Below, piece by piece: positions 1-44,188 of a stretch of 44,188 bases of DNA. A model generated the notes under the pieces. It had not been told where the DNA came from, made no database searches, and was given only the letters and a program-made list of their open reading frames with translations. The DNA comes from Gemmatimonadaceae bacterium (GTDB lineage Bacteria; Gemmatimonadota; Gemmatimonadetes; Gemmatimonadales; Gemmatimonadaceae). The DNA is taken from the NCBI GenBank assembly GCA_013697785.1, contig JACCWE010000039.1, positions 1 through 44,188 of the forward strand, read 5' to 3'. How positions within the stretch are numbered: position 1 is the first letter of the stretch; every line of letters begins with the position of its first letter. The position numbers and the translations under genes were made by a program.

Positions 1-1
1 C

Positions 2-505
2 GCGCGCCCGGCGCGCGATGCGGCTGCATCGCCCGCTGCATCGCCCGCTGCCACGCCCGCTGCTACGCCCGCTGCACCCGCCGCGAGCGCCGTCGCCACC
101 GCGCTGCCACCGCTCTCCGTCGTTGCGCTCCGCGAGCGCTGGGAAGCGATCGTCGAGCAACTGCGCACCGATGGACGCATGACGCTCGTCGCATCGCTCG
201 AGCACGCGACGCCTGTGGAGGTCTCGCCGAGTGGCGAGATCACCTTCGAGCTCGCGCCCGATCTGGGTCACATGGAGCAGCCGATCACCAACGGCGCGAA
301 GGATCTCCTCGCCGCGATCGGCGCGCAGCTCCAGGGCGCGACGCGAGTCAAGGTGCTCGTCCCTCAGCCCTTGCCGGTGCGCGAGGGCGCGACGCGGCGA
401 CTCTCCGCGGAGGCGGTGAAGGCGGAGCGCCTCTCCTCGCTGCGCCGCCGTGATCCGTCGCTCGATGCCGCCGTGCGCGAGCTCGATCTCGAGCTCATGG
501 ATTGA
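2..505 (+). CDS. dnaX: DNA polymerase III subunit gamma/tau, C-terminal part (5' truncated by window)
   Basis: The frame is open from base 2 to the stop at 503-505; the ATPase part lies outside the window. What is visible is an Ala/Pro-rich linker followed by about 125 residues beginning near LRERWEAIVEQL and ending in DLELMD. That is the layout of a gamma/tau tail: a flexible linker, then a small C-terminal domain. In the family this tail contacts the polymerase alpha subunit and the helicase. No catalytic motif is visible, so the call rests on the tail architecture plus the neighbours ybaB and recR, which very often follow dnaX. The spacing to ybaB is 75 bases. An unrelated Ala/Pro-rich protein is possible but less likely given this context. 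Confidence 0.75.
   Translation, partial: ARPARDAAASPAASPAATPAATPAAPAASAVATALPPLSVVALRERWEAIVEQLRTDGRMTLVASLEHATPVEVSPSGEITFELAPDLGHMEQPITNGAKDLLAAIGAQLQGATRVKVLVPQPLPVREGATRRLSAEAVKAERLSSLRRRDPSLDAAVRELDLELMD
23..79 (+). repeat. 12-bp in-frame tandem repeat in the dnaX linker
   Basis: Four consecutive 12-base units (23-34, 35-46, 47-58, 59-70) of the form GCTGCNNCGCCC or close variants, plus a partial fifth unit to 79. Each encodes Ala-Ala-Ser/Thr-Pro, giving a low-complexity linker. Units 1 and 2 are identical, which suggests recent slippage expansion. Confidence 0.8.
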
Positions 506-580
506 CGTCGCACATCCGTTGCATCGCCGGTCTCACGCCCGGTAGCTTGCGACTCCGCCACCACTTTTCTTCGGGATGTC

Positions 581-898
581 ATGGCTGATTTCATGAAGAT
601 GCTGCAGCAGGCGCAGCAGATGCAGGGCAAGCTGCAGCAGATGCAGGAAGAGATGGAGAAGCTCACCCTCACCGCGACGAGCGGTGGCGGCATGGTCACG
701 GTCACCGCCGATGGAAAGGGGCAGATCAAGCGCATCCAGATCGATCCCTCCGCCGTCGCTGCGAACGACGTCGAGATGCTCGAGGATCTCGTCCTCGTCG
801 CCGTCACCGAGGTGCAGAAGAAAGCCGCGTCGTCGGCGGCCGAGGAGATGCAGAAGGTGACGGGCGGGCTCAACCTCCCGTTCAAGATGCCCTTCTGA
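581..898 (+). CDS. ybaB: YbaB/EbfC family nucleoid-associated protein
   Basis: 105 residues, the normal size for YbaB/EbfC DNA-binding proteins. The N-terminus MADFMKMLQQAQQMQGKLQQ is the typical Met/Gln-rich amphipathic helix. It is followed by the GGGMVTVTADGKGQIKRIQI strand region and a C-terminal LPFKMPF tail. The dimer binds DNA non-specifically with its helical arms and acts in the nucleoid. The stop overlaps the recR start (TGATG), so the two are almost certainly co-translated, as in the widespread dnaX-ybaB-recR cluster. Confidence 0.95.
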   Translation: MADFMKMLQQAQQMQGKLQQMQEEMEKLTLTATSGGGMVTVTADGKGQIKRIQIDPSAVAANDVEMLEDLVLVAVTEVQKKAASSAAEEMQKVTGGLNLPFKMPF

Positions 899-1485
899 TG
901 TCGGCGATCGACGAGCTCGCGACAGAGCTCTCCCGCCTCCCGGGGATCGGGCGAAAAACGGCGCTCCGGCTCACCTACCATCTGCTTCGACAGCCACCGG
1001 AGCAGAGCCGTCGGCTGGCCGATGCGCTTGGGGGGCTCTCCGATCGCGTCCATCGCTGCTCGGTGTGCGCCAACCTCACCGAGGGTGATCCGTGCGACAT
1101 CTGCGGCGACGCACGTCGCGATAAGGCGGTGGTCTGCGTCGTCGAGGAGGCCAGCGACATCGGTGCGATCGAGCGGGCAGGCGAGTTCCGCGGCGTCTAC
1201 CACGTGCTGGGCGGCCGGCTGTCGCCACTCGATGGCGTTGGCCCCGAAGACCTCAACGTCGACCGCCTCGTCGAGCGCGTCGCCCCCGGCACCGTGCGCG
1301 AGGTCATCATCGCGACCAACCCGAGCCTCGAGGGCGAGGCCACGGCGCTCTACGTCCAGCGCCAGCTCGCCACCCACGTCCCGATGATCTCTCGCATCGC
1401 GCGCGGCATCCCGGTTGGCGGCGATCTCGAATACGCCGACGGCGTCACGATTGCCCAGGCGCTTTCGGCGCGGCGGGAGATGTGA
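898..1485 (+). CDS. recR: Recombination mediator protein RecR
   Basis: 195 residues, standard length. An N-terminal helix-hairpin-helix is visible (LSRLPGIGRKTALRLTYHLL), then a C4 zinc finger (CSVCANLTEGDPCDIC, about residues 57-72), then a Toprim region (VCVVEEASDIGAIE; ATNPSLEGEATALY), and a C-terminal segment ending in SRIARGIPVGGDLEYADG. RecR forms a ring that works with RecO/RecF to load RecA on gapped DNA. It starts inside the ybaB stop, and its own stop TGA overlaps the next ORF, so this is a tightly coupled operon. Confidence 0.97.
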   Translation: MSAIDELATELSRLPGIGRKTALRLTYHLLRQPPEQSRRLADALGGLSDRVHRCSVCANLTEGDPCDICGDARRDKAVVCVVEEASDIGAIERAGEFRGVYHVLGGRLSPLDGVGPEDLNVDRLVERVAPGTVREVIIATNPSLEGEATALYVQRQLATHVPMISRIARGIPVGGDLEYADGVTIAQALSARREM

Positions 1486-1757
1486 TGGCCAGGCACTCGT
1501 GGAAGGCGGCCGGAGCAGGCTTCGCCGGTGGCGTTATGGTGGGCTTAATCGTCTGGACTCAACAGACCCACCGTGATAGGTACAACCTGTTCAGCACGAG
1601 CGCCTGGCGCCGATTGGCGGCTTTGGGGCACATCGGTGGGACGGCGAGTGCCCAGAACGTGGTGCTGTTGCGTGACTACGTGGCCTGGGAGACACGTCCG
1701 GAGCTGCGCCGTCGTGGCGAGCGTCTCCTGCGCCAAATGGAACAGTCCCTCGTCTGA
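1485..1757 (+). CDS. Small single-span membrane protein, unknown function
   Basis: 90 residues from the ATG that overlaps the recR stop (TGATG). A GTG three bases upstream is an equally coupled alternative. Residues about 8-24 form a Gly/Ala-rich transmembrane helix (AGFAGGVMVGLIVW). The remainder is Arg-rich and probably cytoplasmic, with alternating leucines (VVLLRDYVAWETRPELRRRG, then ERLLRQMEQSL) that look like one helical HEAT-like hairpin. No family was recognised by eye. Its position between recR and the Roadblock/MglA pair suggests a membrane-proximal accessory, but that is guesswork. Confidence 0.7.
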   Translation: MARHSWKAAGAGFAGGVMVGLIVWTQQTHRDRYNLFSTSAWRRLAALGHIGGTASAQNVVLLRDYVAWETRPELRRRGERLLRQMEQSLV

Positions 1758-1767
1758 AGGACCCTCG

Positions 1768-2253
1768 ATGCCCGTTGGTGCTGCCAGCTGGTCATTTACC
1801 GAAGATGACCTCGGCGCGATCATGCGATCGCTCCAGCAGTTCTTGTACGACAGCAATGCCCGCTGCGCGATGCTCGTCGATCGCTCCGGGCAGCTCGTCG
1901 CTACCGTAGGCGAGCAGCCGCGCTTCGACGCGACCTCCTTCGCCACACTCACCGCCGCCGACTTCAGCGCCAACGACCAGCTCGCGCGCCTCATCGGTGA
2001 GACCGAGTTCAGCTCCCTCTTCCATCAGGGCGAGCAGGAATCGATGTATCTGGTGGACATCGCGCGTCGCGTGATTCTCGTAATCCTGTTCGACAACCGC
2101 ACGACGCTCGGACTCGTTCGACTCAAGGTGAAGGGAACGGTGGAGGAGCTGGCTCGCCTCTTCACCGCGATGTTCCAGCGGGCGCGCGACACCATGCATC
2201 AGCCGAACATCCTGGCGGGCGCCGAGGATGAGATCGATCGACTGTTTCAGTAG
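1768..2253 (+). CDS. Roadblock/LC7 domain protein (MglB-like partner of the GTPase)
   Basis: 161 residues from the ATG at 1768, 10 bases after the previous stop. The open frame runs further upstream, but that part overlaps the preceding gene in a shifted frame and is not protein-like. The region DSNARCAMLVDRSGQLVATV, followed by the LTAADFSANDQLARLIG helix and YLVDIARRVILVILFD strand, matches the Roadblock/LC7 fold (beta-alpha-beta with a long helix). Such proteins act as GTPase-activating or scaffold partners of MglA-type small GTPases. The MglA-like gene starts 14 bases downstream, so the pair very likely works together. Confidence 0.88.
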   Translation: MPVGAASWSFTEDDLGAIMRSLQQFLYDSNARCAMLVDRSGQLVATVGEQPRFDATSFATLTAADFSANDQLARLIGETEFSSLFHQGEQESMYLVDIARRVILVILFDNRTTLGLVRLKVKGTVEELARLFTAMFQRARDTMHQPNILAGAEDEIDRLFQ

Positions 2254-2267
2254 CGAAGGATTAAACC

Positions 2268-2945
2268 ATGTCGATGATCAACTACGCCGCCCGTGAGATC
2301 TCCTGCAAGATCGTCTATTACGGTCCGGGACTCGGCGGTAAGACGACCAATCTCGAGCACGTGTACGGCCGCGTGCAGCCGAACACCCGCGGCAAGCTCA
2401 TCTCGCTTGCGACGGAAACCGAGCGCACGCTCTTCTTCGATTTTCTCCCCGTCGATCTCGGCACGATTCGCGGCTTCAAGACGCGTTTCCATCTCTACAC
2501 CGTTCCCGGCCAGGTATACTACAATGCGAGCCGGAAGCTGATCCTGAAGAGCGTCGACGGCATCGTGTTCGTCGCCGACTCGCAGGTCGAGCGCATGGAA
2601 GCGAATCAGGAAGCGATGCAGAACCTGTACGAGAACATGCTCGAGTACGGGTACGATCTCTCCACGATGCCGTTCGTGATCCAGTACAACAAGCGCGATC
2701 TACCGAACGCGGCTCCGCTCGCGGAGCTGCAGGCGGCGCTCAATCCGGGGTTCGAAGTGTTCGAGACGCAGAAGCAGCGCATCACCCCGGATCCGTATCA
2801 TGCGGGCGAGAATCTGATCGATCAGATTCCCACTGGAGAGTGGGTGGAGCGTGCACCATACTTCGAGGCAGTCGCGGTCACGGGAGATGGCGTATTCGAT
2901 ACGCTCAAGGCAGTGAGCAAGCTCGTTCTGAAGACACTCGCCTGA
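2268..2945 (+). CDS. mglA: MglA-like small Ras-superfamily GTPase
   Basis: 225 residues. The P-loop is [17 protein letters not shown] (about residues 18-34). The switch II region has [20 protein letters not shown] with the MglA-characteristic TVPG in place of the usual DxxG. VFVADSQ and the base-recognition motif NKRDLP are also present. In Myxococcus, MglA sets cell polarity for motility; in other phyla it is linked to polarity or surface structures. The C-terminus is about 30 residues longer than the 195-residue Myxococcus protein. It follows the Roadblock gene with a ribosome-binding site (GAAGGA) before the ATG. The family call is firm; the cellular role is inference. Confidence 0.92.
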
Positions 2946-2961
2946 CGACGGAGCGCGGGGG

Positions 2962-3672
2962 ATGGCGATGAACCTCCCCAACGCGCTCACCGTCGCCCGC
3001 ATCGTCGCCGCACCCGTCGTCGCCGCGCTCCCGTTCTCCGAAAGCTGGGAGCTGCGACTCTTTGCCTTCGTGCTGTTCCTGGTCGTGGCCATCACCGACT
3101 ATTACGACGGCAAGCTCGCGCGCACGCACGGCATGGTCACCGACCTCGGCAAGCTCCTCGACCCGATCGCCGACAAGCTGCTGTTGCTCGCGACCTTCGT
3201 CCCGATGTTCATCCTCGTGGGCTCGCGCCACTCGCTCTCGCTGTGGTCGCCGAATCCGGTGAGCATCTACGACGGCGCGATCCTCGGCGTGGGGCCGGCG
3301 GCTCCGGGCGTGCACGATGCATTTCCATACGTCACCCCGTTCGGCGTTTTCGGACTTCCGTGGTGGATCATCGCCGTCGTGCTGGGACGCGAGGCGTTCA
3401 TGACCATCTATCGCCTCCTGCGCGCGAGCAAGGGTGAGATCATCTCGGCGAGCCGCATGGGCAAGTGGAAGACCGGTTTCCAGTGGACGTGGGTGGGCGC
3501 GACCTTCTTCTGGTTCGCTGCGGCGACGGCAGCCGTGCAGTACCACTGGAGCGGCGCGTGGTGGCTGGGCTTCGCGTACTTCAACGGCACAGTCAACATC
3601 GTGTCGATGATCGTCGCGGTGATTCTGACTCTGTATTCGCAGTTGCTGTACCTGCGGCGGCCGAGCGAGTAG
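2962..3672 (+). CDS. pgsA: CDP-alcohol phosphatidyltransferase, probable phosphatidylglycerophosphate synthase
   Basis: 236 residues with several transmembrane helices. The CDP-alcohol phosphatidyltransferase signature is complete: DYYDGKLARTHGMVTDLGK followed by LLDPIAD (D-x2-D-G-x2-A-R-x8-G-x3-D-x3-D). The N-terminal MAMNLPNALTVARIVAAPVV is typical of PgsA, which makes phosphatidylglycerophosphate from CDP-diacylglycerol and glycerol-3-phosphate. An internal ATG at 2968 is also plausible (MNLPNALTV). Compared with E. coli PgsA (about 180 residues) there is an extra segment of about 40 residues in the middle (LSLWSPNPVSIYDG to VTPFGVFGLP). Lies 16 bases after mglA. Confidence 0.88.
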   Translation: MAMNLPNALTVARIVAAPVVAALPFSESWELRLFAFVLFLVVAITDYYDGKLARTHGMVTDLGKLLDPIADKLLLLATFVPMFILVGSRHSLSLWSPNPVSIYDGAILGVGPAAPGVHDAFPYVTPFGVFGLPWWIIAVVLGREAFMTIYRLLRASKGEIISASRMGKWKTGFQWTWVGATFFWFAAATAAVQYHWSGAWWLGFAYFNGTVNIVSMIVAVILTLYSQLLYLRRPSE

Positions 3673-3677
3673 TCAGT

Positions 3678-3694
3678 CGCTCTCGTTGAGAGCG
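3678..3694. terminator. Hairpin between convergent pgsA and glucan synthase genes
   Basis: A perfect 7-bp stem (CGCTCTC / GAGAGCG) closes a 3-base loop in the 43-base gap between two convergent stop codons. No T-tract follows on either side, so it is not a textbook intrinsic terminator. Placement between convergent genes makes a bidirectional transcription stop or mRNA 3'-end stabiliser the natural reading. Confidence 0.4.
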
Positions 3695-3715
3695 GCGCTG
3701 GACGTCACCTTCCGA

Positions 3716-6700
3716 TCACGCGCTGCTCTCTCCCATCGTTACGATCACCTCGCGAGTGGCACCGTCGTCCACGAGCTTCACCTTTCCATCCTCCATCTCT
3801 TCGCCATCGACCGACATGCGCACGACGCCTCGACACACGCCGTGCGGGTTATTCACCGCGATGCGATAGACGCTCGTCCCGTAGCGGTACTCGATCGAAA
3901 ACTCGCGCCATGCCTTGGGCACACTCGGATCGATCGTCAGCCACTCTCCGCGCTTCGTAAAGCCGAGTATGCCCTCGAGCGCCGCACGATACATCCAGCT
4001 CGCCGACCCGGTGTACCATGTCCATCCTCCGCGCCCGATGTGTCCGGGAGCCGTGTACACATCCGCGCACACTACGTAGGGCTCGACCTTGTACGTCTCC
4101 ATGTCGCCTTCGTTCGTCGCGTGCGTGAGCGGATTGAGCAAGTGCAGCAGGTGGGCGGCGCGGTCGCCGTCGCCGATGCGCGCCGTCGCCAGCGCAGCCC
4201 AGATCGCGGCGTGCGTATATTGCGCCCCGTTCTCGCGAACGCCGGGGACATAGCCCTTGATGTATCCGGGATCCTGCGCTCCCTTGTCGAACGGCGGTGA
4301 GAGCAGCATGATGAGCCGTGCGTTCTCGTCGACGAGACGTTCGTCCATCGACCGCAGCGCCTGTCGGGCACGATCGGGTTGCGCGGCTCCGGAGAGCGTT
4401 GCCCAGCTCTGAGCGATAGAATCGATCCTGCAGTCGTCGCTCTGCGATGAGCCGAGCGGCGCACCATCGTCGAAGTACGCGCGCCGATACCATGCGCCGT
4501 CCCATGACGTACGCTCGACGGCCGCCGCATAGTCGTCGGCGCGCTTGCGGCAGCGAGTTGCGACTTCGGAATCCTGCCGGCGTTCAGCATGATCGGCGAA
4601 ACGGCGCAGCGTCGCGATGAGAAACCACGCCAGCCAGACGCTTTCGCCCTTCCCGTCGATGCCGACGCGGTTCATCCCATCGTTCCAGTCGCCGCAGCCC
4701 ATCAACGGCAATCCATTCGCGCCCATCGTGCACGCACGATCGAGAGCGCGTACGCAATGCTCGTACAGTGACGCCGACTCCGCGCTCAGGTGCGGCTCCT
4801 CGTAGGCCTCCTGCTCGGTCGGCGCCAGCGCCGCCTGCTCGAGAAATGGCGCGCGCTCATCCCAGATCGCGGAATCGCCCGTGACGATGACGTAGTGGTC
4901 GGCGACGTACGGCAGCCAGACGAGGTCGTCGGAAAAACGCGTGCGCACGCCGCGACCGCTCGGCTCGTGCCACCAGTGCTGCACGTCTCCCTCCACGAAT
5001 TGCCTCCCAGCACACCGCACCAGATGCGCGCGCGCAATGCCCGGCTCGGCGTACACGAACGCCATGCAGTCCTGCAGCTGATCCCGAAACCCGTATGCGC
5101 CGCTCGACTGGTAGAGCGCCGAGCGCGCCCACATGCGACACGATAGTGCCTGATAGAGCGACCAGCGGTTTAGCATCGTGTCGAACTCCGGCGACGGGGT
5201 ACGCGCCGAGATGGTCGTGAGTCGCGCATCCCACGCGCGCACCGCGCCGTCGACGGCAGCCGCCGCAGCATCGGGCGCAGCGTGTCGCGCGATGATCGAT
5301 CGCGCCTCCTCCTTACTCTTCGCCGCACCGAGGAGCACCACGATCCGTCGCGTCTCGCCCGGCTCGAGCGTGACCGACGATCGAAGCGCGGCGCATGGAT
5401 CGAAGCCTGCGCCGGTGGTGCCTGAGAGCGTCCTGGCGGCGAGAGCGGCGGGCGCGGCGAGATCGCCATTTCGTCCAAGGAACTCCTCGCGGTTGCCGGT
5501 GAAGCCCGTGATCGGCTCGCTCACCCACGAGAACGCGACACGCGAAGCAAAATCATCGGCGAAGTAATTTTCCGCGAACACGGCGCCCGTGGATTCATCC
5601 CGCCAGGTGTGCAGTTGGTGCCGCGTGTGCTCGCGCTGCGCCCCGAGCGTGAGCTCGACATAGCTCGTGAGCGTCAGGCGCCGGCGCGCAGTGCCGCGGT
5701 TCGTGAGTACCAGCTGCGAGATCTTCACCGGATCGGTTTCGGGCACGCCGAGCGTGAGCTTGCTCGCGATGGCGTGGCGCTCGTGGCTGAACGTCGTGCG
5801 CCCGGGCGCGTGCAGCACCACATACGAGGGCGCGGCGCCATCATGTCCGCGCGTCGTATCGATCGCGGGCGCCGGCGCCGGCGTCGCGGACCATATCTCG
5901 CCGCTTTCATCATCGCGCAGGTAGAGCACCTCGCCGGCTGGATCGCTCACCGGATCGTTGTGCCACGGCGTGAGCCGATAAAAATAGCTGTTCTCGGCCC
6001 ATGTGAACCCCGAGCCGCGCTCCGTCACGCAGAAGCCGGCGTTGGGATTGGCGATGACGTTTGCCCATGGCGCCGGCGGAACGTGCGAGCCGGCGATGCG
6101 CATCTCGTAGCCATCGGCCGTTGCGGCACCCACGCCGTTCGCATATGCAGGCGATGCGTCAGGAGCCGCAGCGCTGCGCGCGATCGCCGGACTCCCCTCC
6201 GTCGCCACCGCGGGCTCCTTCGCATCCGGCAGTAGCTCACGACGCACGCGATCGGTGAGACTCCATTCCTCCACCGGTGGGAGCGGAGCGCCGAACGCTG
6301 CGCGGTCGACGATGCTGCCGAGTCCCACGCCATCGCAGACGATGGTCACTCGGGCGGTGACGTGCAGCAGCGCGACATCCTCCGGCGGCATCGTGTCTGC
6401 CCGGCGCACGAACACTCCGCCCGGACGATCGATGACTCCGCCCTCGCTCGACGACCGAACCACCGACACGATCTGATCGTGGAGATCCTGGATGTACGAT
6501 GGATCGTTGGCGATGAGGATCACGAGGTCTGCCGTAACACCTTTCATTCGCCAGTATTTGTGTGCGACGAGCAGCTGTCGCACACTTGGTAGCCCAATCT
6601 CATCGGATATCGTCGCCAGCACGACGGGCCAATCGCCCGAGATGCCCTGACCCCACAGCGCGCGCTGGCCGCGCCGGTTTTCCGCGCGCTTTTGCGCGGA

Positions 6701-9700
6701 TGCCCGCAGCTCCTCGTTCGGATAGATCAACGCTCCCGCCAGCACCTGATACAACGCCGCGTCGGCGGGCGGGACATCGAGGCTGCGAAGCTCGACTTGG
6801 GCAGCCGTCCACGAGAGCGACAGCGCGCGATCGGCAGAGCGGAGATTTCGGTATCGATCCCCAACGTTGCGCGCCTCATCGCGACTCTCGGCGACGATGG
6901 TCGTGAACGCGACGCGTCCCGTGCGCCCCGGGCCGAGCCGAAGGCGCACGCGCAACGCCATGATGGGGTCGAGCACCGCGCCCGTGGCGCCCGAAAGAGC
7001 AACGCCGTGATCGAGCGCGCGCGGGGCGCGAGCGCTCCGGCCCCGGCCGATGAAGCTCGCGCGGTCCGTCTCGCACGAGAGCTCGCCCACGACGTCTGGA
7101 CCCGTCGCGACGACGTGCGCGCACCAGAGCGTCTGGGCGTCGGCCGACCGCGGCCGCCGGCTGGCGAGCACGACACCTTCCGGGAGCCATTCCGTTTGCA
7201 CGAAGAGATTCTGAAACGCGGGGTGTGCGCGATCCGCGTCCGGATCGCTGAGCACGACTTCTCCATAGCTCGTGAGCTCGATCTCGCGCGTCTGTCGGGC
7301 GCGGTTCGTCACGGCGACCACACGCACCTCGGCCCGGTCGCGTGGCACGACGATGATGTCGGTACGCGTCTCGATCTGATCGTCCCTTCGCCGAAAGATG
7401 ACGCGGTCGGTCGCGAAGGTGACGCGGTACGAGTCGGGCGCGACTCCGCTCGGTTGATAGGCGGCCGACCACACGCGTCGCGTCGTCAGATCCTTTACGT
7501 AAATCCACTGCCCCGTGTCATCACGAGTGGCATCGGCGCGCCAGCGTGTCACTGCGATGCCGTTCGAGCGACTGTATCCGCTGCCGGCATTCGTCACGAG
7601 AACGCAGTACGGCAGGTCTCCAAGCAGGCCGACGCGCGGTTCCGCCGTATTCGCGGTGTCGAACTCGCGAATCACCGCCTGGTCGAGCGGCGAGCTCGCG
7701 GGCGTCGCCTCGGCGACGTCCGGCTGCGAGGCGCGTACGACGTACCGGCGTGGGACACGTTCATCAAGGAGCAGCCGCGCGGCGCGACAGATGGGGTCGG
7801 TCATGAATCGGCGCTGCCAGATGCCATCGCCCGACGTGAGATTCAGTGCATTGTCGATCGCAACGAGCGTCATGCCGACGTGATGCGCCATCGACGTGCT
7901 GACGACGGAGTGCGTCTTATCGTCGTCCGGCCGTGAATAGTCGAGTGCGTCGTGAAAGCCGAATTCGCCGAGCGCGCCCTCGCGCTCGAGCATTGCGAGG
8001 TTCAGCATCGCCTCCCGCGGATCGATCGGAAGCGCGAGCGCCGTCGCGTAGGGTGCGACGACGAGGTCGTTCGCGAGACCGCGCTTGAGGGCGAGATCCG
8101 GCACACCGAAGGCCCGGTACTGATAGGTATCGTGACGGTCGCGCACGTTGTACGCGGACTCCGAGATGCCCCACGGCACGTTGCGCGAACGCGCGTAGGT
8201 GATGTGGCGGCGCACCGCCGCTCGATGGGTCTGATCGAGCAGCGAATACGGCCGCGATGGCATCACGAGCACCGGCATCAGATACTCGAACATGCTCCCG
8301 CTCCACGACACGAGCGCCGTCGCGCCGCCCTGCGATGTCAACGAGCGTCCGAGTCGGAACCAGTGCTCCGTGGGAGCATCGCCCTTGGCGATGGCGACGA
8401 AGCTCGCCAGACGGGCCTCCGAAGCCAGAAGATCGTAGGACGATGCATCGAGCCGGTTCGCCCGCTCGTCGAATCCGATCGCGAACAATTTGCGGGTGTC
8501 GTCGAAGAGAAGCGTGAAGTCCATCGCGAGTGCCATCTCGCGGGCAAGCTCCGCGATACGCTCGAGCCTCTCTGCGTCGTCGGTAACGGGCTGCGCCGCA
8601 GCGCGTGCGCCGCGGGCGATCTCGTGGCACGCGACGGCGGTCGCAAGCAGATGCCCCGCGAGATTGCCCGAGTCGACGGTCGAGATGTACGGTGGCTCGA
8701 GCACGCCAAGGTCCGAGAGCCGATACCAGTTGTAAAAGTGGCCGCGCAGACGACGGAGCGACGTCATCGTCGCCAGCGCGCGCTCGAGACGCTCGACCAG
8801 TTCCCGCCGCGGCAGGAAGCCGAGATCGAAGGCGGATATGGTGGAGAGCAGCTGCAGGCCTATGTTGGTCGGCGAGGTACGATCGGCGAGCACAGGCGCC
8901 GGCGTTTGCTGAAAGTTGTCCGGCGCGAGCCAGCGTGTGCCGTCTCCCACGAACTCGGAGAAATAGCGCCAGTGTCGCTCGGCGTAGCGCAACATGGTCT
9001 CGCGTTGTGCGGGCGTGACCGCGAGATCCGGGCGGGAGGTCTCCGCGCTGATGCGAAGTGCGATATACGGCGCCCCCAGCCAGCAGAGAATGAAGGGCAG
9101 CACGAGATAGACCGGCGCCACCGCTGCCCCCCACGCGGCCAGCGCGAAACCGACGATGGCAGCCAGCGTCATCTCGCGTTGGATGGTTGGCCGCTCGCGG
9201 GCGACGATGTGCTCGACCTGCGAGGAGGTGGTCCACTCGAGCATATGGCGGTGCGTGATGAACGTGCGCACGAGCGCGCGGACGATTGCATCGAGCGCGA
9301 TGAGCGCCTGATGCGGCAGAAATACGACGCCGAGTGCCGCCTGTTCCATCGACGACTCGGTATCATGCCGCAGGGCGGCGTAGTACGGGCGCCACGACTG
9401 ATGGCTCGGTGGTCCGGCCGCCAGGAGTAGCGGGGCGAGCAGCCAGCGCATGGCGAACGTGACGAATGCGATGGCGGTCCATGCGACCGGCGATCCGGGA
9501 AGCACCGTCCAGCCGGCGACGAGCCACGCGACCATTGCAATGGGCACGACGCTGCGCCGCAGATTGTCGACCATCTTCCAGCGCGAGAGTGCCGTGAGCA
9601 CATGCTTGCTCGACCCGCGCGCGAACAAAAACGGCAGCAGCTGCCAGTCGCCACGCGTCCACCGCTGCTGCCGTCGCGCGGCGGTGAGGTAGCGAGACGG

Positions 9701-11983
9701 GTACTCGTCGAAGATCTCGACATCAGTCACGAGTCCCGCGCGCGCGAACGCGCCTTCGATCAGATCATGGCTCAGGAGGGAATTCTCGGGGAAACGGCCG
9801 CGAGTCGCGTGCTCGAAGGCGGCGAGGTCGTAGATGCCCTTGCCTGTGTACGATCCCTCGCCGAAGAGATCCTGATAGACATCGGAGACCGCGGTGGTGT
9901 ACGGATCGACTCCCGGATGACCGGCGAAGATCGCCGCGAAGCGCGAGCGATTCGCGCTCTCCAGCGTCACGCTCACGCGCGGCTGCAGGATGCCGTAGCC
10001 GTCGACCACTCGCGTGCCGTCATCGCGGAAGACGGCGCGGTTGAGCGGGTGAGCCATCGTGCCGATGAGCGCCGCCGCTGCACCGCGCGGGAGAAGGGTA
10101 TCGGCGTCGAGGGTGATCACGTAGCGCACTCCCGCCAGCCACGCGCTGTCCCCTTCGACCGTCGAGAAGGCATCGGGCGCGCGCCCGCCGAGGAACGCGT
10201 TGAACTCCTCGAGTTTCCCCCGCTTCCGCTCCCATCCCATCCAGACTCCCTCGGCGTCGTTTTTCCGGCGAGGGCGCTGGAAGAAGTAGAATGGTGTCGC
10301 TTCCGCGTACTCGCGGTTGAGCGCTCGCACGTCCTCGACCGCCGCCTGGACGATCGCCTCATCGGCGGGCAGGAACTCGGATGCTGCATCCGTGAAATCG
10401 GCGAGCAGCGCAAAGCGAATCTCGTGATCGCGATTGGCGAGGAACTGCGTCTCGAGGTGATCGAGCGCATCGCACGCGGCGGCGGGAGAGTCGAGCAGGA
10501 GCGGAACCACCACGATCGATCGATGCGCGGCGGGCACGCCGTTGTGCGGGTAGTCGAGGCGCGAGAGGCGGGCGGGCGGCACGAGCATCGTGGTGAGCTG
10601 ATTCACGATCGCGATACCGATCTCGCTCGCGGGCACGCCGGCGAGTAGTATCGCGAGCGCCCACATCCAGAACGAGGACGCGGCGGTGAGCGGAGCGATC
10701 GCCACCACGAGAATGACGAGCGTAGCGAGCGCGATGGCGCCGAAATAGAGCGAAGCCGCGTGCCGCCGAGCGAATCGGGCGACGCGCTGGCCGATCGCTG
10801 GTCGATAGCTCAGCGCCTGCTCGAGGGCGTCCTTGCCGCGCCCGACGAGATAGTAGCCGACGTGCGAGATTCTATCGCGCTCGCCTATAGTCTTCTGCGT
10901 TGAGACGCTCTCCTTTGCGGAGCCATGCACGGCAAGATCGATTGCTGCGCGCGCGACCGCCGGCTCGGAGAGCTTCGCGCGCTTGGCGAGCCGCTCGACG
11001 GCATGCCGGTAGCGATCGCGAGACTCGAAGTCCATAGTGGGATAGCAGTGCGAAGGATCGTCGCGCAACACCGCCTCGGTCGCGCTCATGGCCTCGACGA
11101 AGTCGGGCCACGTGAAGCTCGACACCGTGCGCAGGCTCGTGATGCTGTTTGCCATCACCAGTTGCGTCAACGACTGCCGGCGCGTCGAGCGCTGCACGGC
11201 CTCCTCGACGCTCATCGCATCCTCGGCGATCCACTGCTCGACCCAAAGCAGCGCCGTGAAGTCGGCGCGCGCGACGCGAATCTGCTGGAAGAAGCGCGTG
11301 AGAAAGGCGGCGGTCATCTCGGGCGGATGAGCGACGAACTCCGCGAGCTCACGCCTGAGGTTGTCATCACCGCCCGGCGCGGCTCGAAAGCGTCGAACCT
11401 GCTCATCTGCCCGCTCGGCGTCCATCACATCGCGCCGCGTGCGCAATGCCATGCGCCGCACACTTTCGAGTAGTCCGATACGAAGCATCACGGGCCACGC
11501 CCAAAGCTCGCCCAAGGTCAGCGGCTCGACGCGCTGATACTCGCGTATCATGAGTTCCATGTTCTGCGAGTCGAGCTGGCCTTCCGTGTGCGCGATCAGC
11601 TCCAGCGCGATCGCATAGATACGGGGGAAGCCGCGATACGGGCCGGCGACGAGCTTTGGCAGTTGCTGGTAGTAGCCCTGCGGCATGTTCGCGCGAATCT
11701 CGCGTCCGTGCTCGACGACGAGGAAGTACGCGTCGAGAAGCCATGCGCCCGCAGGGGTCACGTCGATGCCGCGCGCGCTCACTTCGAGCAGCAGATCCCG
11801 AACCTCACGCAACACGCGTTCGTTCGCCGTGAGTCTCGACAGGAGCAGCCCGTGACGGGCCCGGCGCGCATCGCGCGCACCGGCGCGCGCGAGCTGCTGG
11901 CTCTTCGCAAGCTCGCGTGCGTGATGTGCGAGTCTGGATGCCCCGTACGGCTCGCGCGCCTGGTCGGGTGCCTGCTCCTCCAC
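3716..11983 (-). CDS. Cyclic beta-1,2-glucan synthase (GT84 + GH94-type, Cgs/NdvB/ChvB family)
   Basis: 2755 residues, close to the 2800-2870 of rhizobial and Brucella enzymes. Approximate layout: N-terminal region 1-400; membrane helices near 414-460; glycosyltransferase 84 region about 500-800 with an ITLDADTLLP nucleotide-sugar/metal motif near 624 and RRQQRWTRGDW (QxxRW) near 774; more helices at 804-976; a glycoamylase-like domain about 1000-1400 (ADRTSPTNIGLQLL); two GH94-type beta-sandwich segments (about 1460-1750 and 1950-2220); and a C-terminal (alpha/alpha)6 domain with MGCGDWNDGMNRVG near 2433, the GH94 active-site motif. The family builds a protein-primed beta-1,2-glucan from UDP-glucose, cyclises it and trims chain length by phosphorolysis. 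The GTG start directly abuts the TAG of the preceding 86-aa ORF. No ChvA/NdvA exporter is in the window. Last gene of the pentose phosphate operon. Confidence 0.9.
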   Translation of the reverse strand: MEEQAPDQAREPYGASRLAHHARELAKSQQLARAGARDARRARHGLLLSRLTANERVLREVRDLLLEVSARGIDVTPAGAWLLDAYFLVVEHGREIRANMPQGYYQQLPKLVAGPYRGFPRIYAIALELIAHTEGQLDSQNMELMIREYQRVEPLTLGELWAWPVMLRIGLLESVRRMALRTRRDVMDAERADEQVRRFRAAPGGDDNLRRELAEFVAHPPEMTAAFLTRFFQQIRVARADFTALLWVEQWIAEDAMSVEEAVQRSTRRQSLTQLVMANSITSLRTVSSFTWPDFVEAMSATEAVLRDDPSHCYPTMDFESRDRYRHAVERLAKRAKLSEPAVARAAIDLAVHGSAKESVSTQKTIGERDRISHVGYYLVGRGKDALEQALSYRPAIGQRVARFARRHAASLYFGAIALATLVILVVAIAPLTAASSFWMWALAILLAGVPASEIGIAIVNQLTTMLVPPARLSRLDYPHNGVPAAHRSIVVVPLLLDSPAAACDALDHLETQFLANRDHEIRFALLADFTDAASEFLPADEAIVQAAVEDVRALNREYAEATPFYFFQRPRRKNDAEGVWMGWERKRGKLEEFNAFLGGRAPDAFSTVEGDSAWLAGVRYVITLDADTLLPRGAAAALIGTMAHPLNRAVFRDDGTRVVDGYGILQPRVSVTLESANRSRFAAIFAGHPGVDPYTTAVSDVYQDLFGEGSYTGKGIYDLAAFEHATRGRFPENSLLSHDLIEGAFARAGLVTDVEIFDEYPSRYLTAARRQQRWTRGDWQLLPFLFARGSSKHVLTALSRWKMVDNLRRSVVPIAMVAWLVAGWTVLPGSPVAWTAIAFVTFAMRWLLAPLLLAAGPPSHQSWRPYYAALRHDTESSMEQAALGVVFLPHQALIALDAIVRALVRTFITHRHMLEWTTSSQVEHIVARERPTIQREMTLAAIVGFALAAWGAAVAPVYLVLPFILCWLGAPYIALRISAETSRPDLAVTPAQRETMLRYAERHWRYFSEFVGDGTRWLAPDNFQQTPAPVLADRTSPTNIGLQLLSTISAFDLGFLPRRELVERLERALATMTSLRRLRGHFYNWYRLSDLGVLEPPYISTVDSGNLAGHLLATAVACHEIARGARAAAQPVTDDAERLERIAELAREMALAMDFTLLFDDTRKLFAIGFDERANRLDASSYDLLASEARLASFVAIAKGDAPTEHWFRLGRSLTSQGGATALVSWSGSMFEYLMPVLVMPSRPYSLLDQTHRAAVRRHITYARSRNVPWGISESAYNVRDRHDTYQYRAFGVPDLALKRGLANDLVVAPYATALALPIDPREAMLNLAMLEREGALGEFGFHDALDYSRPDDDKTHSVVSTSMAHHVGMTLVAIDNALNLTSGDGIWQRRFMTDPICRAARLLLDERVPRRYVVRASQPDVAEATPASSPLDQAVIREFDTANTAEPRVGLLGDLPYCVLVTNAGSGYSRSNGIAVTRWRADATRDDTGQWIYVKDLTTRRVWSAAYQPSGVAPDSYRVTFATDRVIFRRRDDQIETRTDIIVVPRDRAEVRVVAVTNRARQTREIELTSYGEVVLSDPDADRAHPAFQNLFVQTEWLPEGVVLASRRPRSADAQTLWCAHVVATGPDVVGELSCETDRASFIGRGRSARAPRALDHGVALSGATGAVLDPIMALRVRLRLGPGRTGRVAFTTIVAESRDEARNVGDRYRNLRSADRALSLSWTAAQVELRSLDVPPADAALYQVLAGALIYPNEELRASAQKRAENRRGQRALWGQGISGDWPVVLATISDEIGLPSVRQLLVAHKYWRMKGVTADLVILIANDPSYIQDLHDQIVSVVRSSSEGGVIDRPGGVFVRRADTMPPEDVALLHVTARVTIVCDGVGLGSIVDRAAFGAPLPPVEEWSLTDRVRRELLPDAKEPAVATEGSPAIARSAAAPDASPAYANGVGAATADGYEMRIAGSHVPPAPWANVIANPNAGFCVTERGSGFTWAENSYFYRLTPWHNDPVSDPAGEVLYLRDDESGEIWSATPAPAPAIDTTRGHDGAAPSYVVLHAPGRTTFSHERHAIASKLTLGVPETDPVKISQLVLTNRGTARRRLTLTSYVELTLGAQREHTRHQLHTWRDESTGAVFAENYFADDFASRVAFSWVSEPITGFTGNREEFLGRNGDLAAPAALAARTLSGTTGAGFDPCAALRSSVTLEPGETRRIVVLLGAAKSKEEARSIIARHAAPDAAAAAVDGAVRAWDARLTTISARTPSPEFDTMLNRWSLYQALSCRMWARSALYQSSGAYGFRDQLQDCMAFVYAEPGIARAHLVRCAGRQFVEGDVQHWWHEPSGRGVRTRFSDDLVWLPYVADHYVIVTGDSAIWDERAPFLEQAALAPTEQEAYEEPHLSAESASLYEHCVRALDRACTMGANGLPLMGCGDWNDGMNRVGIDGKGESVWLAWFLIATLRRFADHAERRQDSEVATRCRKRADDYAAAVERTSWDGAWYRRAYFDDGAPLGSSQSDDCRIDSIAQSWATLSGAAQPDRARQALRSMDERLVDENARLIMLLSPPFDKGAQDPGYIKGYVPGVRENGAQYTHAAIWAALATARIGDGDRAAHLLHLLNPLTHATNEGDMETYKVEPYVVCADVYTAPGHIGRGGWTWYTGSASWMYRAALEGILGFTKRGEWLTIDPSVPKAWREFSIEYRYGTSVYRIAVNNPHGVCRGVVRMSVDGEEMEDGKVKLVDDGATREVIVTMGESSA

Positions 11984-12244
11984 CTAGCGGTGTCGCTCGA
12001 TGCGATCGCTGTCGCGTGCGGCGCAAGACCCGCACGCCTCGCGATTCCGGTCGAACACCAGCCGCTGCTCCTCCCGAAGCATGTCGCGCACCCGTGCGAG
12101 CACGCGCTCGTAAATCCCGGCCTCGGATTCACTCCCCGAATGAGTTGCGAGATGCGTATAGTAGAGCGAGTCGATCGCGCGAAGCTCTGCCAGCTGCCCC
12201 GGCATCAGCTCCACTCCGTCCAACAGCGGCGCCATCATCGTCAT
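11984..12244 (-). CDS. Small LTxxQ/Spy-like helical protein, unknown function
   Basis: 86 residues, starting at ATG 12244 (GTG 12247 also possible), six bases after the tkt stop and ending with TAG immediately before the GTG of the glucan synthase. Two motifs recall LTxxQ/Spy-type helical hairpins: LMPGQLAELRAIDSLYY near the N-terminus and MLREEQRLVFDRN near the C-terminus. There is no signal peptide, so it is probably cytoplasmic. A CGSC pair near residue 71 could be redox-active or bind metal. The tail RDSDRIERHR is highly charged. The function is unknown; the position suggests translational coupling with, or a regulatory role for, the glucan synthase. Confidence 0.6.
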   Translation of the reverse strand: MTMMAPLLDGVELMPGQLAELRAIDSLYYTHLATHSGSESEAGIYERVLARVRDMLREEQRLVFDRNREACGSCAARDSDRIERHR

Positions 12245-12249
12245 CACAC

Positions 12250-14340
12250 TCACGACGTCCCCTTTCCCGCGCGAGCGAGCACAGCTCGCGCCGTCGCGAT
12301 CACGTGCTCCACCGTGAATCCGTAGCGCCGGAGCACCTCTGGCCCCGGCGCCGAGGCGCCGAAGTGGTTTACGCCGATGATCGACCCCGCAAGCCCGACG
12401 TATCGCTCCCATCCGAAGGGCGATGCCGCCTCGACGCTCACGCGGGCGCTCACCGTCGGCGGTAGCACGGAGTCGCGATACTCATTGCTCTCTGCCTCGA
12501 ACAATTCCCACGAGGGCATCGACACCACGCGGCTCCGTATCCCCTCGCTGCCGAGCTGCTCGTGCGCGGAGAGTGCGAGCGACACCTCCGATCCCGTCGC
12601 AATGAGTATGAGCTCGGGCAGCGCACCCGGCGATGCGTCGGTGAGCACGTACGCACCACGCGCCGTGCCGCTCGCGGGAGCAAGCGTCGCGCGATTGAGG
12701 ATGGGGAGCTTCTGCCTCGTCAGGACCAGTCCCACGGGGCCGTTCCTGTGCTCGAGCGCGATGCGCCAGGCCTCGATGGTCTCGTTGGCGTCGGCAGGCC
12801 GGATCAGCGTCATGTTCGGCATCGCGCGTAAACTCGCGATCTGCTCCACCGGTTGATGCGTGGGGCCGTCTTCACCAACGGCCAGACTGTCGTGGGTCCA
12901 TACGTAGATGACATGAGCGTCGCTCAGCGCCGCGAGGCGAATGCTCGGCCGCATATAGTCGGAGAAGACCAGGAACGTCGCGCCATACGGAATGACTCCG
13001 CCATGATGCGCCATTCCGGTGAGAATCGCCGTCATCGCATGCTCGCGAATGCCGAAATGAATATTCCGCCCCGCGTATCCCCACGCGCCGCCGGCCGCGC
13101 CCTGCGTCTGCGGCAGCTGTCCCCCCTCCAGCACGAGCGCGCTCTGAAAGTCCCCCTTCGCCTTCATCATGGTACGCGTGGACGGGTCGAGGTCCGCCGA
13201 TCCCCCCACCAGATTCGGAACCGACTCGGCGATCACCTCGATCGCCTTGGCGCCGGCGTCACGCGTCGCCATGTCGCCGTCCTTCGGCGTGAACACCGGT
13301 AGCTTCGCGTCCCACTTCGGCGGCAGCTCGGCCGCCAGCGCCCGATCGAAGTCGCGCGCGATCTCGGGATATGCGGCGCGATAGGAATTCATCTCGCTTT
13401 GCCATTCCCGCTCCAGGCGCTCGCCGTTCGCACGCACCTTCGCGAACTCCCGCTTCGCCTCCTCGGGAACGAGAAAGTGCGAATCCTCGGGCCATCCGTA
13501 TGCTCGCTTCGTCAGCATCACCTCGTTCTTGCCGAGTGGCTCGCCATGCGCATGGAACGAGTCGACCTTGTTCGGGCTGCCGAATCCGATGTGCGTTCGT
13601 GCGACGATGAGCGACGGATGCGCATCGTCCGCGCGCGCCGCCGTGAGCGCCGCATCGACCGCTGCGACATCCATTCCGTCGATCTCCTGCACCTGCCATC
13701 CGTAGGCGGCGAAGCGCGCACCCACATCTTCGGAGAAAGTGACGTTGGTCGTCGCCGACAACGTGATCTGATTCGCATCGTACAGCACGATCAACTTGCC
13801 GAGGCGCAGATCGCCGGCCAGCGAGGCCGCCTCCGCGCACACGCCTTCCATCAGATCGCCGTCGCTCGCGATGACGTAGGTGTAATGGTCCACGAGCGCG
13901 TGGTCGGGACGATTGAACGTTGCGGCAAGCCAGCGTTCGGCCATCGCCAACCCGACGGCATTTCCGAATCCCTGGCCGAGCGGACCCGTGGTGACGTCCA
14001 CTCCGGGCGTGACCCCGCGCTCGGGATGGCCCGGCGTTTTGCTTCCCCATTGTCGAAAGTGCTGCAGATCCTCGAACGTGACGTCGTAGCCCGTCACGTG
14101 TAGCAGACTGTAGAGGAGCGCGCTTCCATGACCAGCGGACAGCACAAAGCGGTCGCGATTGCTCCACTCCGGATTCGTGGGATCGTAACGCATGTGGCGC
14201 GTCCACAGTACGTATGCCATAGGCGCGGCACCCATGGGCAGCCCCGGATGTCCGGAGTTCGCACGTTCGACCGCATCGATACTCAGCGTACGGAGGGTGT
14301 TGATGCAGACGTCGTCGATGCTTCCGAGCGGAGTCGTCAT
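12250..14340 (-). CDS. tkt: Transketolase
   Basis: 696 residues. The start ATG at 14340 overlaps the tal stop (ATGA); upstream codons in the same frame are shadow of tal. Motifs: [18 protein letters not shown] near residue 25, the thiamine-diphosphate region [33 protein letters not shown], and [20 protein letters not shown]. Transfers two-carbon units between ketoses and aldoses in the non-oxidative pentose phosphate pathway. Cytoplasmic; needs TPP and Mg. Sixth gene of the minus-strand operon. Confidence 0.96.
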
Positions 14341-15455
14341 CGTGCACCAGCCTCCGGAGCGGTCGGGGTGCGGCCTCGTTGCAACAGCATCACACTTTTG
14401 TTCGAGAGTCGATCGAGAAGCTCCTTCCACGACTTGCCGAACGATGCCGTGCCCTCGTGTTGCAGTTGCGCGGCGAGCGCGGATACATCGATGCCGACGC
14501 GCGCGAACTCGGCGAGAACCGTCGCGAAATCTCCGCCGTCGACCGGCATGACGCCCGTGATCGTTCCATGCTCCGCAAAGGCGAGAAGAGTCTTGTCGGG
14601 AATCGTGTCGATCGTGTTCGGCGCAGCGAGCGCCTCGACGTACATCGTGTCGGAAGCGCTCGGATCCTTCGTTCCAGTGCTCGCCCACAGCAGCTGCTGC
14701 GCACTCGTGCCGGCAGCGGCGAGCGATTGCCAGCGCGGCGACGCGAGCAGCCGCCGGTATTCACGATAGGCATGCCGCGCGACCGCAATGCCGAGTCGAT
14801 TGCGAAGCGCGGGCGGAACCGCATCCTGCACCGCCACGTCCCACCGGCTCACGAAGAGCGACGCGACCGAGTGAACGCGTGGATCGAGCCCCGCCGCAAT
14901 CCGTCGCTCGATCCCACGCAGATATGCGTTGGCCGCCGCCGTGTACTGCTCCGCCGAAAACAGCAGCGTCACGTTGATCGGCACGCCGCGGAAGATGGAT
15001 TCTTCGATGGCCGGAACGCCCTCCGGCGTGCCCGGAATCTTGATGAACAGATTCGGACGTTGTGCCTTGCGGTGAAGCTCGATTGCCGCCCGGATCGAGC
15101 CGGCGGTGTCGTTGGCGAGCACGGGCGACAGCTCGAGTGACACCCAGCCGTCCATCGCCGACGTGGTATCGTGCACAGTGAGAAAGAGGTCCGCGGCCTG
15201 ACGCAGATCGTCGAGCGCAAGCTCGAAGAAGATCTCCTCCACCGACAGACCATCGGCCGTCATTCGAGAGATGGCATCGTCGTACAGTTCGCCCTTCTCC
15301 ATCGCGTGGAGAAAGATTGTGGGGTTGGAAGTCAGCCCGGTAACGGACAGCTCATCGATGTAGCGACGCAGCGAGCCATCGTGCAGCATCCCGCGTGTGA
15401 TGTTGTCGAGCCACAGGCTCTGACCGAGATCTTTCAGCTTCCGGGTCGCGTTCAC
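14337..15455 (-). CDS. tal: Transaldolase
   Basis: 372 residues from GTG at 15455, chosen because GAGGAG lies about five bases upstream; GTG at 15461 is in frame but sits on top of that site. Motifs: [15 protein letters not shown] near the N-terminus and [17 protein letters not shown], where the Lys forms the Schiff base, followed by [11 protein letters not shown]. The length and motifs fit the longer transaldolase subfamily of actinobacterial type. Transfers the dihydroxyacetone unit between sugar phosphates. Its stop overlaps the tkt start, so the two non-oxidative enzymes are translationally coupled. About 107 bases separate it from zwf. Confidence 0.95.
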
Positions 15456-15562
15456 TGCCACTCCTCTTGCAAGCCTCTGGCCGCCGCGCCGGACATACCT
15501 CTGTTACGGCGTCGAGCAACGTTCCTTGTGAATATAGATGAGGACACGCTCGTCCACCGCGC

Positions 15563-16975
15563 TTACCCGCTCGTACCAGCCTCCGTCGGATTATGCCAGC
15601 TTCCGTGGCCGCCCAACAGCTCGTCGGCCTCCTTCGGGCCCCACGTTCCTCGACGGTAGCGTATCGACTTTCGATGATGCCGAAGGACCGGCTCCAGCGC
15701 GATCCACGCAGCTTCGACCGCATCCTCGCGCGTAAAGAGCGCGCCATCGCCGCTCATCGCGTCGCTGAGCAGGCGCTCGTAGGGCGTTTCGGCACCGAGC
15801 AGCTCCTCGCACATGTACATCTCCTCCTGCTCGCCGACGAATTCCTTCCCGGGACGCTTCACGCGGGCTGCGAGCGCAACGGCTGCGTGCGGAGAGAGAT
15901 GGAACCGAAAATAATTCGCACGCCCCTCCGGCGAAGCCGAGTCGGCGAAGAGTCTCGCAGGCGGCGGCTTGAGCTCAACCATCACTTCGGCGGCCGTCAC
16001 GGGAAGGCACTTTCCCGAGCGCAGGAACCAGGGCACCCCGTTCCAGCGCCAGGAGTCGATGTGAAGGCGCGCGGCGCAGAAGGTCTCGACGTCGGAGTTC
16101 CGGGCGACGTGCGGCTCACTCCGATAGCCGGCGTACTGTCCGCGCACGAGATCGCGCTGCGTGAGCGGCCGCATCGCCTGGAGCACCTTTGCTTTCTCGG
16201 TGTGGATCGCACCGTAGCCGCGATACGCCGGCGGCTCCATCGCGAGGAGCGCGACGATCTGGAAGAGATGGTTCTGCACGACATCGCGCAGGCACCCCGC
16301 ACTCTCGTAGAACGCGCCGCGACCGTTGACGCCGAATTCCTCCGCAAGCGTGATCTGCACGCTCGAGACGAAGTTGCGATTCCAGATCGGTTCGAGAAAG
16401 GAGTTCGCGAAGCGGAAGTAGAGGATGTTCATGATGGCCTCCTTTCCGAGATAGTGATCGATCCGGAAAATGGAGTCCTCCGGAAACACCGTTCGCGCGA
16501 CGGCGTTGAGCTCGCGCGCCGATTCGAGATCGCGCCCGAACGGTTTTTCGACGATCACGCGGGCCTCCTTCGCGAGGCCTACAGCGCCGAGTCCCTGAAT
16601 CACCGTCTCGAACAGCGCTGGCGGGATCGCGAGATAGTGGGCAGGGCGACGCGCCGTCCCGAGCGCATGCTTGAGCGCCTGGAATGTCTCGGCGTCGTTG
16701 TAGTCTCCCGACACGTATTGCAGCAGCGAGAGGAGCAGTCTGAGCTGCCGTCTGTCGACGGTCACACCCGAGTGTCTGACACTCTGCGTCACGCGCTTGC
16801 GCAGCGCCGCGAGGCTCATCGGCGTCGAGGCGACTCCGATCACGGGCACCGTCAGTACGCCGCGCGTGACCATCGCGTACAGCCCGGGAAAGATCTGCTT
16901 GTAGGCGAGATCTCCGGTGACACCGAAGAGCACGAGCGCATCGGACTGCGCTGGCCTGCCGTTCGCGCGACTCAT
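15563..16975 (-). CDS. zwf: Glucose-6-phosphate 1-dehydrogenase
   Basis: 470 residues. N-terminal Rossmann motif [20 protein letters not shown], then [14 protein letters not shown], then substrate/active-site [20 protein letters not shown]. Catalyses oxidation of glucose-6-phosphate to 6-phosphogluconolactone with NAD(P)+, the entry to the oxidative pentose phosphate pathway. ATG at 16975 is preceded by GGAG at good spacing and lies 34 bases after the pgm stop. The downstream enzymes pgl and gnd are in the same operon. Confidence 0.96.
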
Positions 16976-17009
16976 CGTGATCTCCGATTGGGAAGGCGTC
17001 GTCGCGAAA

Positions 17010-18674
17010 TCATGGAGGGGTGACCGGAGTGGTCGTGGCGAGCGCCGCGTCGACGATCGTCTGCGCTTCCGCCAGAATTCCTTCGAGCTGCGCCGTGCCG
17101 CGAAAGCTCTCGCCGTATATCCTGTAGAGATCCTCCGTTCCCGACGGACGTGCGACGAACCACCCCGACGCCGTCGAGACTTTCAATCCGCCGATCGGCG
17201 CGTCGTTTCCGGGCGCCCTCGTGATGATGCTTTCGATTTTTTCGCCTGCAAGATCGGAATGTCGCACCCGGTCCGGAGACAGCGTGCCGAGCACTTTCTT
17301 CTGCTCGAGCGTGGCGTGCGCCTCCACCCGGTCGTATGCAGGCGCACCAAACTCTCGCATGAGATCATCGTAGAGCGTTCCGGGATCCCGCGCTGCGCAC
17401 GCCGTGATCTCCGCTGCAAGCAGCGCCGCGATGATCCCGTCCTTGTCGGTGGACCACGCCGAGCCATCGCGACGGAGAAAGGATGCGCCGGCGCTTTCCT
17501 CGCCGCAAAAACCGAGGGAGCCGTTGTGCAGGCCAGAGACGAACCACTTGAAACCGACGGGCACCTCGCACAGTGGTCGGTCGAGGCTCGCGGCCACGCG
17601 GTCGATCATCGCGCTGCTCACGACCGTCTTTCCGATGCCGACGTCGGCGCGCCACTGTGGGCGATGGCGAACGAGATGCTGAATCGCGACCGCCAGATAG
17701 TGATTGGACGGCTGCAGCCCCGAGCTGCGGCAGACGATCCCATGACGATCGTGATCGGTGTCGCAGGCGAAGGCGATGTCGAAGCGGTCCTTCAGTCCGA
17801 CGAGCCGCTCCATGGCGTATGGCGACGACGGATCCATGCGGATGCGCCCGTCCCAGTCGAGCGTCATGAAGCCGAAGGTCGGATCCACGACGTCGCTCAC
17901 GATCGTGAGATCGAGGTGATAGCGATCCGCGATGGCGGGCCAGTAGTGGACGCCGGCTCCGCCGAGCGGGTCGACGCCCATGTGAAGCCCTGCCGTACGG
18001 ATCACGTCGAAGTCGAGCACGTTCGCGAGATCATCGACGTACGCGGTGAGATAGTCGTGCCGGTGTGTGGTTGCCGCGCGCAGTGCCCGCTCGTACGGTA
18101 CCCGTTCGACGCCTGCGAGGCGAGCTTCGAGTAGCACGTTCGCCCGCGCCTCGATCCAGCTCGTGATTATGGTGTCCGCGGGCCCGCCGTTCGTCGAGTT
18201 GTACTTGATCCCTCCGTCCTCCGGTGGATTGTGCGACGGCGTGATGACGATGCCGTCCGCGAATCCACTCGTCCGATTCCGGTTGTAGCAGAGGATGGCA
18301 TGCGAGATGGCGGGAGTCGGCGTGTAGTCATCGTTCGTGGCGAGCATGACGTCGACGCCGTGCGCGGCGAGCACCTCTAGAGCGGTTGCGCATGCCGGCG
18401 CCGAGAGTGCGTGCGTGTCGATGCCGAGGAAGAGGGGGCCGTCGATCGACTCCTTCTTGCGATAGCGGCAGATCGCCTCGCTGATCGCGAGGAGGTGCCA
18501 TTCGTTGAACGAAGTCGCGAAGGCCGATCCTCGATGACCCGACGTGCCGAAGGACACGCGCTGGCTCTGCACAGAGGGATCGGGGATCTGCCTGTAGTAC
18601 GCGGTGAGCAGCCTCGGCACATCGAGCAGCATCGAAGCGGGCGCCGGTTGCCCGGCGAGAGGGCTGATCTTCAC
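17010..18674 (-). CDS. pgm: Phosphoglucomutase (alpha-D-glucose phosphate-specific)
   Basis: 554 residues. [19 protein letters not shown] near residue 42, catalytic phosphoserine loop [17 protein letters not shown], metal loop [14 protein letters not shown] and sugar-binding [10 protein letters not shown] are in the expected order of the alpha-phosphohexomutase family. Interconverts glucose-1-phosphate and glucose-6-phosphate. The GTG start overlaps the pgl stop (GTGA). Placing it inside a pentose phosphate operon that ends with a glucan synthase fits a role in splitting glucose phosphate between NADPH production and UDP-glucose synthesis; that is inference. Confidence 0.95.
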
Positions 18675-19453
18675 GCTGTTTCTCCGAGCTGCGCTGCCGC
18701 CTCGGCGTCAACGAGCCAGTGCACGCGGCCCGACGTCGGAGCGATGAGCTGTGCAGGCAGCTCGCGCGGATGAGGCGGACCGCAACGTACCCGGTTGAGC
18801 ATCGCGGCTTTATCCTTTCCCGCCACGATGAACAGCAGCTCGGCTGCCGCATTGAGCAGCGGGAGCGTCATCGTCACGCGCCAGGGCGGTATCGCATTAA
18901 CGTGCGCGGCGACAACCCACCGCGACACGTCGTCGAGCGCGGGACCCTCCGGAAAGAGCGATGCAGTGTGGCCGTTGTCGCCAAGGCCGAGCAGCACGAG
19001 GTCGATTCGTCGCGCGGGATTCGAAGAAGGCGGGCCGGTTGGCGTTTCCAGCAGGTTGCGAAGCGCCGCCTCGTACGATTCTGCGGCGCGCTCCGGGGCT
19101 TCCTCACCGCGAATCCGATGGATGTTCGCGGTGGGAAGGGGCACGCGATCGAGCAGCGAATCATACGCCATTTTGTAGTTGCTGCTCGGATCCGCGGGAG
19201 TGACGCATCGCTCGTCTCCCCATACGACATGGACACGCGACCAGTCGACACGGTGCGCCAGCGGCTCGCGCGCAAGGCGTTCGTACGTGGCGCGGGGCGA
19301 CGAGCCGCCTGAGAGTGCAACCACGAACCGCCCACGCGTCGCGATCGCCTTCTCGGCGGCGGCGATGAAACGTTCCGCCGATGCGGCGGCGAGCGCCGCG
19401 ATACTCGGGAATACCTCGACGCCAAGCGGAAGCGCCGGCGGGCCGGACCTCAC
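18671..19453 (-). CDS. pgl: 6-phosphogluconolactonase (DevB/Pgl type)
   Basis: 260 residues from GTG 19453, which overlaps the gnd stop (GTGA); the frame extends upstream only as a shadow of gnd. Motifs of the DevB family are present: VVALSGGSSPRATYERLA, VHVVWGDERCVTPADPSSNY and LVLLGLGDNGHTASLFPEG. Hydrolyses 6-phosphogluconolactone to 6-phosphogluconate, between Zwf and Gnd. Its stop is coupled to the pgm start. Confidence 0.95.
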   Translation of the reverse strand: MRSGPPALPLGVEVFPSIAALAAASAERFIAAAEKAIATRGRFVVALSGGSSPRATYERLAREPLAHRVDWSRVHVVWGDERCVTPADPSSNYKMAYDSLLDRVPLPTANIHRIRGEEAPERAAESYEAALRNLLETPTGPPSSNPARRIDLVLLGLGDNGHTASLFPEGPALDDVSRWVVAAHVNAIPPWRVTMTLPLLNAAAELLFIVAGKDKAAMLNRVRCGPPHPRELPAQLIAPTSGRVHWLVDAEAAAQLGETA

Positions 19454-20469
19454 GATGCGGCGGGTTTCTCCGCGTGGCCGCCGAAGCCGGCGCGCATCGC
19501 CGAGAGCACTCGATTCTGGAAATCGGCTTCGCCGCGAGAAGTGAATCGCGAAAAGAGTGCCGCGGAAAGTACATTCGCGGGGACACCCTCGTCGATTGCC
19601 GCCTCGAGCGTCCATCGGCCTTCGCCGGAATCCGATACGCGACCGGCGAAGTCATCGAGCTCGGGATTTCCCGCGAACGCCGCAGCGGTGAGATCCAGCA
19701 ACCACGATGCGATCACGCTTCCGTGGCGCCACAGCTCGACGATGTCGGGAAGATCGAGATCGTACTGGTACGCACTCGGGTCGCGAAGCGGCGTGGTTTC
19801 GGCGTCCTCGACCCGCGTTCCTTTCCCTACGTTCGCGTGCTTGAGAATGTTCAACCCCTCGGCGTACGCCGCCATCATGCCATATTCGATCCCGTTGTGC
19901 ACCATCTTTACGAAGTGTCCCGCCCCGTGTGGACCGCAGTGTAGATAACCGCGCTCCGCCGTTCCGTCGCGCCGTTCCCGACGCGGAGTTTTCGCGGCGC
20001 CTTCCGGCGCCGGGGCGAGCGTGGCGAGCAGCGGCTCGAGTCGCTTCACGACGTCGGCCTCACCGCCGAGCATGAGACAATAGCCGCGCTCGAGCCCCAG
20101 AATTCCGCCGCTCGTGCCTGCATCGACGTAGCGCACTTGTCGCAGAGCGAGTCGAGCGGCGCGAGCGATGTCGTCGCGGTAGTAGGAATTACCGCCGTCG
20201 ATCACGATGTCCCCCGCGCTGAGCTTTGGCACGAGGGTCTCGAGCGTCGCGTCCACTGCTGCCGCGGGGACCATCAGCCATATTGCACGTGGAGTCGTCA
20301 GCGCGGCGACGAAGTCATCCAGCTCCGTTGCACCCGTCGCTCCCTCGCCGGCGAGGCTGTGCACGGCGTCGGCGGACCTGTCGTACACGACGCAGCTATG
20401 ACCGCCGCGCATGAGGCGACGCACCATGTTGGCGCCCATTCGTCCCAGGCCGATCATGCCCAATTGCAT
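19450..20469 (-). CDS. gnd: 6-phosphogluconate dehydrogenase, decarboxylating, short form
   Basis: 339 residues. Rossmann motif MQLGMIGLGRMGANMVRRLM, IDGGNSYYRDDIARA, YVDAGTSGGILGLERGYCLM and catalytic GHFVKMVHNGIEYGMMAAYA. This is the short bacterial form (about 300-340 residues, often NAD-preferring) rather than the 470-residue form. Converts 6-phosphogluconate to ribulose-5-phosphate and CO2. First gene of the minus-strand operon; ATG is preceded by AGGAGAGG. The promoter must lie in the divergent region up to cinA. Confidence 0.95.
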   Translation of the reverse strand: MQLGMIGLGRMGANMVRRLMRGGHSCVVYDRSADAVHSLAGEGATGATELDDFVAALTTPRAIWLMVPAAAVDATLETLVPKLSAGDIVIDGGNSYYRDDIARAARLALRQVRYVDAGTSGGILGLERGYCLMLGGEADVVKRLEPLLATLAPAPEGAAKTPRRERRDGTAERGYLHCGPHGAGHFVKMVHNGIEYGMMAAYAEGLNILKHANVGKGTRVEDAETTPLRDPSAYQYDLDLPDIVELWRHGSVIASWLLDLTAAAFAGNPELDDFAGRVSDSGEGRWTLEAAIDEGVPANVLSAALFSRFTSRGEADFQNRVLSAMRAGFGGHAEKPAAS

Positions 20470-20530
20470 TTGTAACCTCTCCTAGTCGCTCTTGAAACGC
20501 AATCAGATGCGAGCAATCTGGTCAAGCACA

Positions 20531-20578
20531 TTCCAGGCCGAGTTGGAGAGCGGTTCGATCCGCATTCCTGGCCTGGAA
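20531..20578. repeat. 9-bp perfect inverted repeat with an inner palindrome
   Basis: TTCCAGGCC (20531-20539) is perfectly inverted as GGCCTGGAA (20570-20578) with a 30-base spacer. Inside it, GCGG (20550-20553) and CCGC (20560-20563) form another inverted pair. The arms are also near-direct repeats: CATTCCAGGCC and CATTCCTGGCC. It lies just upstream of the TTGACC box proposed for the gnd promoter, so an operator or a leader hairpin are both possible. Confidence 0.55.
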
Positions 20579-20680
20579 CGGAGACGATACCGAACTTAGT
20601 GGCTTCTCCATGATGGAGCTCACCCGTCAACTGGAAGAGGAGAACGATAGCTTTCGAGAGTCACCACCGCACCGAGCTCT

Positions 20681-20697
20681 CGGGGGGACGACCCCCG
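20681..20697. other. GC-rich hairpin in the cinA leader
   Basis: CGGGGG (20681-20686) pairs with CCCCCG (20692-20697) around a 5-base loop, about 95 bases before the proposed cinA start. No T-tract follows, so an intrinsic terminator is unlikely. The role is unknown. Confidence 0.4.
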
Positions 20698-20790
20698 CAA
20701 CGCGTGCCCGTGATTATTCATCCGGAGAGACTACCGCTCGACCGTCGACTTACCTCACTACGGAACGCACTACTCCCATCCGCGCACATC

Positions 20791-22041
20791 GTGCAAATAG
20801 AGCTGCTCACCATCGGTGACGAGCTGCTGCTCGGCTTCACCGTCGATACCAACGCCGCGTACCTCGCGCGCCAGCTCGCGGCGATCGGCGTCGAGATCGT
20901 GCACCGCACCACCGTCGGCGACGATGCCGAGAAAATAGCCGCGGCGGTGAGTGAGGCGATCGAGCGTACCGGCGCCGTCATCACCACCGGCGGGCTTGGC
21001 CCCACCGCCGACGATCGCACTCGCCCCGTCATTGCGAAGCTCTTCGGGCGCGAGCTCGTGCGCGATGACGCGATCGTCGCCCAGATCGAAGCGCGCTTCT
21101 GGCGCATGACCTCCGCGAAGATGCCGCAGACGAACATCGTACAGGCAATGGTCCCCACGGGCGCACGCGTGCTTCAGAACAATCACGGGACCGCGCCCGG
21201 TCTGTGGATCGAGGATGCAGAGGGACGCTGGGTCGCGATGCTTCCCGGCGTTCCGCGCGAGATGCGCGGACTCACCGCCGACTCGATCATCCCGATACTC
21301 CGCGAGCGCATCGGCGTCGCGCCGACTGCAATCATCTCGCGCACGATACGCACTACGGGCATCGGCGAGTCCGCACTCTCCGAACGACTTGGGGAGCTCG
21401 GCAAGAGCGTGCACGGGATGCCGCTCGCTTTTCTCCCTGGTTGGGCCGGAGTCGACCTTCGTCTCACCTCGCGCACGCTCGCGCCCGACGATGCCGTGCG
21501 CGCGCTGGATGCGGCGGAGCGCGAGCTTCGCGATGTCGCCGGCCCCGTGGTCTACGGCGACGACGGCGATGATCTCGCCAAGCTCGTACTCGACTCGTGT
21601 CGCGACCGCGGCCACACGATCGCCGTGGCCGAGAGCTGTACCGGCGGACTCCTCGGCGCGCGTCTCACCGAGTTCCCGGGGTCGAGCGACGTCTTCCGCG
21701 GCGGCGTCATCGCCTACGACAACTCAGTGAAGACGAAGCTCCTCGGCGTCAGCGACGTAACGCTGAGTACCCGCGGCGCGGTCAGCGAGGAGGTCGTCCG
21801 CGAGATGGCCGACGGATGCGCGAAGGAGCTCGGCACGACGATCGGGATTGCCATTACGGGTATCGCGGGGCCGGGCGGCGGCACGCCCGAGAAGCCGGTG
21901 GGCACGGTCTGGATCGGCATCTCGGGACTTGGCGAGACGCGTGCGCTCGGCCGGCAGTACGTTGGCGATCGCGAGGAAATTCGTCTCCGGGCGACTCAGG
22001 CGGCGCTCGACCAGGTGAGACGCGGAATCGCGAGCCTCTAG
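20791..22041 (+). CDS. cinA: CinA family protein (competence/damage-inducible; nicotinamide-nucleotide amidase domain)
   Basis: 416 residues from GTG 20791, chosen because the encoded VQIELLTIGDELLLGFTVDT matches the conserved CinA N-terminus; an in-frame GTG at 20704 would add 29 atypical residues. Residues 1-170 form the MoaB/MogA-like domain (TTGGLGPTADDRTR; MLPGVPREM). Residues about 260-416 form the PncC/NMN deamidase domain (AVAESCTGGLLGARL; ITGIAGPGGGTPEKPVGTVW). Recycles pyridine nucleotides. No strong ribosome-binding site is seen before this GTG. In many bacteria cinA directly follows pgsA; here the 17-kb operon separates them. Confidence 0.9.
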   Translation: MQIELLTIGDELLLGFTVDTNAAYLARQLAAIGVEIVHRTTVGDDAEKIAAAVSEAIERTGAVITTGGLGPTADDRTRPVIAKLFGRELVRDDAIVAQIEARFWRMTSAKMPQTNIVQAMVPTGARVLQNNHGTAPGLWIEDAEGRWVAMLPGVPREMRGLTADSIIPILRERIGVAPTAIISRTIRTTGIGESALSERLGELGKSVHGMPLAFLPGWAGVDLRLTSRTLAPDDAVRALDAAERELRDVAGPVVYGDDGDDLAKLVLDSCRDRGHTIAVAESCTGGLLGARLTEFPGSSDVFRGGVIAYDNSVKTKLLGVSDVTLSTRGAVSEEVVREMADGCAKELGTTIGIAITGIAGPGGGTPEKPVGTVWIGISGLGETRALGRQYVGDREEIRLRATQAALDQVRRGIASL

Positions 22042-22138
22042 CACGTCGCGCAGCGCGCTTGCCGTTGTCTACGCGGGCAAAAGGACGGAAATTACAGCAT
22101 GGCGCCGTGAGCGCCGTCTACTCGAAAGGATGGGACTC

Positions 22139-22687
22139 GTGAGGGATGATATCGATCTGCCGAACGGAGCTGCGGCGTCGCACGATGACGCTGCCGACGG
22201 TGCGGACGGCGACGGAAATGAGGGCACGCCGGCGGCGCCGAGCGCGAATCGCGACCTGGATGAGCAGCGCGACCGCTATTTGCGTCTCGCCGCCGAGTAC
22301 GACAACTATCGCAAGCGCTCATCGAAGGAGCGTCAGGAAGCCGGAGCGCGGGCGCAGGGCGATCTCGTGAAGACGCTCATCGATTCGCTCGATGATCTGC
22401 AGCGCGTCACCGCGCAGGATCCGGCGACCGTCGATGCGAAGACGATCCACGAGGGGATCGAGGTCGTCAACAAGAAGCTCATGAAGGCACTCGCGAGCGC
22501 GGGGCTCGAGCTCATCGATCCGGTCGACCAGACGTTCGATCCCGCGCTGCACGAGGCCGTCTCGACACAGCCGGCGCTGTCGAAGGAAGATGATCACGTC
22601 GTGTCGCAGGTCTTTCAGCAGGGCTACCGCTACAACGGTCAGCTCCTGCGTCCGGCGCGCGTCGTCGTGAAGCAGTGGAACGGATAG
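22139..22687 (+). CDS. grpE: Nucleotide exchange factor GrpE
   Basis: 182 residues from GTG 22139, which has AAAGGA about eight bases upstream; ATG 22130 in the same frame abuts that site and is less likely. An acidic disordered N-terminus is followed by a long helix (YLRLAAEYDNYRKRSSKERQ) and a beta-domain ending in FQQGYRYNGQLLRPARVVV, diagnostic of GrpE. Releases ADP from DnaK. dnaJ follows after 15 bases. No dnaK or hrcA is in the window, and no CIRCE element is seen upstream. Confidence 0.95.
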   Translation: MRDDIDLPNGAAASHDDAADGADGDGNEGTPAAPSANRDLDEQRDRYLRLAAEYDNYRKRSSKERQEAGARAQGDLVKTLIDSLDDLQRVTAQDPATVDAKTIHEGIEVVNKKLMKALASAGLELIDPVDQTFDPALHEAVSTQPALSKEDDHVVSQVFQQGYRYNGQLLRPARVVVKQWNG

Positions 22688-22702
22688 CGAGGCCCAGCCT
22701 AC

Positions 22703-23863
22703 ATGGCCCAGAGCAAGGACTACTATCAGGTCCTCGGGGTGTCCGCGTCGGCGACGCAGGACGAGATCAAGAAGGCGTACCGCCGTCTCGCCAAGAAGAA
22801 TCATCCGGACGCGAACAAGAGCGATCCGAAGGCTGCTGATCGCTTCAAGGAGATCTCCGAGGCGAACAACGTCCTGAGCGACGTTGCAAAGCGCAAGCAA
22901 TACGATGAGATGCGCCGTCTCGGTGCGTTCGGCGGCTACGGCGGGGAGCGCCAGCAGCGGAGCGGCGGCACGCGCCCGAACTATCCGGGCGGCAGCTACA
23001 CCGGCGGCGCAGGCGGTGGCGCGGGTCCGCGCATGGAAGACTTCGACATCGGCGGCATCGGCGGGCTCGGCGATCTCTTCTCATCGATGTTCGGCGGCAA
23101 CACCGCGGGGCAGCGGGGCGCGCAGCGTCCGAAGGGGCCGCAAAAGGGCGAGAGCGTCGAGGTCATCGTTCCCGTCGACTTTCGCACCGCGGCGCTCGGC
23201 GGCAAGGTGCCGGTGGAGCTCGAGGTGAACGAGGAGTGCGCGACGTGCAAGGGAAACGGCGGCGCGCCGGGTGCGAAGTGGTCGAAGTGCCCCGAGTGTG
23301 ACGGGCGCGGAATCATCTCCTTTGGCCAGGGCGGCTTCGCGGTCAATCGTCCGTGCCCGATGTGTCTCGGCCGCGGCCAGGTGCCGTCGAAGCCGTGTCC
23401 GACGTGCAAAGGCTCGGGCGAGGTGCGCACGAGGAAGACGGTGAACATCACGGTGGCGCCAGGCACCGAGACCGGAACGCGCGTGCGACTCGCGGGACAG
23501 GGCGCGCGTGGCAACGATGGCGGGCCGCCGGGCGATCTCATCATCACCTTCGAAGTGCAGGCCGACCGCTTCTTCACTCGAGACGGGCTCGACATCATCG
23601 CGAAGGTGCCGCTCAACATCGCGCAGGCGCTGCTCGGATCGAAGGTGAGCGTGCGCACGATCGCCGGAAAGAAGGTGACGATCAAGATTCCGCAGGGAAC
23701 GCCGCCGGGAAAACGCTTTCGCGTGCCGGGACAGGGGATCGAAAAGAACGGCGCGAAGGGTGACATGATCGTCGAGGCGAACGTCACGGTGCCCGACAAG
23801 CTCACGCCGGAGCAGGAGCAGATGATGAAGGAGTTCGCCGCGTCGGGTGACCTGAAGTACTAG
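22703..23863 (+). CDS. dnaJ: Chaperone protein DnaJ
   Basis: 386 residues, full-length class A. The J domain has [20 protein letters not shown] and the HPD triad in [10 protein letters not shown] (about residue 34). A Gly-rich linker follows (about 75-110). The zinc region has four CxxCxGxG repeats: [24 protein letters not shown] and CPTCKGSG. The C-terminal substrate-binding domain includes [20 protein letters not shown]. Stimulates DnaK ATPase. It follows grpE; deoC starts one base after its stop. Confidence 0.97.
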
Positions 23864-23864
23864 C

Positions 23865-24890
23865 GTGAATCGCAACGCGACCGAGACTCGCGCGCAGCAG
23901 CCGGGCGGCTCGCCTGATCGAGCGCTCAGGCTGCACGACGGAACGGAGCGAAATCCGGGTATACCGCTCGACGCCGATGAGATCGCGTCGATCCGCGTGA
24001 ACCGGAGCGCGGTCGAGCGCCGCGCGGCGACGATTCCCGCGCGTCGCACCGTGAAAAAGGAATATCAGGCGGCGTGGCTCCTGCGCGCGATCTCCTGCAT
24101 CGATCTCACCACGCTCTCGGGCGACGACACTCCGGGAACAGTCGAGCGCCTGTGCGCAAAGGCGCGGCATCCGCTGCGCGCGGACATCGTCGACGCGCTC
24201 GGCGTGCGCGACCTCCAGGTCAAAGTCGGCGCGGTGTGCGTGTACCACACGCTCGTCCCGACGGCGGTGCGCGCGCTCGAGGGGTCGGGAATTCCGGTGG
24301 CTGCGGTGTCGACGGGATTTCCGGCGGGGCTGTCGCCGATGGCGCAGCGCGTCGATGAGATTCGCGCATCGGTGGAGGCCGGCGCGCGCGAGATCGACAT
24401 CGTGATCACGCGTGCGCACGTGCTGCTCGGCCACTGGGACGCGCTGTACACAGAGGTGCGCACCTTCCGCGAGGCCTGCGGCGACGCGCACATGAAGGCG
24501 ATCCTCGCGACGGGCGAGCTCGCGACGCTGCGCAACGTCGCGCGCGCGAGCCGGGTGGCGATGATGGCTGGTGCGGACTTCATTAAGACGTCGACGGGAA
24601 AGGAGACGGCGAACGCGACGCTCCCCGTGGGGCTCGTGATGACGCGGATGATTCGTGCGTACGAGGAAGAGACTGGATACGCGGTTGGGCTCAAGCCGGC
24701 GGGCGGAATCCGCAGCGCGAAGAGCGCGCTCAAGTGGCTGATCATGATCAAGGAAGAGCTTGGCGACCGCTGGCTCTCGCCGCATCTCTTTCGCTTCGGC
24801 GCGAGCGGACTGCTGACCGACATCGAGCGACAGCTGGAGCATCACGTGACGGGGCGGTATTCTGCAGCGAACCGTCATCCGATGGTGTGA
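23865..24890 (+). CDS. deoC: Deoxyribose-phosphate aldolase
   Basis: 341 residues from GTG 23865, one base after the dnaJ stop. About 70 N-terminal residues are an extension over short DeoC proteins such as the roughly 260-residue E. coli enzyme. Class I aldolase motifs: SCIDLTTLSGDDTP, VCVYHTLVPTAVRAL, Schiff-base Lys in MAGADFIKTSTGKE and second Lys in VGLKPAGGIRSA. Splits 2-deoxyribose-5-phosphate into acetaldehyde and glyceraldehyde-3-phosphate, the last step of deoxynucleoside catabolism. The aldehyde dehydrogenase next door starts two bases after its stop, so acetaldehyde removal is a natural link. Confidence 0.95.
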   Translation: MNRNATETRAQQPGGSPDRALRLHDGTERNPGIPLDADEIASIRVNRSAVERRAATIPARRTVKKEYQAAWLLRAISCIDLTTLSGDDTPGTVERLCAKARHPLRADIVDALGVRDLQVKVGAVCVYHTLVPTAVRALEGSGIPVAAVSTGFPAGLSPMAQRVDEIRASVEAGAREIDIVITRAHVLLGHWDALYTEVRTFREACGDAHMKAILATGELATLRNVARASRVAMMAGADFIKTSTGKETANATLPVGLVMTRMIRAYEEETGYAVGLKPAGGIRSAKSALKWLIMIKEELGDRWLSPHLFRFGASGLLTDIERQLEHHVTGRYSAANRHPMV

Positions 24891-24892
24891 GC

Positions 24893-27271
24893 GTGGCGAC
24901 TGTCGCAGATCTCTATTCGTCCGCAACGATGGACTTCGGGCCGGCGCCGGAGAGCGACGCGACGGCGCGCGCGTGGCTCGCAAAGCACGGCGGCGAGTTT
25001 GGGCACTTCATCGGCGGTGAGTGGCTCGAGCCCGAGAGCGGTACGCGCTTCGAGTCCTTCGATCCTTCAACGGGCAAGCTGCTCGGCCGAGTGGCGCAGG
25101 GAAGCGGGGCGGATGTCGACGCGGCTGTGAGAACGGCGCGCTCTGCGTATCCGGCATGGGCGGCACTCGCGGGACATGCGCGCGCCCGGCATCTGTACGC
25201 GCTCGCACGCATGGTGCAGAAGCATTCGCGCTTCCTCGCGGTGCTCGAGACGCTCGACAACGGCAAGACGATTCGCGAGAGTCGCGACATCGACGTGCCG
25301 CTCGTTGCGCGACACTTCTATCATCACGCCGGCTGGGCGCAGCTGCGAGACGCGGAATTTCCCGGCTACACGCCGGTTGGCGTGATCGGCCAGATCATTC
25401 CGTGGAATTTTCCGCTGCTCATGATGGCGTGGAAGATCGCGCCCGCGCTCGCGGCGGGGAACACGGTGGTGCTCAAGCCGGCGGAATTCACGTCGCTCAC
25501 GGCGATCGCCTTCGCGGAGCTCGCGCACGAGGCGGGGCTGCCCCCGGGCGTGCTGAACATCGTGACGGGCGACGGCAGCACCGGGAAGGCGCTCGTCGAC
25601 CATGGCGGCGTCGACAAGATCGCGTTCACGGGGTCGACGGAGGTTGGAAAGCAGATTCGCCGAGCGACGGCCGGCTCGGGGAAGAGGCTTTCGCTCGAGC
25701 TCGGAGGGAAGAGCCCATTCGTAGTCTTCGACGACGCAGATCTCGACAGCGTGGTAGAGGGAGTCGTCGACGCGATCTGGTTCAATCAGGGGCAGGTGTG
25801 CTGCGCAGGATCGCGCCTGCTGGTGCACGAGGGAATAGCGGACACTCTCACAGCGAAGCTCCGCGCGCGGATGGAGAAGCTCCGGATAGGCGCGCCGCTC
25901 GACAAGTCGATGGACATCGGCGCGATCGTCTCGCCCTCGCAGCTCGAGCGCATCCGGTCGCTGGTGAAGCAGGGGGTCGACGACGGCGCCGCCATGTGGC
26001 AGCCGTCGTGGGCATGTCCGACCGATGGCTCTTTCTATCCGCCGACACTCTTTACCGGCGTGAGTCCGAGCGCCATGATCGCGCAGACCGAGATCTTCGG
26101 CCCAGTGCTCGTGAGCATGACATTCCGAACGCCCGGCGAGGCGGTGGCGCTCGCGAACAACACGCCCTACGGGCTCGCGGCGAGCGTGTGGACCGAAAAC
26201 ATCAACCTCGCTCTTGACGTAGCGCCGAAGATCAAGGCGGGAGTCGTGTGGGTCAACTCGTCGAATCTCTTCGATGCCTCGGTGGGCTTCGGTGGATATC
26301 GCGAGTCGGGCTTCGGGCGCGAGGGCGGGCGCGAAGGGATGTACGAATATCTGCACGCACCCTCGATTCCCCTTGCCGAGTCGCGTGCGCCATCCGAGCG
26401 AGCGCCGTCGTCGCCCGCGCCCGCGCTCACGTCGCTCGCCGGCATCGATCGCACACCCAAGCTCTTCATCGGCGGCAGGCAGGCGCGCCCGGATGGCGGC
26501 GGATCGCGGCGTATCGAGAGCTTCACCGGCGCGCTCCTCGGCGAAGTCGCGGAAGGGAATCGCAAGGACATTCGAAACGCCGTGGAAGCGGCGCACGCGG
26601 CGGCGGGTTGGGCGCGCACGAGCGGGCACGCGCGCGCACAGGTGCTTTACTACCTCGCCGAGAATCTCGCCGCACGCGCCGGCGAATTCGCCGCGCGCAT
26701 CGAGGGCATGACCGGCGGCGACGGCGCGCGAGAGGTCGAAGCCTCGCTCTCGCGGCTGTTCACCTACGCCGCGTGGGCCGACAAGTACGACGGTGCCGTG
26801 CACGATCCGTCGATCCGTGGTGTCGCGCTCGCAATGCATGAGCCCATGGGCGTGATCGGCATCGCCGCTCCCGATGACTCGCCGCTGCTCGGTTTCATCT
26901 CACTCGTCGCGCCGGCAATCGCGATGGGAAACACCGTCGTCGCGATTCCGTCCGGGGGCGCGCCGCTCGCGGCGACCGATCTGTACTCCGTGCTCGAGAC
27001 GTCGGACGTACCCGACGGCGTCGTGAACATCGTCACGGGCGCGAGAGATACCCTCGCGCTCGTGCTCGCCGAGCACGATGATGTGACTGCAGTGTGGTAT
27101 CACGGCTCCGCCGAGGGAGGGGCCGCGGTCGAGCGTGCATCCGCCTCGAACATGAAGCGCACTTTCGTGCAAACGTCACCGCTCGACTGGTTCCATGCGC
27201 GCGCGGAAGGGCCCGTGTTTCTGCGCGTGGCGACGCAGGTGAAGAACATCTGGATCCCCTACGGCGAATGA
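24893..27271 (+). CDS. Two-module aldehyde dehydrogenase, ALDH16-like
   Basis: 792 residues from GTG 24893, two bases after deoC (ATG 24929 is an alternative). Module 1 (about 30-500) is a full aldehyde dehydrogenase: IPWNFPLLMMAWKIAPALAA, FTGSTEVGKQI, general-base Glu269 in LELGGKSP and nucleophile Cys303 in FNQGQVCCAGSR. Module 2 (about 521-792) repeats the fold from KLFIGGRQARPDGG through VVNIVTGARDTL but has no Glu/Cys pair, and stops early. This active-plus-degenerate architecture is that of the ALDH16 family, where bacterial members have a catalytic first module and a structural second one. Likely oxidises acetaldehyde or a related aldehyde from DeoC; the substrate is inference. Confidence 0.88.
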   Translation: MATVADLYSSATMDFGPAPESDATARAWLAKHGGEFGHFIGGEWLEPESGTRFESFDPSTGKLLGRVAQGSGADVDAAVRTARSAYPAWAALAGHARARHLYALARMVQKHSRFLAVLETLDNGKTIRESRDIDVPLVARHFYHHAGWAQLRDAEFPGYTPVGVIGQIIPWNFPLLMMAWKIAPALAAGNTVVLKPAEFTSLTAIAFAELAHEAGLPPGVLNIVTGDGSTGKALVDHGGVDKIAFTGSTEVGKQIRRATAGSGKRLSLELGGKSPFVVFDDADLDSVVEGVVDAIWFNQGQVCCAGSRLLVHEGIADTLTAKLRARMEKLRIGAPLDKSMDIGAIVSPSQLERIRSLVKQGVDDGAAMWQPSWACPTDGSFYPPTLFTGVSPSAMIAQTEIFGPVLVSMTFRTPGEAVALANNTPYGLAASVWTENINLALDVAPKIKAGVVWVNSSNLFDASVGFGGYRESGFGREGGREGMYEYLHAPSIPLAESRAPSERAPSSPAPALTSLAGIDRTPKLFIGGRQARPDGGGSRRIESFTGALLGEVAEGNRKDIRNAVEAAHAAAGWARTSGHARAQVLYYLAENLAARAGEFAARIEGMTGGDGAREVEASLSRLFTYAAWADKYDGAVHDPSIRGVALAMHEPMGVIGIAAPDDSPLLGFISLVAPAIAMGNTVVAIPSGGAPLAATDLYSVLETSDVPDGVVNIVTGARDTLALVLAEHDDVTAVWYHGSAEGGAAVERASASNMKRTFVQTSPLDWFHARAEGPVFLRVATQVKNIWIPYGE

Positions 27272-27281
27272 GCGAGGGCGC

Positions 27282-27620
27282 GTGAGCGACGGCTTTCAGA
27301 TCGACATCGACAAGGCGATCGCGGCGCTCCCGTCTCCGCCGGACGAGCAGTACATGATCGTGTATAGACACGGCACCCTCGAGGCGGGCATCTACGCGCC
27401 GCGCGGCGTCGACGATCAAAGCCCGCACGCGCGCGACGAGGTGTACGTCGTGGTGAAGGGGCGCGGCGTCTTCATTTGCGGCACCACGCGGAAGCCCTTC
27501 ACCCCGGGCGAGCTGCTTTTCGTGCCGGCGGGGACGATCCACCGCTTTGAAGACTTCACCGATGACCTCACAGTCTGGGTGGTGTTCTACGGGCCACCGG
27601 GAGGAGAAAATGTCAGATAA
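27282..27620 (+). CDS. Small cupin-fold protein
   Basis: 112 residues from GTG 27282, ten bases after the dehydrogenase stop. A single cupin barrel is visible: [19 protein letters not shown] (motif 1 region) and [17 protein letters not shown] (motif 2 with the metal-type His). Motif 1 has His-x3-Glu spacing typical of a metal-binding cupin. The substrate cannot be predicted. Its 3' end overlaps msrB by 11 bases, so the two are co-translated. Confidence 0.85.
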
Positions 27621-28026
27621 GGTAGCCAAGACCGACGCCGAGTGGCGCGCGCAGTTGACGCCGGAGCAGTATCGGGTGATGCGCGAGAAAGGCACCGAGC
27701 GCCCGCACACCGGCAAGTACGCCGACACAACCGCTGCGGGCACGTACAAGTGCGCGGGTTGCGGTGAGCCACTGTTTGCATCGGAGACGAAGTTCGACGC
27801 CCACTGTGGATGGCCGAGCTTCACTGCTCCCGTCGATGGCGGCGCGGGTACGGCCGTTGCCGAGGCGGATGACCACACGCACGGCATGCGCCGCACAGAG
27901 GTTATGTGCGCGAAGTGCGATGCGCATCTCGGCCACGTCTTTCCGGACGGGCCAGGTCCGAACGGACTGAGGTATTGCATTAACTCGGCGTCGTTGGAGC
28001 TCGACCAGAACGCGGGCGAACACTAG
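27610..28026 (+). CDS. msrB: Peptide-methionine (R)-S-oxide reductase MsrB
   Basis: 138 residues from ATG 27610, preceded by GGAGGAG; the frame is open upstream only as a shadow of the cupin gene. Zinc ligands are in two CxxC pairs ([11 protein letters not shown] and [11 protein letters not shown]). HCGWPSF carries a likely recycling Cys, and [11 protein letters not shown] carries the catalytic Cys near the C-terminus. Reduces methionine-R-sulfoxide in proteins. No signal peptide, so cytoplasmic. Confidence 0.96.
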
Positions 28027-28049
28027 CGCGTACTCGCCGGCCCGCGCGG

Positions 28050-28078
28050 TTACATTGACGGCGTCCACCCCGCATAAT
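28050..28078 (+). promoter_or_regulatory. Possible promoter of the formate dehydrogenase operon
   Basis: CATAAT (28073-28078) resembles a -10 box and lies 17 bases after TTACAT (28050-28055), a poor -35. It falls in the 80-base gap between msrB and the dehydrogenase. Only one element is convincing. Confidence 0.25.
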
Positions 28079-28106
28079 CGCTGTCCCGTCTGAGCATCGG
28101 TGCTTC

Positions 28107-31100
28107 GTGGATCTTTCACGCCGAGATTTTCTCCGCTACACCGCCGGCGCCGGTGCCGGCACCGCGCTCGGCGGCATCGTGGGCATGGGCCTCACGCTCG
28201 CTCCCGCGCGGGCGAGGGCGCAGGTGCTCCGCATCAAGGGTAGCAAGACCGTGCCGAGCATCTGCCCATTCTGTTCCGTCGGATGCGGCACGCTCATCCA
28301 CGTGAAGGAAGGAGAGATCGTCAACATCGAGGGCGACCCCCGCAGCCCACACAGTGAGGGTACGCTCTGCCCCAAGGGCGCCGCGATCTACCAGCTCCAC
28401 AAGAACATCAATCGTCCCACGCGCGTGCTGCATCGCAAGCCCGGTGCGCCCGATTGGGAAGAGGTCGACATCGAGTGGGCGATGGACCGGGTCGCGGAGC
28501 TCGTGAGCAAGACGCGCGACGAGACGTTCATCGAGAAGCTCCCCAACGGCAAAAGCGTCAACGCGACGTCCTCCATCTTTCATCTGGGCGGCGCGACGCT
28601 CGACAACGAGTTCAATCACATCGCGCAGAAGTTCTGCCGCGGTTTCGGAATCGTCGCCATCGAGAACCAGGCGCGCATCTGCCATAGCTCGAGCGTCCCC
28701 GGACTCGGCGCGCGGCTCGGCCGCGGCGCGGCGACGATGTTTCCGCGCGATATGACGCACTCAGACTGCGTCGTGATCATGGGCTCGAACATGGCCGAGT
28801 GCCATCCGGTCGCGTTTCGCTGGCCGCTGAAGGCGCGCGTGAACGGCGCGAAGCTCATACATGTCGATCCCCGCTTCACCCGCACGAGCGCCAACTGCGA
28901 CATCCATGCGCCGATTCGTTCCGGCAGCGACATCGCCTTCCTCGGCGGAATCATCAACCACGTGCTCTCGAGTGATCGGTGGAACAGTGATCCGTTCTTC
29001 CAGAGCTTCGTGTCGACGTATACGAATGCGACGACGATCGTGTCGTCGGACTACAAGGACACCGAGGATCTGGACGGAGTCTTCTCCGGGCTCGAGGAAG
29101 CGAAGGAAGACGCGGATTGGCCGTTCAGCGGTGCGACGGGCGACTACGATCCGAAGAGCTGGCAGTACGCGGGAACGACCACGAAGGTGACGGGCGAGCA
29201 AGTCGCGTACACCGCGCGCGCGGGGCAGGAGGCACAGCACCAGAATCCTCAGGGCTCGAAGCCGGGTTACGGAGCCGGCGTGCCGCGCAACTCGGGGACG
29301 ACCGCTTCGCCGACGAAGTGGGACATACTCGTGCACGCGCTGCTGAAGCCGACGCCGCAGCGCGACCCGACGATGAAGGACCCGCACTGCGTGATGCAGC
29401 TGCTCAAGCGCCACTACTCGCGCTACACGCCGGAGATGGTCGAGCAGGTCACCGGATGTCCGAGAGCGAAGTTCCTGAAGGTGGCGGAGACGGTGCTCGC
29501 GAATTCCGGAGCGGATCGCACGACGAGCTTCGCGTACGCGGTCGCGTGGACGCAGCATACCGATGGTGTGCAGATGATCAACGCCTGCGCGTTACTGCAG
29601 CTCCTGCTCGGGAACCTGGGGCGCCCCGGCGGCGGGATCCTGGCGCTGCGCGGGCACGCATCGATCCAGGGTTCGACGGATGTGCCGACGCTGTATCACT
29701 CGATCCATGGGTACATGAGTGCCCCGACGGCGCTGAAGGAGCACGACACCCTGCACGATTATCTCGCGACGGAGACACAGCCGACCGGCTATTGGGCCAA
29801 CACGCCGAAGTTCATGGTGTCGTATCTCAAGTCGATGTACGGCGACGCGGCGAAGCCGGAGAACGACTATGGCTATGAGTGGCACGCCAAGATCTTCGGC
29901 GACTTCTCGCACATCGCGATGATGGCGGCGATGGCGGAGGACAAGGTGAAGGGGATGATCGTCGTCGGTCAGAATCCGGCGACCTCGCTCAACGCGTCCG
30001 CGCAGCGCATGGCGATGCGGAAGCTCGAGTGGCTGGTGGTGAAGGACAACTGGCTCACCGAGACCGCGATGCAGTGGAAGGACGGTCCGGAAATCACCGA
30101 CGGATCGGTAAAGGTGGAGGACATCAAGACGGAAGTGTTCTTCTTTCCTGCGACGCAGGTTGGCGAGTACAACGGGAGCTTTACGAACACGCAGCGAATG
30201 CTACAGTGGCATCACAAGGCGGCAGAGCCGCCGCGCGACTGCCGCACCGATACCTGGTTTTACTACCAGCTCGGCAAGCGACTCAAGAAGAAATACGCGG
30301 GAAGCACGCTGCCGCGCGATGAAGGATGGAAGCATCTCGTCTGGGACTACGAGCGCGATTCGTCGTCGGACGAGGCGCCGGATGCCAAGGGCGAGCCCGA
30401 CGAGCTGAAGCTGCTCCGCGAGATCAACGGCTTTCTCTCGAGTGATATGTCGAAGCAGCTCGGCGGCTTCGCGGAGCTGAAGGACGATGGCTCGACGACG
30501 TGCGCGAGCTGGATCTACTGTGGAGTCTTTCCGGCGTGGGATCGAAATCTGGCGGCGCGTCGCGAGCCGGATCCGCCGGCGCGTGCGCTCGCGGAGGCGA
30601 ATTGGGGATGGGCGTGGCCGGCCAATCGTCGGCTGCTCTACAATCGCGCATCGGCGGATCCATCGGGGAAGCCGTGGAGTGAGCGAAAGCGCTGGATCTG
30701 GTGGGATCCGAGCGCAGCGAATGCAATCGATGCGGGGACGGGAAAGACGACGGCGCCCGGGAAATGGGTCGGCTACGATGTTCCGGACTTCCCGGTGACG
30801 AAGGCGCCGAACGCGCCCGCGAAGAAGGGCGCCATCGGTCTCGATGCGCACTCGGGCACCGACCCGTTCATCATGAAGCCCGACGGTCGCGGCTGGCTGT
30901 TCGTGCCGACGGGACTGGTGGATGGGCCGTTTCCCGTGCACTACGAGCCCATCGAGTCGCCCGTGCACAACCAGCTGTACAAGCAACAGTTCAGCCCCGT
31001 GCTCAAGTGGTGGTCGAGAGGGAAGTCGTATAACCAGATTGCGCAGGTCGGTGATCCGCGCTATCCGTGCATCATCACGACGTACCGTCTCACCGAGCAC

Positions 31101-31451
31101 TATCTCTCGGGCGCGATGACGCGCTGGCTTCCGTATCTGGCCGAGCTGCAGCCGGAGCTCTTCTGCGAGATTGGGCGCGACCTCGCGCGCGAGCGCGGGA
31201 TCGCGAATCTCGACTTCGTCAAGATCACGTCGCCGAGGCATACGGTTCGCGCGAGGGCGCTGATCACGAACCGGATCGGGTCGATGAAGCTCGGTGGGAA
31301 GCAGGTGCATCACGTAGGGATGCCGTGGCACTGGGGATGGCAGGGGCTTGCGGTGGGAGACGTCGTGAACAATCTCACGAGCTGGGTGGGCGATCCGAAC
31401 GTTTCGATTCACGAGGGGAAGACGTTCGTGTGCAACGTGGAGAAGGCGTAG
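28107..31451 (+). CDS. Formate dehydrogenase catalytic subunit (molybdopterin, FdnG-like, Cys variant)
   Basis: 1114 residues from GTG 28107. A Tat signal (LSRRDFLRYTAGAGAG) directs folded export. The [4Fe-4S] motif ICPFCSVGCGTL starts near residue 52, with the fourth Cys in GTLCPKGAA. The position of selenocysteine (U196 in E. coli FdnG) is Cys192 here, in NQARICHSSSVP, encoded by TGC, so no Sec machinery is required. VVIMGSNMAECHPVAFRW and GNLGRPGGGILALRGHASIQ match the FdnG/FdhA branch of the DMSO reductase superfamily. Oxidises formate to CO2 at a Mo or W bis-MGD centre, probably facing the periplasm. The iron-sulfur and membrane subunits follow directly. Confidence 0.93.
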   Translation: MDLSRRDFLRYTAGAGAGTALGGIVGMGLTLAPARARAQVLRIKGSKTVPSICPFCSVGCGTLIHVKEGEIVNIEGDPRSPHSEGTLCPKGAAIYQLHKNINRPTRVLHRKPGAPDWEEVDIEWAMDRVAELVSKTRDETFIEKLPNGKSVNATSSIFHLGGATLDNEFNHIAQKFCRGFGIVAIENQARICHSSSVPGLGARLGRGAATMFPRDMTHSDCVVIMGSNMAECHPVAFRWPLKARVNGAKLIHVDPRFTRTSANCDIHAPIRSGSDIAFLGGIINHVLSSDRWNSDPFFQSFVSTYTNATTIVSSDYKDTEDLDGVFSGLEEAKEDADWPFSGATGDYDPKSWQYAGTTTKVTGEQVAYTARAGQEAQHQNPQGSKPGYGAGVPRNSGTTASPTKWDILVHALLKPTPQRDPTMKDPHCVMQLLKRHYSRYTPEMVEQVTGCPRAKFLKVAETVLANSGADRTTSFAYAVAWTQHTDGVQMINACALLQLLLGNLGRPGGGILALRGHASIQGSTDVPTLYHSIHGYMSAPTALKEHDTLHDYLATETQPTGYWANTPKFMVSYLKSMYGDAAKPENDYGYEWHAKIFGDFSHIAMMAAMAEDKVKGMIVVGQNPATSLNASAQRMAMRKLEWLVVKDNWLTETAMQWKDGPEITDGSVKVEDIKTEVFFFPATQVGEYNGSFTNTQRMLQWHHKAAEPPRDCRTDTWFYYQLGKRLKKKYAGSTLPRDEGWKHLVWDYERDSSSDEAPDAKGEPDELKLLREINGFLSSDMSKQLGGFAELKDDGSTTCASWIYCGVFPAWDRNLAARREPDPPARALAEANWGWAWPANRRLLYNRASADPSGKPWSERKRWIWWDPSAANAIDAGTGKTTAPGKWVGYDVPDFPVTKAPNAPAKKGAIGLDAHSGTDPFIMKPDGRGWLFVPTGLVDGPFPVHYEPIESPVHNQLYKQQFSPVLKWWSRGKSYNQIAQVGDPRYPCIITTYRLTEHYLSGAMTRWLPYLAELQPELFCEIGRDLARERGIANLDFVKITSPRHTVRARALITNRIGSMKLGGKQVHHVGMPWHWGWQGLAVGDVVNNLTSWVGDPNVSIHEGKTFVCNVEKA

Positions 31452-32329
31452 TGGGTACGCGCATGCTTCCCATCGTTTCCCAGGCTGTGTCCCCTGCTGC
31501 GCTCGCGAGCAAGCCCGAGCCTACAGGGTTTTTCACCGACACGACCATCTGCATCGGCTGCAAGGCGTGCGAGGTCGCGTGCAAGGAATGGAACCAGCTC
31601 CCCGCACGCGGTGACGGCGGCGCGCATCTCGAGATGAGCGGGCAGAGCTACGACAACACGCTCGAATTGAGCGGAGACTCGTGGCGCCACGTCAAGTTCA
31701 TCGAGCAGTTCCCCGAGCCGTACGAGGGTCGCTGGCTCATGATGAGCGATGTCTGCAAGCACTGCGTGCAGGCGCCCTGCCTCGAGGTCTGTCCCACCGG
31801 TGCGATCATCCGCACGGAGTTCGACACGGTCGTGATCCAGTCGGACACGTGCAACGGATGCCGTGACTGCATCGGCGCATGTCCGTTCGGGGTGATCGGA
31901 ATCAATCACGTGTCGAACACGGCGCAGAAGTGCACGCTCTGCTACGATCGCACGAGCGTCGGCCTCGAGCCCGCGTGCTCGAAGGCGTGCCCGACGGACT
32001 CGATCCAGTTTGGTCCGATCTCCGAGCTGCGCGTGCGCGCAGAGGCACGGGCGGTGCAGCTCCGCGAGCAGGGCGAGACGCGCGCCTATCTATACGGCGC
32101 CGATCCCAACGGGCCACTCGGCGGACTCAACTCGTTCTATCTGCTGGTCGATGAGCCAGAGGTGTACGGGCTGCCGCGCGATCCGAAGCTTCCGTCGCGG
32201 AATCTGGCGAAAGGCTCACTGCTCTCGAGCATCGCCGCATTTGGAATGGCGGTGGCGGGTGCGCTCACGTTGCGAGGGCGCCGCATGAAGGAGGTCGCTG
32301 AGGCCTCGACTCCGGAGCACGTGAGCTAG
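31451..32329 (+). CDS. Formate dehydrogenase iron-sulfur subunit (FdnH-like)
   Basis: 292 residues from GTG 31451, overlapping the last base of the previous stop and preceded by GGAGAAGG; ATG 31463 is an alternative with poorer spacing. Sixteen Cys for four [4Fe-4S] clusters are visible in CIGCKACEVACKEW, CKHCVQAPCLEVCP, CNGCRDCIGACP and CTLCYDRTS with CSKACP. A single C-terminal helix (LLSSIAAFGMAVAGALTL) is placed like the membrane anchor helix of FdnH. Carries electrons from the molybdenum subunit to the quinone-reactive subunit. Confidence 0.93.
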   Translation: MGTRMLPIVSQAVSPAALASKPEPTGFFTDTTICIGCKACEVACKEWNQLPARGDGGAHLEMSGQSYDNTLELSGDSWRHVKFIEQFPEPYEGRWLMMSDVCKHCVQAPCLEVCPTGAIIRTEFDTVVIQSDTCNGCRDCIGACPFGVIGINHVSNTAQKCTLCYDRTSVGLEPACSKACPTDSIQFGPISELRVRAEARAVQLREQGETRAYLYGADPNGPLGGLNSFYLLVDEPEVYGLPRDPKLPSRNLAKGSLLSSIAAFGMAVAGALTLRGRRMKEVAEASTPEHVS

Positions 32330-32330
32330 A

Positions 32331-33272
32331 ATGCAGACGAATCTGCCGAGCACCTTCTTCACGGCGCCGCCGGAGTTCGGGTGGATAATCATCCTGTACT
32401 TCTTCATCGGTGGAATTGGCGGAGGCTCGCTTCTGCTCGCGGGGCTGCTCCGGCTCTTCGGTATTCCGGCGGACCGGCCGTACATTCGACTCGCGAGCTT
32501 CCTCGCGGTCGTGTGCGCAGGCATCAGTGCCGTTCTGCTCATCGCTGATTTGTCGTCGCCGCTGCGCTTCTGGCACATGGTCATCCAGGACCACACGCTC
32601 CTGCCGATGTTCAAGTGGTGGTCGGCGATGTCGGACGGCGTATGGATTCTGCTTGCGTTCAGCCTCTTCGCTGGCACGGCGACGATCGATGCGTTGCAGG
32701 ACATCGAGTGGCCGCCGATGCGCACACTCCGCTCGCTGCTGCGCGTCGTGCGCTTCATCTCGCGCCCTCCCTTTGCCACGATCAGCGCGATCGGCGGCAT
32801 CGTCTCCGGACTGTCGCTCGCCGGATACACCGGCGTGCTGCTGGCCGAGACGAATCGCCCGATCTGGTCCGATTCGTCTTGGCTCGGAATCGTCTTTCTG
32901 ATGTCGGCGCTGTCGACATCGATGGCGGCAGTGATGCTCCTCTCGCACTGGCGGCGGGTGCACGAGACATCGACTCTGGAGTGGCTCACGCGCTTCGATC
33001 TCGTGGCGATGGTACTCGAGCTCGTCGCTATCGTCTGCTTCGTCATCTCACTCGGCAATGCGGCGCAGGCGCTCTACAACGTGTGGGGAGTGGCGCTGGT
33101 CTTGGGTGTAATGGTCGTCGGGATCGTGGTGCCGCTCGTGTTGCAGCGCCGCTCCAATCACGGCATCGTGCTGCCCGCGTCGCTCGTGCTCGCGGGTGGG
33201 CTGTTGTTGCGCGCCGTGGTGCTATTGGGCTCCGAGCGCATCCACGTGGTGGGCACGCAGGTCGTGCGATGA
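32331..33272 (+). CDS. nrfD: NrfD/PsrC-type integral membrane subunit
   Basis: 313 residues, about eight hydrophobic helices, starting one base after the preceding stop. The N-terminal EFGWIIILYFFIGGIGGGSL is the NrfD-family signature, followed by helices ending at LRAVVLLGSERIHVVG. NrfD proteins bind quinone without haem. Here it replaces the cytochrome b subunit (FdnI) found in E. coli, so electrons from formate probably enter the quinone pool through it. Its stop overlaps the next start (ATGA). Confidence 0.9.
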   Translation: MQTNLPSTFFTAPPEFGWIIILYFFIGGIGGGSLLLAGLLRLFGIPADRPYIRLASFLAVVCAGISAVLLIADLSSPLRFWHMVIQDHTLLPMFKWWSAMSDGVWILLAFSLFAGTATIDALQDIEWPPMRTLRSLLRVVRFISRPPFATISAIGGIVSGLSLAGYTGVLLAETNRPIWSDSSWLGIVFLMSALSTSMAAVMLLSHWRRVHETSTLEWLTRFDLVAMVLELVAIVCFVISLGNAAQALYNVWGVALVLGVMVVGIVVPLVLQRRSNHGIVLPASLVLAGGLLLRAVVLLGSERIHVVGTQVVR

Positions 33273-33526
33273 AGATCGCGCGCCGTGCGTGCGTCGTGGT
33301 GGTCGTCGGAGTGCTCGCAGCTTGCACGAGCCCGGAGGCGAAGCGCGCGCGCGGCGGCGGCGCTGGTGCAGATATTGGCAATCGCTCGGACTCGCTCCGC
33401 CTGCATTACGGCTCATCGATGTATGCGAAGACGCCGTGTCTCTTGCCCAAACCGCAATGCCCTGGACCGCTGGCGCAATCGGGACTCCCGCAGGACTTCC
33501 CGGCGGAATCGCACACGCCGAAGTAG
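33269..33526 (+). CDS. Small predicted lipoprotein in the formate dehydrogenase operon
   Basis: 85 residues from ATG 33269, overlapping the nrfD stop (ATGA). A signal peptide with lipobox VGVLAACTS ends near Cys20. The mature part is short and polar with two Cys (KTPCLLPKPQC) in a Pro-rich stretch. No family was recognised. Its last 70 bases overlap the start of fdhE in another frame. Probably an envelope accessory of the dehydrogenase. Confidence 0.65.
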   Translation: MKIARRACVVVVVGVLAACTSPEAKRARGGGAGADIGNRSDSLRLHYGSSMYAKTPCLLPKPQCPGPLAQSGLPQDFPAESHTPK

Positions 33527-34311
33527 ATCCGGCATGGCAGCCGTGGCTCGACCTGCTCGAGATCTCGCTCGAGGAGCCGGGCGACGCGTGGCGCGCCGCG
33601 CTTCGCGTTCGTGCCGATCGCGCGGCGGGCGCGCCGCTGCTCGACGGCGCACTGGTGAACATCGATGGGCAGCGTGCAGGCGCGTTGGTACAGCGGCTGG
33701 CGCAAGCTGCCGGCCTCGTGACCGATGGCTGTGATGCCCCAGCGATGATTCGTGCCGCACTGGCGCGCGACGAGGAGACTCTGCTCGGAATGGCTGACGA
33801 CTCGGACGTGCCGATCGATGCGTTCGCCGTCGTCGCGCACGCGGCCGCGATTCCGCTGTTGCACACCGCCGCCACGCTGCTGGATGCAAACGCCGCGACC
33901 GCCTGGCAGCGCAGCTACTGCCCCGTGTGCGGCGCACGTCCGTCGCTGGCCGAAGCGCGCGGGATCGAGCGCGACAGACGACTGCGGTGCGGCGCGTGCA
34001 GCGCGGACTGGCCGCTGGCGATGCTGCACTGCGCATTCTGCGACGAGCTCGACCACAAGAAGCTCGGCTCGCTGAGCGTGGACGGCGAAGGGCAGTTGCG
34101 GTACATAGAAACGTGCGAAAGCTGCCGCGGATATCTCAAGGCAGTGAAGACGTTCGACGCGCTCACGTTCCGGTCGCTGATGCTGCTCGATCTGAGCACC
34201 ATTCCGCTCGACCTCATCGCACACGAGCGCGGCTATGCGCGGCCGGCGAGGCCCGGGTGGGCGCCGCACGTGGAGCTGGCCGCGTGGCCCGAACGCGGCA
34301 CGATGCCATGA
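33457..34311 (+). CDS. fdhE: Formate dehydrogenase accessory protein FdhE
   Basis: 284 residues from ATG 33457, the first plausible start upstream of the recognisable domain; the next candidate (GTG 33654) would remove 66 residues. Four paired-Cys sites (YCPVCGARP, RCGACSADW, HCAFCDE, TCESCRGY) and the C-terminal RSLMLLDLSTIPLDLIAHER are typical of FdhE. Known members bind iron through such motifs and are needed for activity of Tat-exported formate dehydrogenases, consistent with the Tat signal on the catalytic subunit. It overlaps the lipoprotein gene by 70 bases and the next gene by ATGA. Confidence 0.9.
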   Translation: MPWTAGAIGTPAGLPGGIAHAEVDPAWQPWLDLLEISLEEPGDAWRAALRVRADRAAGAPLLDGALVNIDGQRAGALVQRLAQAAGLVTDGCDAPAMIRAALARDEETLLGMADDSDVPIDAFAVVAHAAAIPLLHTAATLLDANAATAWQRSYCPVCGARPSLAEARGIERDRRLRCGACSADWPLAMLHCAFCDELDHKKLGSLSVDGEGQLRYIETCESCRGYLKAVKTFDALTFRSLMLLDLSTIPLDLIAHERGYARPARPGWAPHVELAAWPERGTMP

Positions 34312-34655
34312 GCGTGACGCCGACGGAGCTGTGCCGCGGGATGCTCGCTGCGCTCGACGCCAGCGAGGGACGGAGAAAGCGCCGCTCGCGCAACACGACG
34401 GCTGATTCGATCGGGCTCGAGATCCAGCGCGAGCTGCTGACGGACGCGGTGCGCGACGCGCCAAGCGACGCGAGTTTCGAACGGTGGCTGCAGGAGCGTT
34501 GCGCAGCGCAGGGCGAGAGCGACGGCGCGCATCGCGCGATGGCGTTGATGATTTGGCACGAATGGCAGCTCGCATCGCAACTGGAAGGCGGGGGCGCGTG
34601 GCTCACGACGGGTGCGCGGTCGGACGATCGCGAGGAGGCTGGGGATGCGACGTGA
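34308..34655 (+). CDS. Hypothetical 115-residue soluble protein in the formate dehydrogenase operon
   Basis: Starts at the ATG overlapping the fdhE stop (ATGA) and overlaps the next gene by 11 bases. The sequence is helical and charged, with no signal peptide or membrane segment. RRKRRSRNTTADSIGLEIQR is followed by LLTDAVRDAPSDASFERWLQ and MALMIWHEWQLASQL. No family was recognised. Because it is locked between fdhE and the last gene, a cytoplasmic role in enzyme maturation or regulation is the simplest guess. Confidence 0.65.
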   Translation: MSVTPTELCRGMLAALDASEGRRKRRSRNTTADSIGLEIQRELLTDAVRDAPSDASFERWLQERCAAQGESDGAHRAMALMIWHEWQLASQLEGGGAWLTTGARSDDREEAGDAT

Positions 34656-34911
34656 GCTCGTGGCGTGCGCGGCGATTGCGGCGCTGTTGGGTGGCGAGGG
34701 ATGCGTGCAGAGCGCGAGCAAGCGCGCCGAGCGGGCGTCGGTGCGGGCGAAGGAAGCGGCGCCCGTGCGCGCAACGCCCACGGTTCAGCGCGTGACGATA
34801 CCGCGCGACTCGGGACGCATTCTCTACGATGCGCCGACAGATCTGTCGGACAGCGCCGCGCACCGGGCGGCTGCGCAGCTGTCGAAGGGCGAGTCGATCA
34901 GTCCTTCCTGA
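34645..34911 (+). CDS. Small exported protein, last gene of the formate dehydrogenase operon
   Basis: 88 residues from ATG 34645, with AGGAGG six bases upstream. The N-terminus MRRELVACAAIAALLGGEGC looks like a signal peptide ending at a Cys, but the residues before that Cys (GEG) are not a standard lipobox, so lipidation is uncertain. The mature part is basic, then Asp/Ser-rich (LYDAPTDLSDSAAHR). No family was recognised. Confidence 0.6.
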   Translation: MRRELVACAAIAALLGGEGCVQSASKRAERASVRAKEAAPVRATPTVQRVTIPRDSGRILYDAPTDLSDSAAHRAAAQLSKGESISPS

Positions 34912-35181
34912 GACTCCCTGCGAGGCATCGTGCGCGAGGCGACTCGACTGCACAATGATCCATTTATGATGAAGCGCTGCTGACGTGCCCGCTCGTCACT
35001 GGAACGCGATGTGCACTCCTCATCTGCGCCGCGATGCGGGAGCGCGAGTGCGCATCGATCGCGGTGAATCGCTTCGATGCCTCACGCGGTTTGATGATCG
35101 ACGATGCGCCGCGCCAGGCACCTCGAGGCGATTGGCCTGCTGCAACGGCGTACGACTGGCGTCAACGGCGAGGACGACTCC
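34912..35181. other. Gene-free gap between formate and alcohol oxidation operons
   Basis: 270 bases with no convincing gene; the short open frames lack recognisable protein character. TATGAT at 34965-34970 is the only good -10-like element, and its -35 partner is weak. The gap probably holds the promoter of the downstream oxidation module. Confidence 0.45.
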
Positions 35182-35985
35182 ATGAATGAATGGCATCATG
35201 GCAAGGCGCACGGCTCCGCAGTCGTTATCGCCATGCTGCTCACGGTCGTTGCCGCGGGGTGCAACAAGAGCCCGAGCACAAACGCGAATGCGACTGGTCT
35301 CGCATCGTCCGACTCCTCGGCCAGTGGACGCGTGGGGTGTGATAACATCCCGTCGGCAGACGATCTCAAAAAGTGGCTCCTCACGGCGCCCGATTCCGGG
35401 AACGCCGGCGGCATGTTCGCCGGAAAACAGGAATGGGCCACGGTCGTGAATCGCGATGGCGTCGTATGCGCGGTGGCGATCGCGACGGCGGATCCGAGCG
35501 CGGCCTGGATGGGGAGTGAAGCGATCTCCAAGGCGAAGGCCTTCACTGCGAACGCCTTCAGCACCGACACGCTGGCGCTCTCGACGGCGCGTCTATACAC
35601 CTTGTCCCTACCCGGTCACTCGCTGTGGAGTGTCGCGAACGGCAATCCGTTTCGTCCGGACTGCTTCGACAAGCCGACGAAAACGGGAACCACGGATCAC
35701 AAAATCTGTGGAGGTACAATCGCATTCGGCGGCGGCGTACCGCTCTACAAGAATGGGCGGAAGGTTGGCGGACTGGGACTCAGCGGCGATACGCCTTGTG
35801 CCGATCACGAGATCGCCAAGCGCATCCGCAACTTCCTCGGCTACAATCCCGGCAAGGGACCGTACGTCGACGACATCACCTACAGCAGCGTCGATCATCC
35901 ATCGATCTACACGCATCCGCTCTGCCCGAATACCTGGCGCAACGGACAGAAGATCGGGGAAGAGCCAGTCGCGAGCGGATATTGA
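35182..35985 (+). CDS. GlcG/HbpS-like haem-binding family lipoprotein
   Basis: 267 residues from ATG 35182 with AGGA eight bases upstream; the open frame extends upstream without protein character. The lipobox LLTVVAAGCNKS places the lipid on about Cys24. The domain shows the GlcG/HbpS pattern: GVVCAVAIATADPSAAWMGS, then AISKAKAFTANAFS, then GTIAFGGGVPLYKNGRKVGG with LGLSGDTPCADHEIAK. Family members bind haem or small metabolites and are often found next to PQQ alcohol dehydrogenases, as here. A long Cys-containing C-terminus (PGKGPYVDDITYSSVDHPSI to SGY) extends beyond the core domain. Confidence 0.8.
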   Translation: MNEWHHGKAHGSAVVIAMLLTVVAAGCNKSPSTNANATGLASSDSSASGRVGCDNIPSADDLKKWLLTAPDSGNAGGMFAGKQEWATVVNRDGVVCAVAIATADPSAAWMGSEAISKAKAFTANAFSTDTLALSTARLYTLSLPGHSLWSVANGNPFRPDCFDKPTKTGTTDHKICGGTIAFGGGVPLYKNGRKVGGLGLSGDTPCADHEIAKRIRNFLGYNPGKGPYVDDITYSSVDHPSIYTHPLCPNTWRNGQKIGEEPVASGY

Positions 35986-36015
35986 GTTGCGCACACGCAT
36001 CGAGGAAAAGCAGCC

Positions 36016-37863
36016 ATGATTGAGCGGAAGGGGCGCCGAGCGTCGATGCTGGTCGCGGGCGCTTTCGGAGCGCTGCTGTTTGCGGTCGCCTGCTCGAAGG
36101 ATTCGTCAGCTCCGGCGGTTGCCGTCGGGCGGACGTTGCCTGCGGGTTCAACGACGTCCACGTTCCCGGGCGCGGACAAGCCCGGCGAGTGGAATCAGCC
36201 CGGACGCGATTGGGCGAACACGCGCTTCTCACCGCTCGATGGCATCACTACCGCGAACGTCGCCAATCTCAAGGTCGCGTGGACATTCTCCACAGGCGTC
36301 CTGAATGGCCACGAGGGGCAACCGCTCGTCGTCGGCAGCACGATGTACGTGACGACGCCGTGGCCGAACATCACCTACGCACTCGATCTCGCCGACGCGC
36401 ATGCGCCCGCGAAGTGGGCGTTCGCGCCGCCGACCGCGGCTGCGTCGAAGGGTGAAGCGTGCTGCGACGTGGTCAATCGTGGAGCGGTCTACTCGAATGG
36501 CAAGATCATCTGGAATCTCCTCGATGGGCACACCGTTGCCGTCGACGCCGTCACGGGGAAGCAACTCTGGATGACGACACTCGCCGACATCAACAAGGGC
36601 GAGACGATGACCATGGCGCCGTTCGCCGTGAAGAACAAGGTCTTCGTCGGGGTGAGCGGCGCGGAGATGGGCATTCGCGGGTGGATCGCTGCACTCGACA
36701 TCAGCGACGGCCACGTGGTGTGGAAGGCATATAGCACGGGGCCGGACAAGGACGTTCTCATTGGGCCGAACTTCAAGCCGTACTACGCCTTCATGCGCGG
36801 CAAGGATCTCGGTGTGACGACGTGGCCATCGGATCAATGGAAGATCGGTGGCGCCAGCGTGTGGGGTTGGGTGACCTACGATCCCGAGACCAATCTGCTC
36901 TTCTACGGCACCGGAAACCCCGGTGCGTGGAATCCGGATCTCCGCCCTGGCGACAATCTCTGGTCGATGGCGATTTTCGCACGTGATCCCGACACGGGCG
37001 AGGCGAAGTGGGCGTATCAGATGACGCCACACGACATGTGGGACTACGACGGCATCAACGAGAACATCGTTGCCGACATTCCGATCGATGGGCAAACCCG
37101 CAAGGTGCTGCTGCACGCCGAGCGAAACGGGTTCGCGTACGTGATCGATCGGACCAACGGGCAGGTGATCAACGCCCAGCCGTTCGTCTTTACCAACTGG
37201 GCGACGGGCATCGATCTGAACACTGGCAGGCCGAACCGGGTGCCGGAGAAGGAGACCAGGCAGGGCGTCACCATCCGGAACATCTGCCCTTCTTCGACGG
37301 GAGGAAAGGACCAGCAGCCCACGGCGTTCTCGTCGCGCACGGGATTGTGGTATATCCCCGCCACCAACGACTGCATGGATTACGAAGGTACCGCGGTGAG
37401 CTACATCGCCGGCACGCCGTACCTCGGCGCCGACGTGCGTATGTACGCGGGCCCCGGTGGCAATCGCGGCGAGTTCATCGCGTGGGACCCGGGGCACGGA
37501 AGAAAGGTGTGGGGCATCAAGGAGAACTTTCCGGTGTGGAGCGGCGTGCTCGTCACCGCGGGCGACGTCGCCTTCTACGGCACGATGGACGGATGGTTCA
37601 AAGCCGTCGATGCGAGAACGGGTACACCGCTATGGAGCTTCAAGACCGGCTCGGGCATCATCGGAAATCCGATCGCGTATACCGGCCCTGACGGCAAGGA
37701 GTACGTCGCCATCCTCACGGGCGTCGGAGGCTGGATGGGGGCGATCGTGTCCGCGAATCTGTCTCCCGACGATCCCACCGCTGCACTCGGCGCCACGGGT
37801 GCATCGCCGGATCTGAAGAAGTACGTGGCGCCGGGAGGAATGTTGTTCGTGTTCGGACTCTGA
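36016..37863 (+). CDS. PQQ-dependent alcohol (methanol/ethanol) dehydrogenase, lanthanide-type (XoxF/ExaF-like)
   Basis: 615 residues from ATG 36016. The exported N-terminus ends at a likely lipobox (LLFAVACSKD). Eight-bladed propeller with the PQQ vicinal Cys149-Cys150 in GEACCDVVNRG, metal ligands Glu217 (SGAEMGIRGW) and Asn301 (YGTGNPGAWNPDLRPGDN), catalytic Asp343 and the extra Asp345 in TPHDMWDYDGINE. That second Asp is the marker of lanthanide-dependent enzymes; calcium enzymes have a smaller residue there. Spacing (84 residues Glu to Asn, 42 to the Asp) matches XoxF. Oxidises a primary alcohol in the periplasm and passes electrons to a c-type cytochrome, probably the one encoded next. 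It has no cytochrome domain of its own. Substrate not predictable. Confidence 0.92.
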   Translation: MIERKGRRASMLVAGAFGALLFAVACSKDSSAPAVAVGRTLPAGSTTSTFPGADKPGEWNQPGRDWANTRFSPLDGITTANVANLKVAWTFSTGVLNGHEGQPLVVGSTMYVTTPWPNITYALDLADAHAPAKWAFAPPTAAASKGEACCDVVNRGAVYSNGKIIWNLLDGHTVAVDAVTGKQLWMTTLADINKGETMTMAPFAVKNKVFVGVSGAEMGIRGWIAALDISDGHVVWKAYSTGPDKDVLIGPNFKPYYAFMRGKDLGVTTWPSDQWKIGGASVWGWVTYDPETNLLFYGTGNPGAWNPDLRPGDNLWSMAIFARDPDTGEAKWAYQMTPHDMWDYDGINENIVADIPIDGQTRKVLLHAERNGFAYVIDRTNGQVINAQPFVFTNWATGIDLNTGRPNRVPEKETRQGVTIRNICPSSTGGKDQQPTAFSSRTGLWYIPATNDCMDYEGTAVSYIAGTPYLGADVRMYAGPGGNRGEFIAWDPGHGRKVWGIKENFPVWSGVLVTAGDVAFYGTMDGWFKAVDARTGTPLWSFKTGSGIIGNPIAYTGPDGKEYVAILTGVGGWMGAIVSANLSPDDPTAALGATGASPDLKKYVAPGGMLFVFGL

Positions 37864-37900
37864 GAGCGATTCGAATGTCGCCTGAGACGGAGAGGGGCGG

Positions 37901-38404
37901 ATGGCAACTTCACGACGAATGGTGATCTGTGCACTCATTCTCTTCGCATGCGCATGCGAGGCGAATGAGGGGCGCGATGTGACGAAGGGCGGCCCGCCCG
38001 CGGGTGTCGCGCAGTCGAATGTCACGCCGGACACGATCCCCGCCGGCGTGATGCCGGGCATTCACGAGCGTGTCATTCTGGGCGACGTGAAAAACCCATA
38101 CACGAACAGTCCCGCCGCCGCACGAGAAGGACGCCAGCTCTTTCTCATGTACAACTGCGTCGGATGCCACGGTGGCCGTGCCGGCGGCGGAATGGGGCCG
38201 AGCCTTCGCGACAGCGCGTGGAGCTACGGCAGCACCGACGCCGATCTCTTCGCGACGATCGTCGAGGGACGACCCGCCGGGATGCCGACGTGGGGCGGCA
38301 AGATTCCCGAGGATCAGATCTGGAAGCTGATCGCGTACGTACGCACGCTGCGCACGCCGCAGGAACCCGATCCGCCGCCACCGTCCATTCAGCCAAATCG
38401 GTGA
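37901..38404 (+). CDS. c-type cytochrome, probable electron acceptor of the alcohol dehydrogenase
   Basis: 167 residues. The N-terminus RRMVICALILFACACEAN is a signal or lipoprotein signal. One haem site, CVGCH (about residue 86), and a probable axial Met in AGMPTWGGKIPEDQIWKL, followed by a helix IAYVRTL and a Pro-rich tail. Class I cytochrome c fold. Lies between the dehydrogenase and oxidase subunit II, and its stop overlaps the start of the latter (GTGA). This order suggests it carries electrons from PQQ to the oxidase. Confidence 0.9.
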   Translation: MATSRRMVICALILFACACEANEGRDVTKGGPPAGVAQSNVTPDTIPAGVMPGIHERVILGDVKNPYTNSPAAAREGRQLFLMYNCVGCHGGRAGGGMGPSLRDSAWSYGSTDADLFATIVEGRPAGMPTWGGKIPEDQIWKLIAYVRTLRTPQEPDPPPPSIQPNR

Positions 38405-39420
38405 GGCTGCGCGCGATGACCGGTTCGCGGCGCAGGCCAGGCTCGATGTTGCTGCTCCTGATGCTCGCCGCGTGCGTGCAGGCGCCATCGTTCATGCGGC
38501 CCGCGAGCGAGCCCGCGCATCGCATCGCCGTACTGGGCTGGTGGCTGATCGCCATCGCGACGATCGTCTTCGTCGTCGTCATGGTGCTGCTGCTCGTGCC
38601 ACTCATGCATCGACGCCAGGAGATCGCGCACGCGGACGTGCACGGTGGTGGCGGCGAGCGCATGATCCTGATCGGAGGCGCGCTCATCCCCGCGATCATC
38701 CTGATCGCCGTCTTTCTCTTTTCGCTCCCGACGCTGTCGGCTACGATCACGCCATCCTCGCGCCCGCGCTACACGATCGAGGTCAGCGGACATCAGTGGT
38801 GGTGGGAGGTGACGTATCACACGGCGGACCCGAGCTTCCGCGTCACCACCGCAAATGAAATTCACATCCCCGTCGGTGAGGACATTGGCGTTCGCGTGAA
38901 CAGCCGCGACGTCGCGCACTCGTTCTGGGTTCCCGAGCTCCAGGGAAAGATCGATCTCATCCCCGGCCAGACGAACACCTTCTGGCTACGCGCGGACAAG
39001 CCCGGCATCTATCGCGGGCAGTGCGCGGAGTACTGCGGGATGCAGCATGCGCACATGGGTGTCGTGGTGGTCGCTCAGAGCGCGGCGCAGTATGCGGATT
39101 GGCTGCGCGGGCAGGAGGCGCCCGTAACGGCTCCGCGCACCACTGATGATTCGCTGGGTGCGCAGGCGTTTCAGCGAGGCGCGTGTTCGCTCTGCCACAC
39201 GATTCGGGGCACGGATGCGCATGGCGTGCTGGGGCCCGATCTCACCCACGTGGGGAGCCGTCTCACCCTTGCCGCGGGGATGATACCAAACACGCGCGGC
39301 CACCTCCAGGGGTGGATCGCCAACGCACAGGGAGTGAAGCCGGGCGTTGCGATGCCCACGCTCTACCTCGATGCGACGAGCCTGCAGGCGCTCGCCGCGT
39401 ACCTCGAGTCACTGCGCTAG
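38401..39420 (+). CDS. coxB: Cytochrome c oxidase subunit II with fused cytochrome c domain (caa3-type)
   Basis: 339 residues from GTG 38401 (GTGA overlap; ATG 38416 possible). Lipobox MLLLLMLAACVQAP, two membrane helices (VLGWWLIAIATIVFVVVMVL; LIGGALIPAIILIAVFLF), then the cupredoxin: HQWWWEV, DVAHSFWVPEL and the CuA site CAEYCGMQHAHM. A C-terminal cytochrome c domain has CSLCH and a Met ligand in GVAMPTLY. Accepts electrons from cytochrome c and passes them through CuA to subunit I. The fused cytochrome identifies the caa3 type. Confidence 0.95.
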   Translation: MRLRAMTGSRRRPGSMLLLLMLAACVQAPSFMRPASEPAHRIAVLGWWLIAIATIVFVVVMVLLLVPLMHRRQEIAHADVHGGGGERMILIGGALIPAIILIAVFLFSLPTLSATITPSSRPRYTIEVSGHQWWWEVTYHTADPSFRVTTANEIHIPVGEDIGVRVNSRDVAHSFWVPELQGKIDLIPGQTNTFWLRADKPGIYRGQCAEYCGMQHAHMGVVVVAQSAAQYADWLRGQEAPVTAPRTTDDSLGAQAFQRGACSLCHTIRGTDAHGVLGPDLTHVGSRLTLAAGMIPNTRGHLQGWIANAQGVKPGVAMPTLYLDATSLQALAAYLESLR

Positions 39421-39429
39421 GAGGACGAC

Positions 39430-41313
39430 GTGGCCAGCATAGCCGCACGACTCGATGAAGAGTGGCGGACGCCGCACTCGCTCTATGGCGAGCTGTCGAC
39501 GGTCGACCACAAGAAGATCGGCAAGCGGTATCTGGTCACCGCCTTCGTCTTCCTCATCATTGGCGGACTCGAAGCGGCACTGATGCGCGCCCAGCTCATC
39601 GGACCGAATGAGCGATGGCTGAGCCCCGACCAGTACAATCAGCTCTTCACGATGCACGGCACGACGATGATTTTCTGGTACGCGTCGCCGGTACTGAGCG
39701 GATTCTCGAACTACCTCTGGCCGCTCATGCTCGGCTCGCGCGACATGGCGTTCCCGCGCGTGAACGCGCTGAGCTACTGGACCTTTCTCTTTTCGGGACT
39801 CTTTCTCTACACGAGCCTGTTCCTGGGGCAGATGCCCGATCGCGGCTGGTTCGCGTACGCGCCCCTCACCGAGCTGCAGTATTCACCGGCGCTGAACATG
39901 GATTTCTACGCGCTCGGGCTGCTTTTCCTCACCATCTCCACCACCATTGGCGCGATCAACTTCGTCGCGACCGCCTTCTCGGTCCGCGCGCCAGGGATGT
40001 CGATCAACCGCCTGCCGATCTTCATCTGGAGCACGCTCACGACGTCGTTCTCCATGATCTTCGCACTTCCGGCACTGAGTGTCGCCTGCGTGTACCTCTG
40101 GTTCGACCGCCGTCTCGGCATGCACTTCTTCGATCCTGCGCAGGGCGGCAGCGCGATGCTGTGGCAACATCTGTTCTGGGTCTTCGGCCATCCGTGGGTC
40201 TACATCATCGTCCTTCCCGCCATGGGAATCGCATCGATGGTGATCCCGACGTTCTGCAGACGCCCGATCGCGGGGTACACGTACGTCGCGCTGGCCACCG
40301 TCAGCACCGGCGTGCTCGGCTTCGGCGTGTGGGTGCACCACATGTTCGCGACAGGGCTGCCACCGCTGTCGATGACGTTCTTCAGCGGCGCGAGCATGAC
40401 GATCGTGATCCCGAGTGCCGTGAGTCTGTTCGCGTGGCTCGCGACACTCTGGGGCTCGAAACCAGTGATTCGCACGCCCATGCTGTTCATGCTCGGCTTC
40501 ATCTGCCTGTTCGTGATCGGCGGATTGAGCGGCGTCGCGACGGCCGTGGTGCCCTACGACTGGCAGCTCACGGACACGTACTTCATCGTGGCGCACATTC
40601 ACTACGTGCTCATCGGCATCAACCTCTTCCCGGTGATCGGGGGGCTGTATTACTGGTTTCCGAAGATGACGGGTCGGATGCTCGACGAGCGCCTCGGACG
40701 ATGGAATTTCTGGGTGATGTTCATCGGCATGAACGTCGGATTCTTTCCGATGCACATCGCCGGATTGCTCGGCATGCCGCGCCGGATTTACACCTACGAT
40801 GGCTCGATGGGATGGAACACGGTGAATCTCGTTACTTCGCTCGGCGCCTATCTCTTCGCGATCGGCGTGTTGATGTTCGTGTGGAATGTGATCAAGAGCC
40901 GGGTGCGCGGTGCGATTGCCGCTGGCAATCCATGGGACGCGAGCACGCTTGAGTGGTCGACGAGCTCGCCGCCGCCGGAGTACAACTTCGAGGTGATTCC
41001 CACGGTCCGCAGTCGTGATCCGTTGTGGGAGGACCGCCTCGAGCCGCCGGAGCAAAGCTCGCTGCGCGAAGGTCCGACACTGACCGACGGACGACTCACG
41101 GTGCAAAGCGCTCCGCTGGATGCGGACAGGGTGCGGCTGCTTCATATGTCGGAGGACACGCTGCTGCCACTGATCGTCGCGCTGGTGATGCTCGCGCTCT
41201 TCTATGCGTTGCTGTTCCGCATCTGGGGGCTGGCGCTCGCGGCCGCGGTGATGCTAGGCGTCGCGACGGCGTGGTGGCTGTGGCCGCAGCATCCAGAGCA
41301 CGGGGAGGGCTGA
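39430..41313 (+). CDS. coxA: Cytochrome c oxidase subunit I lacking canonical proton-channel residues
   Basis: 627 residues from GTG 39430, with GGAGG upstream. Redox ligands are intact: His76 (haem a, MHGTTMIF), CuB His254/303/304, cross-link Tyr258, haem a3 His389 and haem a His391 in VAHIHYVL. Against Rhodobacter numbering, Glu286 of the D channel is Trp256 (FGHPWVYIIVLPAMG) and Lys362 of the K channel is Ser332 (IPSAVSLFAWLATLWG). The YS motif of A2-type oxidases is absent too, while the D-channel entry Asp105 is kept. About 14 helices, with an extra C-terminal helix pair (LPLIVALVMLALFYALLFRI) beyond the usual 12. Catalyses oxygen reduction; whether it pumps protons is unclear. Confidence 0.95.
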   Translation: MASIAARLDEEWRTPHSLYGELSTVDHKKIGKRYLVTAFVFLIIGGLEAALMRAQLIGPNERWLSPDQYNQLFTMHGTTMIFWYASPVLSGFSNYLWPLMLGSRDMAFPRVNALSYWTFLFSGLFLYTSLFLGQMPDRGWFAYAPLTELQYSPALNMDFYALGLLFLTISTTIGAINFVATAFSVRAPGMSINRLPIFIWSTLTTSFSMIFALPALSVACVYLWFDRRLGMHFFDPAQGGSAMLWQHLFWVFGHPWVYIIVLPAMGIASMVIPTFCRRPIAGYTYVALATVSTGVLGFGVWVHHMFATGLPPLSMTFFSGASMTIVIPSAVSLFAWLATLWGSKPVIRTPMLFMLGFICLFVIGGLSGVATAVVPYDWQLTDTYFIVAHIHYVLIGINLFPVIGGLYYWFPKMTGRMLDERLGRWNFWVMFIGMNVGFFPMHIAGLLGMPRRIYTYDGSMGWNTVNLVTSLGAYLFAIGVLMFVWNVIKSRVRGAIAAGNPWDASTLEWSTSSPPPEYNFEVIPTVRSRDPLWEDRLEPPEQSSLREGPTLTDGRLTVQSAPLDADRVRLLHMSEDTLLPLIVALVMLALFYALLFRIWGLALAAAVMLGVATAWWLWPQHPEHGEG

Positions 41314-41316
41314 ACC

Positions 41317-41958
41317 ATGGCCACCGCGCTCAGAGACGATGGCATGCGCGACGACGGACGTGCGAGCGGCGATCCGCGTCAGCTCGACACGCCGACAACG
41401 AGCGAGCGGCCGCCCGGGTGGTGGGGGATGGTCGGTCTCATCATGACCGAGGCCTCACTCTTCACCTTCCTGCTCTTCAGCTACTACTATCTCGGTTCCT
41501 TGTCGCCGCAGTGGCCGCCGGTCGCGCGACCCGAGCTCACGCTGAGCGGGCCGAATACGATGATCCTGCTGGCGAGCAGTGGAACGATGTGGTGGGGAGA
41601 GGCGGGCATCCGTCGGGGCAGTCGTGGAAGGCTGATCTCCGGGCTGGTGTTGACGTTCATCCTCGGTGCGGTCTTTCTGAGCATTCAGATGATCGAATAC
41701 CACAAGACGAAATTTCTTCCGCAATCGCACGCGTATGGGTCGGTGTTCTACACGATCACCGGCTTTCACGGCGCGCACGTGGCGATCGGGCTGCTGATGG
41801 TGCTGTTCGTGCTGGCGCGAGCGCTGTGCGGGCACTTCACGCCCGCCCGGCATCTCGCGATCAAAAATGCGGCGATGTACTGGCACTTCGTCGATATCGT
41901 GTGGCTCTTCGTGTTCATCACGATCTATATCACGCCGCGCTTCTGGTGGCATCAATGA
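41317..41958 (+). CDS. coxC: Cytochrome c oxidase subunit III
   Basis: 213 residues, starting three bases after coxA. About five helices with family motifs: GMVGLIMTEASLFTFLLFSY, ITGFHGAHVAIGLLMVLFVL and AAMYWHFVDIVWLFVFITIY. Its length fits the five-helix form found with quinol and caa3 oxidases. A structural subunit thought to stabilise proton uptake and lipid contacts in subunit I. Its stop overlaps the next start (ATGA). Confidence 0.94.
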   Translation: MATALRDDGMRDDGRASGDPRQLDTPTTSERPPGWWGMVGLIMTEASLFTFLLFSYYYLGSLSPQWPPVARPELTLSGPNTMILLASSGTMWWGEAGIRRGSRGRLISGLVLTFILGAVFLSIQMIEYHKTKFLPQSHAYGSVFYTITGFHGAHVAIGLLMVLFVLARALCGHFTPARHLAIKNAAMYWHFVDIVWLFVFITIYITPRFWWHQ

Positions 41959-42422
41959 CGGGTGCGTCGCGGAGCGGTCCGTTTACATCGACGCCGGTGT
42001 GCTCGGGCGAAGCGGAGCGGGTTTCGATGCGCGCGCTCTGGTTCGGACTTGTTGGCGGTCCGCTCGTGTGGTCGATCAACGAGGTCGCCGACGCCGCGCT
42101 CGTATCGCACAATTGCTATCCCGCCGAATTTCCTCTTGCCGCACCCCTGTTTGGTGCACTGATCGGACTCGTAGCGGCCGTCAGCATCGCCGCCGTTCTC
42201 GTGGCAGTGATGGCGCTCGTCACTGCGCTCCGCAGCTGGAAAGCCGTTCGGGAACAGCCGAACAACGATGCCGGCGGGTCGCTCGCCGGGCCGCCGCCGG
42301 GGGGCCGATCACGCTTCATGGCGCGTGCGGGGATCGCGGTGAGCGTGCTCTTTCTCGGTGGCATCGTGCTGCAGACCGTGGCCCTCGCGATGGTGCGTCC
42401 CTGCGCGGGGCTGGCGCCGTGA
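41955..42422 (+). CDS. Small membrane protein associated with the oxidase operon
   Basis: 155 residues from ATG 41955 (ATGA overlap with coxC). Three or four hydrophobic helices: ALWFGLVGGPLVWSINEVAD, then FGALIGLVAAVSIAAVLVAV, then AGIAVSVLFLGGIVLQTVAL. Conserved-looking Cys residues lie on the probable periplasmic side (SHNCYPAEFP and MVRPCAG at the C-terminus). Similar unnamed membrane proteins with a terminal Cys are common in caa3 oxidase clusters. Function unknown; assembly or copper handling are guesses. Its stop overlaps the next gene (GTGA). Confidence 0.75.
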   Translation: MTGASRSGPFTSTPVCSGEAERVSMRALWFGLVGGPLVWSINEVADAALVSHNCYPAEFPLAAPLFGALIGLVAAVSIAAVLVAVMALVTALRSWKAVREQPNNDAGGSLAGPPPGGRSRFMARAGIAVSVLFLGGIVLQTVALAMVRPCAGLAP

Positions 42423-42814
42423 GAGGCATTCGCGAGGCGGTGCGCGGAGTCGTGCTCGCCGCACTGTGCTGCGCAATCATCGCGTCGACGGTGGCGTGCC
42501 GCGATGATTCCGGTCCCATCCGTCCGATCGCCGGCGGTGATCCCGCGCGCGGCGCGACGCTCATCAAGGCGTTCGGCTGCGGCACCTGCCACGACATTCC
42601 GGGCATCGACGGCGCCGTCGGCCTCGTGGGGCCGCCGCTCGTTCATTTTGCGCGCCACAGCTACATCGCGGGCGAGCTGCCGAACACGGGCGACAACCTG
42701 ATTCGCTGGATCAGGTCGCCGCGTGCGGTGGAACCGGGCACCGCGATGCCGGATCTCGGAGTGGGTGAAAGCGACGCGCGCAACATGGCGGCGTACCTGT
42801 ACACGCTGCGCTAG
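42419..42814 (+). CDS. c-type cytochrome, end of the alcohol oxidation module
   Basis: 131 residues from GTG 42419 (GTGA overlap). Signal/lipobox LCCAIIASTVACRDD. One haem motif, FGCGTCHDIPG, and a Met ligand in GTAMPDLGVG, with C-terminal helix RNMAAYLYTLR. The sequence GLVGPPLVHFARHSYIAGEL followed by PNTGDNLIRWIRSP parallels the cytochrome c domain fused to subunit II, suggesting they arose from a common domain. May deliver electrons to the oxidase. Confidence 0.88.
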   Translation: MRGIREAVRGVVLAALCCAIIASTVACRDDSGPIRPIAGGDPARGATLIKAFGCGTCHDIPGIDGAVGLVGPPLVHFARHSYIAGELPNTGDNLIRWIRSPRAVEPGTAMPDLGVGESDARNMAAYLYTLR

Positions 42815-42839
42815 CAGTACCGCGCCGAGCAAAGCTTCG

Positions 42840-43310
42840 TCAGCTGGCTTCGGGCGGATTTCTGGCGACGCCTTCGAGCACCGGCAACGCGCGCGCGAGT
42901 AGCGCGCGGTCGCGCGCCGGGAGCGCGCTGAGCGACGCCACGAGCGCGGCCACCCGCCGCTGGCGGCCGTCGTGGAGCAGCTTCGTCCCGCGCGCCGTCG
43001 CCTTTACGCGTACCACGCGCTTGTCGCTCGCATCGGCGACCCGGTCTACGAGCGCTTTCGCCTCGAGCATGATGATCAGCTTCGAGATCGTCGGCGGCCG
43101 CACCTGCTCGGCGCGCGCGAGGTCGCCGAGAGTGATGGGTCCGCCGAAGACGATGACGGAGAGGGCAGAGAGCTGGGGGGCGGGGAGGCCGGAGGCGTCG
43201 TCCTCGCGCCGGAGGCGGCGCAGGAGATGGAGCGCCGCGGAGTGGAGGCGGTCGGCGAGGTCGACGGTGCGGAGGCGGGAAGGGCGGGGTCTTGTGGTGG
43301 CGGGCGCCAT
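42840..43310 (-). CDS. MarR-family transcriptional regulator
   Basis: 156 residues from ATG 43310 (TTG 43316 is in frame). Winged helix-turn-helix: LSALSVIVFGGPITLGDLAR, recognition helix VRPPTISKLIIMLEAKAL, and wing VDRVADASDKRVVRVKATAR; the DxRxxR-like wing residues fit MarR. Dimeric repressor, usually released by a small ligand or oxidant. Divergent from the VOC gene, with two operators in between, so it probably represses both itself and that gene. Only 25 bases separate its stop from the last oxidase-module gene, which runs convergently. Confidence 0.9.
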   Translation of the reverse strand: MAPATTRPRPSRLRTVDLADRLHSAALHLLRRLRREDDASGLPAPQLSALSVIVFGGPITLGDLARAEQVRPPTISKLIIMLEAKALVDRVADASDKRVVRVKATARGTKLLHDGRQRRVAALVASLSALPARDRALLARALPVLEGVARNPPEAS

Positions 43311-43316
43311 GCGCAA

Positions 43317-43322
43317 TACTAT
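43317..43322 (-). promoter_or_regulatory. Possible -10 element of marR, leaderless transcript
   Basis: On the minus strand TAGTAT lies seven bases before the ATG at 43310, so transcription would begin at or near the start codon. It touches the first operator. No good -35 was found. Confidence 0.3.
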
Positions 43323-43341
43323 TAGTTAGCTAAGGTAACTA
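43323..43341. promoter_or_regulatory. MarR operator 1
   Basis: Inverted repeat TAGTTA-N7-TAACTA, 19 bases, both arms perfect. Located 13 bases upstream of the marR ATG, overlapping its probable promoter. Palindromes of this type are typical MarR-dimer sites. Confidence 0.75.
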
Positions 43342-43346
43342 TCCGA

Positions 43347-43365
43347 TAGTTAGCTCCAGTAACTA
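43347..43365. promoter_or_regulatory. MarR operator 2
   Basis: Second copy of TAGTTA-N7-TAACTA with identical arms, shifted 24 bases from operator 1 (just over two helical turns). It lies 53 bases upstream of the VOC gene start. Two sites allow cooperative binding of two dimers. Confidence 0.75.
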
Positions 43366-43418
43366 ACCTCGCGCGCGCCCATCGGGGCAAGGGCCGCACG
43401 ACTTCGACGGAGGCGCCC

Positions 43419-43790
43419 GTGCCGAATCTCAGCGACAGCCACATCGGCCAGATCGCGATCGTGTGCAACGACGTCGCGCGTGCGCGGGACTTCTACCGCG
43501 ATGCGCTGGGAATGACGCACCTCTTCGACGCGGGCCCCGAGCTGTCGTTCTTTCAGAGTGGAACGACGCGACTGATGCTCAGCAGGGCCGAGGGCGAGGC
43601 GGCGGGAACGTCGGTGCTCTACTTCTTCGTGTCAGACATCGACGGCGTGAAGAGCGAGCTCGCAGGGAAGGGAGTCGCGTTCATCGACGAGCCGCACATG
43701 ATCGCGAAGATGCCGGATCACGAGCTGTGGCTCGTGGCGTTCAGGGACTCGGAGGGGAATATGCTGGCGCTGATGGAGGAGCGGCGGTAG
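43419..43790 (+). CDS. VOC superfamily protein (glyoxalase/bleomycin-resistance fold)
   Basis: 123 residues from GTG 43419, preceded by GGAGG. Two beta-alpha-beta-beta-beta units: IGQIAIVCNDVARARDFYRD with ALGMTHLFDAGPELSFFQ, then SVLYFFVSDIDGVKSELAGK with ELWLVAFRDSEGNMLALMEE. Likely metal ligands are the terminal Glu and the His near the N-terminus. The substrate is unknown: dioxygenase, glyoxalase-like or antibiotic-binding roles are all possible. Divergent control by the MarR protein suggests a response to a toxic small molecule. Confidence 0.88.
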   Translation: MPNLSDSHIGQIAIVCNDVARARDFYRDALGMTHLFDAGPELSFFQSGTTRLMLSRAEGEAAGTSVLYFFVSDIDGVKSELAGKGVAFIDEPHMIAKMPDHELWLVAFRDSEGNMLALMEERR

Positions 43791-43802
43791 CCGGACTGCG
43801 CG

Positions 43803-44188
43803 CTACGCCGCGAAGATCGGCAGCCGCGCCCTCGCCCCTCGCTCCCCCCCAACCACGCTCCCAGCCTCGATCACTCCGCCCCCCAGCACTCGCTCCCCGC
43901 TGTAGAGCACCAGCGACTGCCCCGGCGAGATCGCGCTCACCGGCTCGTCGAGAGCCAGCTCGATCTCCTCCCCCTCCACCCTCACGATCTCGGCCCTCGC
44001 AGCAGGAGCATGATGCCGGATCTGCACCTCCACCTGCGCCCCAACCTCCGGCGCATCCGCAACCAGCCAGTTCATCTCCCGCGCGATGATCCCCCGCCCG
44101 AGCAGCTCATCCCTCGGCCCAATCACCACCGCGCGCTCGGCCGGCCGAATCGCCGTCACGAACATCGGCTCCGCATATCCACCCGGCA
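43803..44188 (-). CDS. mnmA: tRNA-specific 2-thiouridylase MnmA, C-terminal part (truncated by window end)
   Basis: The open frame continues beyond the right edge, so the N-terminal catalytic part is missing. The visible 127 residues contain the MnmA C-terminal beta-barrel: EPMFVTAIRPAERAVVIGPR, AREMNWLV, VQIRHHAPAARAEIV and SPGQSLVLYSGERVLGGGVI. MnmA puts the 2-thio group on wobble uridine of Lys, Glu and Gln tRNAs. It converges on the VOC gene with only 12 bases between stops and no hairpin. Confidence 0.88.
   Translation of the reverse strand, partial: PGGYAEPMFVTAIRPAERAVVIGPRDELLGRGIIAREMNWLVADAPEVGAQVEVQIRHHAPAARAEIVRVEGEEIELALDEPVSAISPGQSLVLYSGERVLGGGVIEAGSVVGGERGARARLPIFAA

Follow-up and report, generated by a model that had tools for sequence, protein, structure and literature searches.

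XoxF-linked haem-copper oxidases lacking the K-channel lysine: a distinct lineage in Gemmatimonadota and other phyla

By comparing the CoxA protein encoded in a 44,188-nucleotide stretch of DNA from a soil-dwelling member of the phylum Gemmatimonadota (the window) with those of other genomes, we identified a separate lineage among the A-family-like haem-copper oxidases, from which the K-channel lysine (Lys362) has been lost throughout. The subclade to which this CoxA belongs has additionally lost the D-channel glutamate (Glu286). The oxidase genes lie in a tight row of eight forward-strand genes together with a PQQ dehydrogenase and two cytochromes c (Table 1). We consider it fairly probable that this row encodes a periplasmic lanthanide-type alcohol chain with its own oxygen reductase, in which proton coupling is altered and probably weakened.

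Table 1. Positions of the genes and CoxA motifs discussed, numbered from the first nucleotide of the window.
Feature	Position	Strand	Basis
Formate dehydrogenase operon (TAT-signalled alpha subunit, 4Fe-4S subunit, NrfD membrane subunit, FdhE)	28107..34311	+	
HbpS/GlcG-like lipoprotein, signal ...VVAAGC, accessory	35182..35985	+	PF03928, E 2.3e-13
XoxF-type PQQ alcohol dehydrogenase, 615 aa	36016..37863	+	TIGR03075, 4MAE match, ligands, tree
c-type cytochrome (CxxCH), candidate XoxG	37901..38404	+	PF13442, E 1.1e-16
CoxB, subunit II; start GTG 38401 or ATG 38416	38401..39420	+	PF00116, PF00034
CoxA, subunit I, 627 aa	39430..41313	+	PF00115, E 8e-154; aligned to 6ADQ
GHPWVY motif in CoxA (canonical GHPEVY), Trp codon 40195-40197	40186..40203	+	
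Ser332 of CoxA, at the K-channel Lys362 position (R. sphaeroides numbering)	40423..40425	+	
CoxC, subunit III	41317..41958	+	PF00510, E 1.5e-36
Gene 7, 155-aa membrane protein, three long helices predicted	41955..42422	+	
Terminal c-type cytochrome (CGTCH)	42419..42814	+	PF00034, E 8.3e-6
MarR-type gene, convergent, downstream of the row	42840-43316	minus	

The eight genes, with their order, coordinates and close spacing, were all present as the first-pass annotation had described them, and the gene identities it claimed were supported. All seven junctions, read off the sequence, measure at most 37 bases: 30 between the HbpS-like stop and the ATG of the dehydrogenase, 37 between the stop of the dehydrogenase and the ATG of the first cytochrome c, 9 between coxB and the GTG of coxA, and 3 between coxA and the ATG of coxC. 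The coxC stop overlaps the start of gene 7 (ATGA), as does the gene 7 stop that of the last cytochrome c (GTGA). The first cytochrome c either overlaps coxB (GTGA) or is separated from it by 11 bases, depending on which coxB start is used. A gap of about 270 bases lies upstream, and the row may be co-transcribed. A scan of 34600-43450 gave no sigma-70-like promoter, which is below the number in shuffled sequences; at high GC this is weakly informative. The neighbouring formate dehydrogenase operon is probably a separate unit; its inclusion in the alcohol-oxidation module was ruled out, as relatives show no such linkage (tblastn map).

The PQQ identity proposed for the dehydrogenase held, with 639 bits against TIGR03075 (PQQ methanol/ethanol dehydrogenase family; cut-off 480), but its ligands and tree position indicate a lanthanide-type XoxF instead of a generic alcohol dehydrogenase. 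The best solved relative is XoxF2 of Methylacidiphilum fumariolicum SolV (4MAE, 712 bits). Alignment to 4MAE, 7O6Z and 6OC5 places all four lanthanide ligands (E/N/D/D), the additional aspartate among them, in the protein, the same four as in 4MAE; in MxaF 4TQO the fourth metal site is Ala (E/N/D/A). Lanthanide-dependent methanol oxidation is predicted. In a tree whose references included no named XoxF3 or XoxF4 sequence, the dehydrogenase falls into its own clade (support 99), apart from the XoxF1, XoxF2, XoxF5 and MxaF references; the SolV enzyme sits on a separate branch. The genome carries pqqE and three other XoxF-type dehydrogenases, none with a cox neighbour. It lacks fae, which leaves an H4MPT-type methylotrophic route unsupported and the natural substrate uncertain.

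The candidate XoxG matches the MoxG model with E 1e-16, yet stays under that model's cut-off. CoxB scores above the TIGR02866 cut-off and carries a CuA motif, CAEYCGMQHAHM, followed by a C-terminal cytochrome c domain (CSLCH), the subunit II architecture (CuA and a cytochrome c fused to it; PF00116 plus PF00034; CuA and CxxCH motifs) that characterises caa3-type oxidases. Gene 7 had no match in Pfam or NCBIfam; an alignment of 18 sequences shows W38, C53, G125 and C149 to be invariant (numbering minus the first Met). Its AlphaFold2 model, of moderate confidence (pLDDT 76), matched no PDB fold (best E 2). The HbpS-like lipoprotein, counted in the module by the first-pass annotation, is an occasional accessory and no fixed component: close homologues occur in only a handful of related clusters, and in Methylocella tundrae T4 an HbpS-like gene adjoins coxB.

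In the row's CoxA, Glu286 is replaced by Trp and Lys362 by Ser, while the haem-copper ligands are intact. This loss of canonical proton-channel residues is the most unusual feature of the row and is absent from the first-pass annotation. Within the K-channel set Lys and Thr have both become Ser, and Ser and Tyr are kept. The oxidase had been called divergent, and the genome does encode a second, canonical CoxA elsewhere (G000:C40), to which the row's protein is 45-50% identical. We aligned 119 CoxA sequences, comprising 39 canonical proteins, 79 in one other clade and 1 distant row. Among the canonical CoxA from relatives, 39/39 retain both Glu286 and Lys362 and none is xoxF-linked (0/39). The other clade lacks Lys362 in 79/79, is mostly xoxF-linked and has an SH-aLRT support of 99, which does not change when a mixture model is used and the Mycobacterium reference is included; the distant row is likewise without the lysine. 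The histidines of haem a, haem a3 and CuB and the catalytic Tyr288 are invariant across the 118 CoxA rows compared. Replacement of Glu286 by Trp (GHPWVY) is a feature of the row's own subclade, where the Thr359 position is Ser in 28/28, the Ser332 position is Ala in 13/28, and the D-channel entrance residues D132, N121, N139 and N207 are kept in most members.

A row of xoxF, sometimes xoxJ, cytochrome c, coxBAC, gene 7 and cytochrome c recurs in Gemmatimonadota, Acidobacteriota, Verrucomicrobiota, Myxococcota and Proteobacteria. Since the same order is found in many loci of several phyla, the arrangement that the first-pass annotation saw in one genome is not a chance one. In searches that were not seeded on xoxF, 15 of 17 CoxA proteins at least 56% identical in relatives were near a xoxF, as were 19 of the 26 GHPWVY sites in 395 Gemmatimonadota genomes; a further 5 of the 26 have no nearby xoxF in the sequence available. 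Methylocella tundrae and Mesorhizobium sp. INR15 also carry GHPWVY oxidases near a xoxF. The oxidase is flanked by cytochromes c in most loci. Across the XoxF tree, the oxidase paired with the dehydrogenase changes about five times between two types lacking Lys362, and no xoxF-linked canonical type was seen among the CoxA compared.

Clusters of this kind have been published as xoxF3-cox clusters in Acidobacteria and Gemmatimonadetes (PMC10875860), so that the row represents a known kind of module. As described in the passages of that paper considered here, they share with the row XoxF, CoxI, CoxII, CoxIII, XoxG, another cytochrome c and, following CoxIII, a small hypothetical protein. The row differs from them in carrying an HbpS-like lipoprotein and lacking XoxJ and CtaG; in our genome xoxJ is found only at G000:C71 and C154, and ctaG only at G000:C48. 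The same passages report CtaG for Acidobacteria systems and XoxJ in only four Gemmatimonadetes systems, so XoxJ is not strictly defining. They contain no discussion of proton-channel residues or oxidase phylogeny. We did not find the oxidase itself described. No earlier description of lysine-less A-type oxidases was found in the literature searched, which covered few subscription journals. Bradyrhizobium coxMNOP may be a lead towards one.

Judged by its residues, the oxidase fits none of the A1, A2 and B definitions. It shares with A1-type enzymes (e.g. Mycobacterium aa3, 6ADQ) the sequence family, haem and CuB ligands, catalytic Tyr and CuA subunit II, but these have XGHPEVY with the D-channel glutamate where the row's CoxA has FGHPWVY, with Ser for the K-channel lysine. 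A2-type enzymes (YSHPXVY) likewise lack Glu286; they have a Tyr-Ser pair before HP instead of FG, and the A-type definition, A2 included, requires the missing lysine. The B-family ba3 enzymes resemble our CoxA in lacking both residues and having Ser at the Thr359 position. However, the row's CoxA matches A-type models, is 45-54% identical to the canonical A-type CoxA of relatives, has the D-channel entrance residues and lacks the B-type Tyr. A 2011 survey of 1216 enzymes found the defining channel residues missing from just 4, each of them B-like (PMC3084760).

In studied oxidases, mutating Glu286 or Lys362 stops distinct steps (PMC12901375, PMC10341450). The losses do not by themselves prove weaker pumping, because B-family oxidases do without both residues and yet pump protons with roughly half the efficiency (PMC12901375). 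The enzyme might be a fully coupled, specialised caa3 oxidase of normal energy yield whose channels have been relocated, for instance to a lysine-free K-channel of the B-family kind and a Trp/water route instead of Glu286. The retained D-channel entrance and the B-like serine at Thr359 are consistent with this, which we regard as possible but doubtful: the alternative B-family channel needs Thr, Ser and Tyr at the three K-channel positions (PMC3084760), where the row's CoxA has Ser332 (Ala in nearly half of its subclade), Ser329 and Ser269 and no Tyr, and in a column comparison no newly conserved acidic or basic residue offered itself as an obvious substitute for Glu286 or Lys362.

It is also conceivable, at a similarly low level of likelihood, that the enzyme is a general secondary terminal oxidase serving the whole cytochrome c pool, with adjacency to xoxF a mere convenience. 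The sites without xoxF point this way, one of which (L174) adjoins genes resembling alternative complex III, as do some Burkholderiaceae copies near GMC/gluconate-type dehydrogenases and the cox-less settings of the genome's other XoxF proteins; against it stand the flanking cytochromes and a xoxF linkage strongly conserved across phyla but absent from all 39 canonical CoxA. The private chain proposed by the first-pass annotation is upheld as regards linkage and not as regards exclusivity, and the oxidase is not strictly private to XoxF. A main role in another reaction, such as removal of O2 or nitric oxide to shield the periplasmic dehydrogenase, is quite improbable. Loss of the canonical proton channels would suit a non-conserving function, and the HbpS-like family is tied to haem and oxidative stress, but its gene is present in few loci, and CoxA retains intact the ligands of CuB and the haems as well as Tyr288, the catalytic residue of oxygen reductases.

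We read the enzyme, on balance, as a portable oxidase that serves periplasmic dehydrogenases and whose coupling to protons is altered and probably weakened. XoxF would oxidise an alcohol, probably methanol, in the periplasm and pass electrons to the XoxG-like cytochrome c, from which they would reach haem c and CuA of CoxB, then haem a, the haem a3-CuB centre of CoxA and O2. Proton uptake and pumping would be altered and would probably fall short of those of the cell's canonical oxidase, allowing periplasmic electrons to be discharged against less back-pressure from the proton gradient. The stronger proposal, that XoxF-associated oxidases of several phyla form a separate functional class with no canonical cytoplasmic proton uptake and little or no pumping, a portable energy-uncoupled electron exit, is rather unlikely and we offer it tentatively.

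Lanthanide-dependent XoxF is widespread in soil, and little is known about the fate of its electrons in organisms other than the well-studied methylotrophs. The oxidase lineage is widespread too, and alcohol oxidised through it may yield the cell little or no energy. If dedicated oxidases treat protons differently, current assumptions about the energy gained from methanol oxidation in soil would be mistaken, and the lineage would provide a natural set of enzymes without Lys362, and with or without Glu286, for testing long-standing ideas on proton channels.

Open reading frames and protein-family searches bear out the eight-gene row proposed by the first-pass annotation, and its claimed tight spacing holds at all seven junctions (≤37 bases), with an ATGA overlap at coxC/gene 7, a GTGA overlap at gene 7/last cytochrome and a possible overlap at cytochrome/coxB. 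Since these spacings are short, the eight genes are likely to be co-transcribed. Upstream, the distance to the genes following formate dehydrogenase is about 270 bases; the downstream neighbour is a convergent MarR-type gene. A protein with two aldehyde dehydrogenase stretches is encoded upstream of the formate dehydrogenase genes.

Coordinates of the features discussed (in the window unless a genome and contig are given)
Feature	Location	Strand	Size
Eight-gene row	35182-42814	+	
XoxF-type dehydrogenase	36016-37863		615 aa
Gene 7, membrane protein	41955-42422	+	155 aa
Aldehyde dehydrogenase-like protein	24734-27271		845 aa
Distant CoxA, locus L163	G001:C17:56379-57986		

The module is of a known kind. 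A XoxF-seeded scan yielded 80 loci from several phyla, and most of those with enough flank show the order xoxF-[xoxJ]-cytochrome-coxB-coxA-coxC, often followed by gene 7 and the last cytochrome. Close homologues of the HbpS-like lipoprotein occur in only a few clusters. The gene 7 family is uncharacterised, its alignment having an invariant Trp, Gly and two Cys; three long helices are predicted by a structural model, for which a fold search gave no match. Because published clusters (PMC10875860) carry a small hypothetical protein at the same position, gene 7 may belong to that family.

The dehydrogenase scores 639 bits against the PQQ methanol/ethanol family, and its best match among solved structures is methanol dehydrogenase 4MAE at 712 bits, with 7O6Z (616), 6OC5 (602), MxaF 4TQO (547) and, at about 340, ethanol-type enzymes scoring lower. 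Of the 113 rows of the XoxF tree, 112 have all four lanthanide ligands; the remaining one, the MxaF reference, carries Ala in the fourth position. Cox-linked xoxF sequences, few exceptions aside, form one clade (94 rows, support 99) separate from the XoxF1, XoxF2, XoxF5 and MxaF references. Gemmatimonadetes clusters of this sort are classed as XoxF3 in PMC10875860, a name used provisionally here since the tree holds no named XoxF3 or XoxF4 reference. Three further XoxF-type genes of the genome (51-63% identity) had no cox neighbour in the regions examined around them; pqqE is present and fae is absent. Seven loci (L026, L038, L041, L043, L051, L052, L059), mostly Binatota/Binatia records, form a XoxF clade with no cox neighbour within the loci examined.

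In its alignment to Mycobacterium 6ADQ, which is gap-free around the two sites, the window CoxA has GHPWVY for GHPEVY and Ser at the K-channel lysine; haem ligands, CuB ligands and Tyr288 are all intact. We compared 119 distinct CoxA sequences (39 canonical, a 79-member clade and L163) in quick trees with SH-aLRT support only. Both Glu286 and Lys362 are kept in every one of the 39 canonical sequences, none of which is linked to xoxF; these sequences include the host's own second CoxA, confirming a canonical cox elsewhere in the genome. The 79 form one clade (support 99, unchanged under a mixture model with the Mycobacterium reference added), and all lack Lys362. Its W subclade (n=28) has Trp at 286 in 27 and Phe in one, with Ala, Ser, Thr, Gln or Gly at 362; its Q subclade (n=51) keeps Glu286 in 50 and has Gln at 362 in 49, D132 being mostly replaced by Asn or Ser. 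One xoxF-linked CoxA basal to the Q subclade (L115, G019:C3) has Asp at 286 and Asn at 362. Loss of Lys362 is not unique to the clade, since L163, outside both groups and not xoxF-linked, keeps Glu286 and has Ile at 362.

By literature definitions the window oxidase fits none of types A1, A2 and B, and it appears to be an undescribed variant in the literature searched, mostly outside subscription journals. In oxidases that have been studied, altering Glu286 stops steps in the oxidative phase, and altering Lys362 prevents the reduction of haem a3 (PMC12901375, PMC10341450). Since B-family oxidases without both residues still pump, at about half efficiency (PMC12901375), we go no further than to infer from the residues that proton coupling of the window oxidase is probably weaker.

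The oxidase had also been proposed to be private to the dehydrogenase. Of the 79 clade members 75 are xoxF-linked, a fraction biased because most were retrieved through xoxF, and the XoxF-seeded scan is unfit to gauge linkage for the same reason; the fair counts come from two oxidase-seeded searches. Among the relatives searched, xoxF lies near 15 of 17 CoxA with at least 56% identity. Across 395 Gemmatimonadota genomes, 26 GHPWVY sites were found in 24 genomes: 19 are close to xoxF, which favours a private chain, and two reach a contig end beside xoxG or xoxJ, but five (one cut on one side) have no xoxF in the available sequence, and strict exclusivity thus does not stand. Two loci, L173 (G024:C32) and L174 (G052:C27), have W-type oxidases without xoxF; judged from sequence alone, the genes upstream resemble molybdenum hydroxylase subunits at L173 and an alternative complex III subunit at L174. 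At G002:C25 (L010/L165) a single xoxF lies between two oppositely oriented W-type oxidase operons.

Among plasmids, a 54-kb one of Mesorhizobium sp. INR15 (L225, NZ_CP045498.1) carries in a single row pqqABCDE, xoxF, cytochrome, coxBAC with a W-type oxidase, and an assembly gene, and Methylocella tundrae T4 has the oxidase and an HbpS-like gene close to xoxF and its neighbours. In Paraburkholderia, Burkholderia and Caballeronia, about 20 kb of sequence at the copies examined contains no xoxF; GMC oxidoreductase genes and genes of gluconate 2-dehydrogenase type are found close to the W-type oxidases of Burkholderia multivorans and Caballeronia (L228, L229). Given these mixed neighbourhoods, we read the oxidase as a portable module that probably serves periplasmic dehydrogenases and that, in Gemmatimonadota, most often adjoins XoxF.
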